Assembly: GCF_000003815.2 (NCBI RefSeq)
Contig: NC_049997.1
Location: forward strand, 3,051,735-3,115,734
Reading direction: 5' to 3'
Length of the DNA stretch: 64,000 nucleotides
Origin: Branchiostoma floridae
Taxonomy: Eukaryota > Chordata > Leptocardii > Amphioxiformes > Branchiostomatidae
The notes under the pieces are model-generated. The model saw only the letters and a program-made list of their open reading frames with translations. It ran no database searches and had not been told where the DNA came from. Positions 1-64,000 of this stretch are shown in pieces; the stretch's first letter is position 1, and every line of letters starts with the position of its first letter. The translations under genes were made by a program, and so were the position numbers.

Positions 1-555
1 GGCCAAGGTCCATGATCTGTAATCCTAATAGATGGTTGAACATCTTGCATCGACACTGGTGCCGGTGTCGATACAAATCGACACCGGTGTCGGTGTCGAT
101 TCATTCTGACCAATCAGGGGAGCGATACCCACCTGCCTGGCCTGAATCTACGTGTTACGGCGTCATAACCAACGTGGAACGGGGCCTTCTGATTGGTCCG
201 CGGCGCCTGGCTATATGATAATACAGTTTTTACAATATTCTTCCAACAGTGACAGTCCAAGTCCTTCTTACCCCTATTCCGCAAGGAGGAGGGGGTCGGC
301 GGCAGATCTAGATGATCTACGCAAGTCTCGGACCTAGTCTCGTGCTCTCGCGAGACTATGTCACTCCGTGAACAAGATGTACTGTAAGAAATCTATGTCC
401 GGATATGTAGCTGCTACGCCTTATGGCGGTTTACCGGGTATGCAAAACAAGCAAGCAAAGATATCTAATATAGCTAATATAACTAATATTAGTTATGTAT
501 CCGTGCCCTCAAAAACTGTCACTGATGGACGAATATTGCACTTGCAGTGACGTAC
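1..555. other. Left-edge intron of CYP3-like gene; no exon seen
   Basis: This stretch follows the donor of the last visible exon (GTACGT at 550-555, minus strand) and should be intron. A short palindromic repeat of the unit GACACCGGTGTCG lies at about 50-105. No FxxGxRxCxG heme exon can be read on the minus strand. Confidence 0.5.
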
Positions 556-3500
556 CTTTCAGGAATGAACTTCTTCGGTTCGGGCCAACGTTCCGGGTCA
601 TAGTGGATCCCCTGTATGGGGACGAGAATGGTCATGCCCTTGGGTATTGACAGTCCATTCACCACGGCGTCTTCAACACAGCAGCGCGTCATGCTGGAAC
701 AAAGCAGGAAGAAATTTCACGTCTGAATAACAGTGTGAGATGACCTCACCTAGTTAGCAAACACTGGACAAAATGGATACGGATGCGGGCATATACCGAG
801 GTATTCGTTAGGTGCGGATGCGGAAGAATCCAAACAAATACGAACGAATCACAGATTCTAATAGGATACGACAAAACACTGAACAGATACGATACTGTAT
901 CCGCTAGGATGAAAAATACGAAGAGATACTATGTCGTATACAGTTGGATCCCTTACTGTTAACAAATACGAAAATGTCATTTGCTCGAATCCTTCAATTT
1001 GGAAATCTGCAATGTTCAATCTGGTCTTAAGTTTCCTTTTGCGTCATAAAAACATTTTACCCATCGGCGGGCCCACTCTTCGATAAAAGTACGTTCTGAA
1101 AATACACAAATACTAGAAGATCCCTATTCCGTATTTCTATGGATCCGCTGGCACATTTCACGGCAAAAAGGCATCAAGGATAATCTGCAGATCCTAACGA
1201 ATCTCTTTTCTGTATTTTCTATGGTTCAGATGGCCCACTTCGCGACAGAAATGTCCAGGGTCAATCTATGGATCCTAGCAAATCCTTTTCCCGTATTTTC
1301 TACGAATACGTTGCCCCACCTCACGGCAGATGGATCCTAGCAAATCCTTTTCCGTATTTTCTATGGATTCGTTGCCCACCTCACAGCAGACGGATCATAG
1401 GAAATACCCTTTCCGTATTTTCTATGGATTCGTTGCCCCACCTCACGGCAGACGGATCCTAGGAAGTACCATTTCGTATTTTCTATGGATTTGTTACCCC
1501 CACCTCTCATTTTTCACAAAAAGTACAGGTTTCGCGAAAAGAAGTCCGATTTCCGATCAGACATACACATTGTTTGTCGTAATAGTAATTTGCTCTCGAG
1601 CCAAAAAGAGCATTTTTCACAAAAAATACAGGTTTCGCGAAACAATGTCCGATTTCCTCGGAACCAACTTTATTGCATGCGGAAAAATTCCTCGACATCA
1701 GACATACACCTTGTTTGTTGAAAAATGGTAATTTGCTCCCCCGAGCCAAAAAGAGCATTTTTCACAAAAAATGCAGGTTTCGTGAAACGATGTCCGATTT
1801 TGTCGGAACCCACTTTATTGCATGCGGAACGATTCCTCAACATCAGACATACACATTTTTTGTCGAAAAATGGTAATTTGCTCTACTGAGCCAAAAAGAG
1901 CATTTTTCTAAAAAATGCAGGTTTCGTGAAACGATGTCCGATTTTGTCGGAACCCACTTTATTGCATGCGGAACGATTCCTCAACATCAGACATACACAT
2001 TTTTTGTCGAAAAATGGTAATTTGCTCTACTGAGCCAAAAAGAGCATTTTTCTAAAAAAATTCAGGTTTCGCGAAACAATGTCCGATTTCCTCGAAACCA
2101 ACTTTATTGCATGCGGAACGGTTCCTCGACACCAGACATACACATTTTTTGTCGAAAAATGGTAATTTGCTCTGCTGAGCCAAAAAGAGCATTTTTCACA
2201 AAAAGTACAGGTTTCGCGAAACGATGTATGATTTTCTCCGTACCAACTTTATTGCATGCGGAACGATTCCTCGACACCAGACATACATATTTTTTGCCGA
2301 AAAATGGTAATTTCCTCTGCTGAGCCAAAAAGAGCATTTTTCACAAAAAATACAGGGTTCGCGAAACAATGTCCGATTTCCTCGAAACCAACTTTATTGC
2401 ATGCGGAATGGTTCCTCGACATCAGACATACACATTTTTTGTCGAAAAATGGTAATTTGCTCTGCTGAGCCAAAAAGAGCATTTTTCACAAAAAATTCAG
2501 GTTTCGCGAAACAATGTCCGATTTCCTCGAAACCAACTTTATTGCATGCGGAATGGTTCCTCGACATCAGACATACACATTTTTTGTCGAAAAATGGTAA
2601 TTTCCTCTGCTGAGCCAAAAAGAGCATTTTTCACAAAAAATTCAGGTTTCGCGAAACAATGTCCGATTTCCTCGAAACCAACTTTATTGCATGCGGAATG
2701 GTTCCTCGACATCAGACATACACATTTTTTGTCGACAAATGGTAATTTCCTCTGCTGAGCCAAAAAGAGCATTTTTCACAAAAAATTCAGGTTTCGCGAA
2801 ACAATGTCCGATTTCCTCGAAACCAACTTTATTGCATGCGGAACGGTTCCTCGACATCAGACATACACCTTGTTTGTTGAAAACTATTAATTTGCTCTCC
2901 TGACCCAAAAAGAGCATTTCCATGTTCGTTGACAGCCAGGGATCCATGTATATACGACAGCGTATTCCTTGTGTGTTATAATTCCAGCAGCTACAGTGTC
3001 GCATCTGTTCGGTACTTTGGCGTATCCTTTAGAATCTGGGATTCGTTCGTATTTGTTCGGAATCTTCCGCATCCACATTTGAGAGATTTGACGGATACCT
3101 TGGTATCTGCCGGGATCCGTACCCATCCGTACGCTGTAGAAAGGCTATAAATGGCTAAATGAAATATAACAAAATACACAGGATTCGAGTGTTTAATTGT
3201 ATTAAAGCTACAAGTGACAAGTAGAATCTTTAGAAAGGCGTCCTAACAGAAATTCTGCCTGCGCCTATCGAACGGTTTAATACACTTCTCCCGGCCATTC
3301 AGCGTCGATCTGGTAAAATAATAGTAACTTGTTGCTTGTTTCATGTGTTTTGTCCGGGTCAAATGCGTGTCACAGCCACTGTGCTTTTTAAATGTAAATT
3401 TATTCGGTGTTAATTGGTCAACAAGCAATCAGCACCAACGGGGGGCAGGTCTCCGTTCGGGCCAGATGAGAGTCATGTGACAGGGAGTACCCAATGACAG

Positions 3501-6500
3501 GCAAGTCTGGGGATTTCAAATGTACCGTTATGCGAGACGAAGCAAGCATTTTCCGGGCCTCTGTTGCGAGAGGAGAAGAAATGGAGAAAGTTTGGACCTG
3601 TTTTACCTCTGAAGTTCTGGTCGGGACTTTGCTTTCCAGCTGGGACCCCGCCGACCCAAAGAACGCCAAGCTATATGCGCTAGGATGCCTGGATTCTGTA
3701 CAAAGTTGATGAGGCGGATTATGTTGGAGATTTGTGCCAACATAAGGTCACGGAATGGTAAATTCACTTTGAGCCGAGATTGCAAGGTGAACAAACTTTG
3801 CGACCTATCCAACACAACTCATATGGATCGGACTGCGCAAATCTCAGTGGATTATTCCTCCTTCCGTAGCCTGTTGGAACCGTGTGCTCTTTTTAATAAC
3901 TACCCCTGGTCCCGGCCCCGGAGTGTCGCTGGACAATGGGGTCTGAGTTGGACCAATTGGTTGGACACAGCACAGAATCGTGAATCATTTTGAAATTGCA
4001 CAGTCACTGCGATTGATCCCAATGCCATCGACGTTAACTACAAGTTTTGAATAAAAGGCCGCAAAATTATATACCTGGATATAAGAGTATATGGATATTT
4101 CCGATCCAACCAAATGCGAAACCTGTATTCCCACTTATTTGCTACGTATACTTTTCTTGGATCCCATTCAAGAAAATCCGAAATCTGAATTGTTCCGTAG
4201 GTATGTACTATCTAAACTTAGACAAAATACGGGGGATACAGCTTTCGGATTTGGTTAGGATCCGGGAAAATCCGCATTTCGTATCTGCATAAACGTATCC
4301 AAAATACGGGCGGATACAGCTTTCGGATTTGGTTAGAATCCGAGAGAGTCCGAATTTCATATCTACGTATACGTAGCAAATACGTTTGGGATTTGGTTAG
4401 TATACGGAAAAATACCGACGTTTCGACGTGTTCTCCGCGGTAAGGATACGAAAAAATACCAATAGGATCCACTACCGTATTTGCAAAAAATACGGATTTC
4501 GTATTTTTCCGTGTTTAATTAGTCCGGATTCGAGAAAATCCGAAATTTCGGATCCGTAACAGATTCCGCTCGCATCTGTCCGTAAACGATCGTATCCTTC
4601 AAGGATACGGAAAGATAACGGCCCGGATTTGACTGCATTTGAACCCATTTTTTCCAGTGAAAGTCTTCAACCATACTGAATACTGGATTAGCCAAGTGTA
4701 ACTTCCCGCTTGTACATTGAGGCTGTACAATGTTATGTTTGGTATTATGGGAAAATACCCTTCCATTGTAAATACAAAGAAATGTATAAATTTCAAAGTA
4801 CAGATTCTAAAGTAGCTTCTTTGGAAAGATTTTTTGAATTAGTTAGAACGGGTTCATCATAAGAAAGAAATGTCAAAAGGTTAAGAAATAATTTTTGAAA
4901 AAGGGGAACGCTTAACTGTGATCTTGTGAATTAGGAACACTCGCTTACAAACTGTTCTAGAATTTTAGTCAGATTTTTGTCTTTATATTTCTATACCTCA
5001 GCCGTATGTTTTTACTTTGTATGTTATTGTACTTACACATTAGCACCCGGTGGGTACAGTCGAAGTGTTTCCATTATGCACATCTCCAGATAGGTCAGCT
5101 GACCGAGGGCCTCATTGTCAATATCATCCTACAATGAGTGAATGAATTACTAAATGGAGGAATTAAAAAAGGTAAAGCAATGATATACATGAAAGTACGA
5201 GGTAAATTATGATGAAGCAGCCATATCAAGATATCTCAAACGTTTTTATATCACGAGTTTACACATGCACACATAAAAGTACATGGCTCAGCGCGGTGTG
5301 CTAAACATGTACAGTAGAAGCCGTTTAATTATATAATTTCACCGCCTACTTGCCAGCGCATGTCGTGCAATTATCCGGCTGGTGCAATAATACGAAGTTA
5401 TCCAGCTTGACCGCACCAGTTTGGGATTCTGTGCAGTTAACAGAAGTGTGCGTCAATCCGTTGTGCAATTAACAGGCTTCTATTGTATATACCTTTCCTT
5501 CCATGACGTCATCCACCTCCCGAATGACGTTATCCTGTGCCTCCTGGTTCAGAGCGAGGTTGTACATGGTGTAGGCCATGGTGAGGGAGGTTGTGTCATA
5601 CCCGGCCAGGAAGAACAGGATGCCGTTGGACACCACGTCGGCTTTGGTTAGAGCTAGGTAACGGTAGGTAGGTAAATGTAGTCCCAATTGTCCCACAGCA
5701 TTTTAAGACCGTAGGGACAGTCGGCTTTGGTTAGAGCTAGACAGACCAAGAAAAAGAAAGGAAAACTCTAATGCTACCTAACCTTAGCTGTGGGGTACAA
5801 CATATCCGTTGTTTTAAAAACAACAAAGTACGCAGGGTTATCAAGACGACGCACTGTACAATATCTTGAAAATAACTAACATTCCAACTTGAAACCACTG
5901 TCCGTTGGCGGACATAGGTTACCCCGTGGATGAAAATGAACTACCGTTAGACTGAATGGATATCTATGAATAGTTCCATTAAATTGGTTCATACAAACTT
6001 AGTCACGTTTATGGGCACATTTTTCTCAATGAAGCGCCATCTAGCAATGGGAAGTAGTATACCAGTCATTACTGACAAGGAATTTTTTTTGGATGTCAAC
6101 AAAAGAATGACATCGTCAATTTGAAACATCAAATCAAGTTATTTGAAAGAAATAGCCACGCTGAAATATCAATGAAAGGTGATTTCAGCATGCAGTGTTA
6201 AAGTCATGATGCGATTAATCAATGTAGGTGTAGATATCAAGTTCAACCCACCTTTTCTCTGACCTTGAACCTTGACCTCTCCCATGTCTTCTTTGTCTTC
6301 TTCCTTCTCTTTGTGAGCATTCGCCATCAGTTGCATGAAGTCCACTCGTTCCTGCACAAAGAAGAATGCAAACATCTAATTACAACATACAAATTGGACA
6401 CAATGCTGTGTAGGAAAATCATTAATTAATGAATAAATAGATAAATAAATAAATAAATTATTCATTAATTAATGAACCAATTCAATCATTTATTCATTCA

Positions 6501-9500
6501 ATCGTTCATTCATTGCATCAGAACTAGGGCTGGGTACCGGTACAGAAAATTCAGGTCCAGGTCCGGTTCAGGTCCAGAGGATCAGGTCCGGACCTGAACC
6601 TGGACCTGATTCAGTATGACTCATACCAATGGTCCATTTCATTACAAAGAAATCTGTTTGGTGAAGTATTAGACTTACACTGGCGTTTTAAAATCCTACA
6701 ACGCTAACTGCAACTGTACGATTGGCTGTAAAACTCGGTAGAAATTACTTTAAACTCTACTCTACTTCACTCTTGTTATTTTCTTCCACCTGCAAGCGCC
6801 AAAACGTGTAAATGCCTGATAAAATAATCTGTTAATTTTCTAATCGGTCCAACATCCGGTCTACCTAATTTTTTCAGGTCCGGTTATCTGGACCGGTCCA
6901 ATAAGAAAAACCGGTTTTGTACCGGTACGCTGTACCGATACCCAGCCCTAATCAGAACAAATCATTACTCACGATTCCACCATGATGACGCATAGCCATC
7001 AGCTGGTCGAAAACGCTCTCGAAGAACTTGTAGGACTTCTTAGGGAAGAAGTCCCAGTTTATGGCCTCCAAGATGGGCTTCATGATTTTCGGGAAGCAAA
7101 CTGCAGAAAGTAAGAAAGATATAGTATGCTGTAGTATATTCCCAGCTGAGTGCCCCGCGAACTATAGAAGCAGAAATTTTCTTTGTATTTTCATTTTCTT
7201 TCGGAATTTTCATTTTCGTGGACATTTTCATTTTCTGTATGCATTGCGATTAATCCACCTATTACACGCCGAAATGAGCAGTAAGATCAGTTGATATAAA
7301 AAGGTTAGCACAGTCACAATAGGTCAAATAAGACTGTAAAAGAATTTTGTACATATGGGCCACCGTGCATAAAACGTGTCGAGTAAGTTTTTTCTTTGTT
7401 GCTGAAAGAAAAAAAAATTAAAGATGGCTTACTGAACAGCCACACCACCGGGTTCTTGAAGTCGAACTTCAATCCCTGCTTTCCGTGGATCACGAACGGG
7501 TCCTCAGGGTTCCCCTGGGAGTCTATCTCAGTACCAAACGCTGTGCTGGCGATGGCATCCATGGTAAAACCCCCAGTCAGTCTGGAAAGCNNNNNNNNNN
7601 NNNNNNNNNNNNNNNNNNNNNNNNNNNNNNNNNNNNNNNNNNNNNNNNNNNNNNNNNNNNNNNNNNNNNNNNNNNNNNNNNNNNNNNNNNGTAGGGCGCG
7701 AGACACGAAGAATTGTACAAAATACAAAGCCAGATAAAAACGCCTAAAAAAACGTCGAGAAACAGCCTGAGCCAAACCTGTTTGGAGAGTAGCGCAATGC
7801 GTTCTTTTACGTGTAAAGTATATTTGTAATCATATGTCTATTTTACTGCATATATTAGTGATCAAAAACTATCTTGTTAGAGAGACATGTTTTTTTAATG
7901 ACAGACTTACTCTCTTGCTTTAAAGGGTTTGCCGGTCTTTGCGGATTCACCGACTTTTTCTGCAAGTATGTTTGCACAACGATTCAGTTGTTCTAACATC
8001 TGAAACATAAAAACAAGCTTTCGTTAGCAGAAATGCTTAGCTCCAATTCGATTTTTCGTTTAGCTTTGATGACTGCCTTTTGCCGAACGTTAAAAAAACA
8101 TTTGTCACCGCCCGGGATCGAACCGGGGACCTTGCGCGTGTGAGGCGCACGTGATAACCACTACACTACGGTGACTTAGCACGAGTTGTTGAGAAGATGT
8201 CATATCAGTTCTATTGCTATGTGTACAGTACTTTTAGAAGCCATGTTTTAGATTAGTATTGGAAGTCATGTCACCATATGTATTTATCCAAACCTTTATA
8301 GTTGTACCAGTTGTACCACGTACCAGTTTGAGTTTGCCGCTGCTGAAGGCAGGTGTGAGTGTGGTCCTCACGTTCTTCCAGTCCTCACCACTCAGGTTGA
8401 TGAGGTATCGGCCTTGCGGTGTGGTCCTGAGAGTCATGCTTTCAGGCTATTGACAACAATAAATGTTACGTCAGAAAGCCTGAGCTAGTCCACCATACTT
8501 TTTAACGTCAAGTCGTCTATGAATCCTTCAAAAGTCGTTATTCCTCATTATGCAAACTAAAGGAGTGGAAAAAAAGAGATTTCTGACAACAAAGTGGAAG
8601 ACACAATAGTCTCCCAAATATAGAAAGTTAGGAATGAAAACAGTGACATAACGCATGTGGACACTGTAACAATAAACGTGAATAGCCAACTCACATTGCG
8701 ACGCGAAAACTTGTGAAACTGCTTGACGAAAATCTCACGTAACATCTCCGGATCAGAAACCATCAGGACTGGGTTTGATCCCGAAAATACCCTGTAGGCA
8801 CAATAGTTTTCGAACGTTATTACGGCATCAATTGTATCCGCCATTTACAGAAAAAAAACATGCGGCGTTCTCTCTATGAACCTCTTTGCCTCACTGTCTA
8901 TCCGTCTGTCCACCTGTCTTTCTTTCTCTCGGTAGAATTTGAAGCGTTTACTTTGAGACAAAGCGCACTGATTTCCCGACAGGTAGTAATACAATACGGC
9001 TTCGCTTCGATTCCCTTTCTAGTCAAACACAGAATGTCACCTCTACTCTTATTCATAAGTGCGATGGGCAATTCTAAGTGTTGAGGTTCATGCCTACGGC
9101 TAACGCTTCAAGCTCCTTCTTGAACAACGCCGCCAGGATTAGGTCACCATCCTGGGATCCATACGTGTATCTTTGAGTATCTTTCATCCAAATAACCACT
9201 AGTACCGTATTTAACTCAAGAAGCCCCATGTTTTAACCAGTCTAAAACAAATTTATGAAAGATAAGCTGCACAGTAATTTGAATGGTACCTACCCATACA
9301 CCTCTCCATATTGTCGCATCATCTGAACTTGGTAGTCTGGAGCCCAGAAACCCTGGGAAAGAAAATGATTTTCTTCATGGTCATTAATCAATAACTTGTA
9401 TGTACAGTATGGTTGAAATGTACATAAAACTTTTACAGAAATAGAGCCCTAAACTGAAGACATATCAATAAAAGAATAAACCGACAGAACCATGCCATCA

Positions 9501-11837
9501 CTTTATAACCATTGGATAACTGAATTCACAAACAATAACCCTGTTAAATTGACATCCCAGTTCCTTCCAAATTCCTCCATAGGACAGGCAACTTCAGAAG
9601 CAATTCCCTAGGGAATGCATTCGTGCAATTCTTAAAATTCTTTCAAAGCGATCGTAATACTTGAATGAATGGCTCCGACCCTGAGGCGTCGCAAAAAATA
9701 ATGAGTACAAAGACATACATTTCAGCAAAACAAGGAGCGATTTTTATTATATTGGGGGCACGTAGCGGCTTCATTCGGTACTGCAATGGAAAACAGGTTT
9801 TTTGTTTGTTTGAGGACGCTTTTCTTTGGCGTCATGAGGGAAAAGACAATGGTTCTGCATAAATAATATAGAGAACACTTATTTCCAACAAAGGTACACC
9901 ATAGCGGAACTTACCAGTATTTATGCTGTTTTAAATAATCAGTGTCTAGACTTACCCGTATCATCTGCCCGAAGAAGTCGCCGATGACGGGCCATGGTCG
10001 CGGTCCGGGGACACCCATCTTCTTAAACAGCGACAGGGGGCGGATATAGTACCTTTGTGGGGCCAAAAATAACAATTGCAACAAACTCAGAGAAAGAAAG
10101 CAATTGTTCACATACATCGTTCACGTAGTGTAAGAAGGTATAGATTGACCAGACGTTTAACAGCCCTTTTCGTGGGAAACCTATTTTCAAAATGGGCTAA
10201 GATTCTCTAATGTGCAGAGAAGGAGTTTCCGCCCAGTACCAAAATACCTTAGCCCAGTCTTGAATCAATCCCCCCCCCCCCATCTCTGACACAATAAAGG
10301 ACAGCGCTAGGAATGAGGCTCGATAGCTCCAGAACTTAACAAATCTCACTGTTAAACTCTTCTATATATATAGATCTAGGTTAGTTGTGTTAAGTTTTTG
10401 GCGTGCAGAATTTGACGCATGGTCTTAACAAGAAACGGGACCAAACTTGAACTTACATGTCATGATCATTTTATTCGTAAAATAAAACAAGTCACGGTGT
10501 AACAGCGTTCCCAGGAATTGTTGTTGCGATATCGCGAGCTTTGCACTCCGTAATTTAGCACAGGAGTTCGTCTCGTACAAGGTCCAGTCAAGGGGCCATT
10601 TTTAGACGACAGGGATCAACTTCCCTATGGTTTTATTCGGTTTAAATGTTATCCTTACAGTTGGCTCTCTTCGCCAATGATTCACCCTATGTTTGCCGAA
10701 TTCTACTATTTCTAGCGGTTACCGATTTGAACGGCCTTAGTGGTCATTACCAGCTGAGCTGAGATTTACTATGTTGGTTGCATTTTCCTTTAAGATTACT
10801 GTAAATGCAGAAACTTTCGCGGTGTTTAAATGTTCGCTGTGGCCGCTTCACCGCGAACGTAAAACAACCACGAACATGTTTCCATGGTAGTATAAGAGAC
10901 TAAACAGTGCATGGTGCTACCGCGAACCTAAAACCACCGCGAAAAGTCCTTTTTCCCGTTACCGCGATATTAAATCCCCGCGAACTTCAATGCATTAACA
11001 GTATCTATCCATGACCCCTGTGTTTGACATAAACGTCTCCGAAGGACATCTGGAATACAGATGTGACACTAACATTGGCACACATATCGGTGCTCTTGGT
11101 CTTCGGACGTGCGTCGGCTGCGAAAACAGCCTTAAACCTTAACACGGGGGCGCGGCTATTCAACTTGTGCAACAGCATGTAAAGGTGGGGTCACACATGC
11201 GTATATATTCAAGTCCGTTTGAGGTGCGTATGAAGCTCTTAGTCTCTACCAGGCTCCACAGGTCGCGGGAAAAATAGTACAAATTGGACAAATATAGATA
11301 CACGTACACAACATGCCAGATGAGTTAGCGTTTGGTGAAGTATGGTTAGCAACCCAACTAACTCGTCCGACATGTTACCTGTTTACGTTTGTCCAATTTC
11401 TATTATTTTTACAACGACCTGTGGAGCCTGGTGGAGGCAAATACTCCCATGCGCGCCTCATACGGACTTAAATATATACGCAGGTGTGAACCCACCTTTA
11501 CAACGGCATTGCGTATCTAAAGCTGTTTGACAACAAAGGAATCAATTATATTTCTCAACAGTCAGCGGCTAATTCAATAACAGAGACAGTACTGGGCAAG
11601 TCTTGGTTTCATCAAGCCGAAGTGCGCACACACGTACAGTATATGTTTACATTAAAATTCAGGTCGTTTCTTCTGCCGGAAGTTTACAGTAAGTACGGTC
11701 ACGTACGCATAGCTGCCTGACCCCAGCTACTTGGGACCCACTTTATACAATAGTACGTGTACTTACAGATAAAACAGGATCGGCAGAATTCCCGCCAAAA
11801 TCCACGTCAGGGGGATACCTGATATCTCCAGGTTCAT
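556..11837 (-). CDS. CYP3-family cytochrome P450 (3' end off window)
   Basis: Microsomal P450 monooxygenase, best fit to the CYP3A-like family. I assembled exons by GT/AG sites and phase: 11767-11837, 9956-10052, 9294-9352, 8695-8791, 8324-8446, 7911-7999, 7433-7581, 6973-7100, 6252-6351, 5493-5653, 5037-5128, 556-693. All junction phases agree and give 434 codons. The start ATG (11837) opens a hydrophobic N-terminal anchor. Then come a proline-rich hinge (GVPGPRPWPVIGD), the CYP3-type stretch TGKPFKARELTGGFTMDAI, the I-helix AGYDTTS (about residue 321), the ExxR helix ETLRLYPP (about 378) and DPERWPEPKKFIPER. The last visible exon ends in phase 2, so the heme-cysteine exon (about 70 aa) must lie left of base 1; I do not see it in 1-555. 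The N gap at 7591-7690 falls inside intron 6, just beyond the acceptor of exon 7, so no coding sequence is lost. Family is certain; subfamily is inferred. Confidence 0.93.
1130..1500. repeat. ~60-bp tandem repeat array
   Basis: Five or six diverged units share CCGTATTTTCTATGGATTCG and CCCACCTCACGGCAGA. The array lies between the left foldback arm and the 145-bp array. Short open frames across it are repeat-derived. Confidence 0.75.
1505..2925. repeat. 145-bp satellite array (about ten units)
   Basis: Each unit carries GAGCCAAAAAGAGCATTTTT, GGTTTCGCGAAACAATGTCC and TTTATTGCATGCGGAA. Near-identical phrases recur every 145 bases (for example starts at 2111, 2256, 2401, 2546, 2691). Units toward the right are the most alike. 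Open frames of 70-77 codons on both strands repeat with the same period and are not genes. Confidence 0.93.
4060..4620. repeat. Diverged GGATACG/AAATCCG repeats
   Basis: Degenerate direct and inverted repeats of phrases such as GATACAGCTTTCGGATTTGG (two copies about 77 bases apart, near 4235 and 4312), with AAAATCCG and TACGTATACG. Style and vocabulary resemble the foldback arms at 771-3135, suggesting an older related insertion in the same intron. The stretch 3136-4060 before it shows nothing else that I can support. Confidence 0.5.
6517..6958. mobile_element. hAT-type MITE with 8-bp target duplication
   Basis: The element (6525-6950, 426 bp) begins TAGGGCTGGGTACCGGTAC and ends with the near-perfect inverse, GTACCGATACCCAGCCCTA. 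It is flanked on both sides by ATCAGAAC (6517-6524 and 6951-6958), an exact 8-bp duplication typical of hAT elements. It has no coding capacity. It sits in the intron between exons 8 and 9 of the CYP3-like gene. Confidence 0.92.
7591..7690. other. Assembly gap (100 N)
   Basis: A run of exactly 100 N, the usual placeholder for a gap of unknown size. By exon phase it lies within intron 6 of the CYP3-like gene, directly next to the acceptor of exon 7 (starts 7581 on the minus strand). Confidence 0.97.
8103..8175 (-). tRNA. tRNA-Val (CAC)
   Basis: A 73-nt cloverleaf without encoded CCA. The acceptor stem pairs GTCACCG with CGGTGAC. The D arm reads TAGTGTAGTGGTTATCAC (A box). The anticodon stem TGCGC/GCGCA holds loop CTCACAC, so the anticodon is CAC (valine, GUG codons). 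The T arm is CCCCGGTTCGATCCCGGGG-like (B box). It lies in the intron between exons 5 and 6 of the CYP3-like gene, on the same strand. All stems pair, so it looks functional rather than SINE-derived. Confidence 0.95.
10797..11005. mobile_element. MITE, TACTGTAAATGCA family (copy 1)
   Basis: Terminal inverted repeats TTACTGTAAATGCAGAAAC and TGCATTAACAGTA frame about 210 bp rich in CCGCGAA/TTCGCGG phrases, which are themselves inverted around the centre. A second copy in the opposite orientation lies at 41293-41506. No coding capacity. It is in intron 1 of the CYP3-like gene. Confidence 0.85.
11171..11509. mobile_element. MITE with 8-bp target duplication
   Basis: The element (11179-11501) starts GTAAAGGTGGGGTCACAC and ends with its inverse GTGTGAACCCACCTTTAC. 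Inner inverted repeats include CTACCAGGCTCCACAGGTCG and its complement. Flanks AACAGCAT and AACGGCAT form an 8-bp target duplication with one mismatch. A second copy at 20566-21470 is split by a LINE fragment. It is in intron 1 of the CYP3-like gene, close to exon 1. Confidence 0.88.
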
Positions 11838-12251
11838 CTTCAACACAAAATCTTACGCCAACTTTTGGTATCAAACCGTCATGGGACAAGCCAACGTCTA
11901 CGTGCAAAAGAGAGGGAGCTGCAGTGCCGTAAACAGTCGCCTCCAATGTCCACTCGGACGCTGACCTTCGAACTATGACATTGTTTTGAGAGATCTCGCA
12001 AGTGCGTTTGTTGAGTGAGGTGTGTCGGAAAATGAATACAGCTGTGTGTGTTTTTACATCATATTTCAGACGTACTGATGACTATATAATTTCTGTTGAA
12101 ATGTTTACAAGCAATGTATTCTTCAATCGAAAGAATTGCCCCCCCCCCCCCCTTACTTGTAAAATAGGACAATCCGAACGCCCTCGGGTCAATGCCACAA
12201 GGTTATGCAAACAAAAAAAATTGGCGTGTTTGCTGGTGAAACGCTGTAAAA
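11838..12251. promoter_or_regulatory. Shared 5' interval of divergent P450 genes
   Basis: This 414-bp interval separates the start of the CYP3-like gene (minus) from the start of CYP2-like gene A (plus), so it must hold both 5' UTRs and probably both promoters. It contains a poly-C tract near 12139-12153. I see no convincing TATA box for either gene. A bidirectional promoter is an inference from geometry only. Confidence 0.4.
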
Positions 12252-15240
12252 ATGGAGTCAGCCGTGCCTTTTGTGAGCGGTTTACTCGCCAACCTGACCC
12301 TACAGTCCACCCTGGTTCTCGTCCTGGCCTTCCTGACGACCTACTGGCTCCTGGGCGCAGGTGGTCGGCAGAAGAACCTTCCGCCGGGCCCGAGAGGCCT
12401 GCCCCTGCTCGGCAACCTCCTCAGCTTCCGCCCGAGCCGCTTGTTGTCCAACCTGGCGGCATGGCGGCAGCAGTACGGGGATGTTTTCTGTGTGAGGATC
12501 GCCAACAGGCTGGCTGTCGTGCTCAATGGGTAGGTTTGAAACGTACTTGTACAATGACAGGGCAGGATTGAGGGGGTGGGGGGTCCGGGGACGACAAGAA
12601 CAATGGAACACTGATTGAATGGCACACAACGGCTCATAGCCTAGGTACCATCCTCCGTAGTTACCGCTGGCGTAATCTTTTCCTTTGGTAAACACAGTCA
12701 TATTAGGCCACAGCATATAAATTTTATTGGAAATCAGCGCCCTCCATAATTTTTGTAACGTACATGATGTATAGCGACAGTAAAATAGCACCCAAATGTC
12801 CAAGTACAAATCCTTATTTGGGCCTCCATAATCTCCATCTGTGCATGTGTATTTGCATTCATTCTTCGTTTTATCCCCAAACGGGCTTGTATGCTATAGT
12901 GGCCGCCCACTGGTTTTGAACAGTTGAGGTCTCATACCTCCATTATATTATAGACCGTATCATTGGATTCACTGTTAGAATACCTTCTAAGACCGAATGT
13001 CCAATAGGAAAACACTCTTTCTGGATATGTTTTGCTTTCTATCATAAGCACACTTGTTGGTCGGGAAATTTGAAAAATGTCACCCAAATCTAGCGAAACA
13101 ACAATAATTATCGAATTTCAAACTTATTATCGGCTGACTATGGCGATGTGGGGGAACGAGGTTTAGCACATAGTAAGAACATATCACATGGCAATTTACA
13201 ATATCATATATGTTTCCCTAAGTCTATTCCTAGGCGTAACAATGTTGATAAAGTATACGTAACAATGTTGACTTGTTTCAATTCTAGACACAAGGCTATC
13301 CAGGACGCGCTCGTCAAGCAACCTGAAGTATTTTCCAACCGCCCTCCCGCAGTCGTCGATTCAGCCAATGACCAAGGTAGGTACGGAAGGGAAAGGGATG
13401 GAAAGAAAAGACTGGGTGTAGATGCTATCTCCAAGCAGATCCTACGGTAGCCGATGCTCACTCCTTGGACGGCTACACTCCTTTGCTTTGTCAGCTTTTG
13501 ATAATATCTCATGACACCATAGGATCTGCTTTGAGATTAATGTAGGGAGTATATGTATTTATCGTTAGATCTTTGCACGCTAAGAATCATGCAAAAACGA
13601 AATTACATAAAGCTGTCTGGTAAAACAGTTTTTTTAATACATTTCTCTCCGATTCGGGAGAATTGTGCAAAATATAACAATGCGCGAGTGAAAATATTTC
13701 TTGTATTCGAATTCCACAGGAGTTGTCATGGCCCAGTACGGGGAAGGTTGGAAGGTGAAACGCCGACTAGGTCTGACCGCTCTCCGTCAGTTCGGTATGG
13801 GCAAACGAAGTCTGGAGGGTAAAATCACAGAGGAGGCTCGCGCCGTGTGCGACATCCTTGCGGAAAAAGATGGCGCTGCAACGGACATATCTCTTCTTTT
13901 GTCCAACGGCGTATCTAACGTTATCTGTTCCATGTCGTTCGGTGAGCGATTCGAATATAATGACACGGAGTTCCAGAGGCTCATGCGACTGATGTCAGAG
14001 TTAGTTACGGGATCTGCCATTTCCCGGTTTAACCCCTACGTACGCAAGTTGCCATTTATCAAAAAGGGAGTGGAGAGTCGAATGAAAATGGCCAAAGAGA
14101 TCACTGAATTCATCAAAGCAAAAATCAAAGAACACAAAGACACTTTCGATCCAGCCGACATCCGGGACATTATCGACGTGTATTTGATGGAGACCCAGCA
14201 GCAGATCCCGGATGACGGGGACCGTACCATTACAGAAATGGGGATGATCAACACGATGAGAGATCTATTTATCGCCGGAGCAGAAACTACGGCTACGACC
14301 TTGAAGTGGGGTCTGCTGTATCTGGCGCGCCACCTGGAGGTTCAGCGAAAAGTGCAGGATGAGATCGACCAAGAGTTTGGCTCCAGCCCCCCAACGTTGT
14401 CTCAGCGAGGAAAGCTGCCCTATACCGAGGCCACCATACTAGAAATCCAGCGGATCCGACCTATCGTACCGCTCAGTGTTCCTCATACCACCTCTGCTGC
14501 CACGGTGCTGCACGGCTTCGACATCCCGGCCAACACTTTCGTCATCCCGAACCTGTGGTCCGCCATGATGGATCCGACAGTGGCGCCTGACCCTGAGACC
14601 TTCAACCCGGACAGGTTTCTGGACGAAGATGGAACTCATGTGCGTCCCGAGTGGTTCATTCCATTCTCGCTAGGTGAGTTATTGTTAACACAGTGTTGGC
14701 TAATATTTCCTTGGCACGTAGGTATTTATAATGCAGGCTAATGAGTGCTTAATTTTTTAATAGATTTTTTTTGTCCCAAGCAGGCTAGTGGTCAATAAAT
14801 GACAAATGGGGGGGGGGGGATATATTAAATGAATGGAATGGAGGTAAAAGACAGATAAGTATCAATTGATATGGCTGATATAATTAATATAATTCTAATT
14901 TGACTTGTGATTGGATGGCTCAAATTGAAAACAAGATGGCGGCTGCATGACGTCAAAGTCCAAAATGGCAGCGCCCGATGGTGCTGACGAGAACAATATA
15001 GTTTGGCATCAGTCAAACCTATTGAAATCATTTTTGTCCTCATATCCTTCCCTAGGGCGGCGTCAGTGCCTTGGTGAGCAATTAGCCAAGATGGAACTTT
15101 TCATCTTTCTGACAACCTTGCTGCAGCACTTCACATTCAAATTGCCAGACGGCGCCCCTGCACCATCAATGGACGGCTCCTTGGGTGTTGTTCTTGCGCC
15201 AGACCCCTACCAGATTTGCGCCATTCAAAGAGATAATTAG
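12252..15240 (+). CDS. CYP2-family cytochrome P450, paralog A
   Basis: Microsomal P450 of the CYP2 clan. Four exons with consistent phases: 12252-12529, 13288-13376, 13720-14673, 15056-15240, giving 501 aa, the normal CYP2 length. Domains in order: N-terminal membrane anchor (residues about 8-35), hinge NLPPGPRGLPLLGN (about 42-56), C-helix WKVKRRLGL, I-helix AGAETTATT (about 308), ExxR EIQR (about 363), FNPDRF (about 416), and heme loop FSLGRRQCLG with Cys445. All catalytic landmarks are intact. Exon 3 is unusually long (954 bp) compared with vertebrate CYP2 genes of about nine exons, so introns have been lost. It is the mirror partner of the minus-strand copy at 32515-36588. Start chosen because it opens the anchor and matches the paralog exactly. 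Confidence 0.96.
13428..13536. mobile_element. Small foldback MITE in CYP2-A intron 2
   Basis: Inverted ends TCTCCAAGCAGATCCTACGG and CATAGGATCTGCTTTGAGA enclose about 110 bp with an inner GGCTAC pair. A related fragment (AAGCAGATCCTACGGTGCC) lies at about 53418-53480. No coding capacity. Confidence 0.65.
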
Positions 15241-17522
15241 AACCCAGCGCTGATTCATTTCAAGTTATTATTAGATTACAAAAAAACAATATTTTGTTGA
15301 TAACTAGCGAGGTCAAAGTCTGGCTATTCGGTACAGTGTCGTCACTTGTACACTAATAACAGGTGCAGAATTGACGTATCTAATAAGGAGGAATAAACAA
15401 AGTAAACACTTATTACTTTTTAAAATTAACTTTGACTTTATTCATATTGTAGACGATACAATACATGTGGGTCACAGGCAGCGATTGACGGTGTTGTGAC
15501 CTACACATTAACACATACAGAACATTGATACATCAAGTGCTAGCAATGAATAGATACTGTCTAAAATTACTTTTTTTCCCTATTTCATGAAACCATATTA
15601 ATCCTATTACATTATATATGTATGTAGCCATCCATGGTTAACCGAGTTACTGAGCTAGTGTTTGTAAGTGTACACATGTAGGTGTAGTTTTCAGTGAGTT
15701 TTGATGTTTACGAAGGCCATTGTCGTCTTTTCTCAGTGTGACAGTGTGACAGAGCGTGCACGCCAATGGGAAGGGTCTTCTTCGGACGGAAAGTGAAGCC
15801 GCGCTCTTCTAGTCATTGTGCTTGTCGATAAAGGCCATAAAGAGAAATTCACGGTACAATGAAGACTACTGCCACTTGCTTCTGTGGACCAGTGGTAGAG
15901 CAGCTCTTCAGTGAGTTAAACTACTTCGAGATCACATCCACTTATCCCTTGCCCAATAGGCATGTAGGTTTTGTGTTCTCGTGTGGGCACGGCGAACCAA
16001 AAAGCTGCCCGGATTGCTAAAGACAGAACCGGGTCAGACCAGTGCTCCGGGGCTGAGGAGATTGCATCCTCCTGACGCTCAGACTAGTTTCCCCATCCTG
16101 ATTGCCAGCCTCAGGGAAAGAGGGGGAATTGGTAGGTTTAGGTTTAGAATTATAATATTTCATAACAATATACAAACTGGGGTCCTTTGTGGTCTTTTTC
16201 TTCGACGTATATGCATTGTTCTCCAGGTAGATTTACCGGAGGCGTAAGATATTATCAAAGCTGGCCATGGAGTGTACTACGTACGTAGCCAGCCAAAAGA
16301 AGTGTCCATCAACCACTGGGAATCTGCCCTCACTCAACCAGGGTGGAAATAATACCTACTCAGCAAGCACAAGTTGATTAACAGTTGGATGTTGATAGCC
16401 TTTCTTCTAACCGACTGAGAGATTCTCGTTGGCTTATGGACACTCCTGACGCCGACTACACCCCTTGGACAGGTTTCTGGAGTGGTTCATTCTATTCTCG
16501 CTAGGTGTGTTATTGTCAGAACAACTTGTTGGTTAATTTCCCTACTAGGCCAGCTCGTGCACCGGTTTTTATTTTTGTTCCGGTATCCCCTAAACTATTG
16601 ACTTAAACCATGAAGCAGCGTCCGACACAGAGAGAAAAAGAATGAATGGCAGACTCGCATCCGCAATTTTGTTTTGTTTTGCTTTCATTAGATTGTGAAT
16701 AGCATTTATTGATAATCTGATAGTTATAATATACAAATTTAAATAGCAATTGTGACTGTGTGGCATACACTGGAAGTTATGTGCAAGTACAGCCTTTTGT
16801 CGTCAGTGTTTAAGCTGCCACAGAATGAGGTCAGACCAGTGCTCCGGGGCTGAGGAGATTGCATCCTCCTGACGCTCAGACTATTAAGTTCTCACATCCT
16901 GGTTTCCAGCCTCAAAGGAAGAGGGGGAATTGACTGGTTAGAATTTCTCTGAATCATAATATTTCATGACGAGAAAGCGATGCGAACAGAGGGTCCTTTC
17001 GGTCTTTTACTTTGGAGTATATGCAAAGGATAGATGATAGAATTGGTCGTTGCATGCAAAAAAAGGATATTGCAATATTTGTGACTTTGTGAATGTAATT
17101 CTTGTAAGCAGTTTCATGGCTGATGTAGGCTATGACAAGAGTTAACATGGTCACGGAACATGTCGACAAAAGAGCCAAAAAGTATAATAAGATTTTAAAT
17201 ATTATATGTACATTACCAAAGATTATTTCTGTAGACTTACAACAATCTATGGGCAATTGTTATACCGAATACATCAAAGCAATTGAACAGCATAAATATG
17301 CACAATATAATTACAATGTATGCATAACAAAAGAAAAGGCAGAGGTATATACATTCTAGAGTTCACTCAAATCATGTGCATTGAATACTGGCAACCTCAT
17401 CAAATAATAAGTCAGTGGATCTTTAAAAATTCTCTTAAGTGAAATCTAGTTCTACAAAAAGGTTTATAGACAGTTTTCAACAACACCAACATTTCCTTCG
17501 CACTCACTCCCAAAAGCAATAT
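15241..17522. other. Convergent intergenic region, arm A
   Basis: Between the 3' ends of CYP2-A and LRR-A. AATAAA at about 15392 may serve as the CYP2-A poly(A) signal. The phrase CAGACCAGTGCTCCGGGGCT occurs at about 16033 and again near 16836. The same landmarks recur inverted at 29389-32514 (for example AAACCATGAAGCAGCGTCCG near 16607 and its complement near 30543), showing the duplication includes this non-coding DNA. No gene is supported. Confidence 0.7.
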
Positions 17523-20060
17523 TTACCACAATATAGTGCTGTGTGGTGTGTTACGGGTTCCCTCCCCTGATGGTATCTCCCATGGCCAGTAGGTGTTAGG
17601 CAGTGTGACAAGGGGGAGGGACGAACGCCGTAGTGGTGTGTTACGGGTTCCCTCCCCTGATGGTATCTCCCATGGCCAGTAAGTGTTAGGTAGTATGACA
17701 AGGGGGAGGGACGAACGCCTTGGTGTGTTACGGGTTCCCTCCCCTGTTGGTATCTCCCATGGCCAGTAAGTGTTAGGTAGTGTGACAAGGGGGAGGGACG
17801 AACGCCGTGGTGTGTTACGGGTTCCCTCCCCTGATGGTACCTCCCATGGCCAGTAGGAGTTAGGTTGTGTGACAAGGGGGAGGGACGCACGTAGTGATGT
17901 GTTATGGGTTCCCTCCCATTGCCAGTAGGTATCAGGGCTTCCGTAAGTAGTGACACAGCTGTGATGTCGGACTTCTCTAGGCCTTGCGTACATACCAGGA
18001 AGTCTGTCAGTTGTAGAATGGACACCGCTCCTATCATATATTCTTCTATTCTGCCGGGTCTTTGTGACTGTTGGAAGCGATGGTTCTGCAGCAGCAGCGT
18101 AGGGAGTGATAGGATAATCATCAAGACTGTCATGGTCTGCTGCCCTGGTAGGATGGAGGGATGAAGGCAACGACCAACGGGACAATTTAACGTCTAGTCG
18201 TTCACGTCTTCTCGTAGGGAGTGTGAAAGTCTTCTCAAAACGCGCTGATTTTGCATCGGCATTGTCTGTAACCTCCCAGTATAAGCGAGACAGAGGCCGC
18301 TGAGCAAGAGCTATGTGATCTGGAATCTCTGCGTATGTGTGTGGGAGGGCAGGTAGAGGACGCTGCGCAGCAGCAAGATGGTCTGGAATCTCTGAGTAGC
18401 TGTTTGAGGCGTACGAGACTGTACAAAGACCTGCTGGTAGTGTTCTACACGAGGCAAGACCGGGTGGATCAACGGTGACCTCTGCACCCTTCTGTCTTCT
18501 CTTCAGCAGGCAACCTATAGCTACAAGGATCAACACGAACAGAATCCCCACTACAACGCCTATGTAGACAACTATGGGTCTCAGAACACCCTGTGATTCC
18601 GACGAGTCTTGTTCAGGGTTGGTCCGGAGAGTGCGGGCCTGTGGCGGAGACATGGATGCCATTGTGGTCTGGTTCTCCGATCTGTACCCTTCTGTAGTAT
18701 TACGTGGAGTTTGGGGCTTAGATGTTGGGATGCCTACTACATGTAAGTCAGCGTTGCTTCCAGGGCATGGAGTTGGAGTCTTCCTTGGGGCTAGGGGGAT
18801 GGTAAAGAGCAAGGGTGGATCGTGTGTGGAGATCAAAACGCAGGTTATATTCTTAGTGTTTATGTGGGCGGTCCCTGTGTAGGTACTGTTGTTTAGGATG
18901 CCTGAATCAGTGATACTGGCTGTGTTTGTGTCTTGGCTGTGTTGGGGGTTGAAGAGCACCATTGCTACAGATGTATTCCCTGCTCCCATAGACACCAGTT
19001 GAAAGGTCGAGTTACCCTTCAAGTCGACATTAACGCCCATGTTGCGTTCCCACACCTGCCGGCACCGGTCTGTGGTCTTCTTAGCCAGTTCATCATCGGT
19101 GAGAACAACAACAAAGGGTGGCCGAACGGAGAGTGTGCGTTCGTCAATAGTCCATATATCTCCTGCTGGGTGATATTTCCGCTCCAGACGCCTCTCGAGT
19201 CTTCCTTGATCCGTTGTGACGCTGAATGAGATAATGTTAACATAAACGTCCAGGTTCCATGTCATACTCTGTGAAACTACACCACTAATCGTCATCAAAC
19301 CGTCTCCGCCCAGTGAGAAGATGGAGTAGTCCTCCGTCCTCCACAAGGTCTCCCTTCCAAGACAAGACAGGTGATTTCCTTCCAGGAGCAGATGATTGAG
19401 AGGCATGTTGTGAAATACACCTGGAGGAAGGTGCGTTATCTTATTCTCATCTAAGTTCAGCTCCGTCAGTTTGTTCAGACCGTGGGACCAGGCAGGGTCT
19501 ATGTGCTGTAAGTGGTTACCCTCCAGGCTCAGCGTCAGAAGGTTTGTCAAGTCCTCAAAACATTCCGGGTCGATCTCTGATATTCTGTTGTAGGTCAGTC
19601 TCAGCGCAATAAGCCCTGTCAAGCCAGCAAACCAGCTCCGTTTGACACGTGTCAGTTTGTTGGAATTCACGCCCAAAATATTCAGGCGTCTAAACCCACT
19701 AAAGGTACCCCCCTCTACGTCTACGATCCCACCTTCCACCAAGACTAAGTTTTCCACTACAGAGTGGTTAAAGGCCGATAGCTTCTTTGCTGACAGGAGA
19801 CCGAAGGGGTGTCCCCTTATTGCGAGATTTGGCGCTACCCTTATTACACATGGTTCTACTGGGACAGGTGCACCAGTGACAATGACGTTTGTATCCTGAC
19901 ATAAGATACAGGTTGTTGTTATCCCCATCATGGCCTGACCACGCACACAGTCATTCCAGCCTTCTAGAGTACAGAGAGGGGTGCACAGGCTAGCTGAGGC
20001 TGCGGCGGTAGTCACCAGGGTCAGAAAAACCAACATGGCGATTCTCGTTCGAAGAGCCAT
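17523..20060 (-). CDS. LRR transmembrane receptor, paralog A
   Basis: Single-exon gene, 845 aa, predicted type I membrane protein; not matched to a named gene. Residues 1-24 are a signal peptide. A cysteine-containing region follows (about 26-71), then five or so leucine-rich repeats (about 100-235; for example LTELNLDENKITHLPPGVF), a non-LRR extracellular region with many NxS/T sites, and one membrane helix near 495-518 (VYIGVVVGILFVLILVAIG) followed by basic KRRQK. The cytoplasmic tail has YSEIPDH (about 555) and YAEIPDH (about 577) separated by RPLPALP, an SH3-ligand-like motif. The C-terminus is a minisatellite of 29-30 residue units containing LPNTYWPWEIP. Ligand unknown; an immune or adhesion role is only a guess from architecture. 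Start matches the paralog. Confidence 0.88.
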   Translation of the reverse strand: MALRTRIAMLVFLTLVTTAAASASLCTPLCTLEGWNDCVRGQAMMGITTTCILCQDTNVIVTGAPVPVEPCVIRVAPNLAIRGHPFGLLSAKKLSAFNHSVVENLVLVEGGIVDVEGGTFSGFRRLNILGVNSNKLTRVKRSWFAGLTGLIALRLTYNRISEIDPECFEDLTNLLTLSLEGNHLQHIDPAWSHGLNKLTELNLDENKITHLPPGVFHNMPLNHLLLEGNHLSCLGRETLWRTEDYSIFSLGGDGLMTISGVVSQSMTWNLDVYVNIISFSVTTDQGRLERRLERKYHPAGDIWTIDERTLSVRPPFVVVLTDDELAKKTTDRCRQVWERNMGVNVDLKGNSTFQLVSMGAGNTSVAMVLFNPQHSQDTNTASITDSGILNNSTYTGTAHINTKNITCVLISTHDPPLLFTIPLAPRKTPTPCPGSNADLHVVGIPTSKPQTPRNTTEGYRSENQTTMASMSPPQARTLRTNPEQDSSESQGVLRPIVVYIGVVVGILFVLILVAIGCLLKRRQKGAEVTVDPPGLASCRTLPAGLCTVSYASNSYSEIPDHLAAAQRPLPALPHTYAEIPDHIALAQRPLSRLYWEVTDNADAKSARFEKTFTLPTRRRERLDVKLSRWSLPSSLHPTRAADHDSLDDYPITPYAAAAEPSLPTVTKTRQNRRIYDRSGVHSTTDRLPGMYARPREVRHHSCVTTYGSPDTYWQWEGTHNTSLRASLPLVTQPNSYWPWEVPSGEGTRNTPRRSSLPLVTLPNTYWPWEIPTGEGTRNTPRRSSLPLVILPNTYWPWEIPSGEGTRNTPLRRSSLPLVTLPNTYWPWEIPSGEGTRNTPHSTILW
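17548..17910 (-). repeat. Coding minisatellite, 87-90 bp units (LRR-A tail)
   Basis: About four units with the start phrase TTACGGGTTCCCTCCCCTG at 17551, 17641, 17728 and 17815, so spacing is 90, 87 and 87 bases, all multiples of three. The expressed frame gives LPNTYWPWEIP units. A second minus-strand frame is also open over 17504-18133 and reads GHGRYHQGREPVTHH, the frame used by the paralog. Confidence 0.93.
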
Positions 20061-20565
20061 CTATTACAAGAATTCAGAGAAAAGTACCAACGAGTTTTCT
20101 ATATTTGGGGCTCAGTAAAGCTTGTTGACAGCCGAACGGGTGTGCACAGGCTTTTCTTGTCTCCACTTGCTCTTTATGGGAAGAACCTGCATAATAAAAT
20201 ATGAAACGTGGTCATTCCTTACTGTGTATCTCCTCTATTGTCGAACACGTTTCGGACAAAATCGCTGCTAGCGGCGTGGCAAGTTTCCGTCTCGTAAGCG
20301 GCAGTCGCCTTTTCGAATGATCGTCGCCATATCGCTGATCGGTCTATATCATATTTAAGCGTTTCATAACGTTTCGGGATGGCTGACAAGACGCAATAAC
20401 TCACATAAAGCATAATTTTGAATGCACGTTCACGAAAGTATTGTGATGAATAATAAAAAAAAGTACAAAAAAAGAAAGTACATCAAGTCGGGTTTGAACT
20501 ACACCAAGGAGCATTACGGTATGGGCAAAGCTTGTGCTAATACACATAAAAAGAGCGTGCTAATA
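20061..20565. promoter_or_regulatory. 5' flank of LRR-A, conserved with LRR-B
   Basis: The first ~170 bp upstream of LRR-A is conserved with the interval before LRR-B (26230-26403): reading outward both carry AGAATTCAGAGAAAAGTACC-like sequence, CTATATTTGGGGCTCAG (complement in B), and GCACAGGCTTTTCTTGTCT. The preserved block probably contains the promoter and 5' UTR. No canonical TATA was fixed. Confidence 0.5.
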
Positions 20566-21470
20566 TAAGGTGGGGTCACACATGCGTATATATTCAAGTC
20601 CGTTTGAGGTGCGTATGAAGCTCTTAGTCTCTACCAGGTTCCACAGGTCGCGGGAAAATAGTACAAATTGGACAAATATAGATACATAACGTGCCAGATG
20701 AGTTAGCTGACCGAGAAGTATGGTTAGCGACCCAACTAACACGTCTACAAGATATATTTATACAGGAGTGGTTTAGTTGTATAAAAAGCAATTCAAAACT
20801 GTCTTTTCTTAACAAATCGAAAAAGTGTTATGAACAAGAGACGAACCTTAATGATATATATAACTTTGAAATTCGTAAAGCGATAACCCAGTTAAGAATC
20901 AGATCAGCAGTCATAAATTGAATATAGAAACAGGTAGATATCATAATGTAGCCCCTGACCAAGGTTTTGCCCATTCTGTCCAAAGCAAATTGAAGATGAA
21001 TTTCACTTTGTCATGATGTGCAGTAGGTACAATGTTTCACGTAATGAGTTATTCACATTCCTCGAATCAAGTACAACAGATTTTAAGAGACTCAATGCCA
21101 CAGGCAGATTTGATTATATATTCAGATGTGACAACTCCCACAATGCTAAAATAGGTAAATATATAAAAGATTGTTTTGTCATAAGAAAAAATGCCGAAAC
21201 TCATAATTAGCCCCACTCGATTGTAGTACAATGTTTTAGGCTAGCTCTCATTGTTTTAGAAATAACTTCATTCTATATTCATAATCTGCATATGTACTAT
21301 GTTTAATACTTGCTTTAGTAATTAGGATGATAAGTTTGTTTCTTCTTTCTTTTGCCATACATTGTACCGCAAGTTCTTCATGCTACCTGTTTACGTTTGT
21401 CCAATTGCTATTATTTTTCCAACGACCTGTGGGGCCAGTTGGAGGCAAATACTCCCATGCGCGCCTTCAC
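20566..21470 (+). mobile_element. MITE copy split by a LINE fragment
   Basis: The left part (20566-20747) matches the MITE at 11179 almost base for base (AAGGTGGGGTCACACATGCG onward). The right part resumes at about 21379 (CTACCTGTTTACGTTTGTCC) and runs to about 21470. The ~630 bp between them is a LINE 3' fragment, so the retroelement inserted into an existing MITE. Confidence 0.82.
20748..21210 (+). pseudogene. Non-LTR retrotransposon C-terminal fragment
   Basis: The reading runs IFIQEWFSCIKSNSKLSF, then FEIRKAITQLRIRSA, then in another frame KLNIETGRYHNV, then in a third CPFCPKQIEDEFHFVMMC. This is the order seen at the C-terminus of many invertebrate LINE polyproteins, ending in a cysteine/histidine knuckle (CxxC...EDExHF...C). 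Two frameshifts break it and no reverse transcriptase domain remains. It is a dead 5'-truncated copy. Confidence 0.78.
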
Positions 21471-21861
21471 ACGGCGACGACCATTTGTAAGATGAAGGCC
21501 GTTTACGAGAAGTACATGTAGCCCTGGTCATGGCAGTTCCGAAGAAGACTTCCGACCGATACAACATAATGTGCTTGTGTACGAAAAAACAACTTTGGAT
21601 GTCAAAAAGTACTCAATCGTGAATATATAGAATTTTAATCAACGTCTTCTTTAATGGTGCAAAAAAGTTTAATTCGATTGAATTATGTGTTCAAGGATGA
21701 ATTCCTTTCACTGTAAACTTTCACTGTAAGACTAGGAATGTCTGTCGTTTCTGACAAAACGACTAGATCTACCACCTTTAAATTCTAATTTCTATTGTCA
21801 GACCATTACTATACACAGTTTTCTCACTCACCTTTGCCACACTACTGACAGTGTATCAATA

Positions 21862-22440
21862 TACGAGAGGCGTTCAATAAGTAATAACTCTGACTCATTT
21901 CCCATAGCAGGAAATTAATGAAACTTGGCACAGTTATTAGTCTTTCTCTTCATAGGAACCACCCAGAGTTATGCATTTCTCCCATCGTTTGATGCAGCTC
22001 TGGACACCGTTTTTTGTAGGACACCCCAGGTTGGTCCTCCAACAGATGCCTCATCAATGGCAGAAGAGGAACGACCAGGTCTGGGAGCTGTTTCCACAGA
22101 CTTCCGGCCATGTTTGAATTCAGGATGCCAGCGTTTTACAAGGTGATATGATTGGGCATCATCACCATAAGTTTCTTTCATTTCATCAAAAGTCTCCTTT
22201 GGTGTGCGTCCTTTCAAATACAAAAACCGGATCACTGCGCGACACTCAACTGGCTCCATTTCACACCTGGTCCATTTCACACCTAACTCAGTTCAAACAC
22301 CAGTAAATCGGAAACCACAATTAGTTCAGAGCTGTTTTTTGCAACATAATCTAAAGAGATATGAATCATTACATGTGCAAATTTTCAGATCAGACAACTG
22401 GAAGTGGGTCAGAGTTATTACTTATTGAACGCCCCTCGTA
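21862..22440 (-). mobile_element. Internally deleted mariner element
   Basis: TIRs are CGAGAGGCGTTCAATAAGTA and the inverse of CGAGGGGCGTTCAATAAGTA, flanked by TA on both sides (21862-21863, 22439-22440), as expected for Tc1/mariner. A minus-strand frame (21969-22280) encodes the N-terminal helix-turn-helix: ECRAVIRFLYLKGRTPKETF, then SYHLVKRWHPEFKHGRKSV and TAPRPGRSSSAIDEA. Directly after it the sequence passes to C-terminal transposase coding in another frame (LHQTMGEMHNSG), so the DDD catalytic core has been deleted. Length 575 bp against about 1.3 kb for an intact mariner. Confidence 0.92.
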
Positions 22441-22989
22441 ACTACTAACACACAATAATACAAACATTTTAGACACCCCGAAAAAACTCTTTGCGCGGAG
22501 GCAATGATCTGCCAACCCCAAACTACGAATTATACACTGATCTTGGGGAATGATAAAGCAATCAACATAACAAGCATTTAGTGAAGGGACCACGCACCAT
22601 ATGAACTTCATAATCTCCTTGGTAAAAACAATGACTTCAAAACATATTTTAAGTACATTTCAAAACTTCAGTCGTTACCGTCACTGCAAAGCTGGCTTTG
22701 TCAGGTTTGTTTTGGTTCTAGCAGTGGGGGTCAACCCCGGTATGTTAACTGAGAAATACATCCAGAAGATTAAAAAGGCACAAGGGTTTCTTCTTTCCAA
22801 ATGGGTTTCATAAGAATAGTCCAGTTATTGAGAAGTCCATCTGATTCAAAGGTCAAAACATAGCAAAGGTCACGAATTTCTGCATGATTTTAGAATACAT
22901 AGTCCTCGGACCTCTCCAGCAGTATATCAAACCTTTATGATCAACATTTGCTCAGGAAAAATGATCTAAAGAATAAGTCAGAAAACAAG

Positions 22990-23290
22990 TCTAGGATACG
23001 CACCGTATACACTTTTGCCTCTCTCTTCAAGCTTGACTTTGTTCAGCAGCGCATGGAAACAGTCGGGTGTATGTCGCCGGCCCTCCTGTCTTCACAGCTT
23101 TTCGTCAAGACAAAAAACAAACGTTTGACCACCACCACCATCAGATGTTGGTCCATACTGAGTCGACTCCCAGCCACTGGTCAAGATATTGAAGGCAAGA
23201 CAAGATATCATTGGTGGAAATACGTGGGCCGGTTATGACGTTAGTGCCCGGGGCTGTGGATGTCGCTTCTCAGACTGATTATCTTCGCCA
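22990..23290. pseudogene. Degenerate conserved block, arm A
   Basis: Matches the minus-strand block at 24690-25030 for about 300 bp (shared phrases TTGTTCAGCAGCGCATG, CTCCTGTCTTCACAGCTTTT, CCCAGCCACTGG). In arm B a 122-codon frame stays open; here a small insertion after TTTGAAGG/ATTGAAGG changes the frame and it closes. I do not recognise the product. It may be an old exon or transposon coding piece. Confidence 0.4.
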
Positions 23291-23329
23291 GTATGATTTA
23301 CATTATCATTTTATAAAGAGGCCACCAAA

Positions 23330-23600
23330 GTCCACCCTTATCTCCCCACGTTTACAGACAAAAAGAAAACTGCCCTCCTCTTAACACCACAAAACACACA
23401 CATTATCGAAAAGGTTGGATCCTTCGTCTTCTACTGTCTCCGAAAAAGAAGTCAAAACCAATATGCATTTTGCTTACTGCTGTTTACCACTGTTTGTCTG
23501 TCACATTTTGTCACTTGCAATTAGCCCCCTAGGGCAAGAACTTGCAATAAAATTTTTCCAACTTAATCTTTTTTCTATATTTTTGGGTGCATGTGTATGT
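23330..23600 (+). mobile_element. LINE 3' tail (copy 1)
   Basis: Encodes a C-terminal piece (IIEKVGSFVF then CLRKRSQNQ) followed by a short 3' UTR and the end motif CAATTAGCCCC...GGGCAAGAACTTGCAATAAA. The same end occurs at 45955-46175 (minus) and 55620-55865 (plus). A 5'-truncated non-LTR retrotransposon tail, at the unpaired centre of the palindrome. Confidence 0.72.
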
Positions 23601-23730
23601 ATGTGTGTTTGAGAATTACATAAGTAGCTATAGAGGAGTCGTGGTTTGGTCGTGTTTTTATTCGATTTACTGGTAGGCGTTGGTAAAATGAAGAAACCAT
23701 TAGACTGCACCAAGAGATAATTATCACCCT

Positions 23731-23900
23731 GGTCTGATTCATCTCTTCAAGTTATTCTTAGATTGCACCTGAACTAGTAATTTGTTTGTAACAAGCAAGG
23801 GCAAAGTCTGGCTACTCGGTACAATGTTGACATCAGTACTGGAAGATTGATTGACTTAAACCATGAAACAGCGTCCTCGCCAAGTTTCGGTGCGTGGGTC
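23731..23900 (+). repeat. Third copy of CYP2 3' flank
   Basis: Matches the DNA just after the CYP2-A stop: TGATTCATCTCTTCAAGTTATTCTTAG against TGATTCATTTCAAGTTATTATTAG in short blocks, then GCAAAGTCTGGCTACTCGGTAC against GTCAAAGTCTGGCTATTCGG, then TTGACTTAAACCATGAAACAGCGTCC-like sequence found near 16600. No coding exon accompanies it. It lies between the arms. Confidence 0.65.
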
Positions 23901-24640
23901 TTTATGTATGTTTGAGAACTAAATGTAGTGGTTGGCAAAATTAAGAAGGCTGTTAGATTAGGGGCCCCTGTGGCGTTACGCTATTGTAGTGAAACGTCCG
24001 ATTTTTATACCTCTTTTCCAATTTTCCACGACTTCTCGCGTTCTCAAGCATACATAAAGGACCACGCGAAACTTGGCGAAGATAAGGTCTAGCTCATTCA
24101 TGAGTTTTTTCTTCTCATAGACTTCTATGTTATAATACGTGTTTTACATGGGCACGTTCATAATGAACCTACTTGAAATATTATTCATTCTTTGCTTTTG
24201 CATTTACTTTTTAAAAATTCCCAATAGCCTATACATACAATCCTTTTTTATGACAATTACAAAATTCAGTTAGCCAAACATCGCAACATCCACTTTTTAG
24301 CTGCCAACAGTCAACCGTACAACTCAGAACCCAGGACTGCGTGCCTCCGGCCCAACGCGTTGCTGCCAAACTTTACCTGCTGTATTTTGTCATAGAAAAA
24401 ATAATATCAGAGGTAATAAAAATGATGACGTCATCAATTTGGCCCCCAAAAAATCAGAGTTAGAATTCTTTAATGCCCATCTATCAACATTCGTTATGGC
24501 TCCATTCTTTCTTAATTCATTAATAAAAAAACAGTGGAAGGTCAAAATGCCAATTTAGCCAACCGAGATACCTTAAAACAAATTTTCACCAATCTGACTT
24601 TTGAGATCAGTTCGGCTGGCTAAAAGGTAATTTCTCACCG
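23901..24640. other. Unpaired palindrome centre, no gene seen
   Basis: AT-rich DNA with no long open frame, no inverted partner in the arms and no repeat that I can name. Confidence 0.5.
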
Positions 24641-25009
24641 CTAAAAACATGCATGCATGCAGCCGTTTAGTTTTTGGCCCGGATCTCTTTTAGGTACCCA
24701 CTGGGAGTAATACATCAATGAGACCATATAATCAGTCTGAGTCTCAGGAACAAGCGGTATATCCACAGCCCCGGGCACACGGACGTCATAACCTGCCCGC
24801 GTCTTTCCACCGATAATATCCCGTCCTTCAAAATCGAGGCCAGTGGCTGGGAGTAGACTCAGTATATATGCATGGACAGATTCTCGCTGGTGGTGGTGGT
24901 CTAAAATTTTCCGTCGCGACGAAAAGCTGTGAAGACAGGAGGGGCTGTCGACATACACCTGGCTGTTTTCATGCGCTGCTGAACAAGGAAAAAGCTGGCA
25001 AAGAGGCAA
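24641..25009 (-). pseudogene. Unrecognised open frame conserved in both arms
   Basis: A 122-codon minus-strand frame with LLPATGLDFEGRDIIGGKT and AGYDVRVPGAVDIPLVPE. The DNA is conserved with 22990-23290 in arm A, where the frame is broken. No family is recognised, and no splice context could be confirmed. It could be a degenerate exon or transposon-derived coding. I would not treat it as an active gene. Confidence 0.35.
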
Positions 25010-25925
25010 AAGTGCACGGTACGTATCCTAGACTTATTTTCTATTTTCTGACTTATTTTTTAGATAATTTTTTTCTGAGAAAATTTTGATCATAAAGGTT
25101 TAATTTACTGCTGGAGAGGTCCGATGAATACTTTTTTTCTAATATCGGGCCGAAATTCGTGACATTTTCAATATTTTTACCTGTAATTGACCTTTGAATG
25201 AGATGGACTTGTGTATTTTAAATCTTCTGGATACATTGCTCAGTTAACATACCGGGGTTGACCTCCCACTCCTAGGAACAAAACAAACCTGACAAATACG
25301 ACTGTCCAGTGGCATGCGCAGTAACGACACAGGGCTCAAAATGCACTTGAAATGTGTTTTAAAATGATTGTATTTACAGCGGAGATTATGGAGCTCATTT
25401 GGTGGTCCCTTCACTGAAATGTTTGTTGTATTGATTGCTTTAGATCATTCCCCAAGATCAGTGTATAGTTCGTAGTTTGAGGTTAGCAGATCATTGCCTC
25501 CGTGTGTCTGAATGTCTGTATTCTTGTGTGTCCGTAGTTATTTTGTAGTCTCTACCAGACTCCCATCTGGCCGAATAGAAATAGGGGACTTATTTGCCAA
25601 GCTAGGTATAAAAGCCTAGTAAATTAATTGGCCTAGCAGTGTTTGCCGTCAGAATGACAGACATTCCTAGTCATATGATTATGGGTTAGATTAATGGCTA
25701 CTATCTCAATGGAGATATCTTACACATGATTGTCCTGTTTAAAGTACAGGGAAAGGAATTAATTTATTTTTTGTACTTTTTTCACTATTCATCGCAATAC
25801 TTTCGTAAATTTGCAATTGAAATTTGCTTTACATAAGTTTTTGCTACCTGTCAGCCATACCGAAACGTTTTTAAGAGCTAAGATATGGTATAGACCGATT
25901 AGCGATAAGAGAACGGTTACATACG

Positions 25926-26104
25926 TCGTGCGATCGTCGTACGATTTTGATACAATACAAGTTTTAAGCAGGCTGCTGTGAAACGAATCATACAAGGATA
26001 AAGACAGTCCTTTGTGTAACAAGACAGCCGGACTTTGCAGCACACATGAATGGCTGTCCCAAATATGCCCTAAGATAACGATCGTACGACGATCGCACGA
26101 CCAC
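25926..26104. mobile_element. Foldback MITE upstream of LRR-B
   Basis: Inverted ends GTCGTGCGATCGTCGTACG and CGTACGACGATCGCACGAC are a near-perfect palindrome around a ~130-bp centre. A related, more diverged element is at about 49933-50100 in MRF intron 2 (CAGGACGATCGTGCGATAG and ATCGTGCGACAATCGCAC). It makes the LRR-B 5' flank longer than that of LRR-A. Confidence 0.75.
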
Positions 26105-26403
26105 GCTAAGGCGACGACCGTTCGGAGAGGCAACAACTGCTTGCGATACGGTAGATTTCCTCGACGATAGCAGGTGCTGTAGCAGGGATTTTATCCCAAA
26201 CGTGTTTGAGAGTCGAGGAGCTACATATAAAGGAATGACCAATGACTACGTTTTATATTTTTTGCTGCAGGATCTCTTTTCATGAACGATCCCTGCAAGT
26301 GAAGACAAGAAAAGCCTGTGCATTCCCGTTCGCCTTCAAGAAGCTTAACTGAGCCCCAAATATAGAAAACTCGTAGGTACTTTTCTCTGAATTCTTGTAA
26401 TAG

Positions 26404-29388
26404 ATGGCTCTTCGAAACAGAATCGCCATGTTGGTTTTTCTGACCCTGGTGACTACCGCCGCAGCCTCAGCTAGCCTGTGCGCCCCTCTCTGTACTCTAG
26501 AAGGCTGGAATGACTGTGTGCGTGGTCAGAGAATGATGGGGAGGACAACAACCTGTATCTTATGTCAGGATGCCGACGTCATTGTCACTGGTGCACCTGT
26601 CCCAGTAGAACCATGTGTAATAAGGGTAGCGCCAAATCTCGCAATAAGGGGACACCCTTTCGGTCTCCTGTCAGCAAAGAAGCTATCGGCCTTTAACCAC
26701 TCTGTAGTAGAAACCTTAGTCTTGGTGGAAGGTGGGATTGTAGACGTAGAGGGGGACACCTTTAGTGGGTTTAGGTTCCTGAAGACTTTGGGCCTGGATT
26801 TCAACAGGTTGACACGTGTCAAACGAAGCTGGTTTGCTGGCTTGACAGGGCTTATTGCGCTGAGACTGACCTACAACAGAATATCAGAGATCGACCCGGG
26901 ATGTTTTAAGGACTTGACAAACCTTCTGACACTAGAGCTGACGGGTAACCACTTACAACACATAGACCCTGCCTGGTTCCACGGTCTGAACAAACTGACG
27001 GAGCTGAACTTAGATGAGAATAAGATAACGCACCTTCCTCCAGGTGTATTTCACAACATGCCTCTCAATCATCTGCTCCTGGAAGGCAATCACCTGTCTT
27101 GTCTTGGAAGGGAGACCTTGTGGAGGACGGAGGACTACTCCATCTTCTCACTGGGCGGAAACAGTTTGATGACGATTAGTGGTGTATGTCCACAGAGTAT
27201 GACATGGAACCTGGAGGTTACTTATAAAAACATCTGGCTTGATGTGCCCGCCTTCTCGTTTAGCGCCACGACTGATCAAGCTCAAGGAAGACTCGAGAGC
27301 CGTCTGAAGTGGATATATCACCCAGCAGGCTCTACTAGAGATATTTGGACTATTGACGAACGCACACTCTCCGTTCCGCCACCGTTTGTTGTTGTTCTCA
27401 GCGATGATGAACTGGCTAAGAAGACAACAGACCGGTGCCGGCAGGTGTGGGAACGCAACATGGGCGTTAATGTCGACTTGGAGGGCAACTCGAGCTTTCA
27501 ACTGGTGTCTATGGGAGCAGGGAATACATCTGTAGCAATGGTGTTCTTTAACCCCCAACACAACCAAGACACAAACACAGCCAGTAGCACTGATTCAGGC
27601 ATCCTAAACAACAGTACCTACACAGGGACCGCCCACATAAACACTAAGAATATAACCTGCGTTTTGATCTCCACACACGATCCACCCTTGCTCTTTACCA
27701 TCCCCCGAGCCCCAAGGAAGCCTCCCAGCCCATGCCCTGGAAGCAACGCTGACTTACATGTAGTAAGCGTCTCGACATCCAACCCCAAAACACCACCTCT
27801 TACTACAGAGGGGTACAGATCGGAGAACCAGACCACAATGGCTTCCAGGTACCCGCCACAGGTCCGCACTCTCCGGACCAACCCTGAACAAGACTCGTCG
27901 GAATCACAGGGTGTTCTGAGACCCATAGTTGTCTACATAGGCGTTGTAATGGGGATTGTGTTCTTGTTGGTCCTTGTAGCTATAGGTTGCCTGCTGAAGA
28001 CACGACAGAAGGGTGCAGAGGTCACCGTTGATCCACCCGGTCTTGTCTCGTGTAGAGCACTACCAGCAGGTCTTTGTACAGTCTCGTACGCCCCACACCA
28101 CTACTCAGAGATTCCAGACCATCTTGCTGCTGCGCAGCGTCCGCTACCAGCCCTCCCACACACATACGCAGAGATTCCAGATCACATAGCTCTTGCTCAG
28201 CGGCCTCTGCCTCGCTTATACTGGGAGGTTACTGACAATGCCGATGCAAAGTCAGCGCGTTTTAAGAAGACTTTCACGCTGCCCGCGAGAAAACGTAAAC
28301 GTCTGGACGTTAAATTGTCCCGTTGGTCGCTGCCTTCATCCCTCCATCCTACCAGGACAGCAGACCATGACAGCCTTGATGCTGACCCTATCACTCCCTA
28401 CGCTGCTGCTGCAGAACCATCGCTTCCAACAGTCACAAAGAACCGGCAGAATAGAAGAATGTATGATATTAGCGAGGTTCATTCTACAACTGACAGACTT
28501 CCTGGTATGTACGCAAGGCCTAGGGAAGTCCGACATCACTGCGGCAATGGGAGGGAACCCGTAACACACCACTACGGCGTGCGTCCCTCCCCCTTGTCAC
28601 ACTACCTAACACCTACTGGCCATGGGAGATACCAACAGGGGAGAGAATCCGTAACACAACACGGCGTTCGTCCCTCCCCCTTGTCACACTACCTAACACT
28701 TACTGTCCATGGGAGATACCAACAGGGGAGGGAATCCGTAAAACAACACAGCGTTCGTCCCTCCCCCTTGTCACCCTACCTAACACTTACTGGCCATGGG
28801 AGATACCAACAGGGGAGAGAATCCGTAACACACCACTACGGCGTGCGCCCCTCCCCCTTGCCACACTACCTAACACCTACTGGCCATGGGAGATACCAAC
28901 AGGGGAGGGAATCCGTAAAACAACACAGCGTTCGTCCCTCCCCCTTGTCACCCTACCTAACACTTACTGGCCATGGGAGATACCAACAGGGGAGGGAATC
29001 CGTAACACAACACGGCGTTCGTCCCTCCCCCTTGTCACCCTACCTAACACTTACTGGCCATGGGAGATACCAACAGGGGAGGGAACCCGTAACACACCAA
29101 GGGCCAGGGCGTGGGTCTCTCCCCACCCTACCTAACACCTACTGGCCATGGGAGATTCCAGAGAATATGACCCCAAAATTACCTAACACCTACTGGCAAT
29201 GGGAGACCCCAGGGACCCTACGGGAGGGAGCCCTTAACACACCACGGCGTGTGCCCCTGCCAAAATTACCTAACACCTACTGGCCATGGGAGACCATAGG
29301 GGAGGGAGCCCGCGTAACACACCACGGCGTGCGTCCCTCTCGACCCTACCTAACACTGGTAGTATTGGTGATGTTGAAAACTCCCTAA
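26404..29388 (+). CDS. LRR transmembrane receptor, paralog B
   Basis: Single-exon 994-aa partner of LRR-A with the same plan: signal peptide, cysteine region, LRRs (about 100-235), glycosylated stalk, membrane helix near 508-532, basic stop-transfer, YSEIPDH (about 566) and YAEIPDH (about 587) around RPLPALP. The stalk has an extra segment near residues 270-310 compared with paralog A. The tail differs most: a net 34-base shortening relative to A near 28545 puts the minisatellite in another frame, giving GHGRYQQGRE...VRPSPLSHYLT units. Around 29100 an 88-base unit returns to the LPNTYWPWEIP frame, and near 29310 it shifts again before the stop. Function unknown beyond a likely surface receptor. 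Start matches A. Confidence 0.88.
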   Translation: MALRNRIAMLVFLTLVTTAAASASLCAPLCTLEGWNDCVRGQRMMGRTTTCILCQDADVIVTGAPVPVEPCVIRVAPNLAIRGHPFGLLSAKKLSAFNHSVVETLVLVEGGIVDVEGDTFSGFRFLKTLGLDFNRLTRVKRSWFAGLTGLIALRLTYNRISEIDPGCFKDLTNLLTLELTGNHLQHIDPAWFHGLNKLTELNLDENKITHLPPGVFHNMPLNHLLLEGNHLSCLGRETLWRTEDYSIFSLGGNSLMTISGVCPQSMTWNLEVTYKNIWLDVPAFSFSATTDQAQGRLESRLKWIYHPAGSTRDIWTIDERTLSVPPPFVVVLSDDELAKKTTDRCRQVWERNMGVNVDLEGNSSFQLVSMGAGNTSVAMVFFNPQHNQDTNTASSTDSGILNNSTYTGTAHINTKNITCVLISTHDPPLLFTIPRAPRKPPSPCPGSNADLHVVSVSTSNPKTPPLTTEGYRSENQTTMASRYPPQVRTLRTNPEQDSSESQGVLRPIVVYIGVVMGIVFLLVLVAIGCLLKTRQKGAEVTVDPPGLVSCRALPAGLCTVSYAPHHYSEIPDHLAAAQRPLPALPHTYAEIPDHIALAQRPLPRLYWEVTDNADAKSARFKKTFTLPARKRKRLDVKLSRWSLPSSLHPTRTADHDSLDADPITPYAAAAEPSLPTVTKNRQNRRMYDISEVHSTTDRLPGMYARPREVRHHCGNGREPVTHHYGVRPSPLSHYLTPTGHGRYQQGRESVTQHGVRPSPLSHYLTLTVHGRYQQGRESVKQHSVRPSPLSPYLTLTGHGRYQQGRESVTHHYGVRPSPLPHYLTPTGHGRYQQGRESVKQHSVRPSPLSPYLTLTGHGRYQQGRESVTQHGVRPSPLSPYLTLTGHGRYQQGREPVTHQGPGRGSLPTLPNTYWPWEIPENMTPKLPNTYWQWETPGTLREGALNTPRRVPLPKLPNTYWPWETIGEGARVTHHGVRPSRPYLTLVVLVMLKTP
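28545..29345 (+). repeat. Coding minisatellite, 87-90 bp units (LRR-B tail)
   Basis: CATGGGAGAT recurs at 28621, 28708, 28795, 28885, 28972 and 29059 (spacing 87, 87, 90, 87, 87), then at 29147 after 88 bases. The 88-base step changes the reading frame. Final units are shorter and more diverged. About eight units against about four in LRR-A. Confidence 0.93.
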
Positions 29389-29969
29389 ACTTTTCTTAGA
29401 ACTAGATTTCACTAAAATGAATTTTGTAAATATCCATCGACTTATCATTGAATAAGGTTGCGTGTATTCAATGGATATGGTTTGAGTCAACTTTTATTGT
29501 ATTGTAAATATCCGTGCTGTTCCATTGCTTTGATGTATTAGGTATTTCAATTGTCCATAAATTGCTGTAGCTCTGCGGAAATAATCTTTGACAAAGTCCA
29601 TATGATATTATACTGTCGGGCAATTCTGCCCTATGACCATTTCAAGTCTTGTCATAGACTACAGCATAAGCCATGAAACTGCTTATAGGAATTACATTCT
29701 CCAAGTCACAAATATTGCAATATCCTTTTTTTGCATGCAACGACCAATTCTATCCTCTATCCTTTGCATATACTCCAAAGTAAAAGACTGAAAGGACCCT
29801 CTTTTCGCATCGCTTTCTTGTCATGAAATATTATGATTCATAGAAATTCTAACCAGTCAATTTCCCCTCTTCCTTTGAGGCTGGAAACCAGGATGTGAAA
29901 ACTAGTCTGATTGTCAGGAGACGGAATCTCCTCAGCCCGGGAGCACTGGTCTGACCTGGTTCTGTCTTA

Positions 29970-30345
29970 AATTTTTTTTTTTTTTTTACTCAATGGTCAC
30001 CACGTAACAAGGCCTGAAGGCCACTCAAGGTTACGGGTTACATGATTGGAACTGTAACAGCAACTCTTCGCCCTAGGTCAGAAACATCATGATTGAGACC
30101 AGCCCAATTGCTCACTATGAGTGAGGACTAACTGACCCAATAGGCGAAGCAGGGGTTACGAGGGCTGCTCGGGAGATTCCCTACCCCTATTTTGGCCGGA
30201 ATGGTTTGATCCGCTCGGGTGGATGTTCGCACATGTGGCGGGTTCTTTAACGTGCATCGGGTATGGCTCTCCCCACACACGGGACCTCCATTTAACGTCC
30301 TATTCGAGGGACGACTCATTTTTCACTTGAGTAAAGTGAGGAAAG
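29970..30345 (-). mobile_element. Retroposon-like insertion absent from arm A
   Basis: A run of 17 T at one end (poly-A on the minus strand) adjoins about 350 bp including TTTAACGTGCATCGGGTATG and GGGACCTCCATTTAACGTCC. In arm A the flanking sequences AAGCTGCCACAGAATGAGG and GTCAGACC are continuous (about 16813-16840), so this block was inserted in arm B after the duplication (or cleanly lost from A). The tail suggests a retroposed SINE-like element. Confidence 0.65.
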
Positions 30346-31445
30346 CTTAAAGTGGCAGCTTAAACACTGACGACAAAAGGCTGTACTTGCACATAACTTC
30401 CAGTGTATGCCAGACAGTCAAAATTGTTATTTAAATTTGTATATTATCAATATCAATAAACGTTCTTCACAATCTAACGAAAGCAAAACAAAACAAAATT
30501 GCGGATGCGAGTCTGGCGTTCATTCTTTTTCTCTCTGTGTCGGACGCTGCTTCATGGTTTAAGGGATACCGGAACAAACATGTGATGATACATCAAGCTA
30601 AATTGGTGACCGATGCACGAGCTGGCCTAGTAGGGGAAGTAATACCTTGGTTGCAAGGAAATTAACCAACAAGTTGTTTTGACAATAACACACCTAGCGA
30701 GAATGGAATGAACCACTCATTACGAACGTGAGTTCCATATCATTCGTTCAGAAACCTGTCCAATTTGTGCAGTCGGCCTAAGGAGTGTCCATTGTTTATA
30801 TTAATTGGTTTGGCTGTTCAAAACATACAGCCAGGGTTGCCCAACTAGCCTATGGCTATTACAAAGGGATAGCCCTGCTGACAGAAACAGAGAAAATACA
30901 TATGGATTTGGACAGGATACTTATCAATAACAATTTTCTAAGTTAATAAAGGATAGGAATGAAAAAAAAAGAACATTTAATCTTATTTTATATATACATG
31001 GTGTAGAATGACCGAAAGGAGTGTCCGTTGGCCACCGGGAATATGTCAGTCAGTTAGAAGAAAGGCTATCAACATCCAACTGTTGCCTTATCAACCTGTG
31101 CTTGCGGAGTATGTATTATTTTCACCCTGGTTGCGTGATGGCAGATGGATGAAGGACACTCCTGTTGGCTTGCTACACTCCTTGGCCAGCTTTGATAATA
31201 TCTTACGCCTCCGATAAATCTGCATGGAGAACACTGCATATATGTCAAAGAAAAAGACAAAAAAGGACCCCCAATTCGTATCTTTTTATGAAATATCATG
31301 ATTTTAAACCTAAACCTACCGATTTCCCCTACTCCCCGGAGGCTGGCAATCAGGATGGGGAAACTAGTCTGAGCGTCAGGAGGATGCAATCTCCTCAGCC
31401 CCGGAGCACTGGTCTGACCTGATTCTGTCTTTAGCAATCCGGGCA

Positions 31446-31797
31446 GCTTTTTGGTTTGTCGTGCCCACACTAGAACACACAACGTGGGCAAGCGAACAAT
31501 GGAAGCTTTTTGGTTTGCCGTGCCCACACTAGAACACACAGCGTGGGCAAGCGAACAATGGAAGCTTTTTGGTTTGCCGTGCCCACACCAGAACACACAA
31601 CGTGGGCAAGCGAACAATGGAAGCTTTTTGGTTTGCCGTGCCTACACTAGAACACACAACGTGGGCAAGCGAACAATGGAAGCTTTTTGGTTTGCCGTGC
31701 CTACACTAGAACACACAACGTGGGCAAGCGAACAATGGAAGCTTTTTGGTTTGCCGTGCCTACACTAGAACACACAGCGTGGGCAAGCGAACAATGG
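31446..31797. repeat. 59-bp minisatellite, six units
   Basis: Units carry AGCTTTTTGGTTTGCCGTGC and ACACAACGTGGGCAAGCG with a 59-base period, almost identical to each other. Arm A has only one unit at the matching place (about 15974-16008). The plus-strand frame of about 105 codons across it is an artefact of the repeat. Confidence 0.92.
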
Positions 31798-32514
31798 AAG
31801 TGTTATCGAATTAGATTAGTTGCCTGAAGAGCTACTCGTCCACTGGTCCACAGAAGCCAGTGGCAGTAGTGTTCATTGTACCAGGGAATTTCCCTTGCTG
31901 TCTTTTTTTTGACAAGCACATTATGACTAGTGCGTGGAGCGCGGCTTCACTTTCCGTCCGAAGAAGACCCTTCCCATTTGCGTGCACGCTCTGTCACACT
32001 GTCACACTGAGAAAAGGCGAAAATGGCCTTCGTAAACATCAAAACTCACTGAAAACTATACCTACATGTGTACACTTACAAACACTAGCTCAGTAACTCG
32101 GTCAACTATTTATGGCTATATATATGATGTAACAGGATTGATATGGTTTCATGAAATAAGAAAAAAAAGTAATTTTAGACAGCATCTATTCATTGCTGGC
32201 ACTTGATGTAGAATGTTCTGTATGTGTTAATGTGTAGGTCACAACACCAGCAATCGCTGCCTGTGACCCACGTGTATTGTATCGTCTACAATCTGAATAA
32301 ATTTCAAATTAATTAGAAACAGTAATAAGTGTTTACTTTGTTTATTCCTCCTTATTAGATGAGTCAATTCTGCACCTGTTACTAGTGTACGTGTACAAAT
32401 GACGACACTGTACCGAGCAGCCAGCTGCAGCAGACTTTCACCTCGCTAGATATCAACAAAATATTAGTTTTAATTTTTATCTAAGAATAACTTGAAATGA
32501 ATCAGAGCTGAGTT

Positions 32515-35500
32515 CTAATTATCTCTTGGAACGGCGCAAATTTGGTAGGGCTTTGGTGCAAGGACAACACCCAAGGAGCCATCCATTGATGGTGCAGGGG
32601 CGCCGTCTGGCAGTTTGAATGTGAAGTGCTGCAGCAAGGTTGTCAGAAAGGTGAAAAGTTCCATCTTGGCTAATTGCTCACCAAGGCACTGACGCCGCCC
32701 TAGGTAAGGAATAAATAAGCAAAAATGAAATATTTGCAAGTTGGGCGACAATCAAATGATCACTAGGTCTACGGACTAAACTTCAAGGAAATCAAACAGC
32801 AAATTTAAATTGAAAATGTATATCAAAAAAGGTTACGGCCGTGTGGCGCGCTGGAGAAGTTAAGCAACGCGACGGTCCGGACAGTTCTTGGATGGGAATC
32901 CCCCAACCAAGGACGGTCGGATCGCTGTAGCCGGCCCAAGCTTGGTCATTCCACGAAATTGTCTTCCGGGAGGGACGTAAAACGTGTGCTCGAGGAGGTG
33001 CCTCAACCACGTTAATCAGCCTCATTATCCATTGGGTACCTACTGGCTGGCAAAATACACCAGATGGTTATTAGATCTATTATAAAGATACCTTGGTTGC
33101 AGGGAAATTAACCAACAAGTTGTTTTGACAATAACTCACCTAGCGAGAACGGAATGAACCACTCAGGACGAACAAGAGTTCCATCTTCGTCCAGAAACCT
33201 GTCCGGGTTGAAGGTCTCGGGGTCAGGTGCCACTGTCGGATCCATCATGGCGGACCACAGGTTCGGGATGACGAAAGTGTTGGCCGGGATGTCGAAGTCG
33301 TGCAGCACCGTGGCAGCAGAGGTGGTATGAGGAACACTGAGCGGTACGATAGGTCGGATCCGCTGGATTTCTAGTATGGTGGCCTCGGTATAGGGCAGCT
33401 TTCCTCGCTGGGACAACGTTGGGGGACTGGAGCCAAACTCTCGGTCGATCTCGTCCTGCACTTTCCGCTGAACCTCCAGGTGGCGCGCCAGGTACAACAG
33501 TCCCCACTTCAAGGTCGTAGCCGTAGTTTCTGCTCCAGCGATGAACAGATCTCTGACCGTGCCGATCATCCCCATTTCTGTAATGGTACGGTCCACGTCA
33601 TCCGGGGTCTGCTGCTGTGTCTCCATCAAGTACACGTCGATAATGTCCCGGATGTCGGCTGGGTCGAAAGTCTCTTTGTGTTCTTTGATTTTTGCTTTGA
33701 TGAATTCAACGATCTCCATGCTCATCTTTGCTCGATTTTTGCTTCCCTCGTTGAAGAAGGGCAGCTTACGCACCAAGGGGATAAATCGAGAAATGCCGCC
33801 AGCACTTACCAACTCTGACATCAAACGCATGAGCCTCTGGAACTCTGCGTCGTTATATTCGAATCGCTCACCGAAGGACATGGAACATATAACGTTTGAA
33901 ACGCCGTTGGACAGAAGAAGAGAGATATCCGTTGCAGTTCCATCCTTCTCCGCAAGGATGTCGCACACGGCGCGAGCCTCCTCTGTGATTTTACCCTCCA
34001 GACTCCGTTTGCCCATACCGAACTGACGGAGAGCGGTCAAACCGAGTCGGCGTTTCACCTTCCAACTTTCCCCATACTGGGCCATGACAACTCCTGCGGA
34101 ATAGAGAAAAACGTCCACATGCAAAGTTGTACGCTGTACTTTAATCTAGACTGTATACTGCGCAATACTGAAGCCCGTTTACGCAACCAGTCGCGCATGC
34201 GTAGGTCAAAGTTGAAGTCCATGAAAAATTCACAGCACTTGCAAACTGACCGACGAATCGAAGGTCACTTGTACCTCAACATATGAATGTATAAAGTATG
34301 GCGGAGAAAAGAACCGTTTCCAGCCATCATGGGCCTTCACGTTTGACCTGCTCATGCGCAGTTTCATCCACGAACGTGCTCATTCTCATGAGTGGAGTAC
34401 AAAAATGCAGGAAACTTTCTATTCGGCCGACATTGACCATATCATTTGTTTGTTGTTGTTTTTTCTGGCTGTCAAGCATACATGTATAACGGTTATATGA
34501 AATATTTCTTTTTTGTTTTCTTCTCTTTTCCTATCGTACACACCTTGGTCCTTGTCAGAAAAACGGAATGGAGAAGGGCGGTCCGAAAACACTTCAGGTT
34601 GCTTGACGAGCGCGTCCTGAATAGCCTTGTGCCTGTAATAATGCAAAATATTAATATTGTATAGATATCTCCTTCTTCAAACACTTATGCAAAGATAGGA
34701 ATAAGGGTAGCCATTGGAATTGATGGTATCAGTCCAGTGTTCTATCTGATGATTGTGTCTGTCTATTTTGGTAAGTTTTCACCTAGCCTGGATGACAACT
34801 GAACTAACTGGATGACAGACTGTTTCCAGGCCCTACAAAGGTCAACTCTTCTGGTCTAGGGTGAATATGTTTCCGAAAAAGATTTACAACAGGCACCCTG
34901 AGTTAGCTATAGACCCCGTACGATGGAAATTATTGAGATCGGGCCAGTGGTCTGGTATCCAGGATAGTTTTCACTACATACCAGCCTCGTTCGTCAACCT
35001 CAGCGCCACAGCAACGTTTTTCATTGCCACTATTGTTAATGTTTGTACTGGATTTACTTGTATTAAACTAAATGATAGTAGCCGTACAAAGTTCAATGTT
35101 CACTACAGCGGTCGACAGGTTTCGTATTACCGCTGTGGATAGAAAATCCGTTTGGAGAGAGTAATCCATATGCTTGGTTTACTCCGCAGAGGCCTAAATA
35201 ATACCCCTATCGTTACAGATTGTTGTCGTTTCTGTGGTACAAATCTTCGTGTGAATGGGCAACTGGAAAATCTCAGAAGGATTTACGGTGCCGAAGCAAA
35301 AGTTTAATCAGGGCATAACAAGTAAATCTTATGGACGATATCCTCTTAAGACCCCGAATTTGAGAGAGGGCGAAAAAAATAGGTAAAAAGTACAAGATAC
35401 TGTATGTAGATTTTCCCACGGAGGGTGGTATCCAGGTTATTGTAATACGGGCCATTGTGTGTTATTACCTCCATGAAAAATTAAGGTATAGTTTTTGGTG

Positions 35501-36588
35501 TGTCTGTGTGTGTCTGTGTGTCTGTCTGTGTGTGTCCGCATATTTCTGGTCAGCATAACTTTAGAACCTCTGAATGGATTGTAATGATATTTGGTATGTG
35601 GGTAGGTGTTTGGAAGACAAAGGTCAAGGTCGATTTGGGGCCCTATGGTGTGTGACCTTGGTACTGCAGCAGAACTTTGATTTTTTGTATCTTTTGACCT
35701 GAACATGCTATGGTCCTGATTTCTTGGTGGCAGATAGCTTGCGACGTAGGGAAAAGGGTATATAGGCTTGGGCCCCCTATCGGCTTGCTCTGGAACTGCA
35801 GGGGCAAGTTTGTCAAAATCTTCCAAGGAGCATAATGGAACATAGGAACGATGAATTTCTATGATATTTAGCATCTAGGTATGTTTGGCAGAGATATACA
35901 TAATGAAGTGCAAATTATGCACATTTGGACTTGATTTGCATCTTTAATGAGGAAAATATATATTTCCAGTATTTTTCATTATAGGAATCAAATACACGTA
36001 ACATATGTAATTTGTGACAGGTGGAAGATTAGCAGATACCAATTATGCAAATAAGTCCCTAATTTGCATAATGAATGTGAATGTGTCCTAATTCATGTAG
36101 TAAGTGTAATTAATGATTGGATTGTCAACATTGTGACCTGTGTAAGTTATGCAAAGGTGTATATAACCAAGCATAAATTATGCAGATATGCAAGTCATTT
36201 ACATAATCAGAATATTTCATGGAGGTGTGAGGTCTCCGAACTCTTGTTCAATCAGTGTTTTGTCGTCCAAGACCATAGCATGTCATCGTACGTGTACGTT
36301 ACAAACCTACCCATTGAGCACGACAGTCAGCCTGTTGGCGATCCTCACACAGAATACATCCCCGTACTGCTGCCGCCAGGCCGCCAGGTTGGACAACAAG
36401 CGGCTCGGGCGGAAGCTGAGGAGGTTGCCGAGCAGGGGCAGGCCTCTCGGGCCCGGCGGAAGGTTCTTCTGCCGACCACCTGCGCCCAGGAGCCAGTAGG
36501 TCGTCAGGAAGGCCAGGACGAGAACCAGGGTGGACTGTAGGGTCAGGTTAGCGAGTAAACCGCTCGCAAAAGCCACGGCTGATTCCAT
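32515..36588 (-). CDS. CYP2-family cytochrome P450, paralog B
   Basis: Mirror partner of CYP2-A. Exons on the minus strand: 36311-36588, 34544-34632, 33140-34093, 32515-32699. Exon lengths (278, 89, 954, 185) are identical to those of paralog A, giving 501 aa. Landmarks intact: hinge LPPGPRGLPLLGN, I-helix AGAETTATT, EIQR, FNPDRF, heme loop FSLGRRQCLG. Differences from A cluster in the end of exon 2 (SDRPSPFRFSDKDQG against SNRPPAVVDSANDQG) and in the F-G region of exon 3 (SAGGISRFIPLVRK and FNEGSKNRAKMSMEI). Intron 1 is enlarged by a dispersed repeat and intron 3 by a 5S-derived SINE-like insert. Both copies look functional. Confidence 0.96.
32830..33050 (+). mobile_element. 5S rRNA-derived SINE-like element
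   Basis: ACGGCCGTGTGGCGCGCTGG, GAAGTTAAGCAACG, and CTTGGATGGGAATCC follow the order of the 5S rRNA gene, including the A-box region (AAGTTAAGCAACG) and the C-box region (CTTGGATGGG), ending GCTGTAGCC (about 32934). A non-5S tail follows with CTTCCGGGAGGGACGTAAAA. It lies in CYP2-B intron 3, antisense to the gene, and is absent from CYP2-A intron 3. Either a 5S-headed SINE (SINE3 type) or a 5S pseudogene. Confidence 0.75.
34861..35142 (+). other. Unrecognised open frame in CYP2-B intron 1
   Basis: A 93-codon plus-strand frame (MFPKKIYNRHPELAIDP, later FFIATIVNVCTGFTCIK). No family recognised, and nothing supports expression. It is probably a chance or transposon-derived frame. Confidence 0.2.
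35440..36235. mobile_element. Dispersed repeat with ACCTCCATGAAA termini
   Basis: Starts near TTACCTCCATGAAAAATTAA and ends near ATATTTCATGGAGGTGTGAG, inverted ends of about 14 bases. The inner sequence (GGTCAGCATAACTTTAGAAC, GGATTGTAATGATATTTGGT, ATCTTCCAAGGAGCA) recurs at about 44850-45215. No transposase is visible. It lies in intron 1 of CYP2-B, close to exon 1, and is not in CYP2-A. Confidence 0.7.
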
Positions 36589-38018
36589 TATTACAGCGCA
36601 CTATCGCCAAATGTTACTCTACTCTAAACGTTGCTTGAGGTCATATTTACATACAGTTACAAGTAAAATGGCCTTTGGAAGATCACATGATACTACTAAG
36701 TATTTTACAGGGGGGGGGGGGGTGGCCTCCGTTGGACCATGGAAGAGTAGCTTGCTTCCGAAAACTTCCACAGGCACCATGTTCCCGTGAACATGTACTA
36801 ATCAGTTTTAGGATATCAGGCATGCACAAAGCAAAGAACATATCATGACGATCACCCGCTAACGACTCACAGGACGGACGAACGAGGTTATAGTTCAAAG
36901 TTCAGTGTCCGCACGGATGGTGGAGACGTTTGCGCTATTATTAGGGCTTGCAAGAACTTTCTAAAACGAAAATACGCGAATCACAACATTAAAATGCTGC
37001 ATAGAAGAAGAAAATAGAAAGTAACATATGATAAAGTATATTTCTTTTATTGATACGAGTGACATTATGACGCCATCAAGCTAGTGTTATTTTGTATTGT
37101 TATTAACCCGCTTTCTCACATGGTAGGATGCTATTTGTGTCTCATCTATTTACCTGTCCTGTACAAACATTGTATTTGCATGTCTTAAATTTCAAAATAA
37201 ATCTGACGTTTCATAAACTGTACATGTGTGTGTTGACAACTGTACCGCTAAATTATCACCAATGCAACATATGCAGTTATGTATTGTCATATTCACGAAC
37301 CCGTCAACATTTTTAGAGTCCTGACCGTTGTATACACTTTCTGGCCACTTTCAATCAAACATATGTTGTAGTGATCACGACAATTCGACGAACAACGACA
37401 GTGTGACGAACAACGCCATCTATTTTCTATTAAATAGAACGATCTCGGGCTTTTCTTTCACATCCAACTATAATGTTGAGAGGAAGTGAGGACACCGCTG
37501 CGGGGGTTTACACCTACAGTGCAGAGTCCCGTATGTTGTGTTGTGGAGGCTGTCAACCTCTACGTGCACGTGAGTCGGCCCACCTGTGAAGACAAAATAG
37601 GTCTCAAAACTCCAATATGTTCCTCAGTCTACTCCTCCTTGGCCGGTAAAGCAATAATGCCACGCTGACTTAATATTATTATTGACATCCTCTGGAGACC
37701 CCAATCTAATACGCGAGGGCTAAAACAACAAGAAAAATCCACCAAAACTGACTTAACATTCAGTCCATTCTTTCCCAGATTTAGTTTGTCGTATGTTGAC
37801 CTCTATTAAGACTGTAAGAGACAATCGTCGCCTTCTGAATTATGTTCATATTGCCATTCCTGTTTAATGTTATAAAGAGGGAACAAGGTACTCTCCAAGC
37901 AGAGGTTGGTGGGGAAAATCATGACCTTTTCCATATAATTATGATCAGCCTTCCCGCCAACTTGTCCTGACAATATGCCCCCTTACCTGGTACCCTGGTA
38001 AAAGAATACAGCAATAAA
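36589..38018. other. Intergenic, no gene seen
   Basis: Contains the CYP2-B 5' flank, a poly-G run (about 36711-36721) and otherwise plain AT-rich DNA. No spliced or intact frame is supported. Confidence 0.5.
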
Positions 38019-40473
38019 TTAGATAAATGATGAGAAATCCTGTGACCTGCGGTACGTGCAGGCCTCATACTGCTCCCTGGTCATGTCCCTCTGCACGTCC
38101 AGCCAGCCCAGGTCCTGGTGGTGCTGGAACAGGCGCCGCTCAGAGAAACCTATCCTCGTGTCGTACTTCAGGATCAACTGGCGCAGGGAGCCGCAGCTGT
38201 AGTCTGGAACGATGTACTCAAAATATCTGGTGGAAATGGAGAGACAGAAATCACGTGATAACTACGACAGTCGAGAAAAAAGAACTGAGCCAAAGGGGGT
38301 TATTACGAAGAGTTAATTTCTGGTTTCCGCAGTCGACTGAGTAGCGCTAAATACTTTTTTTTAAACAACGGATAAAGGTTACATCGCAGATAAAGGCGAA
38401 CTAGTGTAAGATAAAATGCACCATAGAAGGCTCTCTGTGGATTTTTTTCGTCTTTTTGGACTCATAAAACACTTTGGCTGGCCATTTGGGGCCGGCAGTA
38501 CGGGGCCGGCAGTTGAAGCCACCCAGTAAAAAAAGAAACGGCCAGCAAAAGTGTATTATGAGCAACAAAAAGACGTGGAAAAGACCCCAGAGGACCTGCT
38601 ATGGAGGCTACCGTTACCTGGCACAGTCCTACAACTGCTTGTTGAGGATACCCCTCTCCTTCTCCAGGATCTGGAAATACTCCTTCTCGGCTTTAGCCTC
38701 AACAACGGAGAAAGGTTACCCCACGGATAAAGGTGAACTAGCGTAAGATAAAATTCTACTGTTACCTGGCACAGTCCTTGAACTGTTTGTTGAGGATGCC
38801 CCTCTCCTTCTCCAGGATCTGTAGATACTCCTTCTCCGACTTTAGCCTCAACAACGGATAAAGGTTACCCCACGGATAAAGGTGAACTAGCGTAAGATGA
38901 AATGCAGCTGTTACCTGGCACAGTCCTTGAACTGTTTGTTGAGAATGCCCCTCTCCTTCTCCAGGATCTGTAGATACTCCTTCTCCGACTTTAGCCTCAA
39001 CAACGGATAAAGGTTACCCCACGGATAAAGGTGAACTAGCGTAAGATGAAATGCAGCTGTTACCTGGCACAGTCCTTGAACTGCTTGTTGAGGATGCCCC
39101 TCTCCTTCTCCAGGATCTGGAGATACTCCTTCTCGGCTTTAGCCTCGGCACGCAGGTTCCGTGTGACGCGGTCATAGGCCACGAGGCGTGCCCGGATACT
39201 GGGGCACCTGCGGTCCGTACTCCTCACACTGCGGCGCTGCGGACCGAGGCTAACGTCCTGGCCATCCTTTACCTGAAATTAAACCAGTAAGGCTTCATGA
39301 TGAATATTTAGGCAACTTATAGCCTCGACACGTAGGTTCCGTGTAGGCCACGAGGCGTGCCCGGATACTGGGGCACCTGCGGTCCGTGCTCCTCACACTG
39401 CGGTGCTGCGGACCGAGACTAGCGTCCAGGTCATCCTTTGCCTGAAATTAGTTGAGCAGGGCTTTATCGTGGCGTCATGTGCTGCGTAACTGGTATAGGC
39501 TATAGTGTTGGACCCGGTCGGAACCCAGAGGTCCCGAGTTCGATACCCGCCGTGCCCCCTATCAAGTTGTGCCTTTGGGAAAAGCACTTTACACGACATG
39601 TCTTTTCCTGTCTAGGCATACATATAGGATAGGGTTTCATAGAAACAACAGCACTAACGTTAGTTATTAACATATGTGCAAAGTTGGCAAGTGTATCCTA
39701 AACAATCTAATCAATGTTTAGATTATTGACCTTTGACACGTCCAATATGGCCGCCATGATTCCTCTGTGGTTTCCTCTGGAAAACTCCAGACAAACTTGT
39801 CTGAGCTGAATCACTGTTAGTTGACCTTCTAACATGGTCGTCTGTCAGGAGTTATGATCAACACATCCATACAACACATTCACAATCCCGAAAAAATCGG
39901 AACCTTGAAGGGATAGAAATGTGTGAACAATCGGAGGCCAGACTGAAAACTGACAAATTGATCGTATCAGCAACACTTAAATTACGGTAGCAAACGGCCA
40001 AACATACAGAACGCTATGTACTGTCAAACTGCCAACAAATTGCTCTCCATGGCCAGAATAAATTAGCGCGTTCACCTGTCCTTTTTTGCGCAGGTAGGCG
40101 TGGTTAATAGTTACGTCTTACTATATAATCTATTGTCGACACCATGAAGTGACACGAAGCTTTCAAAATGACCTTTCACAGCAAATGAGAAGCGTCACCC
40201 AGTAAGTATGTTAGAAGATCTGACACTTACCTTGTCCGGAATATTACGACTCTCTACCAAGTAAAGGACGCAGCAGACGACACAGAATTTTACCAACATT
40301 ATTACAAGAAAAATGTCTCCCAGTCTATCCCACAAATGTCTGCATACAAACTGCAGAGGAAACGGAGATGCCCCGCCGGGAGTTTGCAGTTCCCTTGTCG
40401 TTGATAACCGCAAATATTTGAACTCGAGTCTTGAGCCAGATGTTTCCAATGGGAGAGGTCCTGGCGCTGTCAA
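38019..40473 (-). CDS. Unrecognised small membrane/helical protein
   Basis: Three minus-strand exons with matching phases: 40231-40473, 39064-39272, 38019-38226, giving 219 aa if exon 3 is terminal (stop TAA at 38019-38021). Exon 1 encodes a hydrophobic segment (IFLVIMLVKFCVVCCVLYLV). Exon 2 begins VKDGQDVSLGPQRRS and ends in a charged helix (EKEYLQILEKERGILNKQF). Exon 3 encodes YFEYIVPDYSCGSLRQLILK and LFQHHQDLGWLDVQRDMTRE. A GT at 38045-38046 could instead splice exon 3 onward. I cannot name the family. Third-base variation and clean splice sites argue that it is real. Extra partial copies of exon 2 lie in intron 2 and upstream. Confidence 0.6.
38422..38610. mobile_element. Foldback MITE, GGCCAGCAAAAGTG family (copy 1)
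   Basis: Inverted arms: CATAGAAGGCTCTCTG ... TGGCTGGCCATTTGG, and CGGCCAGCAAAAGTGTATT ... GACCTGCTATGGAGGCTA. Same family as 43027-43240, 43498-43710, the split copy 44431-44505 with 45558-45648, and 62371-62550. No coding. Confidence 0.8.
38617..39055 (-). repeat. Tandem partial copies of exon 2
   Basis: Three copies, about 140-150 bp apart, of the 3' part of exon 2 with its donor: 38915-38995, 38766-38846 and about 38618-38698. The first two are intact 81-bp units (LKSEKEYLQILEKERGILNK...) bounded by GTTGTTGAG and GTAACAG, and would splice in frame (phase 2 in, phase 2 out). The third has a one-base difference and an in-frame TAG, so it is dead. A further diverged copy of the 5' part of exon 2 lies at 39310-39455. 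Confidence 0.75.
39465..39640 (+). mobile_element. tRNA-derived SINE-like sequence
   Basis: GGAACCCAGAGGTCCCGAG followed by TTCGATACCCGCCGTGCC looks like a tRNA T arm with B box. It is followed by TTGTGCCTTTGGGAAAAGCA and CTTTACACGAC, a tail common to many tRNA-headed SINEs. The A-box half is degraded, so the call rests on the right half. Confidence 0.5.
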
Positions 40474-41292
40474 CCTTGTAGATTCTAAACAGCGGGTTGC
40501 GTAGGTGTCGCCATGGCAACGGGTGTTTCTTTACTTCCCATAAGCCCCCCATCTATGTTATTGTGAAAATGTGATATGTCGAGGGTGCGTATGTCTGTTG
40601 TATAAAAGGTAGATATTGAGACAGACATCGAAGATCACATATCGTATGAGTCAATACAATATTTGGAAAAGATTTTGTAAAAGACAAGGTTCCAAAAGCC
40701 TTTTATACACCCATCACGAATGCTGGAGTCATATTTACCGTTTCACTTATAATCATAGTGATTTGATTTGATTGTGTTATCTGAAATCAATTTAAACGGA
40801 CCTGGTCTCAGATGGCTAAAAAACCCCGGCAGATTCCGAAGAAGGCCAGCTCGACAGCGTCCTCTTGCGATTTAATGTGGAAACACAGGGGCACGTCCGT
40901 AGTGAAAGCATGCGCGATGATGTCCATCCACGATAACTCAGGTCCCCCAATCAAGACTTTCAAAACAAATCCCGCCAACAGCTCTGTATTATACTAATCT
41001 ATCGCATTTCTTTTGTTAGAGTAATGATGTATGTCATGTCCTGATTGGTAATTGCTTTTGCTGAACTAAGTAGATTATTAAAAGGGCCATTGATATATTT
41101 CGTTCCGCCGTATCACCCAAGGGTTTAATATCTATGCTGTGCCATTAGCCTCTACCAGGGTACCTCCTGGTAAAATAGTGTTAATGTGGGACTTGGGATA
41201 AGTTAGGAACTAAAAGTCTAGTAGGAGTTTGGAGTGAACTGACCGGCCTGAGCCGGATAGACTGCAAAAGACTGGCTGAAAACCCATAGCAA

Positions 41293-41506
41293 CTTACTGT
41301 AAATGCATTTAAGTTCGTGGGGATTTAATTTCGCGGTAGCGGGAAAAATGACTTTTCGCGGTGGATTTAATTTCGCGGTAACACCATCTACTGCAGTCTA
41401 ATACCTTAATAGAAAAATGTTCGCGGTGGATTTAATTTCGCGGTAAAGTGGTTGCCGTGAAAACCGCCAACATTAATCCACCGCGAACATTTCTGCATTT
41501 ACAGTA
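41293..41506. mobile_element. MITE, TACTGTAAATGCA family (copy 2)
   Basis: Ends TTACTGTAAATGCATTTAAG and TTTCTGCATTTACAGTA; inside, repeated GGATTTAATTTCGCGGTA and its partial inverse. Same family as 10797-11005, in the opposite orientation. Confidence 0.87.
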
Positions 41507-41832
41507 TTTGCCCCTATTTGGCCAAATACTTTTTTTATCAAGCTGATACGTCTGCTTGGAGACTACTGTGTCATCAGTACAGGATGTCTCTACTTACTGC
41601 TAACAAGACGAGGCGTCACCGTAATCAACACTGATCGTAATCTGACCTCGGGAGTCGGAACTGCCTTCTGAAACCCGTGCAGGCCCTAATAAGGACTTAA
41701 TCCTAATGGATTGGATTAAGGAGAGCTTAAAAGGAAAAACATCTTGAAAGCTCGTCAAGATGTACCGAATTAGGTCTGAATGAAAACTACAGACTACGAC
41801 ATCCTCCCTTCAATCAGTCAAATGTTGCTGTG

Positions 41833-41833
41833 C

Positions 41834-41866
<33 letters not shown>

Positions 41867-42146
41867 GTGTGTGTGTGCGTGTTTATTTTGGGGGGGGGGG
41901 CTCCTAAGACGTGTATTCTTACATTAGAAGAAGTCGGATTCACTCACTAGACTATGATAGTTTTCGTGTTAGCTTTACAAGTTTACATGTACCCAACGTA
42001 CGCACACACGCACACACACTCACACGCACACACACACTCACACGCACACACACACACACATACACGCACGCACACGCACACACACACTCACACGCACACA
42101 CACACACACATACACGCACGCACACACACGCACACGCACGCACATA
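41833..42146. repeat. GTT/GT and CA microsatellites
   Basis: A (GTT)n-(GT)n tract at about 41833-41881 and an interrupted (CA)n tract at 42001-42146 with CACACACGCA and CATACACGCA variants. Confidence 0.97.
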
Positions 42147-43026
42147 AGGACAGGGAAATTGTACAATAAAGGTCTTCAGTCATTCATTCTTAAAAACCTG
42201 AAAGGTTCAAAGCTTTGAAGTTAGTTATCCTTCTTTACATTTGTATATACAGAAATAAAAGTTTGCATAAGAAGTTGTGATTATATAAATGTACAGGTCT
42301 AGCTGTATGACTACCAAAAAATCTTTTTTCTGCAAAAGCTACAATACATGTAATAGGTCATAGCCTTACATTTAAGTCTTTTCTGGCAATGAAGACAATG
42401 CAGAAACTTAGTGGTGGCCATGGGATAGTCTTTGTGATGTTTTGCTTTAGTTTCGCTGTTTTCCTGACTAATAAGCTCTGCTTCAGCTGCTGAATCTAAA
42501 TTTGTCTGCGTCCTTTTGAAGACTTACTCACGGCACTTTCTCGTGGGTACCATGAGAAAGATTACAGTCCATGGGAAAACTCTCTCGTCTTCTGGGACTA
42601 ATGTTTTCTTATTTGGCAAACTTCTGTGTCAGTTAAACCATCGGGCTCACGGTGGTTCCAGGGCGAAGAGGCGCCCGGCGGCTTTCATGTCAACTCACCG
42701 TGAAAGTTTCTCACCCTCCCGTAAGGGGGAGTGAAGACCGTTGGTAATGAGAACACGATGCCTGACTCACAGAACGTACCGTGCCTTCCTTTATACATGT
42801 GTGGGTTCTTGATGAAGTTATGAGAAAGTTACGGCCGCTAGAATCCCACGGCACAGGGAGTTGAAGAAACTACATGCGTAGATGTTTTTATTCCAAAGGA
42901 TCGCGCTTGCTACTCAAAACGCTGGTACCCTAGGTTCTTATTTTTTCACCGTCTCTAGACTCTACCATGCGCAAGTCTTTACTGGACTAACGTGTCGCTG
43001 GAAATATTTTATTAAGACAAACTGGC

Positions 43027-43240
43027 TAGCCTCCATAAAGCAGGCTCTCTGTGGACTTTTCTCGTCTTTTTTGGCTCATAAAATGCACTTTTGCTGGCCA
43101 TTTCTTTTTGTACTGGGTTTCTTAACTATTTGACCAGATGGTCAAGTGGCCCAGTACAAAAAGAACTAGCCCAGCAAAAGTGTATTATGTGTCAAAAAAG
43201 GCGGGTAAGAAGAATCTGAGAGAGCCTGCTATAGAGGCTA
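43027..43240. mobile_element. Foldback MITE, GGCCAGCAAAAGTG family (copy 2)
   Basis: Arms AGCCTCCATAAAGCAGGCTC ... GCTGGCCATTTCTTTTTG and the inverse AAAAAGAACTAGCCCAGCAA ... GAGCCTGCTATAGAGGCTA, around a small loop containing GACCAGATGGTC. Confidence 0.85.
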
Positions 43241-43497
43241 ATACCTGACACACAGAACGTACCGTGCCTTCCTTTTACATGTGTGGGTTCTTGATGAAGT
43301 TATGAGAAAGTTACGACCGCTAGAATCCCACGACACAGGGAGTTGAAGAAACTACATGACTTGTGTGGATGTTTTTATCCCAAAGGATCGTGCTTTCTTC
43401 TCAAAACGCTGGCACCCTATTGGTTCTTATTTTTTTCGCCATCTCTAGCCTCTATCAGGCTCAAAGAAAGTGTCGCTGGAAAGATTGTACAAACTGG

Positions 43498-43710
43498 CTA
43501 GCCTTCACATAGTAGGATCTCTTGGGACTTTTCTCGTCTTTTTTGGCTCATAAAATACACTTTTGCTGACCATTTCTTTTTGTACTGGGTCGCTTGACCA
43601 TTGGCCCAGATGGTCAAGTGACCCAGTAAACAAGAAATGACTAGCAAAAGTGTACTATGAGCCAAAAAAAGACGGAAAAAATTCCCCAGACAGCCTGTTG
43701 TGGAGGTTAA
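43498..43710. mobile_element. Foldback MITE, GGCCAGCAAAAGTG family (copy 3)
   Basis: Same arms and loop as copy 2 with scattered changes (CATAGTAGGATCTCTTGGG on the left, CAGCCTGTTGTGGAGG on the right). Confidence 0.85.
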
Positions 43711-43949
43711 TGCCTGACACACAGAACGTACCGTGCCTTCCTTACATGTGCTGGTTCTTGGTGAAGTTATGAGAAAGTTACGACCGCTAGAATCCCACGA
43801 CACAGGGAGTTGAGGAAACAAAAAACACTATGTTTTTATTTATTCCCTTGGAGGATCGCGCTTGCTACCCAAATATATACCGCAGTGTTTTATACAACGA
43901 CGTTACAGGATCATTATTTATAGCGACTGCTGTATATAACATTATAGAT

Positions 43950-44173
43950 TCTTGAAATAGTTAAACTGTAATTTCCAACACCAAAAATTGGACTCACCCA
44001 AATTGTCGACTGTACAGCATCANNNNNNNNNNNNNNNNNNNNNNNNNNNNNNNNNNNNNNNNNNNNNNNNNNNNNNNNNNNNNNNNNNNNNNNNNNNNNN
44101 NNNNNNNNNNNNNNNNNNNNNNGGGTGAGTCCAATTTTTGGTGTTGGAAATTACAGTTTAACTATTTCAAGAA
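43950..44173. repeat. Gap flanked by inverted repeats
   Basis: 100 N at 44023-44122. Left flank TTCTTGAAATAGTTAAACTG ... TTGGACTCACCC reappears as its exact inverse immediately right of the gap (GGGTGAGTCCAATTTTTGG onward), about 50 bp each side. Either a hairpin-forming element that stopped sequencing or a palindromic mis-join. Confidence 0.88.
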
Positions 44174-44430
44174 TGACTTGTACCAACACAGATGAACTTT
44201 CAAGTTAACATTATAGATTAATGCAATAAAACAATTCATTAACTGTAAAAATTCCCTTGTCCCAGAAGTTGGGTAGACATAGACAATTGCAGTTGTACAA
44301 CTTGTGATGCATACTATGAATTGACTTTCGTCCAAGTCATAAAACGCTGACAGCCAAGGTTCGTATCATTTTTCCCATCTCTAGCCTCTACCAGGCTCCA
44401 CATGTCACTGGAAAGATAGTGCAAATTGGC

Positions 44431-45648
44431 TAGCCTCTATAGCAGGCTCTCTGGAGTAGTTTTCCGTCTATGTTGGCTCAGTATACATTATTGCTGGTAA
44501 TTACATGCTTGAAAAAAGCATGTACTGTTTCTGGTAGGGATCTTTGTGATTCCGGACCGATATCTCTAGAACCTCTGGATGGATTGCGATTTCCTTTGCT
44601 ATGGGGATAGAGTGTGTGACCTATTGTGCTATTAAGTAGATTAGAAGTTTGCTGTTGTTTTGTGGTTCGTTTTTTAAAAAATATTTACACCCCTTTTCCT
44701 GATATGGAGTGATCCGGCCTCATTCCCTCTGTCTCAACCTCCTTGGGGACAGCTAGCAGCTGTAACATGTGTTTTGAGTTTTCAGTAGCATGGTCCGAGT
44801 GTGTGGAAGGGTCGTTTCCAGTGCTACATCTCCAGAACAGAACGTGTGATTTACCTCCATGAAAAATGGAGGTATAGTTTTTGGTGTGTCTGTGTGTGTG
44901 TCTGTTTGTGTTTCCACATATTTGTGGTCAGCATAACTTTAGAACCTGTTGATGGATTGTAATGATATTTGGTATTTGGGTAGGTGTTTGGAAGACGAAG
45001 GTCAAAGTCAATTTTGGATCCCCTGGTGTGTGACCTTGGTACTGCAACAGAACTTGGATTTTTGTATCTTTTGACATGGATATGCTATGGTCTTGATTTT
45101 TGGTGGCACATAGCTTGTGGTGTAAGGAAGGAGTGTTGTATGTTTGGGCCCTCTAGCAGCTTGCTCTAGAACTGCTGGGGCATTCTGGTCAAAATCTTCC
45201 AAGGAGCAAAAAAGAGCAACTGTGACCATCGCTGTCACCTCTGTATGGTGTGAACCATTATATACACATTGAGATACAATGTATGTGCCAGGTGCAGGTG
45301 TAACAATAGGAAATAAAAATGAAATGGTGAGGACACCAGAAAGGTGTAGTTTTGGATCTCACTGTTTACCATAGGTAGATATATAACTTAAGAACAATGA
45401 TGGAATAATTTTGCCAAACGTCAAACCATATCAACCCCCACGACACACCATACGCACCATCACAAAACAAAATATTTCAAGCAGGTTTGAGTTTTCAGAC
45501 TCTTGTTTCTTTTTGCAGTCAGTCGCTTTCCCTGTCGGCCCCGTGGAGCAGAAGGGACCCAGTACAAAAAGAAATGGCCAGCAAAAGTGTATTATATGAG
45601 CCAAAAAAAGACGGCAAAAGGGCAACAGAAAGCATGTAATAGAGGCTA
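44431..45648. mobile_element. Split foldback MITE with nested insertion
   Basis: The left arm (44431-44505, TAGCCTCTATAGCAGGCTC) and the right arm (45558-45648, GAAATGGCCAGCAAAAGTG ... AATAGAGGCTA) belong to one family but lie about 1.05 kb apart. The DNA between includes a copy of the ACCTCCATGAAA repeat (about 44850-45215), which explains the split. Confidence 0.7.
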
Positions 45649-45954
45649 CAAATTGGCTAAATAGACAAATAATACACCAGAGGAGTCAGCTAGCCGAGGG
45701 GTACAATTTGCGACGAAAACAGTGAAACAGGAGAGAGTTATGGTGCATCTCTTCCTGTGTATCCATGCCCCCAACCGCTTTACAAATATTGACCTCGTCA
45801 GAAAACGATTCACACATCCATGGGAACCAGAGATTTTCCCAGATAAGGTCATTAACCAATTATCTCTTATATCCGAACTGAATTATGTGGTACTGGATCC
45901 ATGTACCAGCCATTTAATTAATTAACTAGTAATTAATTGGCGTTTAATGAAGTT

Positions 45955-46175
45955 TATTTGCAAGTTCTTGCCCGAGGGCTAATTGCAACATGAAACATAC
46001 CGAAAATATAGTAAACATACATAAAATAAAGTAATTTGGTATAGATAACAATGGTGAAAAATGTAGTGGCTATTCTATCACTGATATGGACTGCTGAGAG
46101 CTACAATCTACGCATCTGGGGTTTGACTTCTTTTCTGGAAGCAGTGAAAGACGAAGTACCCCACTTTTTCTATGA
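45955..46175 (-). mobile_element. LINE 3' tail (copy 2)
   Basis: On the minus strand it encodes IIEKVGYFVF and CFQKRSQTPDA before a stop, then ends CAATTAGCCC...GGGCAAGAACTTGCAAATAAA in short blocks. Same family as 23330-23600 and 55620-55865. Confidence 0.75.
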
Positions 46176-47055
46176 TGAGTGTGTTATGTGACGTTAACAG
46201 CGTTATAGTTTTGTTTTCATCGGTAAGCGTTTGGAAATTTTTGTGTGTTTTGCATACCTCTTCAAATAACTCATTTCTTTCCTTGTCATTAGAGAGGCAG
46301 TTGGAAATAAAATGTATTTCGGAATTAATGGACTAAGGTTCCAAGGCCTATGTCGTATTAAACGTTTTCCTTGTTCCTGGTGCGACACAAATCGCTCACG
46401 CTAAGACGACTTAGCTTGGGTACCATTTTCCGCTGCTAAGACGAATCTACTTACCCTTAAAAAATGAAAAGAAAAACGGCAAATAGTGACAATTGATATA
46501 TGTATATATACAGAATAGTTGATATATACAAAACAAAGGTAGATCGCTTCTAAAATAGATGTGTATCAACTAGTTAACTATACTCACTCATTCCGATGAT
46601 TCCTCATGCTCATAAAGATACGAAGAAATATGAGGTGAAAATGTAGACATCTTTATTTCTGTTTTCTTTGTAAATTCGTCTTGTGTAGGAAATAGTGTTT
46701 TGATGGTTGTTGCTCCTGAAGCTTGAGGCGTTGTAAAGATGGGATAATTGTCTGTTGTTTCGGTTCATCGTAAAAACATTTTTGTGGGAAAAGAATCATG
46801 ATATTGTTTGCTGAACCCGTATGTCTAAATATTTGCCGACACGGTGGTATCAACAATTCACACGTCTTTGGCGACCACATACATTGTAAGGCCTCTATCC
46901 AATAAATTTTGAGTATTTTAGGGTTTCAGCCAAACTCCTATCAACCTGTTGCATTACTTAAGTTTTGCTGAAGAGAAGATGCTTTTAGCAAGGTTGTAAA
47001 ACTAGCTACAGACAGAAATTTGCGTCCATCTGTGTGAGTTTTCTAGCCCCAGTCG
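46176..47055. other. Intergenic, nothing seen
   Basis: AT-rich DNA upstream of the first MRF control region with no coding or repeat call that I can support. Confidence 0.45.
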
Positions 47056-47056
47056 T

Positions 47057-47145
47057 GTCCAGGTGCAGCCCTACCGTCTGTGGAACACATCCGGACTCAG
47101 ACATGGCGGCGCCCGGCCAGCCTTTAACATGGAAATTCTCTCGAG
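47057..47145 (+). promoter_or_regulatory. Conserved MRF upstream module U1, copy a
   Basis: GTCCAGGTG (with E-box CAGGTG), then CAGACATGGCGGCGCCCGGC, then TTTAACATGGAAATTCT. The same sequence of elements precedes the second MRF at 55893-55982, and the core recurs at 63197-63240. About 1.8 kb upstream of the first MRF start codon. Conservation among neutral, repeat-rich surroundings suggests an enhancer; function is inferred. Confidence 0.65.
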
Positions 47146-47844
47146 CCGGGAAGCGAGAGGCGAAAATTCTTCTCTCAGCGTGATGATGCTTTCATCACTC
47201 ACCCGTTTACCGGTGGGGAGAGGGGGTATGGGGTCGTGTTTGGGTCAAGTACACGTTGCTTTTTTATACCGCCCCTTACGACAACTGTATATTTTAGTCA
47301 ACTTACAGTCATGCCAGGTTTCAAAATGTTAAATGTCAAACATTGTGATCCTTCTTTAGATACCTTACAGCCCCTTGGTGCAATATAAGATGTATCCGCA
47401 AGAGGCGTTATTGCATTTAACGTGGGTAGACCGTATATGGGGCATAAATACGGCTAGGCTCTGTTTGGTTTTTAACGCCTTTTAAAGCGTTTTATCGGGT
47501 ATTTCTTATTTTGGAAGGGTCTCTTTTTGTTATAGAAGCGACTAAAAAGACGTTAAGATATTAGACAGAGCCAAACCTCTACTTTGAGTGTACAAAATTA
47601 CTAGTTGTCCTTTTAAATTGTTTGAAGGCAAAGAAAGCTTTGAAAAAGTAAATGCATGAATGCACTTTTCTTAATGGTTGACTTTGATAAAAAAAGTCTT
47701 TGTTGCTATGAACTTTAAGACATGAGTGTGTAGCCAGTGATTGCTGACCTCGTTTTTTTCCAAATTGGAGTAAGATGTTGCGTTCGGTGGTTTGGTGCCG
47801 TTTTAAATCGCCCCTCCCCTCCACACGAATACTCCACAGTACAG

Positions 47845-47945
47845 AAGCCCCGCACCTTTCATGTGCAGCGACCGTGACGTGTTCTCTCTCCGCTCACGAC
47901 AGGACCGGGCAAAATGGGATTTCAACATGCGAGGAATTCTCTAAA
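47845..47945 (+). promoter_or_regulatory. Conserved MRF upstream module U2, copy a
   Basis: CACCTTTCATGTGCAG (E-box CATGTG), then ACCGTGACGTGTT (CRE-like TGACGT), then ACATGCGAGGAATTC. It matches 56605-56715 upstream of the second MRF in the same order. About 1.0 kb upstream of the start codon. Confidence 0.7.
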
Positions 47946-48612
47946 TTCTCCCGTTGAGAAAGATAGACCCACCGTGTGTCAATGTACAGCGGTTCATATT
48001 CCTATATATACTTGATTTTATTCCCATTTATAAGGCATCCCTGAATAGACGATCGATATTAGAAACGTCGTACCTTTTAGAACACAGTTCCGCAGGAAAA
48101 TCCATGCTGTTACACCTTGATAGCCATATGTGATGCTGGTTATGTACATGTGAACTTGAAATTAGGTCTTTTAAAGTTACGTAGTATTACTTTGATGAAA
48201 TCGTTGTTATTGTCACCCAAAGCACAAAATAAAAGGTGTTCTGTGATCTGACACCAAAGTTACGTTGTTTAGTTGAAATTCACCTGTATTAGGTGTTTAT
48301 GATCTCTTCGGCTTTTGTCGTCTCACGGTCAACAGCTTCAGGCAGGGCCTCAGTCAGTTACTGGTTACAGTTCTTGCCTGTCAGTGCCTTTGATGACTAT
48401 GTTTTTATACGTGTTTATGATACATCTGAATTTATTTCAGTGTGTAAGTCACAAGGGTTTTATAGAGGTTTCTAGCGAAGAGCTTTCAAGTCCAATTTTC
48501 TTCACGCGAACTAAACATGCTACCTCGAATAACGTCGTTCTCGAAGTGCGGCAAAATCTTATAGCACATAGCAAGGAGGACCCCCTTGCTGTTTACAGTG
48601 CCATTTTTGTTT

Positions 48613-48787
48613 GCCACCCAAGTCGGATTTGGTCCGATTTTCCTCGGCGGGTGGAACGGTGTCCTACCGAGACAGCTTTGCCTTTCGATCGGTTCTCCAG
48701 CGGGAACACCTCCCGGCCGTCATGAATATTCAACACCTTGTGAGGAGGAGCTTGAGGAATCCCCTGGTGAGGATGTACGGATATAAA
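48613..48787 (+). promoter_or_regulatory. Core promoter of MRF gene 1
   Basis: In order: GCCACCCAAGTCGG (48613), TCCTCGG (48641), ACCGAGA (48666), ATGAATATTCA (48722) and the TATA box TATAAA (48782-48787). All recur with similar spacing before the second MRF (57128-57322). The start site is expected about 25-30 bases after TATAAA, near 48812, giving a 5' UTR of about 60 bases. Confidence 0.8.
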
Positions 48788-48872
48788 GGCAGACCTGCCC
48801 TCCTTTAAACTCACACGTGGACTCTTGTTGACAACACGACTCTTCCTTCACACAGTCTTCCGCTGTTTCTTC

Positions 48873-50574
48873 ATGATGAACTACACAGAGCTGAGCAGCT
48901 GTCGGTTCCAGTTCGACACGTCCTACCCACAATCACCGGACCAAGGCTTGGACATGTTCGGCAGTCTGCAGGTCCCCGCCCCGATGGAAGCGTACGGAGG
49001 CTACGGTGAGTCCGCCGGGCACGTCCCGGCCCCGGCGGCGGCAGCTCACGGGCCCGGGCGGTGTCTGATGTGGGCCTGTAAGACGTGCCGGAGCAGGAAG
49101 GCGTCTCGGCACGACAGGAGGAAGGCCGCCACCATGAGGGAGAGAAGACGGCTCGTCAAGGTGAACGAGGCGTTCGAGGTGCTGAAGAAAAAGACGCACA
49201 TGAAGCCGAACCAGAAGACGCCCAAGGTGGACATCCTCCGGAACGCCATCGCCTACATCGAGCAGCTGCACCAGACTCTGCGGGACGGTCAGGAGAACTC
49301 GGCGGGACAGAGTGCGGACTCCCCCGCGGCCAGCCCCGGGGCATGCTCCGATGGAATGGTGAGTTTCTCCATCATCTTTCCCTGAAATTGAAAAGCATGT
49401 TTCAATCATTTATCCCGGTTTTTATTGCTTTTATTAGGTTGGTCGACGGGACGTGTCCTTAAACTTTTAAATCATAAATGTCGCCGTCGCTCAATCGCAT
49501 TCTACATGTAGTCATGGCCATGGAATCCAAACATATACTTATAAGTAGCCAGCAGGAGAAATCATTATCCATCAATCGTTAACGATTACGTTTTAAGAAA
49601 AATACTTTGTTTGACTCTGACGCATCCTGTAAAATTTCGTCAGCATATTGAATCCTGCAAAATCACGCATTTTGATATCATACACGCGTTTTCCTCTGCA
49701 TCACTTAAATGATGACAAGAATTGTAAGGTAGCTACAAATGAGTAACGTTTTGTTTGATGTTGTTTCACAGGATTTAAACAGTCCGGCCAGCTCGTCATC
49801 AGAGTCAAGTTTCACCTGGACGGACGGTGACCTGTACCCCTCTACTGACCTCCTCTCCGGTAAGTCTTGTCATCAGGCATGTACATTTATCTTTCTGTCA
49901 GAATTGAATTGTGGCAAGAACACCTGAGTCCAGGACGATCGTGCGATAGTTCTTGGGACAGCCATGCAGTTTTAAAAGTTCAGCTGTCCTGCTACACAAA
50001 AGGCTGTGTTAGAGCCATGTCGGTGGTTTGTTCTATCATAGCCTGCTATGGCATCAAAATCGTGCGACAATCGCACAGCGTATGTGATCGTGCCCTGACT
50101 CTTCAAATAAAAGTTAGGCTTCGGCTGGTTTTTACGTTTCTGCCTAGCTTTCTATTCTGTAAGAGTTTCTTTTGGTCCACCAGGCGACTTGAGAGTAACA
50201 AAACGTCATCTTTCTCTTTACCTTGTACTAAAGAACACGGTCGGTCAAATGTGAGAGGAATTGTTCAGGATCAATCAGAGGTGATAAAAGAGGACAGTAT
50301 TTCATTTCTCTAACATGTTTCTATTGCCTACCAGCCAACATGAGAATACCAAAACCTTGTAGTTGTAGTTGTAGTTGTAGTAGTTGTACGGAATAATCCG
50401 AGGTAGTTGGAGGAGGAGTAGGTCGAGGACACTTTTGCAGTTTCTCTAACATGTTTCCTTTGTCTCCCGTCGACAGATTTCCTGTCCAGCATGTCTAGTG
50501 AAGCCGCTGGGACGAGTCTTGACAACCTGTCGTCCATCGTCAACAGCATCGCGCTTCCCGACGGGCACCTGTAG
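48873..50574 (+). CDS. MRF: Myogenic regulatory factor (MyoD family bHLH), gene 1
   Basis: Muscle-determination transcription factor, 223 aa, three exons: 48873-49358, 49772-49859, 50477-50574, the exon plan of vertebrate MyoD/Myf5 with intron 1 after the bHLH. The N-terminus ([12 protein letters not shown]) is followed by the His/Cys motif [14 protein letters not shown] (about 59-72), whose tryptophan is the Pbx/Meis-contact motif in MyoD. The bHLH (about 78-134) has [20 protein letters not shown], with the myogenic Ala-Thr pair in the basic region and the junction lysine. The C-terminal helix region is in exons 2-3 and ends [17 protein letters not shown]. It binds E-boxes with an E-protein partner. 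The start is the first of two adjacent ATGs. Which amphioxus MRF number this is cannot be decided here. Confidence 0.96.
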
Positions 50575-50808
50575 TCATGGACACAAGATGGCGGCGTCCA
50601 AGATGGCGGATCCAAGATGGCGGCCACAATCACTAAAATATTCCGTTCCTTTGTAATCAATTCCATGTTCGACGGACTCTTCTGTCACTAATAGAAAGTC
50701 GTAAATTTTATACGTAATTGACATTTCGACCATGTACGACTTGTGCAAGAATGTCATCGAGAAATGTGTCGTGATTTTTTGTCAATATGAATCTATTTTT
50801 ATAATAAA
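50575..50808 (+). promoter_or_regulatory. MRF gene 1 3' UTR, AAGATGGCGG triplet, poly(A) signal
   Basis: Directly after the stop codon AAGATGGCGG occurs three times within 45 bases (about 50585, 50599 and 50614), each a YY1-type motif. AATAAA lies at 50803-50808 and is the likely poly(A) signal. Confidence 0.65.
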
Positions 50809-51576
50809 ATATCAAGGAAAAGTATACCATGTTGTCGTCTGATTTACGTATACAATGTACTTTAGTGTCAGGGATAGTAAAGGGGTCGACATGACCGGTG
50901 AACATATCGATGGATCTAATGAGGAAAAAAGATACAGATCAGTCCAGAAACTCGGAAGTATGAAATATAGACAAAGTTAGTATGTTACTTATAACTGTCC
51001 TGTTAGGTTCATCACAGGTCGTAATCACAGAAAAAGCAATACAAACTTACAAAAAACTTTAAGGAACATTTCAAGTAATAGTTATACTGACTAGATCTAT
51101 ATCTTTGTGCAGGTATAGCAAGAAATGAGTGTTCTTACACGTGGACAGCCCAACCGCGTTCAAACTTCGACATGCCCTTTAAACAGAATTAGAAAACGTT
51201 TTACACCTGGTTGAAAATTTAAGACACCCTTTTCTATGCAGGGCGCTTTGAAAACCGCCCTAGTGTCGACACGTCGTCCCTTGTTAAGTAAATAAAATGA
51301 AATGAAGTGCTACAGAGGAGTCTATAGTTCGCAGCAACAAGGTCATCTACCTAAATCAGAATGCATTCTTTAGTTATTTACACACTTGAAACCCTTCAAC
51401 ACGGCCCTTACCATACAGGCGATATAATGCCTACCTATCCTTGCCTACATATAGTATGTTCCTTGATGAATAAGTAAAGCCCGTAGAAAGTGTTGCCAAG
51501 TTCAGGGCGTAAGAACTGTACGTCTGTTGACACAAGCTATGGTACATGTATATTGTTGCCACGAAAGCTGCTATAC

Positions 51577-51863
51577 CCCATTTCCACTAGGACAACGCTC
51601 TGGTCGCGCGCACCTTAAATTTAACTCTTATCTTCTTATCATGATACTGGACAAAACCCCGCGTGGGGCATAATGTCCAGGAACTCGCCTAACAAATTGT
51701 ATAGAACAGAAAACTTATCTTTTTTACGCTTTGTGTGTTTTGTTGTCTTTTCAGTCACACGTTTACATTTTTTATGATATACCCTGTATGAAATTGAAGG
51801 ATACACATGTCCTATTTAGGTCGCAGTCAGAGAGCAGCGCGATCGTCGTCTAGTGGAAAGGGG
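51577..51863. mobile_element. MITE with CCCCWTTCCACTAG termini
   Basis: Inverted ends CCCCATTTCCACTAGGACAA and the inverse of CCCCTTTCCACTAGACGAC, with further pairing of GGTCGCGCG-like sequence. About 287 bp, no coding. Confidence 0.65.
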
Positions 51864-53284
51864 CTTTAGAAGAAGCCATGTGACCTACCCGAGTACTCCG
51901 CTTTCTATCAAATATGATTACTAAGTCAATTGTTGCCTTGATTACGTTCAAATTTACTGTTTGTGCCCCAAATGAGAGGTTGTATGATAAACACTTATGG
52001 AAGAATAAAGTATGAAATGATTTAAACTCCAAGCAGATGTTTTTATCGTTTTTTTTTAATGTTTGGCTGGTGGACTTAAAAAGCGCTTAAAACACGTCCA
52101 AAACCAGCCGAGGCCGAACCTCTGCTAGTTGGCAAGTAGCTATTGGGCTGAACAAAGTTTCCAAGGAGTATAAAAGCCCACAGTTTCCAAAGAGCCCAAA
52201 TAAGCTAAAAAAAAATCTGTCAATGAAGTTAGCTGGCCCACTGTGTCTCCTATGATCGCCTTTAAACGGTCTTTTCCCCTAATTTCAACCGTACAGCTGC
52301 AGCCAGAAATCACCAGCTGATTTCTGGGGTGGACTTTAAACAATCGCCGGGCTTGTTTGCTCAGTAACTGGGCCCGATCGGGCGCAAGTGTTCCTTCCCT
52401 CCGAGAGTTGGGGGTAGCTGCACGGTGCGCCCTGTACAAACCTTCTCGGGGCAACTGTTCCAATATCCTCACGACAAATCACTCCCCTGAGGAGACACAC
52501 TTTCCGCGCGGCCCTCAAGATGGATGGGGGTAGGGTGACGTCACTGCAGTACATCATGGTCACCGCTAGGTGATGCAGGTGTCACAGAGCGTTTAGATGG
52601 ACTTGAAAGATACTATCAAGCGAAGAATCAAAGGTTTCCAAAGTATTTCATCATTTCAAAGTAAGGCATTACTACACAAAAATACAAATTCTATTAGCAG
52701 GAATGTTACGAGGCTTTTATTATAACCCAACAATTAGCGAAAGGAGATTCGACCATGTACTTTTTTTTTCCTTTTTTACTTCGCGGCGAAATAACTTATG
52801 AACGGCAATCTTGTATGTAAGCTTTGGTTTTGGATATGATTAGGCTGAAACTAAGTTTATGAAAAAAATGTGGACAAATTCATCATATCAAAGACTCTTT
52901 TGGCTTGACTTGACTTAAAAGATCGTCATAAGAATGTACTTGCAAGAATGCGCGCAATTCATACCGGGTGTTTTCTTGCTGTTGCTACGTGCATGGATAA
53001 AATACATTTCTTATTCTAGTGTGACCGCGACCAACATGCACCCCGCCCTCCGCACGACAAACGTCGACAGATGAATTTGACCCTGACTCTAGGAGTGAGC
53101 AGTTGTGGCAAGTGGCACGCGTCGACAGCACGGCCGGACAAAGGCCTGCCTTATACGTGCCCGTCCCCCGTGTCGCCGGCAGCCCGCAAGTCGCGTGGAT
53201 GAACAAGAGGAGACCGGGTCCTGTGTCGTCCTCCCGGGCCGGGTATCCACACCCAGGAGACGGGAGGGAGGCTTCGGTTTCTGT

Positions 53285-53905
53285 TCCTACTGTCTGTTGC
53301 TATGCGATTTCTTCAATAAATGAACGAACAGGAAAACCATTTCAACATTCTATAGGTGTATGAATGAGGATTGAATGTTGCTATGCGATTTCTTCAATTG
53401 ATGAAAGAACATAATCCCCAAGCAGATCCTACGGTGCCATAAGATAGTATCAAAGCTGGCCAGGGAGTATAGCCGGCTAAGGGAGTCAAACGGGCACCGG
53501 AAGTTTGATACTATACATTACGCACCCTGGATCTGGTTGGAGATTAGAAAGAACAGGCTAGGCAAACCATTAAATTTACTATCATAGGTGTATGGATGAG
53601 GATAGAATGTTGCTATGCGATTTCTTGAATAGATGAATGAACAGGAAAACATTTACACAATCTGAAGATGTATTACTGAGGATAGAATGCTGCCATGGTC
53701 GTGGATTATACGAGACTATTATGATAATGTTTCTGCGACACGTATTATAAAAGATACGATACCATGACAGGGAACACTGCGGCTTGTATACTAGTACTAA
53801 GTAGGTGTATGAATGTGGATAGAATGTTGCTATGCGATTTCTTCAATTGATGAATTAACAGGAAAAACACTATTTAAACATTCTATACATGTATGAAGTA
53901 TGAAT
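53285..53905. repeat. Irregular ~65-bp repeat cluster
   Basis: TGAGGATAGAATGTTGCTAT followed by GCGATTTCTTCAAT and GAACAGGAAAAC recurs at about 53297, 53365, 53600, 53815 and 53905, interrupted by unrelated sequence. Confidence 0.75.
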
Positions 53906-55181
53906 GAGGATAGAATGTTACCACAGTCGTGAATTATATGACACTGATTAAGCCTCTGCCTCGTATCATAAAAGATATGATATCACGAAGAGAAATACTG
54001 ATATTTTATCACAAAATGTAAATACAATGTCACGTTTTTTGTACGTCTCCAACTAGATGACAGGCTCTGGACTACAATTGAATTTCTAAAAAGCAAGCTG
54101 GCCTTGTTGTAACTTTTGTTTTTGTTGTTGTTTCTTTTATCTAAATTCAATGGTGTGTGAAGCGTTTTATACAGCTGCTATGAAATATGTGGATTTAGCA
54201 TAAGACAACAAACAATTGATTGAATGAGCTAACACAAAATGGGTCGGAAATTTCAATAATTTTGAATCTTCAATTTCAGCCCGGAAAGTTTGCTGCTCAC
54301 TGCTTTCAGTTTGGTGATTTTTGACAATTTTCTTTGCCCCCCCCCCCCCCCCCCCCCCCAAATCTTGGGAAGAAGCTCTTTCTTGCGTTCATATGTGAAG
54401 ATCCGTACGTGTGTGTTATCTATGTGTGTGTCCGGGACCCCGGCTGTGTAATAAACACAGGCTCGTTGAAAAATCATCAACACTTTCTATGTCTTCAAGA
54501 TGCCGACAAAGATAGCAAACGTCTTCCATTCACTTTCACAAAGAAGAGAAAACAAGAAGACACACAAGTCTCCTGAAATCTCCGTTTTTATATGACGAAG
54601 AAAATGCTGACCAAGTACATAAACGTTTGCGCCAGAGAAACCCAAAGTTTTCCCTGAGAAAACCTACCGTATAAAGCAAATTTATCATCACTGAGGGACG
54701 CGATTTGGCGCGTACTGACAAAGTGACATCATTAGAAAACGATTGTCACTTCTGGGCTAAGTGGAGACGTGCCAGATAATAGTGATTCACACCGATCTGG
54801 CACTTCCGACTTCTGTGTGTATTGAGAGGCGGTTAGCACAAACAGCAGAACAAGAGATTTAACGGGATAAAGCTATTTTCGCCTTTGTGTTAATCCGGTT
54901 TAGAGTGGATTGTGGTAATCGAGCTAATAAACTCATCAGTGGCACGAGAGGATGAGATTTTAACGAGCACCATAACAAACGGTCAGAACTGAGCGAGCAG
55001 ATGTTAATGTCTTCAGAAGAAAACTCTCCCAAGATGGCGCAGTCTTTGTTTTCATCTGACTCATAACAGCTCTAAGTGATGAGGCACATGTGACTGTTAA
55101 GCACGGAAAGTTTGTTGTCATAAAGCTGGGACGTCCTTCCTAAAACTAACTCATAGTATTTCAAAGTGTGAAAACCTAAAA

Positions 55182-55311
55182 TAGCCTATACCGGGCTCCA
55201 CAGGTCGCAAACTGTACTCCTCGGCCATCTAACTCCTCTGGTGTGTTTTCTGTCTTATTTGGCCAATTTCTACTATTTTTCTAGCGACCTGTGGAGCCTG
55301 GTAGAGGCTAT
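55182..55311. mobile_element. Foldback MITE, AGGCTCCACAGGTCGC family
   Basis: ATAGCCTATACCGGGCTCCA and its inverse TGGAGCCTGGTAGAGGCTAT close a 130-bp element. The same inverted phrase is built into the larger MITE at 11179-11501, and half copies lie at about 44385-44430 and 43440-43500. Confidence 0.75.
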
Positions 55312-55619
55312 GTGATAAATACATTGATTGTAGTCCAGTCTATTTGTTGCAGGATAGCAACTATTCGGGGATGTGTACTGCTTATCTCACATGCAACAGT
55401 CTGTGTTTATCACATGTAGTACGTTCTTTAAATAATCGGATCACAAATGTTTAACTTAAAAGTGATATTCTCAGAAATAAAATCAATTCAGACCTTTGCG
55501 GGTGTTTTGATACACAGAACTATTACCTCAGGACATAAGTTACCGTTACTTTTATTATACCCACAAAATTTCCAAACATTTACTGACAAAACAAAACTAT
55601 AACCCTGTTTACGTCACAT

Positions 55620-55865
55620 AACAAACTCATTATAGAAAAAGTGGGACACTTCGTCTTCCACTGCTTCCATCCAGAAAACAAGTGAAACCCCAAATGCTTA
55701 GATTGTAGCTCTTTATCTGTACTGTACATATCACCAGAACAGCCTCTTGTTTCTACACCATCTATACCAAAGTCTTTTATTTTTTGTATGTTTACAATTT
55801 ATTCTGTATGTCACATGTTGCAATTAGCCCACGGGCAACAACTTGCAAATAAACTTTCATCATTA
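55620..55865 (+). mobile_element. LINE 3' tail (copy 3)
   Basis: Encodes IIEKVGHFVFHCFHPENK then stop, and ends GGGCAACAACTTGCAAATAA. Same family as 23330-23600 and 45955-46175. Confidence 0.75.
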
Positions 55866-55889
55866 TATTTCTATCCTTTCTCCTCCCGG

Positions 55890-55985
55890 TTGGTCCAGGT
55901 GGCGGGAGCCGCGGCTGGTGTACACCTCCCGGGGTCAGACATACTGGCGGCCGGCGCGCGCCTTTTAAATGGAAATTCTTTCTAA
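55890..55985 (+). promoter_or_regulatory. Conserved MRF upstream module U1, copy b
   Basis: GTCCAGGTG (E-box), then GTCAGACATACTGGCGGCCG, then TTTTAAATGGAAATTCTTT. It matches copy a at 47057-47145. About 1.55 kb upstream of the second MRF start codon. Confidence 0.65.
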
Positions 55986-56604
55986 TGGCTACAAGTTCTT
56001 GTCCCAGCATGGCGGGCCCTTCATGTCCGACCGCCCGGAGGATCCTGGGGGACACCAGAAGGATGACGTCATTTTCAGACGACGTTTAGGGTTGACCAAG
56101 GAGGCTTTATCAGCTAAAACCTCCAGGGTTGACCGATATTTTGTTTAGCTAAAATGACTTTAACTCGTGCGCTTCAAGTTTCTTTTCTATTTGATTGTTG
56201 AAGATGTTGTGTTTTTTTTGCCTACGTCGGGTAACGTTAACTTTGAGTTTGAAAGAGTTGTTTTAGAAATTTTGATCTAGAAGTAGAAATTGACGTCGGT
56301 TGACGACAACAAGTCAAAATATCAGAAAGAAAGAGAAAAAAATTCTAGAAAAAAAAGGAGGAAAGCAAATTTAGAATCTTTGTGTGTTTGTATTCTACGC
56401 TACTGTTTATCTTGGGAAGTCTTTCAATTCACAGACAATTGAGGACAATGGTCGTGTGTCCAAACAAAGCGATTGTATCATGCGAACAACTTCAAGGTGG
56501 CAAACTTCAGCACTTCTTGAAAGGAAGGGTACAAACACAGAACACGCACAAGCTGTAATAGGCCCTCACGTTTACATCACAACACCTCTGGACAACAGAT
56601 CTAG

Positions 56605-56715
56605 GAGCTCCGAACCTTTTATGTGCAGATACCGTGACGTGTTGTAGAGGGGGAGGGGCCGCGGGACGACTTCAAGATGAGAGAAGTCTTCATGCGAGAA
56701 ATTGCCACAACAACT
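56605..56715 (+). promoter_or_regulatory. Conserved MRF upstream module U2, copy b
   Basis: AACCTTTTATGTGCAG, then ACCGTGACGTGTT, then TTCATGCGAGAAATT. It matches copy a at 47845-47945. The CATGTG E-box of copy a reads TATGTG here, so the E-box is lost while the TGACGT core is kept. About 860 bp upstream of the start codon. Confidence 0.68.
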
Positions 56716-57127
56716 TTTCTTGTACTTTGGAGTGCCTTCGAAATACAAAATTGTATTCAATGCAGTAATAATGATATTATTGCAACTTCTATTGCAAGTG
56801 ACAAAAAGGACATACAAACAATAGTAACAGCATAGTGAGCGACTACTCTATTAAAAGGCCGACTCTAGAAATGTATTGGGTTTGACCTATTTTTCTGAGA
56901 CGGTGGAAGAGTTAGACGATGGATCACCACTTTCCTGTAATGTGTGGGTTTTGAGATGCTAAAAGGAGAGAAGTTTTCTTTTTATCTGCTGGCCTGTCAA
57001 GAAGGAATATCAACATGTGTCAGCACACAAAAGTTCTGTTACATTAGCGAACATCTTCCATGTGCAGATGGTTCTAAGCAGACACAAGTGACGCATCTTG
57101 ACTTCCAGCCGAGTTGTGACCTGTCGT

Positions 57128-57322
57128 GCCACCCAAGTCGGCCCGGCTCGCAGCACCGATTCTCCTCGGTAGGGGTAACGAGGTCCAACCGAGAAAACTC
57201 ACATCCCGAGCAGGTTCCCAGAGGGGGCACCGTGTTTCCAAATCGGGAGTATGAATATTCATAGGTCACCAGAGTGGGAGGGGCCGGTGGACTGCCCCCC
57301 TTTGGAGGAAAGCGGGTATATT
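57128..57322 (+). promoter_or_regulatory. Core promoter of MRF gene 2
   Basis: GCCACCCAAGTCGG (57128), TCCTCGG (57163), ACCGAGA (57188), ATGAATATTCAT (57251) and TATATT (57317-57322). Same order as gene 1, with 123 bases from first element to ATGAATATTCA (109 in gene 1) and 66 bases from there to TATA (60 in gene 1). Confidence 0.8.
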
Positions 57323-57471
57323 AGCGCTCGGCGGATCCTCTAACAACATACATGTGCCCTTGTTCGAGCGGAGAGTGTCAGTGTTCATCACTTGCTCTCT
57401 GACACTTCAAAATATCACTCCCATCACAGTTTTAGTTGGAGTAGGGGTGACTTAAGAGACACCAGACCAGG

Positions 57472-60400
57472 ATGGAGTTTGTGGAACTGAGCAGCTGTAG
57501 GTTCGACGCGACGCCGACCTTCTGCGATCGTCCAGCCGCCCCCAACGCCACGGTCCTACCGGGCGAACACTTCCCCGTACCGAACGGCTCTTACGAGTCG
57601 GACCATGGGGACGGTCACGTCCTGGCCCCGGGCCCGTCCTTCCACGGCCCCGGCCGCTGTCTGCTCTGGGCCTGCAAGGCGTGCAAGAAGAAGACGGTCC
57701 CGATCGACAGGAGAAAGGCCGCCACCATGAGAGAGAGGCGTCGTCTGGTCAAAGTCAACGAGGCCTTCGACATACTGAAGAAGAAGTCATGTGCCAACCC
57801 GAATCAGAGGCTCCCCAAGGTGGAAATCCTCCGCAACGCCATCTCCTACATCGAGCAGCTCCACAAACTGCTACGGGACAGCAAGGAGAACTCGTCGGGA
57901 GAGGTCTCGGACAGCTCCGCTCCCAGCCCCGGGTCCTGCTCGGACGGAATGGTGAGTTGACTCCGCCCGTTACATGTTAGAACACGACCGGACAGGGACG
58001 GATCAGAAAACCGAGATCAAACGACAAGCGAGTCAAGTCGTTATCCCCCTTGTCAGGCCTGGCTTCCGTTGTGTATAATTAGTTAACAATCCTGACGATA
58101 AAGAAGCTTCCGAAACTTATATAATTGCACAGTGGGGAGTTTAAAGTACATCTAGATATTCATACAAATTAGTCAAAATTATAAGTTGTCGATTGTCTAG
58201 CGTTGCTGTAGAAATATTCACGTCTAGTTTATGGTTTTTCACTTCACTAGAAACATGAATAGTGTTCATATATGTACTGTACAGGGTTACTTACAGGGTT
58301 ACTGGTGTCTTTTTATGGCAGTGCGTAGGAGGAAAAGTTCCCATAGCCGTATTAACTTTTACTACATGAGAACCATATCCATGACGCAGACCGTCTGTAC
58401 GATATGACGTTAGCAGTCTTTATCTGGGTCTTACTATCGCTCCATCCTCCCAGCCTTGATCCATATTTACCCCGGCTGACTCGCCCGAAAATGGCGTTGA
58501 GATAGATCCCATATCTACTTCTGATAATGGCCTCCTAATGACGTGCTTCAGTCCGTGGGTAGTTGTGGGATTTCAGCTTCACAGAGAAACGTTCAACTAG
58601 TGATGTCCGCCGCTCTCATCTGGTCTTCATTACGCAAACCTACGTTGTGTTTCCAAGTGGGGTCAGCAGGCCCCATGCCCCTGGGCTATCAGCTCCCCTG
58701 CACCACTTTGGTTCAGTAACTTTTCAATCTGTACTGCAGATAAATTTAATTAGCAAGAAAAACAATGTTGTCCCATGGAAGTAGCACTCATTACCGGGGG
58801 TACTGCTGACAGAGTCGGCCGCAAATGGGAGAGTCGGGAGGGGAAAATATGATCCGTGTTAAGGGTGAGGTGTGGGGAAAAGTCGACTGTCTGACCTAGA
58901 CTGGGTGTAAACTGACACTACAAGTACCTTTTCTTCTGGCGATCCGAATACTGGCGTCCTTTTTTTTGGTGAGAAGCCAAAATAGAAACGTTTTTGTACT
59001 TAATCGCTTTTGACAATCGCTACACACATATACATGTATACACAGAGGTACTAGGCCACGTAAATTGAAATTGGAAAGATATGCATTGTACCTTTTGTTG
59101 TTTGATAAACAGTGATACTTTTAGTTTTAACATACTAAACCTTGCTTCAACAGGCTTACAGCTAGAACCCTCTAAATGTGTACATAAGAGTATTTGAGTG
59201 CAATGTCAATGGTTAGATAACGTTGTTTATTATTTCCTCTTCTTCCTTGCAGGCTGCCCACAGTCCCCACAGCTTCTGTACAGACACATCCGGGAACTCA
59301 TCCTGGGAACATGGTGACAGGCATCATGGGAACGGTAAGAGAACTTCCATCTTACCTTCCTAGGCTACAGAAACATGGACGTTCTTTTGACAGAATGACT
59401 CTTTCTGTTGTCTCAGTGAGAAGTTTGCCTTCGATTAAGCATTGTTCCGATACTTTGGACGTTATGATGCCACAAATTAGCCTACAATAGTTATAAACAA
59501 TTCCATTTTACTTTGTAGACACAAGCAACTGCTTATAAATGTTAAAACTGAAGAAACGACCCTGCAAAGCAAAGAACACAAAATATGGAACGTTATCCAC
59601 TGTATGAAACATACCTTGTATTGATGTAAACATAAGAACACACAGCGATCGCTTCACAAAAGAAAACATCGCTTCTTGCTTTAGCTGCCATAAAAGATGC
59701 ATTTATAGTTAATGAAGCTGTTTTAAAGACCATAACATTGCAAAGTGATTTGTAATTGAAAGTGATAGCGTAAGCAGGCACATGTACCCTGCGTGATGCC
59801 GCATATCAGGTTACAGTCTGTCTATAAATACATGGGCTATAGAATAACGCACTATTCAAAACGGAGTTATACAGGGCAGTAATACAGGATTTTATGAACT
59901 TGATTTTTGCTCAAGTCAAAGTTGTAGAATGGCAATATTGTAGTTCGTTAAGACTTAACCGAAGAATAAAGTGCTGGTTCTAACTGGAATAGATATTAAT
60001 GTTGGCATGATAATTGAAAGCTGAGACGGGGCATCATTTCCAGAATATTCCAGTCATAAATCATCGGTATATATATATATAGATGTCGATGAATGGAAAT
60101 TGTCCATAGTTTTGTGTCTTGTGAGAAATGTTTTCGGACACACGTTTTGGCTCTGTGGCATACTACAGTTATGAGTAACAATTGGCAAACAGTTACTCAT
60201 TTTCTTTGCTTTATTTTTATATCCCATGCACCCAATGTATTGTAGCAATCCTCTTGACCAAAACAGGACCCAAACGGACTCAAATATGCATGCTCCATTC
60301 AGAAATTTATTTTGAATTACTTAAATGGCTCTTTTTGTACCGATCAATCCTCTGTTATCGACAATGGCAATCGTATATTGTTTTAATTTAATAATGTAAT

Positions 60401-60812
60401 AAATTGATCATAGATACTTAAACGTAAGTCCTTAACAAATTATTAATTATCGTTTATTGACGGAACGTCCGATTCTGTACCAGAAAGCGCAAAAAAAAGT
60501 TCTAAACTTTTTGAACTGTTAGTGCAAAAGTGTATCGACATAATTCATTGCACTACAAATTAATTTCTTTATTTTGCACTTCATGTTTGATCCACAAACT
60601 GCGAATGACTTTAGCTAAGAAAAGACTGTTTTTTGTGTGTTGTTGCTATTGTGGTTTGTGCCTGACCATAGTTTTCCTGTTCTCTCCTAGGCCACGAGAA
60701 CCAGTCATGCGGTAACAACGTGTCGAGTCTAGACTGTTTGTCTCTCATCGTACAGAGCATTTCTACTATTGAAGGCGAGGAGAACAACAACGCGAGCAAC
60801 CCGCCAAGATGA
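57472..60812 (+). CDS. MRF: Myogenic regulatory factor (MyoD family bHLH), gene 2
   Basis: Tandem paralog of MRF gene 1, 227 aa, three exons: 57472-57951, 59253-59334, 60691-60812, with the same intron phases. The N-terminus [13 protein letters not shown] leads to the His/Cys motif [17 protein letters not shown] (about 59-74). The bHLH (about 78-132) has [20 protein letters not shown] and helix 2 [18 protein letters not shown], closer to vertebrate MyoD ([16 protein letters not shown]) than gene 1 is. The myogenic Ala-Thr and junction lysine are present. The C-terminus from exons 2-3 ([13 protein letters not shown]) aligns with gene 1 ([13 protein letters not shown]). AATAAA at 61092-61097 is the probable poly(A) signal. 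The amphioxus MRF number is not assigned. Confidence 0.96.
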
Positions 60813-62370
60813 GAGACCCGCGCCAAAACAGGGGACTGCCATTCATTTTTAACAAAGGAGGCATCGGGGACCATGTGTACATTTCCAATGAACTTATATG
60901 GACTTGAGAGAGAAGTAATTATTGTGAGGAAAAGTCGTTGTGTTGTTGTTGGTCTTGTTGTCGTATTCTTCTTGTGAAGTCTCGCGAGAGATGAAGTGTC
61001 CACGAGATTTTCTGAACGACTGAATGTATATCTATTTGTACATATGCTGTATATACTTGACTTCCAAGCTACGCCGTGTTCTCGTGCTAGAAATAAATAT
61101 TTACATGTTGTGTGTTTTCTTACAAACCTGTGTATGCTGCATTTATTTCTTGAAGCACACACACTTCGGTTAGATACAACGTTTTCATAGTCAATAGTCT
61201 AATACCAAAAACGCCTAAAACCATTCAATATTGATTGTTAATCATTAGTTCATTGTATTATATACTATTAGTTATTTCTTTTGGAATATTCTATCAAGAA
61301 CAGTAGACATTTTTTGGCAAATGTACTAAATTTCAACATGTAGTAATTCTCCAGGAAGTGAAGAGTGTAAACAAAATTCAGGTTAATCAACTGACTCACT
61401 CACAAGGGCTCAAAATGAAATATTAGTGCCTCAGTCCAAGATAGCAGCCACCTCCCTACAACTTTAACTTACGTTCATTTTGTAATTCATCGACAGGATT
61501 GCTGTTATTATCTATAAGAGATGGACCACAGAGCCCTCTGTATGGTTCTTCTCAACAAGATGCACCAAATGTGACCTGACGTAGGCAGCCATGCCTCAGG
61601 CAGACGGCTGTGTATCCTAAACCCTCTAGATTCTTCTCTCCGTCTCCGGGCACTAAACCGTCTCTAAAGGTGGTCTCTCACTGCACTTGGGGCACCAGTG
61701 TGGCACTGCGGGGTTCATCCACTGCTGCATTGTTGTGTTATGTGCCGATTTAAAAAAAATTGTATATTGCGTAATACGTAAAAATTAGAAGACAACAAAA
61801 TACACAAAAAGCAATACAATTCACTCTTTATCTCTGTAATTCGTTGAGTAATCTTTCGAACCCCTCAGTGCCGCACCGGTGTCCCAAGTGCAGTGTGATA
61901 CCACCCTAAGTATCCCATCCATCACGCACATTCAGCCCAGATTAGCGCAGATTTGGCGGGAAGGAGAAGTGAGATAATTGCAGGTGTAATTGCCGTCCGC
62001 GCGGTTAGCTGTGACCTCTGACTCACCTCCCGGTAATGTGACCTTGCCTGTGGTAATCCAGCTCGAACGTTACGGAGCCTGGCAGGGAGACAAGACTGCG
62101 TCACAGGCGGAGACAAGGGCTGTCAGCACTGACTCAGCGGTGTGCAACTTCTGGGCCATTCTTGGTGGGAAAACTCAGCCATACAGAATATAGAAATGGG
62201 CTTTGTTTCTTACGTCTAACAGGCAAACCAGAACACACCAGTTTTGTAGAGAAAATAGGAGCTGCGTCAGAAGTTTGATCTACTCAAGGCGGGAAAGACC
62301 CCTGCTGTTTTCGATAGCACAAATGACATTATACAATGTCCTTGATAAAACGAAATATTCGGTTTTACAC

Positions 62371-62550
62371 CCAGGCTCTCTGGGGCCTTTTTTGGGGCTC
62401 ATAATACACTTTTGCTGGCCATTTCTATTTGTACTCGGTCGCTGATTGCTGGCCTTTTCTGACTGCCGGTAGGCCCCAAGTCCAAATAGAAATGACCAGC
62501 AAAAGGGTATTATGAGCCAAAAAAAAGGCCACAGAGAGCCTGCTATGGAT
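62371..62550. mobile_element. Foldback MITE, GGCCAGCAAAAGTG family (copy 5)
   Basis: Arms CCAGGCTCTCTGGGGCC ... CACTTTTGCTGGCCATTTC and the inverse GAAATGACCAGCAAAAGGG ... CACAGAGAGCCTGCTATGG. The arms are nearly perfect and the loop is about 40 bp. Confidence 0.87.
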
Positions 62551-62881
62551 GGTAGGGGACGTCCCGAACCGAAGCTAGGTACATGTACTCATATGTTGTA
62601 CTCATGTGTTGGTATCACATTAAAGTGCCCTTCTAAAAGGTCGATAACATTGTTCCAGCTATGGATTTGAACCACATTCTCTACCACAACACTACTCTAC
62701 CACTGGTATGTAGAATATATCAGAAGATTTACCTGTAGCTACTTTTACCGAATGATACATGTAGCGCTATATATCGCTATCTACTCAACAGGAAATGGTG
62801 TCAAGCACATGTCCTCACTCGCTGCTATTCATCGACGACTAAGTTACGTTACTGTGGAAACGTTTCATGAACAGTGGATAA

Positions 62882-63000
62882 GTGTGTGTGTGTGTGCGTG
62901 TGTGTATGTGCGTGCGTGCGTATGTGTGTGTGTGTGTGTGTGCATGTATGTGTGTGCGTGCGCGCGCGCGTGTGTGTACTTGTGTGTGTGCGTGTGTGCG
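62882..63000. repeat. GT microsatellite
   Basis: Interrupted (GT)n with GTGCGTGCGTGCG and a GCGCGCGCG stretch. Open frames on both strands here are artefacts. Confidence 0.97.
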
Positions 63001-63196
63001 GATTTATCAGTGTATAAATGGACACAGTCAAGGTTATCGTATAAATTATCCTCTTAAGAAATACGATATGGGCCCTATTTCATCCACACATCACGTGTGC
63101 GTGTTTCACCTGTGTGTTACTTTAAAGCCCTGTGTTCTAGTATAGAAGCTCCCGAGCCTCTTACAAAAGACCACCGGGTCACGTCCGACCCACGTC

Positions 63197-63240
63197 CGGG
63201 GACCAGACATGACGGCGGCCGGTACCGCTTTGAAATGGAG
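63197..63240 (+). promoter_or_regulatory. MRF upstream module U1, copy c
   Basis: GGGGACCAGACATGACGGCG, GCCGGTACCGC, TTTGAAATGGAG. It matches the core of U1 copies a and b (CAGACATGGCGGC..., TTTAACATGGAAA). No MRF exon follows within the window, which ends about 760 bases later; in the other two cases the gene starts 1.5-1.8 kb downstream. Confidence 0.5.
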
Positions 63241-64000
63241 CCGCGGTCCCAGGTCGGGAGTGTTCGCACTTGGCACAATCAGGCCACATTGGTCACGCAA
63301 CGCTGACGCCATCTCGCACCATCTTGCTCGAACTGAAAACCAAACTTTGAAGAATCGGTGAACAGAGGGGCCAATTAGTCTCTCCAGCAGGCTATTCGAG
63401 CTTGGAATTTGGAGGCTTCATTTTTTTTTCTAATGGCATATATATCAGTGTATTTCTTGGTCTATTGTACTCGTGTGCGAAGTCTACAAACGAGGCTAGA
63501 GACGAGTTAAAGCTTTTTTTTTAATGTACCGATACCAGTTAATCGCTCACCTTCTCAGCGAATATATCTATGTTGGCTGAAAATAAAAGTCTATCCAAAA
63601 GGCAGTTCACATCTATAGTAGCGCAAGGTAATATGAGCAAGGGACAAGTACCTTAGCCACCTAGCTGCCACTGGGGCTTGAGCCATGCAGACAGGTGGTA
63701 CAATTTGTAGGTCAAGTTCAAAAAGAAGTCATCTGCATGTATACTGTAATTCTTAGGCTTCAAAATGGACATTCTTTCTAGGTCCTTTTACACACCCTTA
63801 TCATTGGACAAAATCATCTGTTAATTTCTTCAACGTTACATCAAACAAACGGAGGAACGCAAGATATGACAAGCACTTTGGCCTGGTCACGCGATGGTCA
63901 GTACTGGGATGGGGCAGCGGGCATCCTCTTCCAATCAAAGTTTCATACCACACAGTAGGGACAAAGAACCGAACACCTATCCTTATATAGTCAACTTGGA
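63241..64000. other. Right edge, no gene seen
   Basis: AT-rich DNA. At 63883-63920, CACGCGATGG...CAGTACTGGGATGGG weakly resembles the 3' half of the 5S-derived SINE-like element at 32830. No exon is supported. Confidence 0.4.

Follow-up and report, generated by a model that had tools for sequence, protein, structure and literature searches.

In the amphioxus Branchiostoma floridae, two neighbouring open reading frames (ORFs), LRR-A and LRR-B (hereafter A and B), are predicted to encode leucine-rich repeat (LRR) transmembrane receptors ending in the same minisatellite. A previous sequence-only reading had proposed that each ORF reads the repeat in a different frame, and that a single indel, located just before the array, swaps the whole cytoplasmic tail without truncating it. 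Does one indel account for the difference between the two tails, and is there any sign that the alternative frame is used? The window analyzed here is a stretch of 64,000 nucleotides (contig NC_049997.1, positions 3,051,735 to 3,115,734, forward strand); coordinates given below are those of the window. The analysis points, with good though not complete confidence, to a coding minisatellite under weak or no constraint, shifted in frame by a 34-bp deletion in B, and partly restored downstream.

Paralogous receptor ORFs within an inverted duplication

17523-20060, minus strand: LRR-A, a single ORF of 845 aa (ORF prediction and Pfam LRR_8); LRR ORF of arm 1 of the inverted duplication
13692-14741, plus strand: P450 ORF of arm 1
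26404-29388, plus strand: LRR-B, the paralogous ORF, 994 aa (ORF prediction and Pfam LRR_8); LRR ORF of arm 2
33108-34145, minus strand: P450 ORF of arm 2

Leucine-rich repeats are present in both ORFs, as indicated by Pfam LRR_8 matches (E 3.5e-28 for A, 9.8e-31 for B), and solved LRR proteins in PDB are matched by A with a best E of 8.7e-35. In both translations, a putative cytoplasmic tail, a single membrane segment and a start resembling a signal peptide could be recognized by eye. No WSC domain was matched in A or B by Pfam at E 0.001, and the A protein gave no match against viral contigs. AATAAA signals are found 813 and 950 bases beyond the stop of A and 1067 bases beyond that of B, too distant and too few to support any argument.

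An inverted duplication occupies 13286-34634, each arm being composed of one P450 ORF and one LRR ORF, and A and B would be receptor paralogs derived from it. Matching pieces, in pairs of at least 120 bp, span about 13.3 to 34.6 kb, and those of at least 480 bp are 74-90% identical. An inverted pair of 318 bp (12242-12559 and 36281-36598) is 96% identical, closer than any other piece listed for the duplication, and would represent either a younger mobile element or the result of gene conversion. Elsewhere in the window, a 204-aa ORF at 48771-49385 matches the Pfam HLH and Myogenic Basic domains, as a relative of the MyoD family.

Over the 700 codons preceding the array, comparison of A and B gives a dS of 0.100 and a dN of 0.057, with a ratio of 0.57, which hardly differs between the ectodomain (0.57) and the membrane segment plus the proximal part of the tail (0.56). 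The ratio is uneven along the sequence: 100-codon windows, leaving out the last one of only 12 codons, range from 0.38 to 0.80 (the latter in the first window), but reach 1.46 at codons 500-600. The 76 transitions and 60 transversions that separate the two sequences are enriched in synonymous changes over the neutral expectation, P being 0.002 at transition weight 1, 0.035 at weight 3 and 0.058 at weight 4. Gap lengths are divisible by three in all 3 pre-array gaps, versus 6 of the 13 found in the flanks, one of which is an edge gap. Because of the pre-array ratio, the synonymous excess and the gap lengths, A and B are both taken as coding genes, under moderate constraint before the array.

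Since A and B differ at about 10% of synonymous sites, B is no foldback copy of the same molecule; this, the position of the only N runs in the window (7591-7690 and 44023-44122) and the fact that the B ORF remains open make it extremely improbable that an assembly error, be it repeat collapse or mis-joining, lies behind the 34-base and the other length differences described below, notwithstanding that tandem arrays within an inverted duplication are hard to assemble, and that a foldback or a haplotype join is conceivable.

Units and reading frames of the minisatellite

17543-17927, minus strand: A array, five anchored units (72, 87, 87 and 90 bp, plus a truncated last one), all in frame 1
28540-29100, plus strand: proximal part of the B array, a partial unit plus six anchored units, 187 residues in frame 2 (GHGRYQQGRE...), with four SxYxxL
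29052-29139, plus strand: B6, a unit of 88 bp, +1 with respect to 87 bp, which puts reading back in frame 1
29101-29313, plus strand: frame-1 stretch of B, 71 residues, including the end of B6, B7, B8 and the first part of B9 (YWPWE/YWQWE/YWPWE)
29314-29388, plus strand: end of B, beyond an extra CG in B9, with the final 24 residues in frame 2, followed by the stop

Tandem Repeats Finder identified an 87-bp unit in both genes, and units were then split at an anchor, which itself spells YW[PQ]WE, so that conservation of this motif is partly circular. The same program reports, in the rest of the window, arrays at 1556-2919 (145-bp unit, 9.4 copies, 93% matches), 38613-39146 (149-bp unit, 3.6 copies, 95% matches) and 31445-31800 (59-bp unit, 6 copies, 97% matches). 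By eye, the 59-bp unit resembles sequence near 15960-16010, which may, again judging by eye, be a tRNA-derived SINE.

All five anchored units of A have anchor phase 0 and read LPNTYWPWEIP in frame 1, as had been described. The B array is made of a partial first unit, followed by units of 87, 87, 90, 87, 87, 88, 51 and 87 bp, and by a last one running out of the array. Its anchor phase is 2,2,2,2,2,2,0,0,0: the first six anchored units are indeed read in another frame, frame 2, as previously suggested, but the next three are read in frame 1, and the protein ends in frame 2 again. At least three frame changes are therefore found in the B array tail, whose 282 residues correspond to 187 in frame 2, 71 in frame 1 and 24 in frame 2.

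The unit length of 87 or 90 bp, as originally given, holds for most interior units, the exceptions being A1 (72 bp), B6 (88 bp) and B7 (51 bp). In the same way, most units are free of stops in both frames, as stated, but not all. With the truncated A5 set aside, stops occur in frame 2 in two of the 13 remaining anchored units (B7 and B9), in frame 1 in one (B6, only after its +1) and in frame 3 in 12. Of the three distal units of B, which are divergent, B7 and B9 have frame 2 closed and B8 has it open, while YW[PQ]WE is kept in frame 1 in all three.

The proposal that one indel swaps the whole cytoplasmic tail did not hold. A proximal cytoplasmic tail of roughly 180 aa, containing YSEI, YAEI and YWEV, is common to A and B, and 71 of the 282 array residues of B are, as seen above, in the same frame as in A. 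Judging from the two translations, only the distal array would be affected by the frame change, and signalling is likely to be carried by the proximal tail, where the tyrosine motifs lie.

The junction preceding the array

17924-17960, minus strand: stretch of 37 bases found only in A, the last 13 unit-like in register (register by eye)
28540-28542, plus strand: putative site of the 34-bp deletion in B (3 bases versus 37 in A), which would have put the array in frame 2

The length difference at the start of the array was confirmed: between CGACATCAC and GGCAATGGG, 37 bases are found in A and 3 in B, with a net difference of 34, a count which rests on these two flanking anchors and not on a global alignment of A and B. 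Such an alignment was also tried for indel lengths and set aside, as it placed the gap at the start of the array elsewhere (41 bases, with the gap on the A side), since the units of B are more numerous.

By eye, the last 13 of the 37 bases of A (CCTGATACCTACT) resemble the unit (CCTAACACCTACT) in register, and B retains the remainder of the first unit. Both the 13 unit-like bases of A and this retention fit a 34-bp deletion in B. We infer the direction and the order of the changes from two sequences, and an unequal exchange, adding a piece to A, could also produce the 34-base difference. Frame 1 is favoured as the older one, because frame 2 is closed in B7 and B9 while YW[PQ]WE is kept in B7 to B9, the second point being biased by the choice of the anchor.

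The events may thus be ordered as follows. The minisatellite would form a C-terminal tail, probably disordered and under weak or no sequence constraint, varying in length by whole units, with frame 1 (LPNTYWPWEIP) most likely ancestral. In B, a 34-bp deletion would have taken away the beginning of the first unit, shifting the array into frame 2, open by happenstance; the +1 in B6, which together with -34 sums to -33, would have regained frame 1 ahead of the stops contained in the older distal units; and the +2 in B9 would have made the B protein end in frame 2. None of these changes would have touched the proximal tail or its tyrosine motifs.

Significance of the second open frame

17504-18193, minus strand: second open frame over the A array, 229 aa from stop to stop, 209 aa from an ATG at 18133 (ORF list)
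28524-29135, plus strand: frame 1, still open over the proximal B array, 203 aa, not used by the B ORF

The second frame of A is indeed open over 209 codons, as had been reported, but this openness is about what is expected by chance and is not surprising. When one unit was recoded synonymously, keeping the frame-1 peptide and the codon usage of the A and B genes, frame 2 proved open 48% of the time, and one or both of the alternative frames 58% of the time. Similarly, 45% of 1342 overlapping real in-frame windows of 87 nt, taken from A and B, would, on being tandemly repeated, leave an alternative frame open, and two or more frames were open in 33% of shuffled units. One open unit of 29 codons, once repeated, produces a long ORF, and the 209-codon frame is therefore largely the same unit counted several times. 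The possibility that an overlapping second gene is maintained in A was considered and rejected, given the chance level of openness, the lack of a synonymous excess in frame 2 (see below) and the closure of frame 2 in two of the three divergent B units. The second open frame of A is probably not translated.

Past the junction, B is open for 282 codons in the frame of the ORF, versus 7 and 197 in the other two. A shift into the remaining frame runs for 8 codons in A, and for 7 in B, before it meets a stop. Since two of the three frames are open, the other class of frameshifts truncates the protein within 7-8 codons; the expectation that indels do not cause truncation is borne out by the open B ORF, but applies to one class only.

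Sixteen distinct variants, found in 8 canonical units out of the 15 whole or partial units of both arrays, were used to evaluate selection on the repeat. Synonymous variants are 4 out of 16 in frame 1 and 4 out of 16 in frame 2, versus 4.7 and 4.9 expected, with no excess in either frame at a sample size which has little power; in frame 3 they are 5 out of 16. Because sixteen variants give little power, weak selection may still act in either frame. Private variants lean toward constraint in the frame that each gene uses, as 1 of the 9 variants found only in B is synonymous in frame 1 and 3 in frame 2, while 2 of the 6 found only in A are synonymous in frame 1 and 1 in frame 2, but with so few variants this trend carries no weight.

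The lack of detectable constraint in either frame, together with the frame-changing unit lengths of B and the status of both genes as ORF predictions only, would be compatible with an array which, in A, B or both, is removed by splicing or does not code for protein, the frame difference having no consequence at the protein level. We consider this unlikely, as both ORFs continue uninterrupted into the array, all units of A are frame-keeping (72, 87, 87 and 90 bp), and B is open past the junction much further in its own frame than in the other two. The persistence of an open B frame despite three frame changes could reflect selection for the presence of a tail.

Predicted consequences for the tail peptides

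If translated, the two frames would produce tails of different composition. The A array tail, 145 residues long, contains 11 W, 2 H and 11 R, whereas the 187 residues of the frame-2 part of B contain 0 W, 18 H and 19 R. In a scan by pattern only, which took in eight or nine patterns in all, RRSSLP, presumably a basophilic-kinase/14-3-3-like pattern, was found in frame 1 at positions 752, 781 and 811 of A, with no site of the RxxSxP type in the B tail. In the same scan, SHYLTL or SPYLTL, conforming to SxYxxL, were found in frame 2 at positions 761, 790, 849 and 878 of B, and SxYxxL was not found in the A tail. SxYxxL is ITIM-like, the ITIM pattern being described also in a report on amphioxus (PMC8211107).

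The three RRSSLP of A and the four SxYxxL of B might suggest an adaptive swap, the frame change having given B a new signalling tail, with tyrosine inhibitory sites in place of serine docking sites; in the same report, an amphioxus LRR receptor with the tail motifs DDYATV and HDYSEV is inhibitory on expression in Jurkat T cells (PMC8211107). By chance, however, an ITIM pattern is produced in 5.4% of the recoded units in which frame 2 is open and in 2.5% of open shuffled units, so that, with eight or nine patterns scanned, the recurrence of a single motif says little. Nor is there a synonymous excess in frame 2, and 71 residues of B are read in frame 1. An adaptive swap seems, on the whole, very unlikely. 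We regard as highly improbable the bolder idea of an evolvable switch, in which small indels exchange the multivalent RRSSLP docking set of frame 1 for the ITIM-like SxYxxL set of frame 2, paralogs or alleles toggle signalling partly and reversibly, and B has toggled three times. A shift by deletion within a weakly constrained coding repeat, partly restored downstream, remains the preferred reading.

Discussion

Frame-shifted coding repeats are known from other systems. In the MUC1 VNTR, an indel (MUC1fs, in ADTKD-MUC1) or an alternative start (MUC1-ARF) produces a repeat protein of different sequence (PMC5843638, PMC5074479). As in MUC1, A and B contain a tandem repeat within coding sequence, its unit length divisible by three, with a second frame that is open and that is read after an indel in the predicted ORF of B. 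In contrast, the MUC1 cases are human disease alleles or a separate ORF, and MUC1fs loses the SEA, membrane and cytoplasmic parts, whereas here the difference is between paralogs and the repeat is C-terminal (PMC5843638, PMC5074479). Single-base deletions in the VNTR of CEL (carboxyl ester lipase) similarly lead to a frame-shifted repeat near the C-terminus, with an aberrant, more basic tail; these are, however, rare human alleles cut by premature stops, while the B ORF is longer than A (PMC8692231).

Among paralogs, a frameshift which followed duplication replaced the C-terminal motif in one lineage of APETALA3 genes (euAP3), where, as with the ORFs A and B, paralogs use different frames of homologous DNA. 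Unlike the case described here, the euAP3 change spans many taxa and is reported to evolve as coding sequence, with no tandem repeat mentioned in the abstract (PMC1513400). A survey of 50 proteomes (2025) concludes that repeats often persist in shifted frames, as a source of new sequence with increased arginine content, to be compared with 19 R in the 187 frame-2 residues of B and 11 R in the 145 of the A array tail; the survey is in silico, and the words 'paralog' and 'amphioxus' are absent from its main text (PMC12871928).

In lancelets, unstable minisatellites known as 'mirages' have been described within genes but, unlike the array of A and B, they cross intron-exon boundaries (PMC3087553). 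The amphioxus receptor BbLcLRR, which inhibits T-cell signalling in Jurkat cells, is similarly a protein of the LRR-transmembrane type with tail tyrosines, in YxxV motifs, the YSEI, YAEI and YWEV of A and B being recognized by pattern only; it differs in having a WSC domain between the LRRs and the LRR CT, matched by Pfam in neither A nor B (PMC8211107). A second amphioxus LRR receptor is described as having no cytoplasmic tail (PMC10199209).

No earlier report of two paralogs sharing a repeat in which the reading alternates between frames was found among the matches listed from the open-licence literature, of which MUC1-ARF, the APETALA3 paper and the survey of frameshifted repeats were the relevant ones, and the string 'tywpwe' was not found in the open-licence literature searched. 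By analogy, the A/B case appears to be a variant of the known frameshifted coding repeats, of the MUC1 and CEL type, and of the euAP3 type of C-terminal frameshift, occurring between paralogs and within a repeat.

The published frameshifts in coding repeats that the search brought up comprise alleles causing human disease, a single alternative ORF and in-silico predictions. In A and B, adjacent paralogs differ in the frame used over most of a shared repeat, and in B the frames form a patchwork. If the arrays are untranslated, the locus would clearly illustrate how tandem repetition can give a single open unit the look of a long second gene. With both translated, it would provide a natural test of how freely one deletion can rewrite a receptor tail, and of whether short linear motifs may arise at once in many copies.
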